Part shown: positions 1 through 64,000 of the stretch, one piece after another
Numbering within the stretch: the first letter of the stretch is position 1
How the letters are laid out: each line of letters opens with the position of its first letter
Source of the DNA: Malania oleifera
Taxonomy: Eukaryota > Streptophyta > Magnoliopsida > Santalales > Ximeniaceae
Direction: 5' to 3'
NCBI RefSeq assembly: GCF_029873635.1
Contig: NC_080423.1
Location: 95,141,191-95,205,190, forward strand
Length of the DNA: 64,000 nucleotides
Translations under genes and position numbers: made by a program
Notes under the pieces: generated by a model
Seen by the model: only the letters and a program-made list of their open reading frames with translations
Database searches by the model: none
Told to the model about the DNA's origin: nothing

Positions 1-240
1 TCACTAAACATGTGTTGCCTACAGAGGTGTTAATAGTGAATGTGTAGCTTATAGTTCACCGCTACTTTCATTTGCTTTTGTGAATGTTTATTGCTTCTTC
101 TTACTCTACATCTGATGATTGTGAATTTGGTTGTGGTGAAACCATGATATACTTTCAACTGACCAGTTAAGCAAGAGTGCTACAACTAGAGCCACACAGC
201 GGGCTCAACTCTTTTCATCTTCCCACAAGCTTAGTTTTCC
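1..240 (+). mobile_element. Ty3/Gypsy LTR remnant cut by window edge
   Basis: The first 240 bases resemble the right half of the LTR at 54397-54852: both share a 'taaacacatgttgcttaca'-type stretch, a run of T-rich sequence, and an end with 'ctacaactag.gcca'. The similarity is moderate, so this is an old, diverged relative. Only the LTR part is visible, and no internal region follows it. Strand is assigned from the matching orientation of the 54397 LTR. Confidence 0.55.
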
Positions 241-514
241 GGTTCGGTCAGTTTTTAACTGATTACAGGAAATTTTAATCTTTAATTATTAAAATATAAT
301 TGGGCTTGGGCCACGGATTATAGTACAAAATGGACTCCAAGAGCAGGCCTGTTCTCCTAGAGTAGGGAAACCCAAGCCTGCTGCCCATGAATGTGAATGT
401 TCAGTGGTGCAAGGTGACATTTTATAAGGAGTAGTGGACTCTCAATTTTTTTGATGTAGCCAATTCAGGACAAATAGAGCCACAGAGGGGAGTGCCTGCC
501 TTGTGAGGAAACTA

Positions 515-653
515 GATTCCACGTCTTTTCCCTTGTCCCACATTGTTTGGGAAGAAGGGAATAGCCCTCATCCACATTTATAAAAGATTCCAGGTCTTCT
601 CTCATGTCCCAGTGTTTGGGAAGAAAGGAAGCCCTCATCCATGTTTATAAAAA
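515..653 (+). repeat. Imperfect 70-bp tandem duplication with TATAAA-like ends
   Basis: Two adjacent units (515-584 and 586-653) both begin 'gattcca.gtctt', carry 'gtttgggaagaa' and 'ccctcatcca', and end in 'tttataaaa'. The units look like a duplicated LTR promoter segment, but no LTR ends are recognised around them. No gene is seen in 241-514 either. Confidence 0.6.
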
Positions 654-659
654 GCTTCC

Positions 660-949
660 CTCCCCACCTGAATCAATTACTCAAGCTTGGTTTACTTGAA
701 GCTTTAAATAAATTAATAACTAATCTAAATAAGCCCATCACCCTTAAGCATATTTAAACCTATTAAATGAGCCCATGAACAAGCCTAATCCGAGCTTATT
801 ATCGAGCCTAACCAAGCTGCTCATGAGCAGAGCTCGTGTTTGCTCAAGCTCGGCTTGTTTATTAAATGAGTTTGAAAACTGGGCTTTGGGAACATCATTC
901 ATAATGAACAAGCCCAAACGAGCTCTTACTGAGCTGGGTTAAAGTCATT
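660..949. repeat. Unclassified repeat-like segment rich in GAGCT/AAGCC words
   Basis: This stretch repeats words such as 'gagcttatt', 'gagctcgtg', 'caagctcggcttg' and 'caagccc', and contains the 12-bp palindrome 'tgctcatgagca' near 818. That composition is typical of hAT-type plant MITEs, but clear terminal inverted repeats and a target duplication were not found. No coding signal is seen. Confidence 0.3.
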
Positions 950-1110
950 TATAACAAGGTAGGAGCATATGATATATATGCTCCAGCTTGAGGGGAAGTG
1001 CTACAGATTATCATGTGTTAGTAAGGTTATTATCGTTTGTTGATGTATATGCAATATATTATAAATGAAAGAGGATACCTTACTATTCTACATCTCCACT
1101 TTAAAAACTT
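950..1110 (+). mobile_element. Copia 3' end fragment (polypurine tract plus LTR start)
   Basis: The segment repeats the tail of the copia element at 20105-20322: 'aggagcatatgatatatat' followed by 'ctccagcttgagggg' and then a diverged LTR containing 'catgtgttagtaag'. It is the same family in the same orientation, with no pol sequence before it. It is an old fragment. Confidence 0.6.
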
Positions 1111-1344
1111 CTCTTTTCTTCTCTTCTTTTTCTTTAACATGCTTGATGAGTTGATAATGCATGTGCCTATGCTGCACTTCGTTTCTTTTCTTTTTTCTTT
1201 GCAGTGATGCTTTTAATGCTTTATTCTTCTTTCAGGGGAATCACTCTTTTTCCTTTGTATTTTCCTCTTCATTAATCATTATGCAAATTACTTGTTACTG
1301 GCATGACATTGGCTGTGTGCATGGAGTATGTGTCATTGACATTT

Positions 1345-1651
1345 GCTAAAAGATTAAGCTTTTAGGTGATGGTTCAAGAGTGTATTCTAGCAATCCAATG
1401 CTCTCTTTTACATGTGACCTTGTCTCACACATGAAGAGGTAAAAAAAATAAAGCTTGAAGCCTTGAACAAGCACGTGAAGACAAATACAGCAAATTGCAC
1501 TATAATGGGCATAATGGGAGAAAACACAAACAGTAAGACTTGAACCCTGGACCTGCCAGGACCCTAGTTCTAATACCATGCTGAGTCACCACTTCATCTT
1601 AAAGCATAAACTTTTAAGTGGTGAGCCAACACTGTGTCAAGCTATCCAACA
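1345..1651 (-). mobile_element. TRIM-like miniature LTR element, copy 1
   Basis: Read on the minus strand there is a 73-bp LTR (1579-1651), then a primer-binding-like site 'tggtattagaact' (1566-1578, like the tggtatcagagc site complementary to initiator tRNA-Met), a short leader with 'ggtccagggttcaagtctt', and a shorter partial LTR at about 1345-1392. LTR length and leader layout match copies at 4689-5136 and 54874-55155. It is non-coding. Confidence 0.55.
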
Positions 1652-1693
1652 ATATTTACACCAATGCTGGCCCACAAATGACGTTGTCATTAG

Positions 1694-2425
1694 CATAGTT
1701 GTCAAATCAAGACTCGAATCGTGAATTGAAATTCCAATTTTGGGAATTGAGAATCGAATCGTAAGATTTGGTAAAAAAATTTAAAATCAATTCTAAATGG
1801 CATGCATATATTGGTATACAAACAACAAGAAAAATAATTAAATACACATAAATTTTAACAATAAAAAAACCATATTTTATGTGTATGCTTTCCCTAAACA
1901 AATGAAAAGTAAGAGCCTGAGTTAGGAAATATTAATAAAATAATAAACTTTGTGTTGTTTAAGGGAAGGAATCAAGGAAAAGTAATAAAAAAATTAACTT
2001 TTGATGTTGATAAAAAATTAAAAGATTAATATTTCATGCGTATTCTTTCTTGGGATTAAAAAGAAACACAACGAAACAGGAGTACCACATTAGCCAGTAA
2101 GTGTTCCACCCCTTTTCTCAATGGCAGAATGCTATACACCTAGAATGAAGAATGGCATGGCATAGGGAAGACAATATAAGATCTAAAGTTCTATTTTATG
2201 TTAACCTTTTAAACTATCGGATCTGATAGGTCCAGGACATGATAGGTCCAGAATTGTGTGAATCAACAGATTCAGATCGATTTGATAGATTGAAAAGGTG
2301 AAGGATAGATTCAGCAACTATTGAATTGTTTTTAGATTTTCTAGTAAGATTCAAATCGATTTGGTATGGAATTGATACGAATCATATGAATCAAATCATG
2401 AATTTGTAAGATTCTAATAACTATG
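1694..2425. mobile_element. hAT-like MITE, 732 bp
   Basis: The ends are inverted and related ('catagttgtcaaatc' against the reverse complement of 'attctaataactatg'), and both are rich in 'gaatcg/gaatcat' words. Flanks 'gtcattag' (1686-1693) and 'gtcgttac' (2426-2433) look like an 8-bp target duplication with two changes, as expected for an old hAT insertion. There is no coding capacity. Confidence 0.5.
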
Positions 2426-2684
2426 GTCGTTACAGCCTCGAAGGATGATGATTTGTTTGGAACTGCATGAAACATCAATATAGTTATTACACATCAGAAG
2501 GTTAGTTTCTTATTCAATGCTATCAAAGATTCAAAGGAATATGTAAAAACACACGCACACACATAATTCCTATGAATTTAGAAGGATCTGTATTATTCAT
2601 GGTAACTTGCCTACTTTTAATTTCTGATATCAAATGATTTTTGCAAGTCTAGGGAGAAATTAAGTAATATTATCTATGTGCAAA

Positions 2685-2843
2685 CACATGGTTGCACTTT
2701 CGGTAGATAGTTGTTAATGTATTTGATAAGTCTTTTTCTTTCTTTTGTTTTCTTTTCTGTTCTTCACATGTTTGCACTTTTAGTACATAGTTGTTAATAT
2801 ATTGATGAGACATTTTCTTTCTTTTGTTTTCTTTTCTGTTCTT
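2685..2843 (+). repeat. 80-bp tandem duplication of the polypyrimidine tract before an exon
   Basis: Two adjacent units (2685-2764 and 2765-2843) share 'cacatg.ttgcacttt', 'agttgttaat' and the tract 'tttctttcttttgttttctt'. The second unit runs directly into the acceptor AG at 2853-2854 of the GOLD gene, so the 3' splice-site support region is doubled. Confidence 0.8.
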
Positions 2844-2854
2844 TTTTACTGCAG

Positions 2855-5800
2855 CGAGGTCTTTGCAAATTCCCCTTTCTTTATTCTGGCAGAGCATGAT
2901 GCTGCAACCGAAACAAGGTGAATTTCCTGAATTTTTTAGTGTGTTTTTTCAGCACCCTATTTTCAGTTTCTAGTTCTTTAGCTCCCCCTCCTCCCCCCGT
3001 TTCTATTTCCACAGGAAAAATGATGATTATAAAGAGATAACTGTTTCAGCTGGGAAAACTTACGAGGTTTGTTTTCTTGCTTTTTAAGAAAAAAATTATT
3101 TCTTCACACATGAAGATGATGATTCATGTATTTAAATTTTGCAATTGGATATAACTTGGCAACTTCACTCTCTTCACATTTCTAAGGAAATAATACGTAT
3201 TTTTTTTTTATAACAAAAGAATATATATTAAGAGGGAAAAGGAGATTACAACCTAAAAGAGGACAAGTAATTCTCGAGTAAAAAGAAAACAAAAACAAAC
3301 AAAAACCTCACTAAGAAATTGACTAAGAAATCCCTCTTTTCATGGGCTACTTCAAGTTCGCTAATATGTGCTGACCCAGTTCTTTGACTTCCCTTTTGTG
3401 CCCATCCAAATGATCTTCTTACTTCCAGGAATGGATAACCACAAACTCAACTCATCCAAAAATTGTTGTGCTTCTAATCCTTCCCATTAACCTATTTTAC
3501 AGGAGTGGGCGAAAGACCATCCTTGCATTGCTGCTATTGACCCATTCCATCCTCCTCAAATATTGAAATACCCTCTAGACCTTTGATCAGATATGGTGGC
3601 ACGTATGATCTATCTCTATGTAAATGTGATGATTAAAAAACATAGCCACATTGTAATCTCATTCAAAAGCAAACTACCATCATGTGCAAGCTCGCCAATA
3701 TCATCACTATTGTTATCCGATTCACAGCTTCCCATTTTTCTTTCCATACTATTGCTACCCCTGATATCTCTCTTCTTCTTCTTCTTCTTTGTTTTCTTCT
3801 TCTTCTTCTTTATCTTCTTTGTTTTTATTTTTTATTTTTTTATAGAAAAGGGACTTAATTTACAAAAAAAGAAAAAGAAAAAAAGAGAGGAAATCGTGAA
3901 TAGAGGAGGGTAAGGTATCCTCCTAAAAACAAACAAAACAGTTATATTAAAGCCCCCCCTCCAATCTCTTTGAAGGATATTATAGCAAAACTCCCTGGGA
4001 AAAACCCAAAGAATGAGCCCAAAAGGAAGTTAAGAAAATAATCTTTCCCATAATGGATGCAAGGGATTTGTTTTGCCATTAAAAATCCTGGCATTCCTTT
4101 CAATCCATGAAGTTTGAAAAAGGGGAAAAACAACATATATCCTTTTACTTCTCCCAAAGCCTCTATACCACCTGTTAATAAAGCATCTGTGGCCGCACCA
4201 ATCCCTAATCAAAAACTGAGAACAACTAATAGGCCCAAAGCTTCTTAGCCACTGAAAATGGAGAAACAAGTGGTCAACAGTTTCACTCATCTCAAAACAC
4301 AACACAAAATATCTAGATTGATATCTTTATAAAACCGCCTCACTTGAGTGGTAAGCTTATTAAGAGCCAAAGTTCATATGAAAGCCTTGATCTGGAAAGG
4401 TACCTTAGCTCTCCTAATAAAGTTGCTCAAGGGAAAATAGGAAGGGTTTGGGGTTTTCAATACCCAAGAAAGGAAAGATTTTGTTGATAAAGAACAAATA
4501 GAATTCCCCATCCAAGTCCTTGAATCACCCCCATTTGAGGAACAGAAGTGTCCAGCATTCTCAATGAAATGGCCATATCATCAAACTCTCTCATTGAGAT
4601 TTATGGAAAAATGAAAATCCAGAGAGAGCCCCCCTCCAAAGAATAAATTATAAAAAGCATAAACCAAGGTGTTAAGGCTTTGAAACCATGTTAGATTATC
4701 ACTTTACCTAAAACTTAAGCTATTAGGTGTGGGCCAACAATATCTATCAAGCCTTAACACTCCCCCGCACTTGCAGCCCAATTGCATGTGGAGAGATAAA
4801 CACACAATAAACAACACCCATTACAGGGTATAAGATAATTTTTCACAACGAACTGTAAATGTGGGCAACAAGACTAGAGCCCAAGACCTCCTAGCAATTG
4901 TGGCTCTGATACCATGTTGTAAAGTTAGAAATGGAGGAGAGAAGAAAAGAAGGAGAGAAGAGAAGGGGAGAAGAAGAGAAAAAGAGAGGAAAAAAGCTGC
5001 ATGGCAATTTTCCTGGAGTCTATGTACAGCTCCAGGTCTGCCCTCTTATATATTATTAATAATTATAAAATCTTAAGGACAAAATACCTCAATTAACACA
5101 ACCTAATTATTAAAATAACGTATTCTCTTCTAACACAAGGCATTATGGATGGAAGACAGTTTGAAATGACGAGCAACCAAAGATTTCAAGGAAACCTCAT
5201 CCACACGATTCTCCTCCCGAAATTGAGTAAGATTTTTTTGTTTACCTTTTGTATCCGAACCATTATGATGCAAACTGTAGTTGATTTTAATTACCATATG
5301 CCATCTCGAAGGCTCGTAGCCCTAGCTCCCTCACTGTCTTACGAAGGCTCGCTGCTTCCCATCCTTCATTCAACTTTGAGCTTGGCTGCTGTCGAGATCT
5401 CTTCTCTCAAAGGCCACAATGACGGGATAGGAGGAACTCTTGAAGGCTCTTCATGCTTCCTAGTCGCAACTATAGGAGAGTATAAATTAAGGACTTGTGA
5501 TGGTTCTCTCTCTCTCTTGAGAAGGACTTTCACTCACTTTCTTGATCGAGATGCTGTTAGTTATTGATGATGGGGATTTATTCGGTCCGGATCAAAGGGA
5601 ATTCCTTCGATCTGAGATTGGATAGAGTAGGGAAGGTTCGAGCTTTGTTCGTTCTTGAGAAGTAATCTTTAGTACAATTGGTGGGTTCAATTTTCTTCAG
5701 CTGCAGCAAAAATGGTTATTACAGGGGTTCTCATCTCCTGTTGGAAGTTTAAGCAATTCGTAGTTCTTGGGTGGATTTTGTTGATAATTGGGTGGTGATT

Positions 5801-8800
5801 CATGTGATGAGGGCAGGGAAATTCTTGGAATTAGGGCGCGGATGGAGAGGCAAAAGATATTCTATCTTTGTCCCTGAAGGATCCAAAGACGATGAGTGGT
5901 TTTGGTTGGGAAAGAGTTTGATGTTTTAGTGAGCTCATGTTTGTCAGGCATTGATGGAGATGATAGTAAAAAGAGTTATGAGAATTGATCCTGGACTCAA
6001 ATAGTATGAGGAAAAACTGATGCTGATGGAGTTTGTTCAATTCCTAAGGTTGGTGCTGGCTCGATTCCAAATGATGAGTTCACTTGATTCTTAAGGATGG
6101 AGTTCGGTCAATCCCTAAGGATGTGCCAGAGATGGTGTGTGTTTGGTGTAGGGGGAAGATGCAAGAGGAGACCCTGCTGTCAGCTTTGCATGAACAATCA
6201 ACATTGCTAAGGGAGAAGGTTCAGGCAGAGGAGGTTACACCAGGTTACACAAGAGGCAGCTAGGGTGTTTTGCATGAACGGTGGGATGATGAGGGTTGGG
6301 TGGGCTGTGCCTGGGTCTTCGATGGTTAATTTAGATATGGGTTGGCTGTTTGAGAGCAATAAAAGGCTTCTAAAATTTCTAATGGGCCTGTTGGTTAAGG
6401 AGGCTCAAAAGAAGAATTTTGATTCTATATTGGTCCAGTTTAGAAAGGAGGACATTCAGCAGAGTGAAACACAGTTGGGCCAATCGAAAGGGGCAGCCCC
6501 AAATGGTTTGTCAGGTTTTCGATAAAAAAAAAGGGCCTTCCTATGAAAACTTGTGAGGCTGTGGGAAATCTCTTCTCAAAATAGAAGAAAGACCCGTGTG
6601 GTTCAACACTTCGATCGTCTTCTAACAAGAATGATAGTAGGCTGGTTCCAAGATTGAGTTTGTGGGATCCTCTTCGAAGAATTTTAATTTTTGTGGAGTT
6701 GAAAAACAAGACTTTGTTGTTGGTTTGGAAGGGAATTTAGATGATAAGGGAGTCAATTCAGGTCATCAAAAGAGTTGAAAGTTTTACGCTCGCCGTAAGG
6801 AAGTGCAATCGGGTTTTGAAAAGTGGAAGTATTTTGAAGATAATTGGTATTCATCTGGTGACAAAACAAGAAAAATTCTTAAGAGAGATTCTAAAGGTGT
6901 TTTAAGTATTTTGGAGGAGCCAATTGTTGAGAGGATTAATACAAGGATAGTAAGAGACAGGGGATGCTTTAGAGGATGATAGTGTAGGAAGTAGTGAATT
7001 TGAAATGACGAGAGTTTACTTTTGGATTAAATTTGGGAGCAGCAAGGATTTTTTTCTGACTCTTCTTATGATTATGATTGTCTTGGGGATTTAGTTACCA
7101 TATGTGCCGCCTCCTCCTCTACAAGGTTTAATGGAATTAATATTTTTGAGGACGATGCTGCTAAAGATGCGGAAGGTAAAAGATGGAATTCTACCCAATG
7201 CAGTTCAAGAATCTGCTGTGAGAAACATTCAAACTCAGAATTTGTTGGATAGATTGGGCTTGGGCCTCATCTTGTCTGATTGTGGAGGTAATGAAGTTAG
7301 GCTTGATGGTGGTAAAGTGAAGAAGGGTTAGAGGGAATTAGCGAATTGAAGTGTTTGGTGAACTATGATGGGAAGGGATTAAAGAGGGGCTTTATTGGAT
7401 AAGTTCAGCTTATTATTATTTTTGTTTATTTTTTTTATTTTTATTTTTTCTTGTGTTCTTTGCTGTTGTTTTTCTTTTTATTTTTGAAGATTTAGCATCC
7501 TTGCTTTGATTGTACAACCTCTTTCTTAATATATCTTCTTATATTGTCAAAAAAAGAAAAAAAGAAAAAGTAAAAAAACCGTGTGCCATAAGGAATCAAC
7601 CTCTAGGGGGAACCTCCATAATCATTTTCCAAATTGAGAAATATTTTTAGAGAATATTTCTTCTAATCGTGTCCCAAAAAACTTTGTTTGGCTCAGTGCG
7701 CTGTCTAAAAAGATGAGGAAAAGAAGTGGGAAATAAAAATTCCTGAGCCATAGGTCTTTCCAAAAACAAATCTAGGAACCCCTCCTCACTTCAAAATTTA
7801 GTGTGAAGGGTGAAAATTGAGTAAATCAGGGAAATAGACCTCGACAGATTCCCCAAAGAACATCTCAAACATGCATTGGTATCGCACTATTTCCCATCCA
7901 ACCAAAACTTACTACATATAGCTCTATACCATAGAGAATTATCTTCTCAGGGGAAGCACCACAACCATTTAGCTAAAATAGTGGTGCTTCTAGGCACAAA
8001 GTTACCAAGACCCAACCCCCCTCCTTATTAGACCTACAAACCTCCGCCCAACTCACTATATGGTCCCTACGACTCCCCACACCAAACCACAAAAAATCTC
8101 TCATGATTCTCTCATTCTTACTAGCAATATTCACTAGAATTTTAAAACAGATAAAGTATAAAGCATAATACTAGAAAGACAAGCCTGGGTATGGGTAATT
8201 CTAAGAGAAAAAAGGGCACCCTTCCAACAATCTAATCCATTACCCTTTCCACTGCTAGATTCCAAAAATCCGCTCTTTTAGGATTCCCTCCCTGCAGGAC
8301 CCCTAAATAAGTTAGGGACCAATCCAATAAACCACACCCCACATCTACAGCCCAATCACTAGTTCTCTCCATGCATACATTTAAGGCTGCTAAACCACTT
8401 TTCCCCCATATTAATTTTAAGCCCAAAAATCCTCTCAAAAACTTGAACAACCAAAATTTTTCTAAATGAAAGGTTATGATCCTCAAGGAAGAAAATGGTG
8501 TCATCAGAAAATTGAAGATGAGAAACCACCTCCCGCTCATTCCTCACACCTAACCCTTTAATCGACCCTCTTTCAACTGGCCTATCCACTATCCTACTAA
8601 AAACATCAACTGCAAGGATGAACAGAAAGGGAGATTATGGGTCTCCTTGTCTAATGTCTCTAGAAGCAATAAATCAAGATTGAGGTTCACCATTAGCACT
8701 AACTAGAACCACGCATTAGACAAACAGCCACTAATCCACCTGCACTAAGGCTCCCTAAAACCCTTTTTCACAAAGACCTTATCTAGGAAACTCGAGCTCA

Positions 8801-11800
8801 CTCTATCATTAGCTTTCTCAACATCTACTTTGAAAACAAGCCCCCTCTTCTTATTTCTACAAATGTCCTCTGCCACCTCATTTACCACCATAATAGCATC
8901 TACTATTTGTCTCCCCCTCACTTATTACTAATGTCCAGAGGAATAAATGAAGTGAAAAGAGCCATCCCCAATATCACAAAGAATAAGTGAACAGAAAAGA
9001 ACAGAACTTTGGAGATGAGCTTCTATAGACTAGCATGTGTACAATAGATGGCTTCTCTGACATCCCACACACTGCCTAGCCCATGCTTAACCTTGTGCCA
9101 AATAGATGTGAGAATGGAGGGAGGGTGCTTTACTCAAATTGGAATTTGAAAAAGCTTATGATATGGTGAGTTGAGGTTTTCTCGACCAAGTGATGGCTAA
9201 GGAGGAGTTCGAAAGGGTTTGGAGAAGTTAGATTAAAGGGTGCTTATCCACCATGTTTGTCATAGTGATCGGTTATCCGAGGGAGTTGAGGGTTAAAATA
9301 AAGGGAACCTCTCTCCCAATTTTTTTTTTTTACTTTCACAGTTGATGTGTTGAGCAAAATGCTTAGCCATGCTCAAGACCTTGATGTGATTCGCACTCTT
9401 AAGGTTGGCTAACAGATGGTTGTAGTATCCCATCTTTAGTTTGATGATAATAGCCTTCTTTTTCTCGAGGATAGTATTGATAAATTTCAAAAGGTTTTAA
9501 CCTTAAAATTTTCAAAAAAATTTCAAGATTGAAGATCAACATGTCTAAAAGTGGTGTCCCAAGCATTAACATGAGAAGGGGTGAGTAATGGGTTTTGCTC
9601 CCTTAGCTGATTGTACTATTTTACACTAGCCTTTTTTGCGTGTATGTGTGGACAATGCGAGTAGCTTTCTAATCCCATGGAATCTTCAATTCAAGAGATC
9701 TCTAAATGATAGGGAGATGGTGGAGTTGTCTTCCTTGTTGTCCGTATTGAACAATTGCAACTTATCTTTGGGAAGGGATGTTCATTCTTGGTATCCGGAT
9801 TATTCAAGGGTGTTTTCTTGTAAATCATTCTTTGGATCTTGGACCTATTAAAAAAATCTCCCTTTTCTCTTTATCTTGTTATTTGGAAGGTTAAAGTTCC
9901 CCAAAAATAAAGATGTTTGTTGTGCTTAACAAAATTAATCCTGATAACTTGCTGCAGATTAGGAGACCTTTGAAGGCTCTCGCTCCAGTCTCCAGATGTT
10001 TCCCTGCTCTGTTATAGGAATTCTGAAACAGCCTCCCATCTCTTTTTGCATTATGAATTTGCATGGAGGATTTGGAATAAATTATTTGGTATTATGGAAG
10101 AGAGTTGGGTTTCCCACTAACAGTGGAAGAGTTGTTAGTCATCTCTTTTGTTGGCTCTGGAAGAAAGAAGGATAGGGCAGTCCTGTGGAAGTGTAGCAAG
10201 TATGCAGTTTTATGGGGTTTATGGTTGCATTGTAACATGCAGATTTTTTCTTCGAAGAAGTTGAATTCGTTTTGGTGTCAGTCTTTGACTTCTTTATGGT
10301 GTATTGTGTTTGGAGTTTTTAGGGATGCTAGTTTTTCATGATTTAAATAGGGATTCGAGGAACTGGTTGGCTTGATTTTTATTGTTTTAGTTTTTTCCTG
10401 GTTTGAACCAGATTTTTTTGGGAGATGTCTTATTTTCGCTAGTAAATTCATTCCCTTTTAGTGAAATTTCTTTTGCTATACATAAAAAAATTCCTATGGC
10501 CAGTAGTGCCAGCATCCCTTAGCGTTGATCCAGCAGCAGCTTTGCTTAACATACAAAACCAGTAGCTGGCCATTGATCTTGCAGATCCACCTGCATTAGT
10601 GGCAGAGGAAGAAGTTTTAAGGATTAAAAAAAGGGATATAGATTACTAAGTTACAGTGTTCACTCTGGATAACCACCAGATAAGGTGGCAAATAAAGTTG
10701 ATCCACCTGAAGCACAGGCAGGGGCGCTACCAGTAGCGTACCTTCCATATTGAAATTGTGAACCAGATCCATATACGAGGCTATAAGCACCAATAACAGT
10801 TGATTGGGAAGTATATCCAGTAGATCTGGATGGATCTTCTGTTAGGTTCTTATTAGTAGGTGTTTCAAATTACTATTCTCATCTCCAAAATGATTAGTTT
10901 TTGGTTGATATTATAGTATTGGTTAGATACTTTCATTGAATAATTTTGACCCGCCGCTTGGAATCAGATTCAAGGATAGAAGAATTTGGGATTCTGTAAT
11001 AGAGAATTTTCCTAGTAACATATTCGATCGATGGAAAGGTCATTTGCTTCCAAAAGGCAGACTTATTAAAAGTAACTTACCAATATACTTCACTTTGATC
11101 TTTCCTATGCCTAATTATGCGGCTGGAAGGTTTGCTAGATTTCAGAGGAGCCCTGTGGGTCAGTGTGGAGGAGAATTTCAAGTACCATTTGGTTAGGTGG
11201 ACTGTTGTTTCCTTTCCTTATTGAAAGGGTGGGCTGGGAGTATTACATATATAATTGATGATCAAGGCTGTCCTTAAAAATGGCATTGGAGGTCACTAGG
11301 ATCAGCTGGTGAGAATGGTTATTTGCTGGCAGTAGGGAGAACTTTTTTGCTGGTGAGAATTGATGAGTGGCAGTAGGGAGAAGGACCCTCGTGGGGTGAG
11401 ATGTTGGAAGCATATTATCAAATGCGGGAGAACTTTTTTGCTGGCATTTCTTTTGAAATCGTAGATGGTCTGCTTATGTTTTTTGGCATTATGTTTGACA
11501 TGACCAACTCCTCTAAAAAGGTAATCACAAAGAGTTTTTAGGATTGAATGAAACAAGAATGCATCTGTTGGCTGTTGTTTCATGTAGGAGAGGGACTTGG
11601 TAAGGTCATGTTTAAATATGTGGAATGCTTTTTATGGGGCAGAGTGAAAGGGACAGGAGAGGATGAATAATTCAGTTTTACTTCAAGAATGGACTCTTCA
11701 TGGTGGAAGCTACCATTCTTGGATAGAAGAAGGGGAGTAGGGTCAAGATCTTACATTTCAATTTCGATTCAAATTTTGTAACTCCAAAAGTACGGAAATT

Positions 11801-14800
11801 TCGACAAAAATTTCGATTTTGATATCAATTTCAATTTGAAAAAATGACGGAAATTAGTAGTGAAGCATGAAATTCTTTGTGAAACTTTAGAAATGGTTAA
11901 CAAACATAATAATATAAGTTTTAGGACTAATATATTACAAATTAAATACATCTATGTTTTGTATGAGGTGGAAAAGTTGTAAAATAGTATGTGTATCAAA
12001 CATATTTGTAAGATAATGTACATTAAACATATTCAGCTAATACAAATGAAATTCATAAATCATTTAAATATTATTTATTATACAAATAATGATAATTTAG
12101 ACATGAATGATTAAATAAAATGTTACTGTAAGTTTATTTTTTCAAATAATTTCAAAAGCACTTGTAATAATCTTTTGTTTTGATAGAATAAATAAAATAA
12201 ATCAAAAGAGAAATTTCACTTCACTCCTAAATCTCTCATTTGAATTCCGATGAAATTTCATTGTATAGTTAAAATTTCGACAAGTTTCGCTAAAATTTCG
12301 AGATTACGATAAATTTCGGATGATTCGTTGAGATTTTGACAGAAATTATGCAAGACAAAAATCAACTGCCATTTCGATTTCGAGGGTGACGGAAATTGGA
12401 AATTTCGACAATTTTGTGGAAATTTAAGACCATGAGTAGGGTTACCAACTTTTCGTGGAGAGCTTTTGGAAAACTAAGATACCACTTGGTAGCCCTTTCT
12501 TGGGCTGCTACTTGGGTAAGGATCCTAACCTTAGATAACCGGATGAAAAGAGGCGTCTACAGCTAATAGGTGATGTTCTTTAAGGAACAAGGCGAAAATG
12601 TAAATAATCTGTTGATGTCCTATAAATGGCTAAGGTGCTGGTGGTTTTAGTTTAAGCCAATATTTCTAAGAGGTGAAGGCATAATGTGAGGCATGTTAAC
12701 CGTAATGAGGCAAGGCATCAGCGTTAGGTGTTAAGGTCTAAGCTGTTTATAAATATATACATATATTTTATATCTAAAAGTATATAAGCAAAATAACTTG
12801 CATGTTCAAAAGGAAAAAGGAAAAAATTGGGAAAAATTACAAATAAAATTTGAAAAAAGTTAAAAGTATGATTTGTGGACTTACTTGATGATCATTCTAA
12901 GCATACAAACTTAAATTCATTCAAGTAAACCTTGCTAAGATAATCATAACATTACAAATTCAAATTGTGTCCATGTTTTAGTATACAATTCTCAATTGTT
13001 TTGGAAAGGTTTAGGTTCATAAATCTAGAGGGAGAGCCTCTGAAGGAGTGGAAAGTTCTCTGGAAAACCTTGGAGGGAAGTGGCTTTCTGCTCTGTTTTT
13101 CTTGTCTAACAGTTTCATCTGTATTCAGCAACAGTCCTGCTTCTGTTCTTTTCTTCTGTGGATACTTCCTGTACTTGAGTGACTCCCCCTCACAGCCCTA
13201 TAAATTATAATATACCTTTTTCTTATTTATCCAAAAAAAATCTTTTTCAGTGAACACATTAAGGTGGGGCTTTTCTTTCTACATCTTTCTCTTGGCTTTT
13301 AAAAATTTCTTGTCTTTAGACTATTAATTTCTTCATTTTCCTATGAATGGAGGTTATATCTCATGGTATTTCCATTTTATTAAGAAGCTTAGTGAGACTG
13401 AAACAAGGGAACTTATTCGTTTAGTAGTTCTTGAATCTTTTCCTCTTCATGTGATATTAGAATTTGGGCTGGGTATAGTTTGTGGGGCTTTTCTTGTAAA
13501 GCTTTTATTTCATCTGTCGATTTTTTTTTTTTTTTTTAAATGTTTTTATTTTATCCTTTGGACAAAGGTGTTTTATAGGTAAAATTTCCTTCTAATGTTA
13601 TGCATTTTTTGTGGTTCTTAACTAAATTAATAATAGTAACTTGTTGAAGGGAAGGGGCCTCGCAAGGCACTTGGCCCAGATGTATTTGTGATCCATATTT
13701 TGCCCTGTCATGAATGGACATCCATCTTCTTCAACTGTTAGATATAGGCAAAAATGCAATACCTAGTGCACAAGGCTCCCAAGCTGTATTGAGGACTAGG
13801 GCCTGGGGAGGGCCTGATCTATGCAACCTTACCTCCAAATTCGGAGAAGCTGTTTCCCTGACCTGAATTTGTGCCTTTCAAGTTTATATTTAACACACGC
13901 CTAGTGCACAAGGCTCCCAAGCTGTATTGAGGCCTAGGGCCTGGAGAGGGCCTGATCTATGCAACCTTACCTCCAAATTCGGAGAAGCTGTTTCCCTGAC
14001 CTGAATTTGTGCCTTTCAAGTTTATATTTAACACATTTCTTACTGGGCGAAGGCTCGCAATCTTGTTAGATAGCAAGGCGTATTTGGAATAGATTTGTTT
14101 CCCATTTTTGGGTGAGATTTCGGTTTGTCTAGCTGCTTTTGGGGATTTATTATGACGAGTTTTCAGGTTGTGGTAAGGATATGCAGGGGAAGATATTTTT
14201 GCAATGTGCTTGGTTTCTATTCTTTGGGTGACGTGGAAGGAAATTAATGAGGGTTTTTAATCATTATTTCATGCCAGTGCATCTAATATTTATAGGATTG
14301 TTTTCCTTGCCCCTTTTGCTTTAGCTGAAGGTGTTCTTGGGGACATCTCTTTGAATAATGTGCGAAGAGATTGAAGGGCCATTTTCACATTTTTTTTTCC
14401 CTTCTCTCTCTTCGTAAAGAAAGAGTCCATTTTCTCTTTTGTTTCTTTGTCTTATCTAAAAGAAATATTGAGAGTGATAGTGACATAACTTTTAAAAAAA
14501 AAAAAAAGCATGTGAAAAATGTGCAATATTTAGGTTGCAAAAATATCTTGGATGATGTTAGTTTAACTTATGTTATTGTTGAAATAACATTATTTTAACA
14601 TAAACTAAGTCCATTAATTTTGTTTGTAGTTTTTTATTTATTTATTTTTTGGGTTAAAAAACTTGTTTCAACTGAACTATTTGATGGAAAAGTTAAGCTT
14701 TATCCTCTTTCTCTAGATATGTTTCAGTCAGTATGAAAACAAAAATACGCTTTGGATGGTTCGACAGGAACTTTTGGGAAATTTAAACAATACTCATAAT

Positions 14801-17800
14801 CCCTGTTTGAGTAAATGATTGGCTTGCAGTTTTGTTTCCTTCTATTTATTTTAAAGTTCTAGATATGGATGATGATTGTTGATTTTCTGATTTCTGATAT
14901 CTTTAAATTATGATTTCTTAGGTTTTATTAACGGTGGAATCAATAAACTCATATATTGCTTGGGATTTCTCCGTGACACAAGGCAAAATGAACATGGTAT
15001 TTTTTTGAAACCTTTATTGAGGCGTTTATTGATTTATATATCTTTTTCTAAAGTGTCATGGGCTATTTAAAAATTTACAAATATTTCCTATTGAAACACT
15101 TCTTTATTGGTTGTAAATATTAAGTTTCCTAGCTAATATCTTAATTTTTCCTATTATTTCCTGATTACTGGTGGTCATTACCGGAAAAAGATTTGGCTCA
15201 TACATGCCATTGGATGTTGGTCCCAAAATTTGATGGTACGAGTCTGGTGCACTTGGTGCTTTTGGTGCAGTGCATCTTGAGGTACACCAAGCAAGGTGAA
15301 GAGTTATAGACCGGCAATGCTGTAAACATATTTTTTCCATTTAGCAACATGCCATATCTTTTGAGGGCAAAGGGTATTTATGCCCTTCTCAATAAGATGT
15401 AGTATGCTTTCTCAAAGTTATTTTTGTTGTTCAATTTCTTATGATAGAATTTAAGGCCGTCTTAGTCTACCCTAGTTGAAAAATCAAGGGCTCTCACATG
15501 AGATGAGCATTTTCAAAGTGCCTTGAGGAGCTTCTTGTCCAAACAATCAAAGGCGAAGTCTCCCTTCACTTGAACATTTGTATGTTCCTACTTATAGTTT
15601 GTCTATGGCGTCAACATTTCAAGAATCTTAGGTTGAAAGGGAATAATCTTCAATATTAAATTTAATCACGCATCTAGAAAAGAATATATGGTGATAGGAA
15701 GTCTATTAAGATGAAGGGAAATGTCCTTTAATTTGTGAACTTTTGACATTTCAAAATTAGTACTGATGAGGATCATCCACTTCAAAATTTGGCTAATCTC
15801 ACACTAATTCTCACTAATGAACCCATATTTATAGACAAGGTAAAAAATATAACTGTTTGGGACCTATTGGGTATTATTAGAAAAGTTCAAAAATGCTTAA
15901 GCACATTTAACTCAAATTAACTCAATTTTACCGTAGTTAAATAATTTTTAACCTGCCGAGGTTCAGGTAGCTGAACCGTGGTTCGGTTGCCTGAATAGAC
16001 ACAGGAATAAAAGGTTTTAAAATAAGTTCGGTTGCCCGTGTTGAAGTTCGGTGGCCCGAATCAAAGTCAGTAGCATTTGTTCGTAACTTTGGGTGCTCGG
16101 TCATAGGTTCGGTCGCCCGAACTCGTGTGTTCGGTCGCCCGGGGCTCAATTTGAACTAAATAGTTTGGTCGCCTGAGTTGGTGGAATGTCCCTTTCAAAG
16201 GGTTCGGACGCCCGTGGACAGTACTTGTGCGGTTCGGTCGCTCGAGAGCCCAAATCAATTGTTGACTTTTCAACAGTTCGGACGCCCGAGGAGTTTTGAA
16301 TTCCAAGGGTTCGGTCACCCGAGCTCTCTCAATTTACTTAATAATGTTCAATTTTAGCACAGATTTAACACTCCTATATATTATATGATATGTGTGAATG
16401 TTGGGACCTAAAGTCATACTATGGTCTTACTGAGGTCGTTTTGAGATATTCCATCTGGCGTCAGTCGACCGTGCCCTAAGGTCATTGAATCCCTATGGTC
16501 ATTCTACGGTCATTTTGAGCTTACAAATCCTACATGCATGACATGCAGAGATTATTACAGACCATATCTCTAGTTACTATTACAGACCCTAAAAAATGAA
16601 ATTATTACAGACCCAAAATATATCATGAATTACAATATAAAATAAATCTTCTGGGTCTTCAGTTTTCAAGTTTTCACGTGCCATCAAATGATCAAAGCTA
16701 ACATGAACCTGCATACACACTTGATAGACATTAAATACCGGAGTATTTGTCATAATCAAAACAGGGTATGACCCATAAGGTCAACATTTGTTGATAACTA
16801 CTCTAAGATGACTTGGTTAAATTTAATGAAAGATCATTTTGAGTTTTTTAATATCTTTTGTGCCTTTTGTTCTCAAATAAAGACTCAATTTGATATGCCA
16901 GTTAGGATACTTCGTAATGGCAATGTTAAGGAGTATTTCAGTATCCAATTCACTACCTATATGACTAATTTTGGTATGGTCCATCAGTTCTCTTGTGCTC
17001 ACCCTCCACAACAAAACCGGCTGCAGGGTGGAAAAATAGAATATTCTTGAAGTCACTCGTTTGCTATTATATCAAATAAATGTTCCCAAAGTTTTTCTTT
17101 GAGTGATGTTTTGCTCATAGCTTGCTCCCTCATCAATAAAATGTCATCTTCTATCCTTGGTGTTAAAACCCCATTTTAGTTATCTTTCGTAAGGCTCCTT
17201 TGGTCTCCCTTCCTCCTTGTATATTCGGTTGTGTGTCCTTTGTCCATCAGTTAACTCCAGGAACAGATAAGTTGGATCCTTGTGCTATCAAATGGATTTT
17301 TCTGGGCTATTCCTATACTTAAAAGGGATGTCGATGTTATAGTCCTACTCTACATTGATTCTTTGCCTTTGCTGATGTCGCTTTTTTGAATTTACACTGT
17401 ACTACTTTGATTCCTTGAGTTCTTATGACCTTGATGAGTCCCTTCCTATGCCTTGTCTCTAGATCTCAACCTATTATATGTGCCCAATGCTCCTACATCT
17501 TCATCCAATTTGAGTCCTACTTGTCGCTTGGATCATCCCGATTTAGATGTATATGCATGGCGACTCAAGGGAGGAGAGCCTTCTCTAGCTTCTACTATGG
17601 CGCCTCTAGTTCCCTCGTTAGATGATCTTATTTCCCATGAGTTGGTTGGAAAGGTAGATTCATTTGTACCCAGCATCTTATCTTTCATTTTGTTTGTTAT
17701 GATTTCTTGTCACCCTCATATTACTATTTCGTTAGTACTTTGTTTTCTATTGCTCTTCCAAAATCTATTTCTAAAGCCCTATCCCATTTTGGGTGGAGGG

Positions 17801-20800
17801 CTACAATGGTTGAAGAGATGTGTGTGCTACATGATAATGATACTTGGGATTTGGTATCTCTTCTTCCTGATAAGTTTGTGGTTGTTTGTCATTGGGTTTA
17901 AAATGTGAAAGTTAATCCTAGTGGTTTTGTAGATCATTTGAAGGCCCGCCTTGTTGCTAAGGGATATACTCGGGTGCATGGTCTTAAATTTCCACGAAAT
18001 TGTCGAAATTTTTGGTTTTTGTCATCCTCGAAATCAAAATGGCAATCGATTTCCATCTTGCATAATTTCCATATCGAAATCTCAACGAATCATCTGAAAT
18101 TTATTGAAATCTAGAAGTTTTAGCGAAACTTATCGAAATATTAACTATGCAATCAAATTTCCTCGAAATTCATATGAGAGATTTAGGAGTGAAGTGAAAT
18201 TCGTCTTAATTTATTTTATTTATTTTTTTCGAATCAAAAGATTATTACAAGTGCTTTTGGAATTATATGAAAAGATAAACTTATAACAACATTTTATTTA
18301 AACATTCATGTCTATATTATCGTTATTTGTATTATAAATAATATTTAAATGATTTAGGAATTTCAGTTGTATTAACTAAATATGTTGAGGGCACATTATC
18401 TTATAAATACTTTTGATATACATACAGTATTACAACCTTTCCACCTTATACACAACGTAGATGTATTCAACTTGTAATATAATAGTCCTAAAACTTACAT
18501 TATTATGTCTTTGAACCATTTCTAAAGTTTTGCAAAGAATTCCATGCTTTATTACTGATTTCAATTATTTTTTCAAATTGAAATTGAAATTGACATTGAA
18601 ATCGAAATTTTCGTCAAAATTTCCGTACTTTTGGAGTTTCGAAATTTGAGTCAAAATCAAAATTTATGACCTTGCTTAGGTGCATAGTTTGGTTCAAACA
18701 CATTCTCTCCGGTCGCTAAACTTGCCTCAATATGTTTGTTCATATCTTTAGCCACTACTTGTTATTTGCCTCTAAATCAGTTAGAAGTGAAGAATGTTGT
18801 CCTACATGGTGATCTTCATGAGGAGGTATATATGGAGCAACCACCTGGGTTTGTTGCTCAGGGAGAGTCAGACTCAATGTCTCGGCTTAAGAAATCATTA
18901 TATGGATTAAAACAATCTCCTAGACCATGGTTTGGCCGGTTTAGTGTTGTAGTACTTGAGTCTAGCCTCCAATGGTGTGCAATAGATCACTATATAGTTT
19001 ATCATCATACTCCATCTGGAAGGATTTTTCTTATTGTGTATGTGGATGACATTGTGGGCATTGGTGATGATGGAGGCATCCAGGACCTAAAGGTTTTCCT
19101 ACAGAGTAAGTTTCAGACCAAGGACTTGGGACCATTGAAGTATTTCTTGGGCATAGAAGTATTGAGATCTCGTATGGGAATTGTTTTGTCATAGAGGAAG
19201 TATGTTCTTGATCTTTTAGATGAGATGGGACTATTGGGATCCAAACATGTTGATACAACCATGGATCCCAATAGTAAGTTAGTGTTAGATATGGGTGATT
19301 TGTTGCCTAACCCAAGACTGTGCCTTGAGAATTGTTGAAAAGTTGAATTATCTGACTGTCAGTTGACTAGATATATCCTTCACAACAAGTGTTGTGAGTT
19401 AGTTTCTCGATTCCTTGAGAGCAGGTCACTGAGATGCAATAATTTGCATTTTGAGATATCTTAAAGGTGCACTAGGGAGAGGTCTCTAATATCAGGATGG
19501 GGGTCACATTCGGGGATTATGTAGATGCAGATTGGGCTGGGTCACCCCTCCGACTGAATACCCACAACCAGATACTATATCTTTGTTGGTGGTAATTTGG
19601 TGTCTTGGAAAAGTAAGAAACAAATTGTGGTTGGTCTCTTTTATTAGGATGGGGGTCACATTCGAGGATTATGTAGATGCAGATTGGGCTGGGTCACCCT
19701 ACAACCGAAGACCCAAAACCAGTTACTATATCTTTGTTGGTGGTAATTTGGTGTCTTGGAAAAGTAAGAAACAAATTGTGGTGGCTAGGTCAAGGTCAAG
19801 TTTTGAGTCAGAGTATAGGGCTATGACACACATTACTTGTGAACTTATTTGGTTGAACAAAATGTTGAAAGAACTAGGATTTCCACATTCTCAGCCTATG
19901 GAGTTGATGTGTGATAATCAAGTTGCTATTCATATTGCCTCTAGCCTAGTCTTCTATGAATGGACAAAGCATATTGAAGTTGATTGCCATTTTATTTGGG
20001 AGAAATCTGTATAGAAGCTCATTACAACCGCTCATGTGAAGTCTAAGTTAAGCTTGCTGATTTGTTCACTAGCCTTAGGAGGTGCTTGTGTGAAATTCAT
20101 TTGTAATAAGCTAGGAGCATATGATATATATACTCCAGCTTGAGGGAGAGTGTTAATGGTTATTTAGTCATTTAGCAATATTATTATGTGTTAGAGTTAT
20201 GTTAGTAAGTGTGAGTTAGTAAGGGTATTATGGTCATTGATATTGTACTTGACATATATAGTAAATAGAGGGAGAGACCTATAATTGAGGTTAGCTCTAC
20301 CATTTTACCCAATTATTCAACACTTCCTTTTTGCCTTTGGTGTCTTTTTTTTTTTTAATAAAAAAGAAAACTCTTGTGCCTTCTTTTCCTTGGATTTTGT
20401 CAGTCGGATGCCTCTGCTTTTGTCACATTTCGTTACAAACTATTAATGTGGGACGCACCTGAATATCAAATGGGAACATATTTTTAGTTCTTTGGTTCAT
20501 ATTATGAGTATTTAATAAATTATTTTCTAATAAAAGGGCAAAACAAAGAGATCATCTTCTTTTATCTCTGAATTAATACATTGTTGCTAAACAGGATATT
20601 GGATTTAGCGTGGAGCATGCAAATCCTTCAGGTGAAAAAACAGTAAGTTGCATCACGATTTTATTTTTAATGTTTTTGAGGTAATGCTCTTATGTTGCAG
20701 TCCTTTTACACTTACATTCCAGCTATATCTCTGAATTTTTTTGATTGTTTGCTTCCACCCCACCCCCCTCACCCCCCCAAAAAAAATTTTTTTTTTCCTT

Positions 20801-22961
20801 TTTATTTTTTACTTTTACTGTTCCTCACGGGGCATGGGTTGTAATTCCACAGCTGATCCTACCTTACCGACGTCACGAATCTAACCAAGTGAGTTGATGC
20901 TTTTGTTGTTGATGATTGTTTTACCATCTCTCTTGGAATAATGATCTTAATTTTTTTTAATGAATTTCCTTGCAGGGTAACTTTTGCACATGCATGGCTG
21001 GGAACTACAAACTTATTTGGGACAATTCGTATTCAACATTTTTCAAAAAGGTAGGCAGATGCATTTGAAGGCATTTGTTAGTTTTTAAAAGCTTCAATTG
21101 TCTCCCTTAATAATAATGTTGACAACAATGACTATAGTACTAGTAGTAACAAAAACAATAAATATGGTGCACAGATTTTGATTTGATAGGCTGGCCACTG
21201 GTGGATGAGTGAGAGTTTTTGCTGTTGATCTCTATGATTGGATGAGGCACTATGTTAGGAAAGAAAAAAAAAAGGAGGTTTTTTCATGTGAAATGCAAGC
21301 CTAGGATACAAGAGCCAAGGCATTATAGCAGAACATGCATGATCTATTAATAAAAAAGGGGCAGGATGCTAGAAATACTGTTTTGTCGTCCTGACTTATC
21401 ATGAGATAGGCCCTGTTTTGTCATTGTGGCTACTAAAATTACTCGATTTTATGAGTCGACCATCTAATGTGAGACTAGTGCACTATTAGAAATCTAGAAG
21501 CATGTTAGCATGGAAAAAAATATTATTGATTTGATGATCCTGATTTTCAGTGTTTCTTTTGATAGGAAACTGTAGGTACTTGGATTATCTTTTATTAAGG
21601 AGTTCTAGAATGTATAATGTGCCTGATGCTCATGTTGTGGATGTTATACAATCTCCAATTTCGAAGTTCAAGGACTTGTATTTCTGATTTAGTGGTCCAC
21701 TAATATTGATAGTTTTCCCAAAACCTGTGAACTAATTAGTATGAGAATTGATAGGAAATGAAGGCATACTTGGATGTCTCTTGGTAAAGTTTGACAGATG
21801 GATTGGGTTAGTGTTGGATACTGAAACCCTAGTAAAATTAGTGATATGGAATACTATTCATGAACCCTGGAGAGTAGGCTGAACTCCAGTTCTGACGGCA
21901 AAGCAGTCACCAAGTTGGATATAAACCTGAACAAAATTTATCTGAAATTTAGGTTTCGGGCAGGACCCCATTGGTTTCCACTGAGGACATTTCCTTTCCA
22001 GCAGTTCATTGTTTGAGAATTCTGCCAAAGGCACCAATATTATCATATAAATGGTACAAAATAAAATTTACCTTATCAACTAATGAACTTGAAAATGATG
22101 ATAACCCATTAGGGCTTTAATATGTTGCATATTGAACATAAACATAAACACATTATGTCATACACCTGCTATTCATTTGAGACTGGTGACAAATATGGCT
22201 GGATATAGTTGGCTGCTGTGATGAACAGGAGGAAGGATCACCGTTAAGTACATCTGAATGAGATCATTGATTTTAGGCTAAAGTAATGCCTTAAGTAGGA
22301 GGTAACTCTTAAAAAAAAAAAACAAAGATATATCTGGCCATATTTGTCACCAGTCCACAAAAAAGGAAAAAAACAGGAGCATTATGAAGAACAATGATGC
22401 CATAAAGACGAGGGAAGCGAGGGAAAGCAAGGGAAAGAAACTCTTTTCAATAGATAGGTTTGTAGCTTGTTAGTTGCCTAGGAATTGACAATCTGGTCTT
22501 TGAATTTATTTGAGAGTAGGTATTCATCTGGCTCTTTTCTTTTTGGGTCATTTTAAGACACTAGCAATCAATCATCTGTCAACAACAAAGCATAATTGTA
22601 ACTGCCTTAAAAAAAAAAATAAAGGCAGCTTGGTGCACAAAGCTCCCTTGTATGCGGGGTCCGGGGAAGGGGCGGACCACAATATGCCTATAGTATGCAG
22701 CCTTACCTTGCATTTTTGCAAGAGGCTGTTTCCATGCCTTGAACCTGTGACCTCCAGGTCACACGGTGACAACCTTACCGTTGCACCTAACCTCCCCTTC
22801 TACAATTGTAACTGGGTGATTAATATTATTATTTCCCGAGCTTCGTTTATATTGCTAGTTTTGTTTATTTATTTTTTGTGGACTAGGTGCTGCGGTACAA
22901 GGTGGACTGTATTCCTCCAGTAGTAGGACCAGTGCAGTCTGCATCCGAAGCAGAAGGATGA
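2855..22961 (+). CDS. GOLD-like domain protein, C-terminal exons (partial gene)
   Basis: Six exons read through in phase with GT-AG borders: 2855-2917, 3015-3066, 20595-20642, 20853-20888, 20976-21050 and 22887-22961 (stop TGA at 22959-22961). The predicted peptide contains KEITVSAGKTYE, FSVEHANPSGEKT, LILPYRRHESNQGNF, AGNYKLIWDNSYSTFFKK and VLRYKVDCIPPVV, then a short acidic tail. The order (beta-strands, 'GNF' turn, 'Y.L.WDNSYS', 'L.Y.V') is that of GOLD beta-sandwich domains, which end p24-type cargo receptors and some Sec14-type lipid-transfer proteins and mediate protein contacts in membrane traffic. No signal peptide or membrane segment is visible in this part. The first visible exon starts in the middle of a codon, so the 5' end lies upstream of the window or was not recognised. 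The 17.5-kb intron 3067-20594 is packed with transposons. The protein family beyond GOLD-like is not certain. The 3' UTR probably runs to about 23190. Confidence 0.82.
3198..4660 (-). mobile_element. LINE (L1-type) 3' fragments, minus strand
   Basis: On the minus strand, 4030-4305 encodes the zinc-binding RT-associated segment of plant L1 LINEs: CFEMSETVDHLFLHF, then a tryptophan-rich stretch and WIERNARIFNG. Two oligo(T) tracts on the plus strand (3199-3208 and within 3836-3890) fit two LINE 3' tails, so two truncated copies may lie side by side. Around 3774-3830 there is a TTC/TTTC-rich tract. Reading frames are interrupted and no intact enzyme is present. Confidence 0.65.
4689..5136 (-). 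mobile_element. Chimeric TRIM-like element, copy 2
   Basis: Read on the minus strand: a 222-bp LTR-like block (5136-4915, starts 'tgttag', ends 'acaaca', with a 'tatataagagg' TATA box), a good primer-binding site 'tggtatcagagcc' (4914-4902), a 155-bp leader, a purine tract 'gcgggggag', and a 71-bp LTR (4759-4689) of the TRIM family seen at 1579-1651 and 55089-55155. After that LTR comes a second site-like word, 'tggtttcaaagcc'. The two terminal blocks are unrelated to each other, so this copy is a hybrid. Confidence 0.6.
5137..5559. other. Intronic stretch, no supported gene
   Basis: One frame stays open here by chance, but its peptide shows no recognised domain and the codon pattern is poor. 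The words 'ctcgaaggctcg' and 'cgaaggctcgctg' hint at old repeat sequence. I see no gene. Confidence 0.4.
5560..7560 (+). mobile_element. Probable LINE remnant with ORF1-like region and poly(A) end
   Basis: The segment ends in T-rich sequence, 'cctctttcttaatatatctt' and an A-rich tail (7551-7570), the usual 3' end of plant L1 LINEs. Upstream there are broken open stretches, for example near 6265-6525, without reverse transcriptase motifs, which would fit the poorly conserved ORF1 region. A direct fusion of ORF1-like sequence to a LINE tail would mean an internally shortened copy. Assignment rests mainly on the tail and on neighbouring LINEs. Confidence 0.4.
7590..8950 (-). mobile_element. LINE reverse transcriptase fragment, minus strand
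   Basis: On the minus strand at 8359-8589 the peptide VSHLQFSDDTIFFLED contains the FADD-type box (here FSDD) of the L1 reverse transcriptase active site. It is followed by VFERIFGLKINMGEKW, the conserved 'F..ISGLKINM.KS' helix of plant LINEs. Upstream on the same strand (8600-8900) further RT-like words occur. The copy is interrupted in several places. It abuts LINE B (5560-7560) tail to tail. Confidence 0.75.
9110..10485 (+). mobile_element. LINE fragment (RT to zinc-binding region), plus strand
   Basis: It starts with LEFEKAYDM (about 9140-9166), the conserved motif of plant L1 RT palm. Then come a degenerate active-site region (9420-9480), 'F.I.GLKINMSKSG' (about 9515-9555), an open stretch at 9636-9851, and ETASHLFLHYEFAWRIW (about 10025-10075) from the zinc-binding tail region. 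The A-rich end near 10480 ('tatacataaaaaaatt') fits the LINE 3' end. It is shortened and frame-broken. Confidence 0.7.
10486..10935. other. Unclassified segment between two LINE pieces
   Basis: This segment has a base composition and codon-like texture unlike the LINEs around it. On the minus strand about 10870-10670 reads as a Gly/Ser/Tyr-rich peptide (STVIGAYSLVYGSGSQFQY and similar), and on the plus strand 10500-10640 reads DPAAALLNIQN. It may be a processed gene fragment carried by the LINE machinery, but I do not recognise the source and no poly(A) is certain. Confidence 0.25.
10936..13240 (+). mobile_element. LINE 3' portion, interrupted by a MITE
   Basis: The start encodes PPLGIRFKDRRIWDSVIENF, the conserved region downstream of the L1 RT core, followed by 'P.NYAAGRFARFQR'. 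After the MITE (11743-12433) the LINE continues with 'WKTKIPLG' and a zinc-binding-region remnant near 12590-12640. It ends with the usual tail 'cctttttcttatttatcc' and oligo(A) at 13233-13240. A further unclassified insertion rich in 'aggc' words occupies about 12655-12960. The copy is truncated at the 5' side. Confidence 0.7.
11743..12433 (+). mobile_element. hAT-like MITE 'ATTTCG' family, copy 1 (691 bp)
   Basis: The two ends are inverted relatives ('agatcttacatttc' and reverse complement 'ggtcttaaatttcc') and both subterminal zones are full of 'aatttcg' words. An exact 8-bp duplication 'gagtaggg' flanks it (11735-11742 and 12434-12441), so it inserted into the LINE. The same element, inverted, lies at 17980-18677. 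It is non-coding. Confidence 0.8.
13241..13761. other. Intronic stretch, no supported gene
   Basis: T-rich sequence with a poly(T) run at 13522-13537. Short open frames have no recognisable domain. Around 13645-13680 'gcctcgcaaggcacttggcc' is repeat-like. I see no gene or clear element boundary. Confidence 0.4.
13762..14034 (-). mobile_element. Partial Au-type SINE in two tandem copies
   Basis: Two nearly identical units (13762-13899 and 13900-14034, offset 138 bp) read on the minus strand like the body of the plant Au SINE: '..aaacagcttctccgaat..ggtaaggttgcat..ggccctc..ggagccttgtgcactagg'. The tRNA-like head with its A and B boxes is replaced by A+T-rich sequence. The second unit repeats even the flanking 'tttatatttaacac', so the duplication happened after insertion. 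Confidence 0.7.
14035..15649. other. Intronic stretch, no supported gene
   Basis: A+T-rich sequence with a poly(A) run at 14493-14507 and a TTTA-rich tract near 14632-14650. The 15104-15340 minus-strand open stretch has no recognised domain. 'aggcgaaggctcg'-like words near 14045 suggest old repeats. I found no exon with a plausible protein match here. Confidence 0.4.
15650..16786 (-). mobile_element. SIRE-like LTR, truncated (LTR A)
   Basis: On the minus strand it begins at 16786 with 'tgttgaccttatgggtcata' and 'gttttgattatgacaaata'. This start is shared with the LTRs at 33764 ('tgttgactctatgagtccaa') and 62682 ('tgttggcctaataaggctt'), and all three have 'tttgat.atgacaaat'. About 465 bp in comes a motif array (16323-15961), and then a TATA-like 'ctataaat' (15834-15827). 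The far end is not recognised. It abuts copia integrase sequence at 16787 and appears inserted there. Confidence 0.6.
15961..16323. repeat. Array of about 11 dyad motifs (GTTCGG-N4-CCGAAC type) in LTR U3
   Basis: Imperfect palindromes of 16 bp recur every 20-45 bp. Perfect examples are GTTCAG-GTAG-CTGAAC at 15961-15976 and GTTCGG-TCGC-CCGAAC at 16107-16122. Others, as at 15981, 16026, 16046 and 16129, have one or two mismatched arm bases. The arms differ between copies while symmetry and the 4-bp spacer are kept. The island is much richer in G+C than its surroundings. Confidence 0.85.
16787..20322 (+). mobile_element. Ty1/copia remnant (integrase to 3' LTR)
   Basis: A fossil copia element with recognisable integrase (16787-17350), reverse transcriptase (17800-19200, with YVDDI) and RNase H (19500-20010) regions. 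It ends in a polypurine tract 'cttgagggagag' and a short 3' LTR (20151-20322, 'tgttaatgg...ttcaaca', 172 bp). The 5' part is not present in the window next to it. The element is broken in many places and carries a nested MITE (17980-18677). A fragment of the same family's tail lies at 950-1110. It sits in sense orientation in the GOLD gene intron. Confidence 0.85.
17980..18677 (-). mobile_element. hAT-like MITE 'ATTTCG' family, copy 2 (about 698 bp)
   Basis: This is an inverted copy of 11743-12433: it begins 'ggtcttaaatttccac' and ends 'aaatttatgaccttgctt', and the middle parts ('acatgaatg..', 'acttgtaat..', 'cctttccaccttatac') match in reverse complement. Flanks 'gggtgcat' (17972-17979) and 'aggtgcat' (18678-18685) form an 8-bp target duplication with one change. 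It is inserted in the copia reverse transcriptase region. Confidence 0.8.
20323..20594 (+). other. End of the long intron of the GOLD gene
   Basis: Original intron sequence after the copia LTR. It is T-rich and leads to the acceptor 'gctaaacag' at 20594. There is nothing else in it. Confidence 0.6.
21051..22180 (+). other. Intron of the GOLD gene, no element recognised
   Basis: The intron between the exon ending at 21050 and the last exon at 22887. It is A+T-rich, and short open stretches such as 21858-22046 minus have no recognised domain. The repeat features in the rest of this intron are given separately. Confidence 0.6.
22181..22355 (+). repeat. Inverted repeat able to form a 26-bp stem with a 123-nt loop
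   Basis: The arm 'gactggtgacaaatatggct' plus 6 bases (22181-22206) is complementary to 22330-22355 ('tatctggccatatttgtcac' inside) with only two mismatches. The loop contains an oligo(A) run (22311-22322). It lies in the last intron of the GOLD gene and would fold in its pre-mRNA. It could be the ends of a foldback element or a hairpin RNA source. Confidence 0.7.
22605..22803 (-). mobile_element. Au-type SINE, near full length
   Basis: On the minus strand it reads as a tRNA-derived SINE: head with 'taggtgcaacggtaaggttg' (A-box region), 'aggtcacaggttcaaggcat' (B-box GGTTCAAGGC), then 'ggaaacagcctcttgca', 'ggtaaggctgcat', 'ccgccccttccccggaccc', 'gtgcaccaagctgcc' and a T-rich tail. Exact 11-bp target duplications 'aattgtaactg' flank it at 22594-22604 and 22804-22814. 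It inserted into the last intron of the GOLD gene in antisense. Confidence 0.9.
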
Positions 22962-23604
22962 GAGGAACCTGTCCAGAATATGGCTGTTGCAGTTTAGCCC
23001 CAGTTCGTGCTTCCTCCTAATTTCTGTCATATCCATCTGTACTTTTTTTATTTGTTCATAATCTTTATCTTGTCCCCTGCAGTTGATTATTTCAATTGGA
23101 TTTCCTTTATTCTGATGTGCCACGACTTATGGATGTAGAATATTTAAACTTGTACTCAAATTTGTATATTAATTGGAGCTTTGTAGAATGAATTTTAGTT
23201 TGATCATTGCAACCAAAGGTTACAAAGAATTTCCAAGCAAAGTGCACCTGTTATTATGTGCCTATGATAATCTCTTTTCCCCATCTTGGGGGCTGAGGTT
23301 CGGGAGATTTTGAAGTACTCCAAAACATCAGCCAATAATTATCATCATCTTAATATGATTTCTAGCCATGTATTTGGAGATTAGTATAGTCATGGTGGAA
23401 CTAATCACGTTTCACATTGCTGCCAATGAGTTCACTGTACACTGGATCTTATGGTTATTGTTATTTTTTTATAGAAGACCAAAGAAAACAAGTTGTTTTT
23501 GTTATGGTATGCATTTGAATCGTAGAATTTGTTACTATCATGCTTCTTTAACAGGGTGATAGTTGTAATCGGTTTGGTACTTTTTGGTTTTGGGCAAAAT
23601 TGAA
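22962..23604 (+). other. 3' UTR and downstream flank of the GOLD gene
   Basis: After the stop codon the sequence is T-rich, with 'tttgtatattaattgg' and 'gtagaatgaattttag' near 23160-23200, which are plausible plant polyadenylation sequence elements. No further coding exon is seen up to the MITE at 23613. Confidence 0.5.
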
Positions 23605-25168
23605 CACTGAAGTAGGGTTGTTCAACAACACGCCTAACTAGATAAACTCAAATTGAACCTACCCATAAGTAAGATTATCACAATGATATGCCCCGGTCTC
23701 AACTTACGGCCCAGGTGTTACTGTAGTGACGTCTGTGTACCTGATATACTTCTCAACATATATATACGCAGCGGAAAACATAAACATCCACTAGAGTTTT
23801 AACTGCCTAATGGATACATACAATTATTACATTCATATACAATATTGTATGATACTCTACGCATTCTCGAGACTTACAACATTTTACAAGTTCTGTAAAC
23901 CTATAACATAACCTACAAAATCGAGCTCGTGGAGACACTCAAAAATAGATCACTACCCTGCCTTAGTCCTTGCTAATCTCAACCTCAATAAGGACCTAAA
24001 AAGATAGTTTGTATGATAAGGTGAGACACCTTTTAGTAAGGGACGATTAAGCTAATAATAGTGTGTGGTAAACATGCTTAGTGTTTAACAAAAACATAGA
24101 CATATATAATCATCTTTTTCGTAATTATAAAATACGCAGCCCATTTTCATCATATGAACAGTCTCATAGTATATAACAATGATTACATAAATGTACAGAT
24201 ATATAGGATATGACACGCCCTCAAACTCTATATCATGTATGAATCCCCACAACCACCCCTACTGTCTCAATACAGTTTGGGTACACGATCAAGAGGCAAA
24301 CTCACACTAAGACCGCCCCTACTGTCTCAATACTGCTTGGGTTAGTATAGATCAAAAGTATGGTACCCTCATTGGCAATGGATCCATGCCTACACTATCA
24401 GTCTCCAGGATTCTTAAAGCATATCGTGCAATTTAAGCAATTTAAACACTCTTTTGAAATCATTTCACAAAACACATCATTACGTGAAATCCAGCCCGTA
24501 GCCGTCAAATAAATTTTTTGCATTTTCACAACAATTCCAGTATTTCACGACATCAATACCTACCACACAGTTTTCCACATTCGAAAACAACCCGAAAGTA
24601 AATATAAACAATTAATATCATAGTTGGGTTTAAAATAACAAAAATTGCATTTCCAATCGGTGAAAAGGTCCATAGTGACAAGTATAATATTCTAAAAATA
24701 TAACATTTGAATTTGACCGGTTGGTTTTGAAAATAAAGCTGGTTTACCAAATCAAGGCTTGGAAACCCTAAAACCGTCGTAATTCGATATTTAAAAGTTA
24801 TTTCAAAATTCAATCAATTCATATTGTATAAATCACTGTTTTAACATAACCCCTTTACTTGCGTGTGAATCGGAGTCTGAAACGACTCGGAACTCAAGCC
24901 CTAACTTTCCGAATTCCGAACCTAAACGGCTTAAAACAATAACACGAAAACCCTGAAACCTAATACTCGAAGAACAACACTTAAGTATAATTTCATATAC
25001 TACAGATCTACTAGACCAAAAGCAAAAATTGACCCTTACCTCGATTTTCTAGAAAAACTCGAAAATCTCCAAAATGAAATTCTGATCCGTAGAACCTGTA
25101 GAGATTCCTTCCTGACCCACGTAGCGACGTCGGATCGTCGATTTTGGCAACACACGACCTGAAAATCT

Positions 25169-25169
<1 letters not shown>

Positions 25170-25230
<61 letters not shown>
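25170..25230. repeat. (GA)n microsatellite in the left LTR of the Tekay-like element
   Basis: About 30 GA units. On the element's own strand it is a (TC)n tract lying downstream of a TATA-like 'atttatacataaatatc', so it sits near the expected transcript start. The partner LTR has the same tract at 30690-30758. Confidence 0.9.
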
Positions 25231-25234
<4 letters not shown>

Positions 25235-28200
25235 TAAGAAAAACCTAACTTAGCATTTAAGTAATCAAAATAAATATCTCCTCCAAGATATTTATGTATA
25301 AATATCTCAAAACATCTTTTCTAAAATATCTCCTCCAAAATATCTCTTTATTTATTTATTTATTATTTATTTATTTGATCGGGTTACTACAATCTCTCCT
25401 TTTTATAAACTTTCGTCCTCCAAATTTGCTAACTATTCCTATCACATCGTCTGAACTCTAACTGCTCTGTCTCTAGGAAGAGCTGACAGCCAACCACATA
25501 ACAGCCTCGTCTTAAATTTATTACCTACTCTCATTTATAGCGGAGGAATATCGTGGTTACATACAATAGTCTTGGAAGCTCACATTACATATACAAACTC
25601 TCCCAGAGACAATCCACATACCCTTACCATAAGCAAAAAGGAATACACTTACATATCTACATTACTTGTCTAACTTTGAACATCTCTAAATAGTTGAGGA
25701 TACTTCTGACGTATCCCGGCCTCTAATTCCCAAGAAGTCTCCTCAACCACGTGGTTACGCCATAGCACCTTTACCAATGGTATCTCCTTGGTACGCAGCC
25801 TCCGTACCTTCTGATCCAAAATCTGAACTAGTACCTCACCATAAGCTAGTGCTTCACTGATCTCTAAGGACTCATAACTGATCACGTGCAATGGATCTGG
25901 CACGTACTTCCTCAGCACCGACACGTGAAACACATCATGCACCCTAGATAAGGTCGGGGGTATGGCTACCCGATAAGAAAATGGACCTATCCTCTCTAAG
26001 ATCTCGAACGGCCCAGTGTACCCAGGACTCAACTTGCCATTCCTCCCGAACCTCGTCACTCCTTTCATAGGAGCAACCCTAAAAAATACCATATCTCTGA
26101 TATCAAATTTTAGTTCCTGTCGGCGAGTATCGGCATAACTCTTCTACTGACTCTCAGCTGATCTAATCCTTTCTCTGATACGCTTGACCTTCGCAGAGCT
26201 CTGCTGAACCAACACCGGTCCCAAAATCTGCTGCTTACCTACCTCACCCTAGTACAATGGAGATCGGCACTGACGACCATACAAGGCCTCATATGGTGCC
26301 ATCTCAATACTAGCCTAGTAGCTGTTGTTATAAGCAAATTCTATGAGCAGTAGATACCGAATCCAACTGTTACCGAAATCCAACACGCATGCTCGCAGCA
26401 TATCCTCCAAAATCTGAATCGTCCTTTCTAACTGTCCATCCTTCTGCGGGTGAAATGTCGTGCTGAACGTGAGCTGTGACCCCAAGGCATCCTGTAACCC
26501 CTTCTAGAACCGAGATGTGAAATGTGGGTCTCGATTTGAAACGATAGACACCGGGACGCCATGGAGTCGTACTACCTCCTGTATGTACAACTCTACTAGC
26601 ATATTCATAGAATAGCTGACTCTGATTGGAATGAAGTGTGTCGTCTTAGTTAGCCGATCCACCACCACCCAAATAGCATTTTGTTCGTGCACCGCTGAAG
26701 TTAACCTCGTAATAAAATCTATCGAGATGTGTTCCCACTTCCACTTGGGAATGTCAAACGGCTGTAGTGGTCCTGCTGGTCTTTGATGCTCAGCCTTCAC
26801 CTGCTGACATGTCCGACATTGCCCAACAAACTCGGCCACTTCCCTCTTCATATTACTCCACCAGAACGATTCTCGCAGATCTCCATACATTTTCGTGCTT
26901 CCTAGATGAACAATATAGAGAGAACGATGAGCCTCCTTCAGAATCATCCTCTTTATCTTTGTGTCTTCTGGTACACACAGTTTGGTGTGGAATCTGAGAA
27001 CTCCATCCGTAGAGACAGTAAAGTCTGAATGTGGTTCACTCTGTAGTTTCTCCACAATCTTTACAAACTCCACGTCGTTCAACTGAGCAACTTTGATTCA
27101 TTCTCGTAAGGTCGGCTGAGCCACCAACTCAGCAATGAGGGCCTAGGGATCCTCATCCACTAGCTCTACCCTCAATCTCTCTAGATCCATCCTGATCTGA
27201 TGTTACCCCATAACTGTTGAAACCGACGCCTCCACTGACTTTCGACTCAGCGCATCAGCTACCACATTAGTTTTTCTAGGGTGATAGCTAATGGTACAGT
27301 CGTAGTCTTTGATCAATTCGAGCCACTTGCGCTACCTCATATTCAACTCCTTTTGGGTGAGGAAGTATTTAAGACTCTTATGATCAGTAAAAATCTCGCA
27401 TTTCTCACTATACAGATAGTGCTACTAGATCTTTAGAGCAAACACAACTGCTGCCAACTCCAAATCATGCGTAGGGTAATTCTTCTCGTACTCCTTGAGC
27501 TGACGAGAAGCGTAGGCAACCACTTTACCCTGTTGCATCAAAACACAACCTAGTCCCTTCAAGGATGCGTCACTGTAGATCACGAAGCCACCATCTCCTG
27601 ATAGAATAGTCAACATTGGAGCCGTGGCCAAGCGCCTCTTCAACTCTTGGAACTCTGCTCGCAGTCTCTAGTCCACGCAAACCTGCTACCTTTCCTAGTA
27701 AGCTGCGTCAAAGGGCCCGACAGCTTAGAAAAGCCCTCGACGAACCAACGATAATACTCAGCCAGACCCAAGAAACTACAAACCTCTTGCGCATTCCTTG
27801 GTCTCACCCAGTCAACTACCTCCTCAACTTTACCTAGGTCAACTGAAATCCCCTCCTTGGACACCACGTGCCCTAGAAATGCAACCTGCTCAAGCTAGAA
27901 TTCGCATTTCTTGAATTTAGCGAATAGTTCCTTCTCTCTAAGTTCCTGAATGACTACTCTAAGATAAGCATCATGCTTTGTTGGACTCTTCGAATACACC
28001 AAGATGTCGTCGATGAACAGCACCACGAATTTATCCATGCACTCGTGGAACACCCTGTTTATCAAGTCCATGAATGCTGCAGGTGCATTCGTCAAACCAA
28101 TCGGCATAACCAAAAACTCGTAATTGCCATACTGGGTTCGGAAAGCAGTCTTCAATACATCCTCTGCTTCACCTTCAGCCAGTGATACCCGGACTACAGA

Positions 28201-30684
28201 TCGATATTCGAAAAGACCTGAGTGCCCTGCAACTGGTCAAACAAGTCGTCAATCCGAGGCAACAGATATCTGTTCTTCACTGTCACCTTATTGATCTCTT
28301 GATAATCGATGCACATCCTCATCGACCCGTCCTTCTTTTTCACAAACAACACGGGCGCACCCCAGGGTGACACGCTCAACCTGATGAACCCCTTGTCCAA
28401 AAGTTCTTGCAACTGCTCCTTTACCTCTTTCAACTCAGCTGGAGCCATCTTGTAAGGCGCCTTGGAGATTGGTGCCGTCCTCGGTGCTAACTCAATACAA
28501 ACTGCACTTCCCTGTCTGGAGGCAATCTTGGCAAGTCTTCAGGAAAGACATCGGAGAACTCCTTTATCACTGGGATATCCTCCAACTTCAATCCCTCCTT
28601 AGGTGACTCTTTCACACTCGCCAAGTATCCTTGACAACCCTCTAGAAGCAGCTGTCTCGCCTGCATCGCCGAGAGGATCCGTGGTGTAGAACGCACACAC
28701 GACCCAACAAATAGAAATTCTTGCTCCCTGGAACCCCTCTTGGATTCCTTCCTGGCCTGCCTCGCTATATCGCATAGGAACACACGAGCCTCAGTCTCAT
28801 CCTCACTAGAGGCATCCAGGTGATTATTGCCTCCTGCCATAATCCCCTTCCCTCTGGGTTCCATCCTGTACATAGGTAAAAGCCAACTTAATCATTCCAC
28901 ATTTAACATAATAAATGCAAATATGGAATAAAAAGATTAAACATGTATTCGAGACACCGACAACCCATACACACTAGACTGTCTAACCTCTCATCTCGAC
29001 ATCCGAGTCAAGTCTCTCAACCTAGAAACAAAACCATCGATGGATTTACCATGGTTTTCCAGATATCGTCATTCTTAGAAAAGCACAGAAGATCGTCAAA
29101 GGAAATCTCGCCTCCGAGCCTCCAGACTAAAACCCGACTAACTCTCTAACTCTATCTCATTATAGCCAATACTCTGGTAATTTACTCACTGACCATCAAA
29201 GTCTATAAAACCTAGCAAACCTAGGGCCTGATACCACCTGTAACGCCTCGGTCCCAACTTACGGCCCAGGTGTTACTGTAGTGACGTCTGTGTACCTGAT
29301 ATATTTCTCAACAGATATATACGCAGCGGAAAACATAAACATCCATCAAACTATTACCATAGTTCTAACTACCTGATAGATACATACAACTATTCCAACA
29401 TCCATATACAATACTGTATGATACTCGACGCATCCTCGAGTCTTACAACATTTTATAAGTTCTAAAAGCCTATAACATAACCTACAAAATCGAGCTCGTG
29501 GAGACGCTCACTCAAAAACAGATCGCTACCCTGCCCCAGTCCTTGCTAATCTCAACCTCGATAAGGACCTGAAAAGACAGTTTGTATGATAGGGTGAGAC
29601 ACCTCTTAGTAAGGGATGATTAAGCTAATAACAGTGTGTGACCAGCATGCTTTAAGTGTTTAACAAAAACATAAATGTATATAATCATCGTTTCCGTGGT
29701 AAAATACGTAACCCATATTCATTATATGAATAGCCCCATACTATATAACAACAATTACATAAATGTACAGATATGCAGGATAGGACACGACCTCAAACTC
29801 TATACCATATATAAATCCTCATAATCGGGGTTGACCGCCCTTACTGTCTCAATACAGTTTGGGTTCATATAGATCAAAAGTATGGTGCCCTCACTAGAAA
29901 CAAATCCATTCCTACACTATCAGTCCCCAGGGTTCCTAAAACATATCGTGCAATTTAAGTAATTTAAATACTCTTTTGAAAACATTTCATAAAACACATC
30001 TTTACGTGAAATCCGGCCCGTAGCCATCAAATAAACTTCCTGCATTTTCACAACAGTTCCAGTATTTCACAACATCAATACCTTTCACATAGTTTTCCAC
30101 ATTCAAAAACAACCCGAAAGTAAATATAAACAATCACAGTACGGATTTTAAACAACAAAAACAACATTTCCAACAGGTGAAAAGGTCCAGAATGACAAAT
30201 ACAATATTCTAAAAATATAACATTTGAATTTGATCGGTTGGTTTTGAAAATAAAGCCGGTTTACCAAACCGAAGCCTGGAAACCCTAAAACCGTCGTAAT
30301 TCGATATCTAAAAGTTATTTCAACATTTCAATCGATTCATATTGTATAAATCACTGAATTAACACAACCCCCTTACTTGCGTGTGAATCGAAGTCCGAAA
30401 CAACCAGAAACTCAAGCCCTAGTTTTTCGAACCCCAAACCTAAACAGTTCAAAACAACAGCACGAAAACCCCGAAACTTAATACTCGAAGAACAACACTT
30501 CAGTATAATCTCGTATACTACAGACCTACCGGACCAAAAGCAAAAACGGACCCTTACCTCAATTTTCGAGAAAAACTCAGAAATCTCCGAAATGAAATTC
30601 TAATTCGTAAAACCTGTAGAGATTCCTTCCTTAATCCACGTAGCGACGTTGGATTGTCGATTCCAGAAACACACGGCCCGGAAA

Positions 30685-30689
<5 letters not shown>

Positions 30690-30758
<69 letters not shown>
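30690..30758. repeat. (GA)n microsatellite in the right LTR of the Tekay-like element
   Basis: About 34 GA units at the position matching 25170-25230 in the other LTR, slightly longer. The tract was therefore part of the LTR before insertion and has since drifted in length. Confidence 0.9.
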
Positions 30759-30761
<3 letters not shown>

Positions 30762-31151
30762 TTATAAAGAAAAACCTAACTTAGCCTTTAAGGAATCAAA
30801 GTAAATATTTCCTTCAAGATATTTATATATAAATATCTCAAAATATCTCCTCCAAAATATCTCGTTATTTATTTATTTTATTTTTTATTTTTATTTTTAT
30901 TTATTTATTGATTGGGTTACTACATCAGGTTCCTGAAATTCTTGAAATCTCAAGGAAGGTATTTGAAAATTTTAAAACCTCCGTGGAGGTTATTATCTTT
31001 TTGCTAGATATTCAAGTTGACTCGAATCGAATCAATTGCATTCGCAATGATTTGATTCAGAATTGAATTTTTACCAAGCCAATTAGATCTGATCAGTTGA
31101 AATTATAAGTCTATTCACCAAACCCAACCAATGAACACCCCTACGTTGAAG

Positions 31152-32098
31152 TGAAAACAGATTAGAGAAGGTTAACCTATGAATTGTATTGGTTTGATTT
31201 TTTGAAGCCTAACCTTGTGATTGGGTGCTTTACGAAATTCAGATTTAGATTTGTATATATGTATAAATAATTGCAGGGAAAGATTAAGTTGACATTCACC
31301 ATCAATGCAGATTGAAATTCGGAGGCTTTTTTTTTTTTTGGGCATCTAAACACAATGACAATAATTTGAACTAGAAATTCAAGCCAGGGATGGGCAGTTA
31401 CAGGCTTACAGCAGTTCACTAGAAGGACCCTGAACCCAAGATGCCAAGACAATAAGGGTTTCAATTTATGTAAGTTTAAAAAATAATAATGAAATTGATA
31501 CTGAATTTTATTTAAATTGACATATTCTAACTTGTCATCACTATTTTTTTAATCTTCTTTTCTCCCTAAAACTGAATAAATAAATTAGGAAGTATAAGTT
31601 GGAATAAATTTAATCAAAATAAATGAACTTTTTATAAGAAAATTATATATTGGATTTTCTTTTTTGGGGGAAAGTTTGGTTTTCGTCTAAAACCCAATCA
31701 AAACTAAATTATTTTTTTCACACAAGCTAAAAATGAACATTGTGTCTGAAAAATGAAATAAAAAGGGAATATAATTCAATTTTGGCCCCATTTTTCCTTT
31801 TCAATAATTTCTTACACCTAAGCAGAGAGCAGAAAAGGATTTTCAAATTACTGGTCATATTTGGTGCGCATTTCAAATGAATATTTTCACATAGGTTTTA
31901 TGAAATTCAGAATTTAGAATTGAAAATTAGGTAAAATCCAACAACATTCCTGACTTTTCTGAAAATGAGATTCTGTCCCTTATGCTTTTAAAAACTATAA
32001 AAGAAAACCCTAAAATTTTGTTTTATTTGCAAGATGAATTTTCATTAGTTGACCATTAGTCAACCGTTAAGTATATGTAAAAATAAAAATAATTTATT
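31152..32098. other. A+T-rich intergenic stretch, no gene
   Basis: Spacer between the Tekay-like and Tat-like elements. It has a poly(T) run (31327-31340) and short open stretches without recognisable domains. I see nothing that supports a gene. Confidence 0.5.
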
Positions 32099-32867
32099 CA
32101 TAATGTTGTTGACTCAAAATCAAACGACCTTCACGAATCGTTCCTTGATCACGACCACTGGAAAAGAAACATATAAGAAAGGCTTGAAGGACCCTAGGGT
32201 TATACCTTGGGGGATCACTCTGATGCCTAAGTTAGGAATTGTGGGAGACTCTAGGTTACAACAGTAGAAAGAGTGAGTATGAGTTAGATGTCTTATCTCC
32301 TCCCCAAGTCCCTTTTTATAGCGGCGAAGGTTGACCCTTCATTGATCCAGTTATTAATGAGTGTGCCATTATGCTTAGGGGGTTATTGGTAACTTAAGGG
32401 AGGTTATGGCAGACATCAATAGTAGCTATCTTGTAATCGTACCATTAAAGCTTAGGAAGGTTATAGGTAACTTAAGGGAGGTTATGCAAGAAATCAATAG
32501 TAGCTCTCTTGTAATTGTACCATTAAGCTTAGGGGGGTTATAGGTAACTTAAGGGCGGTTACGTGAGACATCAAATGTTGGCTTTATAACTATCCAACCC
32601 TATGAGAACTATCAATTTTGGGTGTGTTAGTTGCCCCACCAACACTCTCGAATATTTGAAATAAATTTCTTTTATTTGAGAGTTATAATTTGAATCGGAC
32701 CTCGAGTGATTTAGCTCAACTAACTTGATCCGAGTCAATGCGCTTACTTTCGGGCTCACTTCAAGTCGACTTCTACATTACCCGACTCAATCCAAGCCGG
32801 AAAGTATGCTCTTAAAAGCGTTTTATGACCAGTCTAGTCTTATTCAAGCGGCGCTCATTAGATAGGG

Positions 32868-33386
32868 CATTACAGGTGAGCTGTGCTCACTCCTTTGTGC
32901 CCTATGAGCTATGTTCATCAAGTGGGCAGGTCTTCGAGGCCTCATGAAGTTGTATTCATCAAATGTGCCATTACGGGTGATCCGTGCTCACTCTTCTATG
33001 CCTTATAAGCCATGCTCATCAAGTGGGCAAGTTTTGAGGGCCATATGAGATGTGCTCATCATATGGACCATTATGGGTGAGTCATGTCAACTCCTTTGTG
33101 TCTCATGAGCTGTGCTCATTAGATGGGCCATTTTGGGTGTGAGTTGTGCTCATCAGATGGACCATTATGGGTGAGTTGTGCTCACTCCTTTGTTGCCTAA
33201 TGAGTTGTGCTCATCAATTTGGGTTGATTTTCGGGTCTCATGAGTTATGCTCATCAGTTGGGCTAGTTCTTCGGGCCTCATGAGCTGTGCTCATTAGTTG
33301 GTCCAGTTCTTCGGGCCTCATAAGTTATGTTTATCAGTTGGACCGATTCTTCAGGCCTCATGAACTATGCTCATCAATTAAGCCCT
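32868..33386. repeat. Minisatellite, degenerate unit of about 45 bp
   Basis: The unit contains 'ctcatgagctgtgctcatca', then 'ttgggccagttcttcgggc' or 'gatgggccattatgggtga'. About eleven degenerate units follow one another inside the Tat-like element between gag and the left LTR. Tandem repeats in this non-coding zone are known for Tat/Ogre-type Gypsy elements. Confidence 0.8.
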
Positions 33387-34206
33387 TCCTTTTCAAGTCG
33401 GTTCAGCTCCTTCTTGTGTTCATCACCTTTTCTAGGTTGATGTATTTCTGCACACGTGCCATCAACTCTCCCATATTGACTAGGGGCTTCTTTCCTAGTG
33501 AATTAAGAAATCCCCTGGCTAGAGAGCCATTGTTAGGGCTGCTACTGTCACTCCGTGATCTAAGATTCAAATCTTCAAGGTTGCGTTGACGAAACGATGC
33601 ATGAATTTTTTTAACATTTCCCTTTCTCTTTGAACAAGGCTCATCTGATGAGCTGAAGTTTTTTCTATCTTCCTATTGCTGATGAAGTGTCTAGCGAACT
33701 GCTACTCCATTTCAGAAAAAGATTCAATGGAACCAGGCTTCTAGGTTTGACCTTGACATTCTCTGTTGACTCTATGAGTCCAATCCTATTTTGATAATGA
33801 CAAATCACTTGGTATTTGATCTATGCATTGAGTTTGTGAACAGGACCTATATTAAGCATGCACGGAAAGATAACGAGTCATGGAAGCCATAAAGTAAATC
33901 TGACACATTTTGGCAAGCTCCATGAAAATAAAAGAGTATAAGAATCAAGATGCAAGCGGTAAAGTTCAAGAACATCTTGGGAATGGGTATTTAGAACTCA
34001 TGTACTTACATTTTTATATGATTTAATTTGAGGCTCAACATAACTTAGAATGACTTTAGGATTCATGCATTTCATGTATATCATTAGGGGACTTTCATGG
34101 ACTTAGAAATACTTTTAAAATCATGAAAAATTTGTTTTATAAAAAACCCAAGAAAGAGAGCAAAGCAAAATTTTAAATTAGAGAAGAAAAATTGAGAAAA
34201 AGGGCA

Positions 34207-34373
34207 CTTCGGTAGCCTAAACTCAACTTCAGTTGCCTAAAGAATTTTTTCGGTAGCCTGAAAAATTAATGGGAAAAACAGAATCTGGCCGAGGTACTTT
34301 AGTTGCCTGAACTGGAACTTCAGTCGCCTGAAGTCACTTTAGGAGCCTGGACTTCAACTTTGGTACCCTGAAG
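34207..34373. repeat. Array of about 7 dyad motifs in the U3 of LTR B
   Basis: Motifs of the form TTCRGT.GCCTGAA recur every 15-45 bp. The best is ACTTCAG-TCGC-CTGAAGT (34317-34334), with 7-bp arms and a 4-bp spacer. Others occur at about 34208, 34231, 34248, 34298 and 34359 with partly matched arms. The array ends about 94 bp before the TATA-like box. Confidence 0.85.
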
Positions 34374-35531
34374 TCGCAGGAAAGTTTAAAAATCAGATTT
34401 TTATTAGTAGAACTCGCGAGCTTTTTCTTTGATCCAACGATTGAGATCAATCCTAAGGGTAAGACACTATAAATACTAAATATCTAAATCCTAGAACATA
34501 GCTAAGACACACAAGAAGAGAAGAACACATCTTATTGAAAGAATATTAAGAAACTTGCTCTTATTACTATACGATTGCCTACACTTCAACTTCTACTCAT
34601 CAAGCTTGGGCAAATCAACTCAGAATCTTGAAGGGAACTCGTTTACTCATCTTGTTTTTCATTCTAGTGTTGAGGTTTGATTATTCAAGTTATTATTTTC
34701 AAGAATTTCGCATCTCATTACTTGTTATTGAATGTCATTAGCGAAATTGATTTTGAAAGTACATATACATATAAATATTTTTTTGACAAGATCATTACTT
34801 GAGAAACTTTTTAGCTATTGATTGAATAGTGTTTTATTCAAAAGTATATCTATTTTTCAAAGAACTTCTCATTCCAAATCTATTGTTGAAATAAGCCGGG
34901 TGATTGAAAGTGAGTAGATTTTCACATAGATTATTTGGATAATCTAACTACTTGATTAAGGTTTTGTTATTGATTGAATGGTTTGATTCAAGTGTGTATT
35001 AAGTTAAAAGATTCATATTTTAGATATATTAAAACACTTGAATATATATCCTTGGTATTCATAAATATTTATTTTATTGAGGGATATTTTGTTTGAAAAA
35101 CCTTATACTCAATATTTTAATCTTTGAATTACATATCGTATATATTTGCATATTACAAAGATCGGATTGTGATTAAATATTTCACAGAAAGTTTTTTGAT
35201 ATAAATTGATAAAACATTCAAGATAAAGCTTTTAACAAGTTCACATTAGATATATTTGTGCATCTTTACAAAGTGAACTAGAACCCTAATACACTCCAAA
35301 GAATTTTAAATATTTCTTTACTTAGGAGTTTTTGATAAAAAAGGTTTTGTGTGTTGAAGCATATCATACATAAAACGATTGTATCATTTTCATACATTCT
35401 GAGCTTCAAGTTATATCATCTGTTAATGTATTAGCAATTTGATTTGTACTCACAAGTTTTTGTTAGAAGCATTTTTGAGTGTTGTTTTTCAGATTCTATT
35501 ATATCCACGGTTCGGTGTGTGAATCGAGGTT

Positions 35532-35640
35532 TGAGGAGAGAGTTGTACCCCTTGTAAGCAGCGGGTGTGAGGAGGAAGTTGTACCTCTTGTAAGCAGCGG
35601 ATTAGGAGGGAGTTGTACCTCTTGTAAGCAGCGGATTGTA
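35532..35640 (+). repeat. Tandem repeat of about 31 bp in LTR B
   Basis: Three to four units of 'gttgtacctcttgtaagcag' plus 'cgg..' follow one another, each with a 'gaggag/ggaggg' linker. They lie well downstream of the TATA-like box, in the transcribed part of the LTR. The short open frame across them is a by-product of the repeat. Confidence 0.8.
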
Positions 35641-37039
35641 ACGGAAGTTTCGTCTCAATTTAAGGAGTAGGGATTTTAGTGAAATCCTTGAATGGGTTGC
35701 TCAAGGCGAGGACGTAGGTTGGGTTGGCTGAACCTCGTAAGATCGTGGTTGCATTCTCTCTTCCCTTAACTCTTTATTTTCCGCACTACATTATATTAAT
35801 TGCATTGCATGTGAATGTTGAATTACTTTACACACAATTAATTGGGTAAACGGAACTCATTGATAAAATAACTTTAATTAAGTCATAAATCCCTACCATT
35901 GATTTGTTAAATATACAAATAGGGAGTAAGTGGTAAATAAGGTCAAAGAATTTTTAAAATACCCAATTCACTCCCCCCCCTTGGGATTACACCTAAATCA
36001 ACATTCCCTTTTAGAGAGACTGCAAATGCTCGGCACATGATTGCATCTGGTGCGCCTTACAATTGCATTAGCACTCTAAAGGTGTCCAAGTGATCAATAG
36101 GATTAGACAAGTCATTGTACCCTTCTATATTTGGCATTTTAAACTTGTTAGGTAGGGAAACATTTATTACCTCTTTAGTGAAAAGTGGATATGAGAATTT
36201 GACTGAGGACTACCCGGTGGAAGGGCTACTGCGAGCTTCTTTTATCATTTTTTTTCAACTAATCATTTTTTTTTGAATTTTTCTTCTAATTCGTGTGATC
36301 GTTGTTCATAAATGTCCACGCTATTCACATCCTCCAACTTCTTTGCTAGATCAAAAGCCATATCATTGACTCCTAGTGGAACTATAACTTTCCCATTTTA
36401 CTAGGGTTCTACTCTGTTAGGATGAGAAACAGGTTCCTTATGATCTCTTTTTTGCTGCAGGATTATAGGGAACATGTCTTCCATCCTTTTCTAAAATGCA
36501 AGGAATTCACATCTCGTCATGCTGGAATTATCACCTTGTGCAGAATGTATGGATTGGGGGTGATTAGTCACCTATTTTTGATTTTGACTTCAAATTGTGT
36601 GACGTAGTCATGATCAAGGATCGGAAAAACCTCTCAAAAGAATTCTCATAGATGGCAGCAATTGTTGTTTCCTGAAAATCGAACGACCTTCACGAATCGA
36701 TCATTGATCACGACCACTTGAAAAGAAACAAATAAGAATGACTTGGAAGACCCAAAGTATACCCTAGGTGATCACTTCGATGCCTAAGTTAGGAACTCTG
36801 AGAGGCTCTAGGTTGCAATAGTAGAAAGAGTGAATATTAGTGAGATGTCTTACTTATTCTCAAAGCCCCTTTTTATAGCGGTAGAGGTTGACCCTTCATT
36901 GATCCGGTTATTAATGAGTGTGTCATTATGCTTAAGGGGTTATAGGTAACTTAAGGGCGGTTACGTGAGACATCAAATGTTGGTCTTATAACTCTCTAAC
37001 CCTATGAGCATTCCTATCAATTTTTGGTGTATCACATAA

Positions 37040-38480
37040 TAAAATGATATTTAAAAACAATATAATTCAATAAATTAAATTGAAAATTGGTCATAATATC
37101 TTGAAAAGTAAGTGAATCAAAGAATTAATTGATTGTTAAATTAATTGATCTATATTATGCAATCACTTTTGATCAACTAATTGACAACTGTATAACAAAA
37201 AATAAAATAAAATATATATAAAAATAAAACTACTAATAAATCATAGAAAATTCCTAGTAATTATAATGCTACAAAATGTTTGTTAGATGTAATTTGCATT
37301 AAAATTAATGACGAAACACATCATAAATATTTTTGAATTGGAGTAACTTATCAAGCACAGTGTTAAAAAGAGATAAACTAAAATATAAAACTCATTCTTT
37401 ACAAATTAAAATTATAAAATTGGATGATAGTTCTTTTGTATGTAAAATATGAATGTTAAATAAATAAAAAAATTCAAATTTATATTAATTGGTTGACTAT
37501 TGCTCAAGACAATTCACTAAATTATTATAATTTTATTAGCCTTTGTGTTATAAAATATAATATTCAATTAGGCTCAAAAAGCAAGCCACAATTCGACCAA
37601 CCGTTCCATCCAAGCCGATTTTTTAAACTATATCTTATTTGTCAAAAATATATTTAGTCATTTAATTTTCATAAATATATATATATAGCAAATATTTCAC
37701 AACAATATAATTATTTAAGTATTTCCTAAATTATTAGTATTATTTATTTATTTATTTATGTTTTTTTTTTAACTTTTTAAATAATAATTTAATTATGTTG
37801 TGATTCTTATATCAACTAAATTATTAATCCAACTTAGTCATTAGGTATTTAATTCACTTATAAGTTTAATTTTCAAAACATATTATAATTAACTAACTAA
37901 TTTTTCCAACTTAATTTTTAAATTAATGTCCTTTCTTAACTTTATCTTGTCAAAATTGAGTAAAAGAGTAAAATTATCATTTTATTAAAGATAAAATTTA
38001 TATCTTTCACCAATCAATTTGACTGATGATCAATTAATAGAAAGCTCATTTTGTCATTAAAATCAAATCTCAAGGATATTTTGATAACTTTAAAAAACTA
38101 TCGTATTTTAAAAAGTGAAGAAAGTTAATGGATTTCCCCTAGAAATTTTAAAATCCAAACTTCAAATCTAAGTCTCTGAATCCAAAAACTGGCAGATACT
38201 TTTTGTTCACGAGCATTCCTCTGTAGTAAATTGGCATTTGATCTTGCGTCTTCATGCTTTGGTGCTTAGAAATCATATTGTCGAAGCCAAAAGGAGCCTT
38301 CATTTTTGTTGCATATGCCCCAGTGTTGTCATTCAAAGGTTGCATCGTCACATTGAAAGTTAAATGTACACCATATGACTGCCACAGAAATGGACAATTT
38401 TTAAATTAAGAGAGTAAAAAATTTCATCAGTGGAAGGGGCAAGAACGTGTGATTGAAGCCACATACTGTACAGAGGGAGA
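37040..38480. other. A+T-rich flank downstream of FOLD1
   Basis: Mostly A+T sequence with runs such as 'tatttatttatttatttatg' near 37740. The part next to the stop codon (38150-38480) may be the FOLD1 3' UTR. No other gene or element boundary is recognised. Confidence 0.5.
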
Positions 38481-41400
38481 TCAGGTAAAACGGTAAGCCC
38501 ACTTTGCAGAGTCCAGGGTGTTGGAGAGGAGCATTGCAATTGTCATGGGTCCAACACCTCCAGGCACAGGAGTAATGGCTGACACCACCCTCACTGCCTC
38601 TTCAAAGCAAACGTCTCCCATCAGGCGGTATCCGTGCTCAGACCTAGGATCCTGCATCATCGACAAAGCTCATTTCAATTTTACATCCAAGGACACGAGC
38701 ATATATAACAATCAACCTACTCAATGCACTAGAAAAAGAAAAAGGTCTAAAAGTAGGCATCCAGGACTACAAGCCCAGCTATTATACTGTGGTGCTAGAG
38801 CATTTTCTATACATATATTCCTTGACTATCACTCGAGTTTAATGGATATTATCAGCAAATTTGCTGTGGCATGGTGCTTGTCTTGAAAATTTCCCTCTGA
38901 GCAGATGCTAATCTATTAGGGACAGTTGGAAGACCTCAAAAATACCCAAAAGAAAAGAAAAACTGCCATACCTCAACAGGAGACGTCCCCACATCAATAA
39001 CAACTGAACCAGGCTTCAGCCAATTGCCTCGGACTAGATTGGGCACTCCCACAGCTGTGACCACGATGTCAGCTTCACGGGTGATCTGTTCTGGGTTCTC
39101 AGTAAGTGCGTGCACAACACTGACCGTTGCATGGTGCCTCTGCCCAATGGTTTGAGCAAAATTGTTCCCATTTAAATCTATAAAACCAAGCAATTGGTAA
39201 AAGAGAGTACTGATAACACACAGTTACCTGCAATAGCAAGGATGCTGGCAATCCAGCAATGTTGCTTCTTCCAATCACTACAGCTTTCTTCCCCATGATT
39301 TTGACTCCTGACCTAAGTAGTAATTCAATGCAACCCTTTGGAGTGCAGGGGGTGAATAATGGCTCCCTCCCCATCCTAGCCAGATTCCCCATATTGAGTG
39401 GATGGAAGCCATCCACATCTTTTTCTAGGCTCAGCACACTCAAAATCTTTCCTTCATCCAAATGCTGTAGCAAAAATTTTATGCCGTCCAGGTAACAACA
39501 AATTTCAAGATTATCCAGTGATAAAACCACAACTAACCCACAACAATAGAAGGAAACAAAAGAGATCACAACCCACCACAATACTTCTTCCCTAAAAGAA
39601 TTAATTCATCAAGCCATCCCACATGTCCTTTCTTCATTCCTTTATTTTTCTTGAGACAGTTAAAACGTGCAAGTCCTATTTATATGACTATTCATTTACT
39701 AGAAAATTTTAGCCAGTCCAGGAAGACTGAATCACCATGCCATTTATCACATTTCCATAAGGCATAGGAGACCATTTGAATTACAACTTACAACCATTTG
39801 ATGTCTCTAATGCTAGCTGCCCACAAGATTCAAATTTGTTATGGGCTGGTTTGTGAAATAATTTCACACAATTAGGCGGCCGAAGTATTTAAAAAGACAA
39901 ACTTTAGGGTGTTCAACTTTAGGTCTGTATCTACAGATCACAGAAATCAAGATACTTGGACTCAATAATCCTTCCACTGTAATTTCCCTGGGTTCAAGAT
40001 ATTCATATTCTTTAATTCACATCAGAAACAGTAAAATTTCAAAAACATATAGCACAGTTTCAGGAATTACTTGTGGTAAAGGAAGCTGCACAAGAATGCC
40101 ATGAACAGATGGATTATCATTTAAACTCGAAACAGCATTTAGAACTTCATCTTCTGTACAGTTGTCAGGTAGTTTGGTCATCAGAGACTTAATTCCAACT
40201 TCTTCACATGCTATTACTTTGTTGCGGACATAAGTTTCAGAGTCTCTTCTTTGACCCACCAAAATTACAGCTAAGCCAGGAACTTTTCCAATGGACTCTT
40301 TCATCCTGCATACTTCACTAGCGATTCCTGACCTAATTTCCTCAGCAATTGACTTACCATTAATAATTGCAGCAGTCTGTTTATTGGCTGTGGTGAATGT
40401 AAAAAATCAACCACATCGGTGGCTTTAAAAACAAACATAAAAGATATAGAACTTAGGATAAAGCTAAGTAAATTCGGTTTTGAAAATAACCAAATTCATC
40501 AATGTGAAGATTTACTCAAAGTCCTGGTGGCCAGGTCAGTAGTTTAAACTTTCAAGCCATTCTACACTAATTAATTAAAAATTACAAGAAGACAATGCAG
40601 ATTCAAGCGGGATTTAAAAGCAGGGTCAAAGTTAAAAGTGTATATTGGTCAACCTCAACCAATATGAAAAATTTCACTATAGATATAAAATGGGCTTGGC
40701 ACCAACTTCCCATGTGCAGAAAGTCTCTGGATCACTAGGTTTAACCCATAGTTCTGAATCACTATGCGCACCTTGGAACTTCTACCTAGGGTCATGCTTC
40801 CTATTATTGGCATTTTTTGCATCTCAAAACACAGTTGTGTGCAACCTGAATTGCCAAAAGTAGTCCAACCTCTTGAATGTATTCATCAAAAAATGTAGCA
40901 ATGGGAGAAATAATATAAGATGCTAAGGGCCTGTTTGCTTAAGGATTAAAAAATGAGTTTTGTATTGTTATTTTTGAAAATGAACACAAGGAATTGTTGT
41001 ATTGTGTACTTTTATTCTCAAAAAATGTTTGATTAACAGTTTTCAAAATTGTTCTGGAAACGAAAACAGAGAAACTACACTTGGTTAAAGTTGATACAAG
41101 TGACAATTTGTTAAAAAAATAATACAAATAATAATTAATAGTATTATTATTATTGTAATTACTATTATTAAAACATGGGTTATATCCCAGAACTAGTGCT
41201 TTTTTCATTGTAATCGGAAAAATGTGTCTGAAAACACAGGGAACACCTTAGGGACTGCTTAGTCTCATTGCAAAAGATTATGAAAATGAAAACTAAAAAC
41301 GTAAAAAACTAAAAGTTGAGAACCGGCAACTTATTTGGTTAATATTTGTAAAAAATGAAATAAATTAAAAACTTGATCGAACAAATGCTTATTTTTGTCC

Positions 41401-44400
41401 TTGATACAATAATTTCAAAAATTTAATACTTGTGTATTTTTAGCAAACCTCAAGAAAGGTCCTTGGAATTCTTGAAACCTTAAGGGACGTCCTTGGAATT
41501 TTTGAAAACTCGGGGGTGGTCAGTATCTTTTGCTCTAAACTATAATAATTACTTTAATTAATTTTTTTATATTGCAAAATTCACTTTATAAGAGTAATCT
41601 TATTGTACATGCAACTAAAAAAATAGTAAAAATATTTTTTAAATGTCTCTTATTAGTTTAAAATGTTTTTTTTTTTGGGAAATTTATGGATATATTTTTT
41701 TAATTATATTTAAAAATCATATAGTCATTTAGTTTTAGTTTTAATTAAAAAATTATGTATAAAATGATTAGTTTAATTCAGAAAACTGAAAACAATTGAA
41801 AACTGACAATAGAAACAGAAAATTGGCAACGTAAAAAACGTGCTTTCATAATCTATTTTTCCACTGTACTAAAACAAGAACAAAAAAACAGAAAACAAAA
41901 TGATACCAAACAGACCCTTAAATTTGTTTCCTAAAACTTGTATTTTCATGGGTGTTTTTTGCTTATTTTTTCCAAAAACGGTTCCTAGAAAACACTAAAA
42001 CAAACACTAACTTTGCATATTCTTTGTGTCCTTTTGTTTTCGGATGCAGAAAATTGTATTTGAAACCTTAGCCAAACAGGCCCAAAGAAAAGTGAATCGC
42101 ACAATAGTTATAAATGAAAGAATTACAAATTAAAGAATATAAAGAAAGAAATTTGATTATACTTATTTAATGCAATCTCTCCCCATGCCACTTTCACAAT
42201 CTGAAATAACAAATAAACTAAGCCTTAAAAGGCCTTACCCCAACACACCACACACCAAGCTAAGTGGGTATGCTTTCTCCATACCCGTAGCACAACTGAC
42301 AGGTAACTATGGTTCAACTTCCAGGTTGCCAGGTTAAATAAGCAAACCACATTTGCTAAACTTTTTGATAGAAGAAGAAATTTGAACACATACACAGAAA
42401 ATTTAATTGTTCTAGCCATAATTTATTCAATGGATTAAGAGGCTGTTTCATTCACACCTTCATGACATCTTTCAACATCCCCAGGATTGTGATGTCTATG
42501 GCATCCCATTCCGTAGTGATGGGAAAGTCAATAACTCATGTATGAGCAAGATTAAGGCATTTGGAGATCTTTGCGTTTACCATATTTATAGGCATAATTT
42601 AGGATAACAGGATTTAATTATGTAATTTTCAGCATTTAGGTATTCTCAATTATGTTTCATTTATTAGGAATTTGCTATTATTTCTTATATTGTGTTTCCA
42701 TATTTAGGATCTCTAATTATTCCAAACTATTTTTTCTTATTTAGTATTAGGGAAAGCTTGTATAAAGTCTTATGTGTAACAATGAAAGGCAGATTGGAAT
42801 ATTGAGCATTCAGCCCTAATTGAGTCCTGTCTTCATTTTTAACTCTTTCAATTCCAATTCTTCTCTTTTAATTTCCTGCATCCTTTTCTTGTGCCAATCC
42901 TGCATCAATTTGGTGTTAGGGCCTTATCCCAATCCCCCATCACAGCTTCACCACAGCCACTATTCAAAGTCACCAGCCACCCTCTACTTTCCTGCATCCC
43001 AGCCCGGCTACCATCATTCTCAACCATTGATGCATATCTTCTCATATGGTCACTGTCCCAGCATACGCAACATGATACCCTTCCCATCCATAATTCATAA
43101 ATCAATGTCTTCCAAAACCCTAGATGACTCCCAAGCTTAAGCAATTAACACATCCAAACCCTGATTCCTCTTCCTCAAGCAATTATGCTAAACGACTAAT
43201 CACCAAAGAACCTAGCACATACAAGGAACCCATTTGATTTGCAGTATAGCAGGCAATGACAAAAGAAGCCAAGAAGCAGTTTTTTAAAAGAAAAAAATCA
43301 TTGTCACTATTGGCCACTGCCAAAACTGAGCAGAGACGGTACAGCATAAAAAATAAAATTAAAAACTGCTACTACTGCGTCACCACTGTCTTTGTCCTCA
43401 ATTGAGAAGTCCAACCGGCAGATCTTACATCCTGAATCCCAAATCATCCTGCTAGAATCTCCTTTCCCTTCAATCATGGGCCACGACTAGAGTAACAGTA
43501 TCTTCGAAGATTCACCAGCAATAGATGTAGCACTGCAAGCTGCCTGCTGTGCATCTCCATTGCAGATTAGTGCCTGTGCCATCTTCCATCTGTGTTTGCT
43601 ATGGCCCCATATTTTATCTTCTCTTCTTTAAACCCTATTCACTTATTGCAAGAACAACAAAGCCAAGCATGTAACCACATAAGCCCAACCAGCTTTCATT
43701 ATAATCCAATCCACCTACATCAAATCCCAAATTGTTGACTAGCCTTACTCAACCTGCATGGATGCACCCAAAGCTGCACTGACCCAGCTTTAATGCTATT
43801 TGATCCAACTCAATTTTCATAAAGACATAAAAAAAAAAGGAACAGAAAAGAAAAGTAAAAAAGAAAAAAATCATGGTGACCAAGGACGAATTCATGTCCA
43901 TTCAGCAAGATGTGCCTGAATTGAAGGCCTGGAAAGATATTCATGACCTAGTAGAATGGGTTAATCTAGAACGAGCAGTATTGCATTAAGAAAATTGCGG
44001 ATCTTAGTAGTAAACTGACAGAATTATTAGCCTGTTTAAACATGTGGGTAATAGAGGCTGCAGTTATGACTGATCGAACTCCTCTGATGACAACTGAGCA
44101 AGGAATTCAATGCGATACTGTTAAAGCTCATGACGTGGTTGACCAAAAAGAGTAAGCCCCATTTTTGGGAGCATTAAAAAAAAGTGCTTATAGCATCTAT
44201 CACTTCAAATAAGTGATTTCACAAAATTGTTGAGGAGGAGAGCTGTGTGGAGATGTTTTGTGATCCTGTGTCAAAACCAGAGTAGCAACCACTTGTACTG
44301 GCAACAGGATTTGAGGGCATAAAGGACATTACAAAGTTAGCATATAGGCACAAAGAATCCACATAGGAACTTGAGCAGGTGGAAATTGCAGAGATTAAGC

Positions 44401-47400
44401 CTTCCATGGAGGGTAGGTATGTTGAGTTCAAGGGTGAAAACATGCATGAGATTTCATCTTCATAAATTTATCATTCCCAATAAGTTTGTCATCAATGACT
44501 TTGCCCACTTGCATTCGTACTTATTTTTGAAACTTGCGGATTATATCATTCATCCAGTTTTGTGTGATCCATTTATTTTTCATCCTTAAAATGTTTCAAA
44601 TTCAAGGTCAAATTTTTTCAAAGCAGAGGAGAATGATGGAAAACGTCAAAGGTTGTGTATGAGCAAGATTAAGGCATTTGGAGATCTTTGTGTTTACCAT
44701 GTGTAGGCATAATTTAGGATGATTGGATTTAATTATGTAATTTTAAGCAAATAGGGATTTGCAATTATATTTCATTTATTAGGGATTTTCTATTATTTCC
44801 CAAACTTTTCTTATTTAGGGATTTGCTATTATTTTCTAAATTATTTTTCTTTATTTAGTATTATGAAAAAACATACATAAAGTCTAGATGTGCAACCATG
44901 ACGGGCAAATTGCAATATTGAGCATTCAGCTGTAATTGAGTTTTGTTTTCATTTTTTTTTTTTTTACTCTCTTTCCTAATTTCCTATTCTTTTCTCTTAA
45001 TTTCTTGCATACTTCTCTTGTGCCAATTGGTCCTACATCACCATGTTTGTTTGGGACCCCTACTGTAGCAATAATCTCACATTCCTGAGGAATGAAAGAT
45101 TTTCAGAAAATAGGAATCCTGTTTCCATACTCCCCCCATGGGTAAGTTTCATGGTTCCTATGAGTTTCCTATTATTGGGAATAAATTTCCCCCATTATCT
45201 TGGCCAGATATTAATGCCCCCATGGTACAATATATATAATAATTAAAATGGAAATCAACAAAAAAAAAATCAAATGAAAGCATTGTTATTATTATGTTAT
45301 GATAATATATCAGAGGGGTTGAAATTTTTTGAGGCTATATTGCCCCCGTTATTTCGGTTAATTGAAGGTTAAAATTTTTAGGACATCGATTTAATTTGGT
45401 TCATACTTCTTAGAAGCTTTTTGGGCTGAAAATATGAGTATTCTTCATATATTCTTCATACACAGGGGTCATGAGCCAAGCTTGTTTACAGCCTCATGCT
45501 TCTCACTGACTGCTTGTCTTGTGCTCACTGGGTGGGTAACCATCAAATAAAATAGTGAGTAGGGTTTGTTCTTTAAGTGGCATGCGCCTGTAGGGTTTGT
45601 TCTTTAAGTGGCATGCGCCTTGGGGAAAAAGGGGAGTATGACTCCTCACACATGTTGATGTTTTCCGGTACTAGACTAGGAATAGCATACAAAACTCTTG
45701 GGAGGGAGAATGTCCATCCATCAGCAAACTCACTAGCAATTGTAAATGTGCTGAACCTACTTGCCCCCTTCGCTGAACACATTGCCTACAAAGGTTGATA
45801 AGATGAATTATGTTTCTTTGCTGGTTACTGCATGATCTTTGTGTTTACTACTTCCTTACTTACCCCACGTATTTTGTTTTTGACACTTGTGAACATGTTG
45901 AATTTCGGCTGACTAATTAAGCTTGTGTGCTACAAGCCTACAACTAATGCCACATGTACGAAGTGTTTGGCTTGTGACAATGGGATCAGAACTCAATCCA
46001 TTGCTTCATAATTTTTTTGTGATTGCAAAGCATTGGTAGGAGAACAATGCCACTGACTAATAGAGAGAGACTTGATGTGCTAGATTTGCATGTCAAGATT
46101 CTCAACCAGATGGCCATTGATGTGGCCCAGGCCGCCCAACTTACAGACCACGTTGATATATTGGAGGGATCCCAAAACCAATAAGGTTCCATATGAATTT
46201 GTTGGAAGACTTTCACAATGTGGTGGAAGCCATACAATATGAGACGGGCAAGCTTACGGCTAAGGAGAAACACTACATAAACACATGCAATCCCATCTCC
46301 AACTGAGACCACTCAACCGACCTCATCCACTTTCAAATTTGTGTAAAAGTTGGTAACTTTCCTTTCTAATAGAGTCGTTAGTTCCGCAGCTTTGGGAGAG
46401 AATTCCGCAATTCAATTAAAGATCGATTCAAGGTGGAATGCCGCTTTACAAATATACAAACTCCATTAGACAGATGATAGGACAGGGACGGACGGGCTAA
46501 GAAGACCAATAACAAAGGATTTGAAGGGCTAGAAGACCCATTCACTCTCTGTTCCATTCTTATAGATATCAACTATAATGGAAAAACGGAATTCCTCGTC
46601 ATCAGAGCCCTCGTGAATCTCTTGGGACAGCTCCTTCCAAGTGTGCCCATAAGGCGTCCTCTAGCCCAAGCTTGCCATTTACTCATCAAGAAGAAGCTTA
46701 AAACAGCGTGTTGTTCATGCTTTTGGAGACACCAGAATTATGAACATTCAATGGTACCTATGATGCCAAAGAGTAGGAAAATTTATTTGGCATGAATTAG
46801 TCATTCATGTAATTAGGTTTGAGTTAAAGGAGGCAAAAGTATTTGTAGTCAATATACTCGAGTCGAAACAAGCAAGTCGTGGTGCCATATCAAGCACAAT
46901 GAATTTTGAGGTAGAATTGATATTAGGAAAGATTTGAGAGAGAGTTAAAGGCCCGATTCTTTTCTAAGAATGTTGAGTAAAATTCTTGGCGCAACCTACA
47001 ATATCGTAAGCACACTAGGACAGTAGGAGACTACGTAAAACAATTTTTTGCTTTAATGTTGGATATATAGGCATGTCAGAGAAAGACAAGTTGTTCTACT
47101 TTCTTGTAGGTTTGAAGTTGTGGGCTAGGACTAAACTTCATTAGCAAAGTTCAAGACTTCCTCATTGCATAGACTACTGCAAAGCACTTGATTGACTATG
47201 CTAAAGAAACTTTCCCCATGCATAAGGGGAGTTGCTTAAATGGAAAGTTTTTCAAGAAGAGCAAACCAAGAGTGTGGGAGACGATACCAAGGCATTATCT
47301 TCAAAGGAGCTTTCCTCATCTCGGGCCCCCAACATATTTGGTGGTAGGGATAACTGCAAGATTGCATGCTTCCTATCTTAAGGCCTTCATCGAGTAGTCG

Positions 47401-50400
47401 ATTGCCCTCACAAGTCATCATAATGCCTTGCAAGCTTTCATTTGTTGTGAAAAACCACAAATTGCACAGCGGAATATATTTGTGTATGTAAAGGATCGAA
47501 CACACAGTGCACAGTAAATGATGAATATACAAACTAATCCACAACCATAACAAATATATGAAAGCAAAGAACAACAAATAACACAAGGAATTAAGTGGTT
47601 CGGCAATGCCTACATCCACGGGAGCAAACGGCAAGGATTCACTATCTTCTTGTGCAAATTACAAGAACAATACATCAATCCTCTCAACTCTTACGACCAT
47701 CATACTCTAAATACATCAGATATGACATATATATAGAGTTCTCGGCAGTTTTCCCTCCAAACCCTAACCAAATTAACATCCCCTTATTCAAAATTTGAAA
47801 TCTGCGTTGGGTTCCCAAGCGTATTTGTCGACAGTTTCAGTCAAACCATCGACGGAAAGAGCCAAACCATCAATGGTTTCAGGCATACCGTCGACGGAAA
47901 GATACTAAGAGCAAACCTTCTCTGAAGGTTCAGATAAACTGTCGACGGCAACTAAACAAACCGTCGACTGTTTCCTCAACACACTGATCTCACCATGTAT
48001 TCTCCTTGTGCATGCCATCCACTCAATTATATAAGCAACATATCACAACAATCTCCACCTTGCCAAAAAATAAGCCCCTTAGAAGAAACCGAAAACAAAG
48101 CCCGCTGCCCTACCTTGACCTTGGGACGTTAGGTCGGGACCGCCTCCCGTCTAGCAACTGGAGACAAACACCAAATCCAAGCAACCCTTGAACTTGCCGA
48201 TATCAGCTTCAGCTTCTACCATCAACCCCGATTCAGTTGTAAATGTTACACTCGAAGACTTCACCCTAGCCTTCCAACAAGGCCTTCCCACAACAGTAAA
48301 TACAAAAGCTGCTGCAAGCCTTCTATCACCAAAGCCCCTTACATAGTCTTCAACAAATCTCACAACTGATGATCCACTTTGTTGCTTGCCGAAACACCCC
48401 ATTGCACCATTATGGGGGACCTTTGACATATCCCGGACATCACAGTCCGTCCTTGGGTACCGAGCAGTAGACATTTCACATCGATTCTCCACAAAACCCA
48501 ATTCTCCCTGCAGTTCTGCCCACAAAGCTACCTTGAGATAATACCAATCTCCTTGCAGCTCTTTCCACAAAGCCATCATGAGATAACATTAATCTCCTTG
48601 TAGCTCTGTCTATGCGAATCTTCAAACCAAGACACTTCTTGGCCGTACCCAACACATTCGTGTCAAAACCTTTCAACAGAGTTCCCAACTGATTAACCTT
48701 AGTCAAAGCCTTCCCTACCAATAACATGTCATTCACAAACAACAAATACATCACTTCCTTGCATCCTATCACCCTCTTCCACACTGGAAGTCTCACCAAC
48801 TCCCACACCTGGTTCATATACAATGACTTCATCTCCTCCACCATAACACTTATCCATCTATTTTTCCCTTTGCCATGCACTGCAACTTGAAATATAGTTG
48901 GAACCTTGTTGCAGGTAGTAATGATTGCATAAAACACAAGAATACCAAATTTATACCTGAGTGGTGGTCTAATAGTGCACCTAAGCCCACCGTGATCCTG
49001 TTGGTTTTTCGAGTTGAAACTCCCTACAATATGAACAATGTCATCTCTACCTAAATTACATGTTTGCTAATGCTGCAGTTTTTTGGCATTTATTTCTCTT
49101 CCTTTACTTGAGTACGTTGTCCCATGGCTTTCACACCAAAAGTCATGTCCTCAATCACCCCTTTGTTTGCCACAGGATCACTCAACTTGCACCCACCTTT
49201 CTTATACCCTAGAAAGATGTAATGTCCAAATATAACACCAAACCTAGATCCTCCATCACTAGAATAGGGCACCAGTGGACATCCACTCACACTTGAGTAA
49301 TCTACCGCAAAACCTACCCACAATTCACCTGCAACTCTCTCATCTAGTGATACCTTTGGCGATCGGTCACATGACAAATGCGTCATACTCGCTGACTTTA
49401 CCAAAAAGTATTCTGCAAGCCCTGCATGTAACCTACCCTACTCACAAAACTCCTTGAATGAAACCAGAGTACTTAGTCCCAATGTCTGACTTGAGGATCT
49501 CTCTCCCAGTCTAGTTCTCCACCTCAACCACAAGTTAAACCTAGGGAACACATCACATCACTCTTGTGCCACATGAGATAAACCAAGACCCTTCGTGATA
49601 AACCTACGAAAAACATGTTCGCCCTGTGATGCTATCCTCACCGGTCCTCAAACATCTGAATACATGTAGTCACCCATATACACTAACCGCATATGCCACA
49701 GAACATCTGACTTAGATTCTACAGCTGCAACTCCACCTACAACTGTAACACCCTGCAGTGCATAGATATTTTCCACTACCTTTTCTCCTTTCATCACTAT
49801 CAAGTCGCATTCACACACTTTCATTACCCCACTTTCAGACTTGTAACTATAACGATTACAATCTAAAGTGCCCGATGAAATTACATTCTTCTTTAGATCC
49901 GGTACATGCCTTACATCACATAAGGCTCTCACAACACCATCATACATTTTGATTTTGGCATTTTCAATACCAATTATTTTGCATGAAATATCATTTCCCA
50001 TCAAAACACAACCAGTATTAACTGACTTGTAGGTGTTGAACCATTTTCTATTTACTTTCATGTGATAAGAGAATCTGGTATCTAGGATCCAAGAATCCGT
50101 AAGGCACTCCGAACCTGATGAAACACATAGCATATCACCATCACTGCTCCCTGAGTCTCCTTCCACTACATTTTCATATTTTGACGAACCCTTAGGCATA
50201 TATCGACTTTCCAATTTTCGCCAAACTGATGACGAAGAATCCTCATCCATGACGTGATACAGCACATCATCAACCAAACAAAGTCGGATGGTTGATACTG
50301 TCGTTGCCCCCAATTCATTCCTACTTCTGTGTAAGGCCTTCACCATGCCTTGCTACACCAAGAGATCCTTCACCCTTCTCTTCTAGAAACCGAAGTTCCT

Positions 50401-53400
50401 GGTTCTATCAAACTTGACAACATCAAATTTCTTAGATGAAGATCCAGAGGTCATTACAACAATGCTCTGAAACTTATTTGTTGTGAAAGAACACAAATTG
50501 CACAAAGGAATATATTTGTGTATGTAAAGGACCAAACATGGAATGCAATAAATGATGAATATACAGAACAATCCACAACCATAACAAGTATATGAAAGCA
50601 AGAACAACAAATAACACAAGGAATTATGTGGTTCGGCAATGCCTACATTCACGGGAGCAAACGACAAGGATTCACTATCTTCTTGTGCAAATTACAAGAA
50701 TAATACATCAATCCTCTCAACTCTTACAACCATCATACTCTAAATACATCAAACATGACATATATATAGAGTTCCTGAAGGTTTTCCCTCCAAACCCCAA
50801 CCAAATTAACGTCCCCTTATTCAAAATTTGAAATCTGCGCTGGGTTCTCGAGTGTATCCATCGACGATTTCAGTCAAATGGTCGACGGAAAGAGCCAAAC
50901 CGTCGACAGCTTTAGGCATACCATCGATGGAAAGATACCGAGAGCAAACCTTCTTTGAAAGTTTAGACAAACCATCGATGGCAACTAAACAAACTGTCGA
51001 CTGTTTCCTCAGCACACCAATCTCACCATGTTTTCTCCTTGTGCATGCCATCCACTCAATTATATGAGCCACATGTCACAACAATTGTCACAAGTTCAGA
51101 AGGATAAGGATGAGGAGGAAACCTCAAAAAAGATGAAAGAACCCAAAGTTGCCCAAGCTAATGGGTTACTGCTTTGTCAATCTATGGATAAATGGGAATA
51201 GCATTTGTTCTATGGTGGATACAAGGATTACACACAACTTTGTATCCTAAGGCAAGGTGTAGAAACTCAACTTGAAGCAAATAAAGACTTAGGACGCATG
51301 AAAGAAGGTATATTCCACTACCAAACCTACATAGGGAACAACCAAGCAGATGCTTGTGAAAGTTGGTCCATGTGAGGGACATGCGAATTTCATTGCTATT
51401 CTTATGGATGCTTTCCAAGTGATACTTAGGATGGACCTTGCGGGAAATTAGGGTGGTTCCAATACTATTTGTAGATCCCTTTATCTAACTTGGGGATCAT
51501 CTTTGCATGGTTCAAGTTGTGACAAAGAAAGGAGATGATCTCTTTTTGCATGCAATTCAAAAAGAGTTTGAAATTTTGAGACGGGGTGAACCAACTTATC
51601 TTGCCTCATTGGTAGTTGATGAAGACATAGGGCAAGAGCTAGTGCTACTAGCATCCAAGATATGTTAAAAAGAGTACCAATTTGTTATGCCAAATAAGTT
51701 ATTAAACAACTTGCGTCCAAAACAAGGTGTGTACAAGATCAAGTTGTTACTAAAGGTGAACCTCCTGCTAAAGGGGCACAAAGGATCCTACCTCCATCTT
51801 TGGCAAAATTACAGAAGTAGCTAGATGAGTTACTAAAAACAGATTACATCTGATCCTCTAAAGCATCAACCAAAGCACTAGTCTCGTTTCAAAAGAAATG
51901 CAATGGGAGAGTGAAATTATGTTTGGATTACCGTGCACTTAATAGGGTTACTATGTGCAACAGGTATCCTATTGTTGATTTGTTTGATCAAACAGGTCAT
52001 GTCAAGTATTTCACCAAACTTGACTGGCGTCACACTACTATCATGTGAAGATAGCAAACGTGATGAGCAAAATAATAGTTGTGTGAAGTGACATAGGACT
52101 AAAGAGTTCTTGGTGGTGCTTTGGGTTATCGAATGTGCTAATGAATTTTTGCATGCACGCTCATGAATCAATGATTCAAGACTATCTCGATACGTTTGTC
52201 GTGGTATATCCCGATGATATTGTTGTCATGGTTCTAATAAGGAAGAAACTCAAAAGCATCTACACGTGTTGGGTAGGCTAAAGGAGAATAGTCTATATGT
52301 GAAGAAGGAGAAATGCCCTTTTGCACAAAAAAGTATGAAGTTCCTTGGCCATGTGATTGAACAAGGTTGAATCCAGATGGATATGGAGAAGGTGAGGACT
52401 GTCCAAGATTGAAAGCTCCCAAAGACTACTTAGAAACTGCGTTCCTTTCCAAGTCTTGCCAACAACTACCACAATTTCGTAGGGGCACTCAAAGAGGATT
52501 GCCCCACAACCAAATTGCTGAAAAAATGTCATGGAACATGATGCGGAGTGCTAGGAACCTTTGACAATGTGAAAAAAAGCCATAATGAAGGATCTGGTAC
52601 TTGCCTTGGATATCATGACGCCATTTGAAGTGTAGATAGACGCATCCAACTATGCCCTCAATGGTGTCTCCTACAAAAAGGACATCTTGTTGCTTATGAG
52701 AGCCAGACACTAGTGAAGATGAATGGAAGCACACAACTCAAGTAGATCTTAGCAGTAATCCATTGTCTTTGAGTGTAGTAGTATTACTCGCCTGGGTAGA
52801 AGTTTGGGGTGAAAAGGGATCCCTTAAGCATGCTCAATGGCACGAATTCCTTGCAAACTTAGATTTCTTCTTTGAGCATAAGGCTGGGTGAATCAACAAA
52901 TGAGTAGGAGGGCTAAGCTTGTGACCCTCCAAATGGTTAACATGTCAAAATTACCACATCAATTTTGGAACACATTTAGGAGAACCTAGTCAAAGATTCA
53001 GTGGCTCAAAACCTTATGAACTTGGTTGAAGATGACGAAGCATGCAAGTTTTGGTTAAAGGATGGTTTACACACATAGAAACCAACTCTTTGTTCCTCAA
53101 GCTCGTGGCCTCAAGAAGGCGATATTATGGGACTGTGAAGATACCATGTGGGTACACCACCCACGATGGCACTGAACTTTGGCACTACTAAAGCAAAGGT
53201 ACTACTCGTCACACATGTAAAGTGAGGTAATTGAGTATACCAGGACTTGTCTCACCTACCAGAAAGACAAGTTCGAGAAGAAGAAGACTGTAAGGTTATT
53301 GGAGCCCTTGTCCATGTCAACGATAGAGTGTGAGAGAGTTTCATTTGACTTCAGAACCAATCTCTTAGAGTCGGGAACATGGGGTTTATACTTTTGGTTA

Positions 53401-56400
53401 TATATAGGTTCTTAATGACACTTATATCAACACTGAAGTACTGCTCGTAAAGGACACAATACAACTATTCTTCAAGAACATCGTGAGGTGTTGGGGTGTT
53501 CTCCCAATAAATCATCAATGATCGAGACACAAGAAACAAGATTCATGTGAATCTTCTTCTTAGAACTTCTCAAAATTCTTAGTTCACATCTCAATATCTT
53601 CGTGAGCTAACTGATGGCAAAATAGAGATATTCAACAAGTTATTTGGTGACTACTTGCGCCATTTCACCAATGCCAATAGAAGAACCGGGTGCAACTACT
53701 CAACGTGGCTCACTTTTGTTTCAACACCTGAAATAGCTCAACAACCAACAAGAATCTTTTGAACTTGATTCTGCTATTACCTCACACATAGATAATTACC
53801 TAAAGGATAGAGTTTGAGAGCATACTTCTTCACCAAAGAATGGAGATAGAAAGTGCCGAGGCTCAAGCCTACCTGGAGAAATCTTTCAAATGGATGAAGA
53901 AATGGGCAGATTAAGGGAGAAGATTGTTTCACTTCAATGTTAGAGATATAGTGCTTGTTAAGCTTCATTCAGAACAGATCAGGCCGCTATAGTGTCAAGA
54001 TAAGAGACTACTTTGCAAATACAAAGGACTAGTCCCATCTTGGTTAGAGTGGCAAAGGCCTATTACAAGGTTGATCCTCCGGTTTGGATGAAGGTGCACC
54101 CTTATGTGCTTAACGTCAATTGCCTCAAAAAATTCAACACTGACACTAAAGATCCAAACCGAAAGTCACTTGAGCACCACTAAAGACCTCAAAACCCGAC
54201 AAAAAAGAAGTTGAAGAGATCCTTGTAGACGGAGTTTTCACATCATCAAGGCAACAGTGACATGAGTTCTCATGAAGTAGATGGGCCTCAACCTCGAAGA
54301 TGAAGGAAGTCAATAGAAGACATGCAACCATTCATCGACAAAGTTGAAGAGTACTTACATCAATGTCTATGAGAACATTGGTATGGTAGGAAGAATGTAA
54401 CAAGCCAAGCTTGTTTAGGACCTTATGCTTGCCTATAACCACTTGTCTTGTGCTCATTGAGTGAGTAACTACGTAAATAGTAGTATAGGGTTTGTTCTTT
54501 AAGTGATGTGACACACTAGGAAAAAAGGAAAGTATGAGCTTGCATGTTGGTGTTTCCTTGTGCTAGAGTAGGAATTGCATAAATAGCTCTTTAGGGAAAT
54601 GTGAGTGCTAATAAATCATTGTAAATCCTCATCTCCATTGCTAAACACATGTTGCTTACAAAGGCGTAATATGAATTATGTTGGTGTGCTTTTTACCATG
54701 ACTTTCTAGTTTATTACTTGCTTACTAGCCACTTAGTGCATATTTTGTATTATTAGCTTGTGAATGTGCTGGTCTTGTGAATCCATAGTTAAACTTGTAA
54801 ACTACAACTAGTACCGCAAGGCCCTTCTCACAATGTGAAGCGTCTAGCGACTCTAGTTGATGATAGTCAAGAATGTCACAAAAGCTCGATATACACTGTT
54901 GGTTGATAATCTAATATATGTAGAGTAGTAATCTAACAAAGTATCAAAGCCATGGTTGCAGGAGGTCCTGGGTTCTAATCTAGTCACCCAAGTTTGTTAT
55001 ATCGTGGTTAAAAATTAACTTATTCCATAGAAATTATTTATCATCTATTTATCTCTTCTTGTGCAATCGGATTGCATTTGCAAGAGAGTGTTAAAGCTTG
55101 ATATACATTGTTAGCCACAACCTAATAGCTTAAGCTTCTAGGTTAAGTGGTAACAATAATATTTTTGAACCAACTACTAACATAGCATCTAAATGCATAT
55201 TCTTGAGAATCTTGCAATGCAAACCAATAAAAATGTTACCGCAAGGCAAGTCGTCCAGTTTTTGGACAACTCATTTACCAACTTTTTATTGTTAGGTGGG
55301 CTAGTAATCAAGTAGCCAGCCACTCTTGTCTAGGTTGAGTATTGGTAAATTTAAGCTAGTCTATCCTAAATATGCTTATCTTTAATTTGTCCATAATGTT
55401 ATTATGTATTGGTTTTAGAAGAGATATAAGCCCTAGTTTGTGCACATAGATACACTTGTGGGCAAGGCATTTGATTTTCATATGGATGAATGCCACTGTA
55501 TCGACAATATATTCTATCATTTATATTATATACAAAATTTATAGTTTAACGTATGAATCAAAAAAAATGTGGAATTAACATTTTCTAGAATTTAACAACC
55601 GCTTAACAAGAAAATTTGACCAAGTCATAAAACACCTAACTTGGAATTAGATAAAAGCATGGAAATGACTGAAGAAAAACTTGAATAGAAATACCAATTT
55701 CTAAGTTATATATGTACCATAAAATGACATGTCTTGCGACTACTATAGCCATGGAACAAAAACATGTCTTGCAACTAGTATAGAGTCTATAGACCTAGAC
55801 CAAAAACCCCAGGCAGCCTATCCATTCCTACCAGCTCATTGAGGAGCCTTGTGCATACTAATCTGAAGGGATGGGCTTGGCTAATTGTTTATGGTCCTCA
55901 ATTTTCAAGTCAGGCTTTGATTTCTTAAAATTTCACTTGACCAGGAGATGCATATCTTGCTGCTGGACAAGCACACAACTACACACTTGTACTTAGATAT
56001 TTATTATTTTATTCAAATTGACTTCATAACGTAAAGAATGCTTTCTCGTGCAAGGTTCGGACCATATAGGGTGACCCAATGGCCTTGTCCTGATGTGAGA
56101 ACTGCCCCCAGCAAATTTCTTAAATCTATGAAAACTTCTGGCCTCGCCCACCCAATTCAATGAGTTTGCAGGCATTAAATATCCTAATATCCTATGCAAA
56201 TGAAATTTCATTTTTATTGTACATAGCATCAAGAAGTGTCAATAATTCATTTGGAGCATCATTAAGAACTAGAGCCCTTTATTTCAAATTATGAAAATGC
56301 AATAAAAAATATAGCAAAACAAAATGAGACAAAATCTTTAGCAGGGGATACATGGACAATTTCTACTCTCCTAGTCCATAACAGTTCCTAGTAACTAAAG

Positions 56401-59400
56401 CTATTATACTTTGGCCTTATCCCTGCTCTCGAAGCAAATATCACTTGCTGTTAGGATTCTTAAATCAATTGGGATTTCTAATTAATGTGTTATGATTCCC
56501 AAATCAATTAGGACTCTATTTAATATTAGGATTATTTAATGTTTTTTAGGATTCCCAAATCAATTGGGATTTCCAAATAATATGATTTCCAAATCAATTG
56601 AGATTCTATTTAATGTTAGGATTATTTAATGTTTGTTAGGATTCCCAAATCAATTAGGATATGATGGGAATTTTACATTCCTAATAGGAGTAAGTTTCTC
56701 TACTCTATATATATGTGTAACTCTTACATGGCTTTTCCACTGAAGCAATCAAGCAATAACATAATTCATAGCCTTTGGCTAATTTGGAGACAGATCCCCA
56801 CGAAAACCCTATTTTCTCTAACTATTTTCCATTTTTAAAATTTCGCCAATTTCTCCACGATAAAACCCCAAGGTCTCATCATTTGGTATTAGAGCCGAGA
56901 TCCTTGTGGATGCTGGTAACCCATCAACAAAATCAAGATCTTGGAATTCTTGATCTTCACTCATACTCAATGGCCTCAGAAAAATCAGTCGAGTAATAGA
57001 TGGAAGCTAGGCTAAAGTAGCAAAATGTTTAAAGTCTCAATTTGAAGAGATCCAGACATCGCTCTCTAAACTACTCATTACATCTTCCCATTAAGAGGGA
57101 GAAGATGATGTCTCTACATCAACTAATCGTAGGGAGCAGTCGTGCAAGCATGAAGGAGGTTACCAAAAAAAGCGTGATCATGGTCCTTTTCATATGAAGG
57201 TGGAATTTCCTTGGTGGGGCAGTGATGACCCTACCGATTGAGTTTATAAGGCTGAAAAACACTTTTGCTTTCACTGCACTCTAGAAATATTTAAATATGA
57301 GATTGCTTCTATTAGTCTGGATGGTGATGCTATACAATGGAATGACTAGTTTGAAGCTTATTATGGAATGCCTTCATGGGCAGAATTTGTTTCTAGATTA
57401 CTGGTCTGATTTGGGCCCACTAGATATGACAATATCAATGGAAAGCTTGCTAAAACACACCAAACTAGCATTGTCTTGGAGTATAAGACACAATTCGAGC
57501 AGCTATCAAACAGGACTAAAGATTGGAATGAAAGCCAACTAGTGGGTACTTTTATTGAAGGCCTCCTACGTGACATTCAACGTGAGGTCAAAGTGCGTCA
57601 ACCACAGACTATGACTGCTACAATTTCCTTTGCACAGTTAGAAGAAGAGAAAGAAGTTGGGAGAAGAATGACATCAGCATCACTCCAGCAAGATGATTAG
57701 CAAGTAGAATGCTAGCAGCAATATCACACCAGCTACTCCTCACAATCCTCCCTCCAAACGATTGACTCAAAAGGAACTTAAAGAGTGAATGACAAAAGGG
57801 TTGAGCTGGCATTGTGATGAAAAGTGGCATAGAAGGCATTGTTGCAAAAAAAAATGCAATTCTTGATTATTGAACCAATGGAGGAGCCATAAGAGGTTGA
57901 TGATGACTCTCCCTTATTCAGATCAGGGAGGTATGGAATCTGATGATAATGATGAATCTATCACTTCTTTAATTAATGCTTTAGCCGGTTATGCTAATCC
58001 TCAAACCATGGAAATTAGTGGCTCCCTAAAACGCCAACCTGTTACTATCTTAATTGATACGAATAGCACTAATAATTTTATGGACACTAAAACTGCTAAA
58101 CAACTAGCTAAAAAGTTTGATGTGAAGGTTGCAAATGGAAGGACCTTGACATGTTTAGAGCAAGCGTCCGAAGGTTAAACTTACAATGCAAAATCATGGG
58201 TTTTGATTTCTTTTTGTTGCCAATAGAAGACTATGAAGTGGTTTTGCGTATTGAATGGTTAAGGACTTTAGGTGATATAGCTTGGAATTTCTCTAAACTG
58301 GTTATGAAATTCGCCGTGAATGACCAGAGAGTGACTCCAAAAGGCAAATGTTGTGGTAATGTCACTACAATTTCAAGCTATCAGATAGAGAAGCTCCTTA
58401 AAAAGGAGAGACATGGTTGCCTAGTACAACTTCGAGCACCAAAGGAGTTACAACATCAATCTAGCCAAGATAAGAGGCTAGGCTCTCTTATTTCAGAATT
58501 TGTTGGCCTATTTACGGAGCCACAGGGATTGCCACCTCAACAAACACATGATCAATGCATTCCTCTATTGACAGATCATTTAGGTCATTTGCAAATTGTA
58601 ATCACCACTCTTCATGAGCATCATTTGTTCATCAAGAAATCTAAATGTAGTTTTGCTCGACCTGCACGTGGAATACCTTGGACATGTTGTTTTCCAAGAA
58701 GGTGTTTCAGTTCACCCTTCTAAAATACAAGTGATGACAGATAAGCCTATTCCACAAACAATAAAAATGTTGCGAAGATTTTTGGGGTTGACTGGCTTTT
58801 AACGCAAGTTTGTCAAGGATTATGGAACGATTAGGTCTCTGTTGACTGCTTTACTGAAAAAGGATGCATTCAAATGGAATACGGAAGCTGAACAAGCCTT
58901 TGTCAAGCTTAAGCATGAAATGTCCACCACGCTAGTTTTTGTCTTGTCAGATTTCAACAAGGTGTTTATCATGGAGTCTGATGCATCAGGAGTTGGCATT
59001 GGCAGAGTTTTACTGCAAGACATACGCCCCATTGCTTTTACTAGTAAAGCTTTTTCTCCATCCCACATTGACATGACTGACAAAGAGATGCTAACCATTG
59101 TGCATGCAACAACAAAGTGGAGCTATGGAGAGATTCTTGGAGTTTATTACTGGCAAGCCTTGAGGACAAGACTAATTTGAAGGAGGCGAGAATGTTGGGA
59201 TTTTGGGATTCCCAAATCAATTGGGATTTCAAATTAGTGTGTTATGATTCCCAAACCAATTGAGATTCAATTTAATGTTAGGATTATTTAATGTTTGTTA
59301 GGATTCCCAAATCAATTGGGATTTCTAATTAATATGATTTCCAAATCAATTGAGATCCTATTTAATGTTGGGGTTTTTAATGGTTGTTAGGATTCCCAAA

Positions 59401-60135
59401 TCAATTAGGTTTTGAGGGGATATTTTACATTCCTAATAGGAGTAAGTTTCTTTATCCTATATATATGTGTAATCCCTACAGGGCTTTTCAATAGAAGCAA
59501 TCAAGCAATAACATAACTCATAGCCTTTGGCCAAAATTTGGAGGCAAATCCGCTCGAAGTGATCAAACCCTATTTTCTCTAACTATTTTCCGTTCTTTAA
59601 ATTTTTCCAATTTCTCCACGATAAAACCCAGAGGCATTTGCAAACACCACATGCTTGGTTTTAATTGAAAATAAATAATTTCAAAAAAAAGAAAGGCAAA
59701 GAAAAACTACGTTAGAATGGAATTGTGAGCTTTTAAACATTTACAAGTAAATTACTTCATGGCTAAAGTAACATACTCTTTGAACAAATTAACAAGTAAA
59801 TAGTCAAATAAATCATATGAGATAAGAGTACATCAAGAAAAAATTCTAACACATGGAACAATAAAAAAATAAGACTCAAGTCACCCAAAAAAAAGGGAGA
59901 AATGTGAAAGCTACTCACAAGGAATTCCAATGGATGGAGGAGGGTCCCAATGGGTGGAATTGGAAAGCCAATCATTAGCAAGAAGGTCTAGAGAGACAAG
60001 AGAAGGAGACTTTATAATTTGGTAACTATGGTCACCAGCAAATGTGTTGAGTGCCTTTGATGTTGATGGTGATGCCATTCTTGCCTGTATTCCCTTCCAC
60101 CACACCACAACTCGGTTTGGCATTATCCTCTTCAT
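38481..60135 (-). CDS. FOLD1: Bifunctional methylenetetrahydrofolate dehydrogenase/cyclohydrolase, mitochondrial FolD
   Basis: It catalyses oxidation of 5,10-methylene-THF to methenyl-THF and its hydrolysis to 10-formyl-THF in organellar one-carbon metabolism. Exons on the minus strand are 60135-59919 (or from 60147), 40387-40071, 39464-39228, 39139-38972 and 38651-38481, all with GT-AG borders and matching phases (369 aa from 60135). Exon 1 gives a basic, Trp/Arg-rich presequence, then SPSLVSLDL and [10 protein letters not shown], as in mitochondrial plant FolD. Exon 2 has [22 protein letters not shown], the catalytic Tyr and Lys in TYVRNK, and [11 protein letters not shown]. Exon 3 has [25 protein letters not shown] and the NADP-binding [12 protein letters not shown]. 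Exon 4 has [13 protein letters not shown] and [11 protein letters not shown]. Exon 5 has the signature [17 protein letters not shown]. No break is seen in the coding exons. Intron 1 is 19.5 kb and full of retroelements. The start is uncertain: 60123, 60078, or an in-frame ATG in a leader exon at 61927 are alternatives. Confidence 0.92.
40927..42083. mobile_element. PIF/Harbinger-like MITE, outer
   Basis: The termini 'gggcctgtttgcttaagg' (40927-40944) and reverse complement 'gggcctgtttggctaagg' (42083-42066) match at 16 of 18 positions. The flanks 'taa' and 'aaa' could be a decayed 3-bp target duplication. GGGCCTGTTTGG termini are common in Tourist-like plant MITEs. A second element of the same type sits inside it. 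It is non-coding and lies in the long FOLD1 intron. Confidence 0.7.
41251..41917. mobile_element. PIF/Harbinger-like MITE, inner (nested)
   Basis: The termini 'gggactgcttagtctcatt' (41251) and reverse complement 'gggtctgtttggtatcatt' (41917) are inverted relatives. The 3-bp flank TTA is present on both sides (41248-41250 and 41918-41920), as expected for Tourist-like insertion. The inside is A+T-rich and non-coding. Confidence 0.7.
42084..42538 (-). other. FOLD1 intron sequence, no element recognised
   Basis: Intronic DNA between the nested MITE and the LTR element. A short open stretch (42225-42419 minus) has no recognised domain. Confidence 0.5.
42539..45040 (+). mobile_element. Short non-autonomous LTR element (LARD-like), 2.5 kb
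   Basis: LTRs at 42539-42907 and 44656-45040 share 'tgtatgagcaagattaagg', 'catttggagatcttt', 'aatttaggat', 'atattgagcattcagc' and 'cttctcttgtgccaat'. A primer-binding-like site 'tttggtgttagggcc' follows the left LTR, and a purine-rich stretch with 'gcagaggagaatgatgg' precedes the right one. The 1.75-kb inside has no recognised pol domain. It lies in the FOLD1 intron, in antisense to the gene. The LTRs are clearly diverged and no target duplication is obvious. Confidence 0.75.
45041..45466 (-). other. FOLD1 intron sequence, no element recognised
   Basis: Intronic DNA between two LTR elements. It is A+T-rich with 'cccccatg' and 'cccccgtt' words. I see no gene. Confidence 0.5.
47826..47974. repeat. 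GTCGAC palindrome array in left copia LTR
   Basis: Motifs of the CCGTCGACGG type recur every 15-45 bp; the perfect 10-bp palindrome is at 47888-47897. Others read 'ccatcgacgg', 'tgtcgacagt', 'ctgtcgacgg' and 'ccgtcgactg'. The array lies about 90 bp upstream of the TATA-like box on the element's strand. Confidence 0.88.
50857..51006. repeat. GTCGAC palindrome array in right copia LTR
   Basis: Same array as in the left LTR ('ccatcgacga', 'tggtcgacgg', 'ccgtcgacag', 'ccatcgatgg', 'ctgtcgactg'). The individual copies have drifted independently in the two LTRs, but motif number and spacing are kept. Confidence 0.88.
54874..55155 (+). mobile_element. TRIM-like miniature LTR element, copy 3
   Basis: The left LTR (54874-54938, starts 'tgtcac', ends 'aatctaaca') and right LTR (55089-55155, starts 'tgttaaagcttgatatac', ends 'taaca') enclose 150 bp. 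A primer-binding-like site 'aagtatcaaagcc' (54939-54951) and a purine tract 'gcaagagag' (55080-55088) are present. The leader word 'gtcctgggttctaatct' resembles a tRNA T-arm. There is no coding capacity. It adjoins the Gypsy right LTR in the FOLD1 intron. Confidence 0.65.
55156..56448 (-). other. FOLD1 intron sequence, no element recognised
   Basis: A+T-rich intronic DNA. The word 'catgtcttgc(g/a)act' is repeated near 55730 and 55765. The open stretch 55993-56232 minus has no recognised domain. I see no gene. Confidence 0.5.
56449..59636 (+). mobile_element. Ty3/Gypsy element fossil, internally shortened
   Basis: LTRs at 56449-56881 (433 bp) and 59193-59636 (444 bp) are rich in the repeated phrase 'ggattcccaaatcaattggg'. 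Flanks 'cttgc' (56444-56448) and 'tttgc' (59637-59641) form a 5-bp target duplication with one change. A primer-binding-like site 'tttggtattagagcc' (from 56882) and a purine tract 'gaaggaggcgagaa' (59179-59192) are present. On the plus strand gag (57100-57700), protease (57870-58180, with [12 protein letters not shown]) and reverse transcriptase/RNase H remnants (58500-59150) are recognised, but integrase is not. It is broken in several places. Confidence 0.88.
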
Positions 60136-60573
60136 TATTCTTGCTATCTGTTTCTTCTCCCTTTTTTCCAATTATTACATCAACTTGTATGTCTTGTATC
60201 CATATCTTTCACACTGTTTACTCATCTACAAACACTGTAATGGTCATACAACAAGGTAATGCATGAGTATAGTCAATATTCAGTTTTTACATAAACTGTT
60301 TATGCTGAACCATGATTGTTGAGATGGAAAATATTTTACACGAAGAAATGTAACAATATAATTGCAAAAGCCATAAATCATATCAAGAGGCTCAAATACC
60401 ATGTAAAACATAAAAACCTAACAAGCTTGGCGCATTCAAGGAGAAAACCAAGTAAGTCTTCGTGCAAGAAAGCATTTGGAGTTAGAAAGGTGATATATCA
60501 AAAACCAAACCCTGGTGTGGATCACAAGCAGAGGGTCAAGAAAAGGAAAACAATAGGAATTCAGGCATCGAAG

Positions 60574-61035
60574 TAGGGAAGAGCATAATTCAGTTAAAAC
60601 CGAAATAACTGAGCAAATTCGATCGGTTCAGTTCATTTAAAAATTTATTCAGCTCGGTTTGGTTTTCATTTTCGTTGAATTTTGGTTTTCAGTTCAGTCA
60701 TTGAGTTCAATTAATTTGGTTAACCGAATTGTAAAATTAATAATAAATAATTATATATTATATATATTAAATATTTTGTATATAATATATACTAAAATTT
60801 TATATATTTTTTATATATGATATATATTACAATTTTATATATATTATTTATATTTTATATATATTAAAACATTAAATCAGTTAACTGATTTAACCGAAAT
60901 TCGGTTCGGTCGATTTTGAGTTCAGTTAATATGGAATTTCGGCTCGGTTTGGTTAATGAGATTTTTTAATCAATTTTTTATTATTATTTTGGCTAATTAA
61001 TCAAATTAACCAAACCGACCGAATGCTCAACCCTA
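60574..61035. mobile_element. hAT-like MITE, 462 bp, exact target duplication
   Basis: The termini 'tagggaagagcat' and reverse complement 'tagggttgagcatt' are inverted, and the subterminal zones are rich in 'ccgaa/ttcggt' words ('cggttcggtc' and 'aaccaaaccgaccgaa'). An exact 8-bp duplication 'catcgaag' flanks it (60566-60573 and 61036-61043). The centre is a pure A+T stretch. It lies in the probable 5'-leader intron of FOLD1. Confidence 0.88.
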
Positions 61036-61257
61036 CATCGAAGAGGCAAATTATGAGGAAACAACTTAATATTCACAAAAATGGTGAAAATGTATACTCA
61101 TCAGCCCATTCAATCTTTTATAGAAAACTGGAACATAAGCAATATAATAAAGTCCTAATAACCCACAAGAAATGTAGGGCAAGGGAGGAACAGCAACAAA
61201 TGTCTAAAGCCACCACTAGTTTCTGTCATTAGCAGCATTAAAATCAGCCATTGAGGA

Positions 61258-61274
61258 GGGGGGGGGGGGGGGGG
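61258..61274. repeat. Homopolymer run of 17 G
   Basis: An uninterrupted G run (C run on the FOLD1 strand) in the probable leader intron. Long G runs are rare in this A+T-rich window. Confidence 0.9.
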
Positions 61275-61888
61275 AAGCAATTATAAGAAATTGACTATGT
61301 TGGGAGACTTCAAAAGAAAGAATTCAGCGTTGCTTTTCTAAAGAAGAAGCTCGGAGGGTTATACCCTTGAGCTCGTTAGCTCAATAGTTATTAGTTTAAT
61401 TCTTCATTCTTTCACTCTTTCCTTTCCACTCTTGCTCCTATTTCTTTGTAATTTTTTTCTCTTTTATCTAGTATACACCTCGTACGCTTGAATAAAAGAT
61501 TTTGCATTACGGCTCAGAAAAACAAAAAAAGCAGTTATAATCTAACCACACCATATCGGCAGATGGAGTTGAATCAAGTAACAACATCAAATTTTCTCAC
61601 ATGCAAAACACGAAAAACAAAACAAGGCAAAAACAATAACACTCCATCTCATCATCAGCAAGAAAACTTTCAAAAAAAAAATCATACTCATAATCGCATA
61701 ACTTGCAAAATGAACCAAAGACCAGAAATTTTTCATCATCATCGTCATCTTCTTATGAAAGGATCAACAGAGAAACAATCCGGGAACATTGAAACTAGTG
61801 AAAAGATCATAAACTGACGCAAAGAAGACCCCAAAAGATGCTGACGGAAGCAGAAGAATCAAATTAAAGCAGCAGGAGAACAACTCAC

Positions 61889-62060
61889 CCACGACTGTGT
61901 GATTTTCCTCGTTGGCTCTCCGCTCATATGCTGTTCGTTTCTCCCATCCGCCAAACAGAGCAGAAACGAGCCGATTAATAGAAAATTCCTTCAAAAACAG
62001 AAACAGGCTCTGGGCTCTCAAGTCCACTGGGCTCAGTAATCGTAGATCTAAGTTATTCAC
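61889..62060 (-). other. Probable FOLD1 first (leader) exon
   Basis: On the minus strand this block ends with a strong donor (TGG|GTGAGT at 61889/61888) and is more G+C-rich than its surroundings. It contains a 7-codon upstream frame starting at 61947 (MGETNSI) whose stop overlaps an ATG at 61927. That ATG opens 13 codons (MSGEPTRKITQSW) ending exactly at the donor in phase 0. Joined to an acceptor at 60148-60149, it is in frame with FOLD1 exon 1. The transcript start (about 62060) is inferred only from composition. Confidence 0.5.
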
Positions 62061-62681
62061 TTACGACCCATACAACGTCGTTTATCTTATCTCTAACAGT
62101 GTAGAAGGGATAAAAAAATTTAATTTATTTCAACATAAATATTTTTTATTTTTTTTAAAAAAATTAATAATTGAGGATATAAATATTTTAAAATATTTAA
62201 CTCCTTAGGATATGTTGGGATCTTGAATAATATGAGGGAAAAGAAAAAAAAAATTATCTTTTTTATGTTCGGTTATTAAGAAAAACAAGAAGGGAAATAA
62301 AATATATAATGAATCAATGAATAAAATTTTGATTTTACACAAGATAAACATCTAAATTTTTTTAATTCTTAATCATATTAGAACTAATCCTTATTTTTAA
62401 TACTATTTAATATAGAGGGAAAATATGATGAAAAAAATAAAATATCTCCTTCGTTTTTTTTTTTCCCTAAACAAAATGCTTGATCCAAATGGAGGATAAA
62501 AGTAGGAGACATTCTAATTTTAAGTCTCTACCTAAATTCCCCTATAACTATCCATAATTATCGTAAAATATCATTATATAATTCATCATATTTGCTCTTT
62601 TAAATAAATTTAAAAACCTTTAAACTTCTAATTATTTTCTCAAATTTAATATAAAATTTTTAAAAAAGCACACATATAATT
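62061..62681 (-). promoter_or_regulatory. Likely FOLD1 promoter region
   Basis: A+T-rich DNA immediately upstream of the leader exon on the minus strand, not assigned to any transposon. 'acaacgtcgtttatcttatc' near 62075 includes an ACGT-type core. No specific promoter box can be proven from sequence alone. Confidence 0.35.
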
Positions 62682-63349
62682 TGTTGGCCTAATAAGGCTT
62701 ACGAATTTTATTTTGATGATAACAAATCAAGAGAATTTAACGTGTTTTGGTTAAAGTGATAACGTTTCAAAAGACAAACATTAGAGTTCAAGATCAGGAG
62801 TATTTTGATAGCTTACATTCCAAACAAGTGATCAAAAGAAAGCTCAACAGATCAAAGATTGACAAATCTTATGAAAACTTAAAGAATATTGAAGCTCAAG
62901 GTCAAGATGGATTCAACAAAGAATATACATGAAGATTTTGTGTTTAGAGAGTTTTAAATATTAAGGAAGTCTTGTGTGAGTACTTCAATTTAAAATCAAT
63001 ATGGATGCTTTAAAGATCTTTAGGAATGATTACGGACTTAGAGACCCATTTTTAAAACCTTGAGAAATATTTAAAAAAAAAAATTCAAATCAAAGATTCC
63101 AAGTTTAAAAGCCAAAAGAGTTTTCGGAAACAAAATCTTAAAAACAATGAAATTGCACTCTGAGACGACTGACTAAATTTTGTCAGGCGACTGACAATTT
63201 ATATGGTTTTTAAAAAAGGCAAATAGAACTGTGATTGGCATCTCACAAATCTTCCTTAGGCAACTGACAGTAGTCAGGCGACTGACAGAACACACTCAAG
63301 CGACTAGCAGAGCACTGACTTTTGAAATACGCTAATTTTAAAGTGACAA
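62682..63349 (+). mobile_element. SIRE-like LTR, 5' part (LTR C)
   Basis: It starts 'tgttggcctaataaggctta' followed by 'attttgatgataacaaatca', the family start seen at 33764 and (inverted) at 16786. A dyad-motif array begins 480 bp in (63162-63310). It is interrupted at about 63350 by a second LTR. Confidence 0.65.
63162..63310. repeat. Array of about 6 dyad motifs in the U3 of LTR C
   Basis: Perfect examples are TGTCAG-GCGA-CTGACA (63181-63196) and GTCAG-GCGA-CTGAC (63273-63286). Imperfect ones are at about 63164, 63257 and 63298. The position within the LTR (about 480-630 from its start) equals that of the arrays in LTR A and LTR B. Confidence 0.85.
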
Positions 63350-64000
63350 GCTATAACATCCTCAAAATTCTTATCATTTTTTTTTTGTATATATATGTAT
63401 ATAAATATCCATATCCATGCCTAAGCAGCGGAAATACATATCATGTAACCATTCACATATTTACCATACAATACCAGAATCCAATATATACAGACCATAG
63501 CCATATAAAAATACCCCTTCAGCATCATCTACTCAACATATACACAACTCTGTCAAATACTCACCCTATGACTAGGGTAATCAAACTAATCTCTATCCGC
63601 GAGCCTGATCTGCTCGCCTAACTGGCTTACCTGAAAAATGTTAAATTAATAGGGTGAGTCGACGTTCAGTAAGTGGAAATATACTATTACTAGTGTGTGA
63701 CAACTAAGTTAAAGATACTTTTAAAATAGTAACTGAACTGTAATGTAATAAATCATCTGTAAAACATATCTTTCTTTCACAATTTAAAATAAACCGTATT
63801 GTCTGTTTTTCTACTTTTCATATTGGTAATATCATACTATACTCATCATATACTGTAAAACTGTATACATATATAAAACTGTGCTTTATTCCTAAGACTC
63901 TGTACATCATGATTTGACCCCTCATGACAGGGTTGTGCGGCCCATAGGCGGGACTTTATCTAGTCGGTCCTCCAGATAAGTCAATATACTCTACATTACC
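63350..64000 (-). mobile_element. Chromovirus-type Gypsy LTR cut by the window edge
   Basis: From 'tataacatcctc' on, it follows the layout of the Tekay-like LTR at 23684/29239: 'gcagcggaaa' (63426-63435), 'agggtgagtc.acgttcagta' (63651-63672), 'agtgtgtgac' and 'tgacccctcatgacagggtt'. Overall similarity is low, so it is a different family of the same clade. Orientation is inferred from the match to the minus-strand element. The rest lies outside the window. Confidence 0.6.

What the first reader, a model, noticed from the sequence alone, without database searches (positions are those of the whole stretch)
15955..16325. Covarying dyad-motif arrays at a fixed place in three SIRE-like LTRs
LTR A (15961-16323), LTR B (34207-34373) and LTR C (63162-63310) each carry an array starting about 440-480 bp from the LTR start. 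Where a TATA-like box can be seen (A and B), the array ends about 95-130 bp upstream of it. Units are palindromes with a 4-bp spacer. Arm sequences differ, but both arms change together: GTTCAG/CTGAAC and GTTCGG/CCGAAC within array A, ACTTCAG/CTGAAGT in B, TGTCAG/CTGACA in C. Symmetry kept while sequence changes suggests the dyad itself is used, either as a binding site for a dimeric plant factor, as a target of host silencing, or as RNA/DNA hairpins. I know of no named element that describes this. Covariation and position are seen; the function is inference.
Basis: partly seen in the sequence, partly recalled or inferred. Interest (0 to 1): 0.85.

Follow-up and report, generated by a model that had tools for sequence, protein, structure and literature searches.

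The report
Palindromic repeat arrays in Sirevirus LTRs
Three old plant retrotransposon ends in this window each carry a cluster of short, imperfect palindromes, a feature already described for this retrotransposon group; the matched change of the two arms looks mostly like a shared motif plus ordinary CpG decay.

Summary
The arrays are real. The 12-mer TCRGTCGCCYGA (up to 1 mismatch) has 12 matches in the window, 12 of 12 inside the three arrays; 0.25 are expected by chance. The arrays start about 463, 443 and 480 bp inside three Sirevirus-type LTRs; A's LTR runs on the minus strand.

The covariation claim is mostly not upheld. Dealing right arms anew within arrays pairs the core as well as the real arms do (69 of 92 cells; expected 68.6; P 0.59). 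Pooled arm changes fall in CpG columns (34 of 92 cells against 9 of 92), 33 of the 34 being deamination-type; array A alone shows no such excess. The 'spacer' is a shared, directional TNGC (15 of 22 in the arrays, 0 of 40 elsewhere). Differences between arrays do match between arms, but there are only three arrays.

This is the Sirevirus palindromic repeated motif (RM) of Bousios et al. 2010. A fits it well; B and C are short variants with a CAG-CTG core. Likely role: cis-regulatory boxes upstream of the LTR promoter, later a host-silencing target. No function was tested here.

The parts
15428..16786 (-). LTR A, Sirevirus-type; start at 16786 (TGTTGACC...) firm, far end at 15428 tentative
   Evidence: Shared LTR-start arm TTTTGATNATNACAAAT at LTR position 26; flanks TTTGT/TTTGT, but TTTGTTG occurs 3 times in the 7 kb searched and no C run of 5 or more lies near this end
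15961..16324 (+). Array A: 12 units (11 by arms alone), consensus GTTCGG-TCGC-CCGA on the + strand (antisense to the LTR)
   Evidence: GC 0.51 and CpG o/e 1.22 against 0.50 and 0.42 in the rest of the LTR
15825..15834 (-). Probable TATA box of LTR A (CTATAAATA), coordinates approximate
   Evidence: LTR position 954 of 1359
33764..36003 (+). LTR B, probably a solo LTR, 2240 bp, TGTTG...CAACA, flanks TTCTC/TTCCC (4 of 5 alike)
   Evidence: start arm at position 26; C-rich signal 23 bp before the end
34206..34374 (+). Array B: 7 units, consensus ACTTCRG-TNGC-CTGAA
   Evidence: Tandem Repeats Finder units of 21 and 40 bp
34467..34475 (+). Probable TATA box of LTR B (CTATAAATA)
   Evidence: LTR position 705
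35963..35986 (+). C-rich signal near the 3' end of LTR B
   Evidence: run of 8 C at 35973; place fits the Sirevirus integrase signal described in PMC2829016
62682..63345 (+). LTR C, first part only; continuation not recognised before the window ends
   Evidence: start arm at LTR position 30; the end coordinate is a judgement by eye
63161..63310 (-). Array C: 4 units used in the counts plus one at 63161 lost to a scan margin; consensus TGTCAG-TCGC-CTGA on the - strand (antisense to the LTR)

Best explanation
The arrays are the Sirevirus LTR 'repeated motif' (RM): a short, near-palindromic box multiplied by local tandem duplication in the U3 part of the LTR, upstream of the TATA box. All three arrays descend from, or converge on, one directional sequence, YRG-TNGC-CYR (best copy TTCGG-TCGC-CCGAA). 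Most likely mechanism (inferred): the boxes act as clustered binding sites for a host factor that reads the sequence in double-stranded DNA and drives the LTR promoter; being CpG-rich and repeated, they become methylated and small-RNA-targeted once the element is silenced. Methylated CpG then decays by deamination. Because the two arms are mirror images, the same sequence context decays on both arms, CGG to CAG and CCG to CTG, which gives the look of compensating change. Shown here: the arrays, their positions, the shared core, the lack of within-array covariation, the CpG bias in B and C. Inferred: factor binding, methylation, silencing, order of events.
For: Published precedent: palindromic CGG-CCG repeats upstream of a TATA box in Sirevirus LTRs, including a Vitis RM CGGTCGACCG one base from this CGGTCGCCCG. 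LTR identity: shared start arm at positions 26, 26 and 30, where the paper puts the right inverted-repeat arm at 28 on average; C-rich signal near the end of B; CTATAAATA in A and B. Shared core: 12 of 12 matches in the arrays; TNGC or its complement in 15 of 22 units picked by arms only, 0 of 40 elsewhere. CpG decay: 34 of 92 CpG arm cells depart, 33 as C>T or G>A, against 9 of 92 non-CpG arm cells, Fisher 2e-5. Array A is a local CpG-rich island.
Against: Array A alone shows no excess of change in CpG columns (8 of 48 against 6 of 48, P 0.77). The CpG count assumes a CGG/CCG ancestor, and units of one array are not independent. Between arrays the R-Y pair and outer arms do match between arms, which selection for the dyad would also give. 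B and C fail two published RM traits (at least eight copies; CGG-CCG core). The array starts (443-480) lie beyond the published 200-400 bp. No small-RNA, methylation or binding data were available; the host genome is not held.
Confidence: 0.82

Rival explanations
1. The dyad itself is under selection: a dimeric plant factor needs two mirrored half-sites with a 4-bp gap, and each LTR family has moved to a new half-site while keeping symmetry.
For: Across arrays the outer pairs (34 of 69 against 21.55, P 0.0003) and the R-Y core pair (18 of 23 against 11.05, P 0.0031) match more than a free permutation gives. A weak within-array hint in A (core 38 of 48 against 35.41, P 0.083).
Against: Only three arrays; within arrays 69 of 92 against 68.61, P 0.594, and B is below expectation (19 of 28 against 20.72). 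The left half is the better conserved in A, and the gap is itself conserved and directional, as for one asymmetric site.
Confidence: 0.2
2. The arrays act as single-stranded hairpins (RNA from the 3' LTR, or DNA), feeding small-RNA production and silencing.
For: Maize Sirevirus palindrome regions are small-RNA hotspots with predicted structure (passages in PMC5311732 and PMC10760457). RNA folds are somewhat stronger than shuffles: z -1.85, -1.47, -1.53.
Against: 5 of 100, 16 of 200 and 15 of 200 shuffles fold as well; of 150-bp windows the lowest z is -1.91, in array C, while array windows with z near zero or above also occur. Arms mismatch often: 23 of 92 core cells.
Confidence: 0.25
3. The arrays are neutral minisatellite-like duplications with no function; the symmetry is that of one founding unit.
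For: Tandem periods of 20-22 and 40 bp in parts of the arrays; within-array pairing equals permutation.
Against: The same core recurs in three LTRs whose sequence otherwise aligns at or near shuffle level, at nearly the same place, and in published Sireviruses of distant plants.
Confidence: 0.15

Closest known systems
Sirevirus LTR repeated motif (RM), Bousios et al. 2010, PMC2829016 (abstract, passages, sections 7, 8, 9, 13, 19 seen; figures not held)
   Same: Many short dyad-symmetric boxes clustered in the first half of the LTR, upstream of a TATA box, forming a CpG-rich patch (A); the Vitis RM CGGTCGACCG differs from A's CGGTCGCCCG at one base.
   Different: B and C have CAG-CTG in place of CGG-CCG, fewer than eight copies, and no CpG-rich patch; the centre here is TNGC (directional), not in the paper's Table 3; arrays start at 443-480 bp rather than 200-400 bp.
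Palindrome-rich cis-region of maize Ji, Opie and Giepum LTRs (Bousios et al. 2016, Genome Research; not held; known here from passages in PMC5311732 and PMC10760457)
   Same: Palindromes in the regulatory part of Sirevirus LTRs; variable sequence.
   Different: Maize consensus CACCGGACNNNGTCCGGTG; small-RNA data exist there, none here.
Tnd-1 RM (ACAATCGATTGT), tobacco, in Table 3 of PMC2829016
   Same: A Sirevirus RM without CGG-CCG, as in B and C.
   Different: Perfect palindrome of unrelated sequence, 8 identical copies.

Membership tests
Sirevirus LTR | Conserved inverted-repeat arm starting about 28 bp inside the LTR | tested here: met
   Shared TTTTGATNATNACAAAT at positions 26 (A), 26 (B), 30 (C); the place fits the paper, but the paper's own arm letters are in a figure not held, so sequence identity was not compared
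Sirevirus LTR | C-rich integrase signal about 21 bp from the LTR end | tested here: inconclusive
   B: met, run of 8 C ending 23 bp before 36003. A: no C run of 5 or more found near its end. C: LTR end not seen
Sirevirus LTR | TATA box cTATAA/TAT/AAg near mid-LTR | tested here: met
   CTATAAATA in A (954 of 1359) and B (705 of 2240); not in C, whose LTR is incomplete
Sirevirus LTR | Multiple polypurine tracts and AT/TG attachment site next to the 3' LTR; primer-binding site after the 5' LTR | not testable with these tools
   No internal domain recognised beside these LTRs: no second copy in the window by self-comparison and no TGGTATCAGAGC-like site (up to 2 mismatches) at their 3' ends
Sirevirus RM | Dyad-symmetric repeated box in the LTR, upstream of TATA | tested here: met
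   symmetry imperfect: 69 of 92 core cells paired
Sirevirus RM | CGG-CCG core | tested here: not met
   A: 7 of 12 units, met as consensus. B: 0 of 7. C: 0 of 4. The paper itself admits one exception, Tnd-1
Sirevirus RM | At least eight copies per element | tested here: not met
   A 12, met; B 7; C 4 counted plus one dropped at a scan margin. Only LTR copies can be seen here
Sirevirus RM | Cluster forms a CpG-rich island | tested here: not met
   A: GC 0.51, CpG o/e 1.22, met. B: 0.45, 0.54; C: 0.43, 0.53, not met
Sirevirus RM | Cluster starts 200-400 bp inside the LTR and runs 300-500 bp | tested here: not met
   Starts at about 463, 443, 480; lengths about 364, 169, 150. Near, but outside, the stated range; A's length fits
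Maize-type small-RNA hotspot | Excess of small RNAs over the palindromes | not testable with these tools
   No small-RNA data; host genome not held

The most novel reading that the evidence does not exclude
A host factor of this plant lineage recognises a directional core YRG-TNGC-CYR, and separate Sirevirus families have kept arrays of it at a fixed place while the CpG-containing version (A) shifted to a CAG-CTG version (B, C) that escapes CG methylation yet stays a CHG site, with matched change on both arms. That would be a visible record of a retrotransposon promoter adapting its regulatory box to host DNA methylation.
Probability: 0.12. Interest if true: 0.65.

Novelty: new variant of a known kind. 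Interest (0 to 1): 0.27.

Why it matters
It adds one RM sequence, with a directional centre and a CAG-CTG form, to a known but functionally untested promoter feature of a major plant retrotransposon group. It also gives a caution: in methylated mirror-image repeats, CpG decay can look like compensating change, so covariation tests on such palindromes must allow for CpG context and for relatedness of units.

Tried and rejected
Host-genome collection of the LTR family: not possible, no genome held. Viral collection: two LTR-start patterns gave 0; two palindrome patterns gave 38 and 67 single matches. In those 105 loci (938,465 bases) no locus has more than 2 core matches within 400 bp, so none is a comparable array and none was used as a relative.

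LTR B end: I first took a CATTCTC at 35752 as the end and used 1990 bp. A C-rich signal further on puts the end at 36003; the first end is dropped. The folding and composition figures for B outside the array used the short version.

Helical phasing of units: five periods in three arrays, no correction. A peaks at 10.5 (p 0.002), B at 10.0 (p 0.002), C at 10.5 (p 0.075); the periods disagree and tandem duplication confounds them. Not claimed.

Dyad density as proof: B is not above shuffles at the 6-bp setting and the window maximum is not above shuffled windows.

Papers: TCGGTCGCCCGA, 0 papers. Four related strings: 65 papers hold one or more, 20 listed, whose titles are on other subjects; 45 not seen, among them probably PMC2829016, whose Table 3 holds CGGTCGACCG. 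Sirevirus+palindrom+LTR: 13 papers. Palindrome plus CpG deamination in LTRs: 23 papers, 12 listed, by title and abstract start none on plants' Sireviruses. A five-term search gave 0. One more listing, added nothing that I used.

Full report
What is there. Array A (15961-16324), array B (about 34206-34374) and array C (about 63161-63307) are clusters of a short repeated box. The pattern TCRGTCGCCYGA with up to one mismatch has 12 matches in 64 kb, 8 in A, 2 in B, 2 in C and none elsewhere, against a shuffled mean of 0.25, largest 3 in 100. With up to two mismatches, 4 of 28 rows (3 places) lie outside the arrays.

Which LTRs. B starts at 33764 (+), C at 62682 (+), and A at 16786 on the minus strand. 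All three share TTTTGATNATNACAAAT at LTR position 26, 26 and 30, where Bousios et al. 2010 place the right arm of the Sirevirus inverted repeat (28 bp on average). Elsewhere the LTRs align only at or near shuffle level; the best stretches are collinear (A minus with B plus at LTR positions of about 258-301 and 263-302, score 35 against a shuffle maximum of 31; B with C, score 34 against 35). B ends at 36003 in CAACA with flanks TTCTC and TTCCC (4 of 5 alike) after a C-rich signal, so it is probably a solo LTR of 2240 bp. A's far end at 15428 rests on flanks TTTGT/TTTGT, but TTTGTTG occurs 3 times in the 7 kb searched and no C run was found, so that end is tentative. No second copy of these LTRs lies in the window by self-comparison.

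Place. Measured from the LTR start the arrays begin at about 463 (A), 443 (B) and 480 (C).

Symmetry. Of the 23 units counted (12 A, 7 B, 4 C; one C unit at 63161 was lost to a scan margin), 69 of 92 core cells pair and 8 units have all four core pairs; all six pairs form in 4 of 23. Dyads alone exceed local shuffles in A and C but not clearly in B, and the window-wide dyad density is not unusual.

Covariation. Dealing right arms among units of the same array gives a mean of 68.61 core pairs against 69 observed (P 0.594); outer pairs 29.48 against 34 (P 0.054). A alone has a weak hint (38 of 48 against 35.41, P 0.083), B is below expectation (19 of 28 against 20.72), C level (12 of 16 against 12.53). 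Dealing among all 23 units leaves a signal in the outer pairs (34 of 69 against 21.55, P 0.0003) and in the R-Y core pair (18 of 23 against 11.05, P 0.0031). That is a difference among three arrays whose units are copies of each other, so it is at most three observations; outer pairs form mainly in B (17 of 21).

CpG decay. Taking TCGGTCGCCCGA as the starting form, the four arm columns that lie in CpG depart in 34 of 92 cells, 33 of them C>T or G>A; the four other arm columns depart in 9 of 92 (Fisher 2e-5). By array: A 8 of 48 against 6 of 48 (P 0.77), B 16 of 28 against 1 of 28, C 10 of 16 against 2 of 16. So the effect is carried by B and C and assumes that their ancestor had CGG-CCG. Mirror-image arms give the same context on both sides, so context-dependent decay alone can turn CGG/CCG into CAG/CTG.

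A shared, directional centre. Picking units by their arms only, 15 of 22 in the arrays have TNGC (or its complement) as the four middle bases, against 0 of 40 such sites elsewhere in the window. Units run one way within an array; relative to the LTR they point backward in A and C and forward in B. So the three arrays are forms of one sequence.

Structure. RNA folds of the arrays score z -1.85, -1.47 and -1.53, with 5 of 100, 16 of 200 and 15 of 200 shuffles at least as stable. Windows along the LTRs do not single out the arrays strongly. Hairpins are not excluded, not shown.

What is known. PMC2829016 reports that Sirevirus LTRs hold a palindromic repeated motif with a CGG-CCG core, many copies, CpG islands and a following TATA box, absent from other copia elements, and lists 13 consensus sequences, one of them (Vitis, CGGTCGACCG) one base from array A's centre. 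It leaves function open. Passages in PMC5311732 and PMC10760457 report the maize palindrome regions as small-RNA hotspots with predicted secondary structure. The 2016 paper itself was not held.

Verdict. Array A is a Sirevirus RM by nearly every trait that could be tested. B and C work in the same place and share the core, but fail the CGG-CCG, copy-number and CpG-island traits; they are best called variants or decayed forms. The most likely job is promoter regulation by a sequence-reading host factor, with silencing as a later consequence; this step is inferred.

Noticed in passing
window 23690-25391 and 29245-30924: Direct repeat of about 1.7 kb, 83% alike, with an integrase zinc-binding fragment between them on the minus strand (26507-27097): looks like an LTR pair.
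   Followed up: partly
window 47440-48052 and 50476-51085: Direct repeat of 613 bp, 88.7% alike, flanking copia-type fragments on the minus strand (48479-50352): looks like an LTR pair.
   Followed up: partly
window 56449-56868 and 59203-59629: Direct repeat of 428 bp, 87.6% alike, with a primer-binding-site-like TGGTATTAGAGC at 56884: looks like an LTR pair whose ends hold internal 90-bp repeats.
   Followed up: no
window 16787-20014: Fragments of a copia element on the + strand beside LTR A (weak integrase match, E 0.0094, below the curated cut-off; reverse transcriptase 18688-19191, E 1.6e-37): LTR A may have inserted into it.
   Followed up: partly
window 35531-35638: A 34-bp unit repeated 3.1 times (88% matches) in the downstream half of LTR B.
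   Followed up: no
window 11744-12434 and 17977-18674: Inverted repeat of about 700 bp, 85% alike.
   Followed up: no
window 13762-14035 and 19481-19782: Two recent-looking tandem duplications: 138 bp (98% matches) and 151 bp (92%).
   Followed up: no
window 32362-33379: Several tandem arrays (periods 78, 100, 34, 40 and 80 bp) just upstream of LTR B.
   Followed up: no
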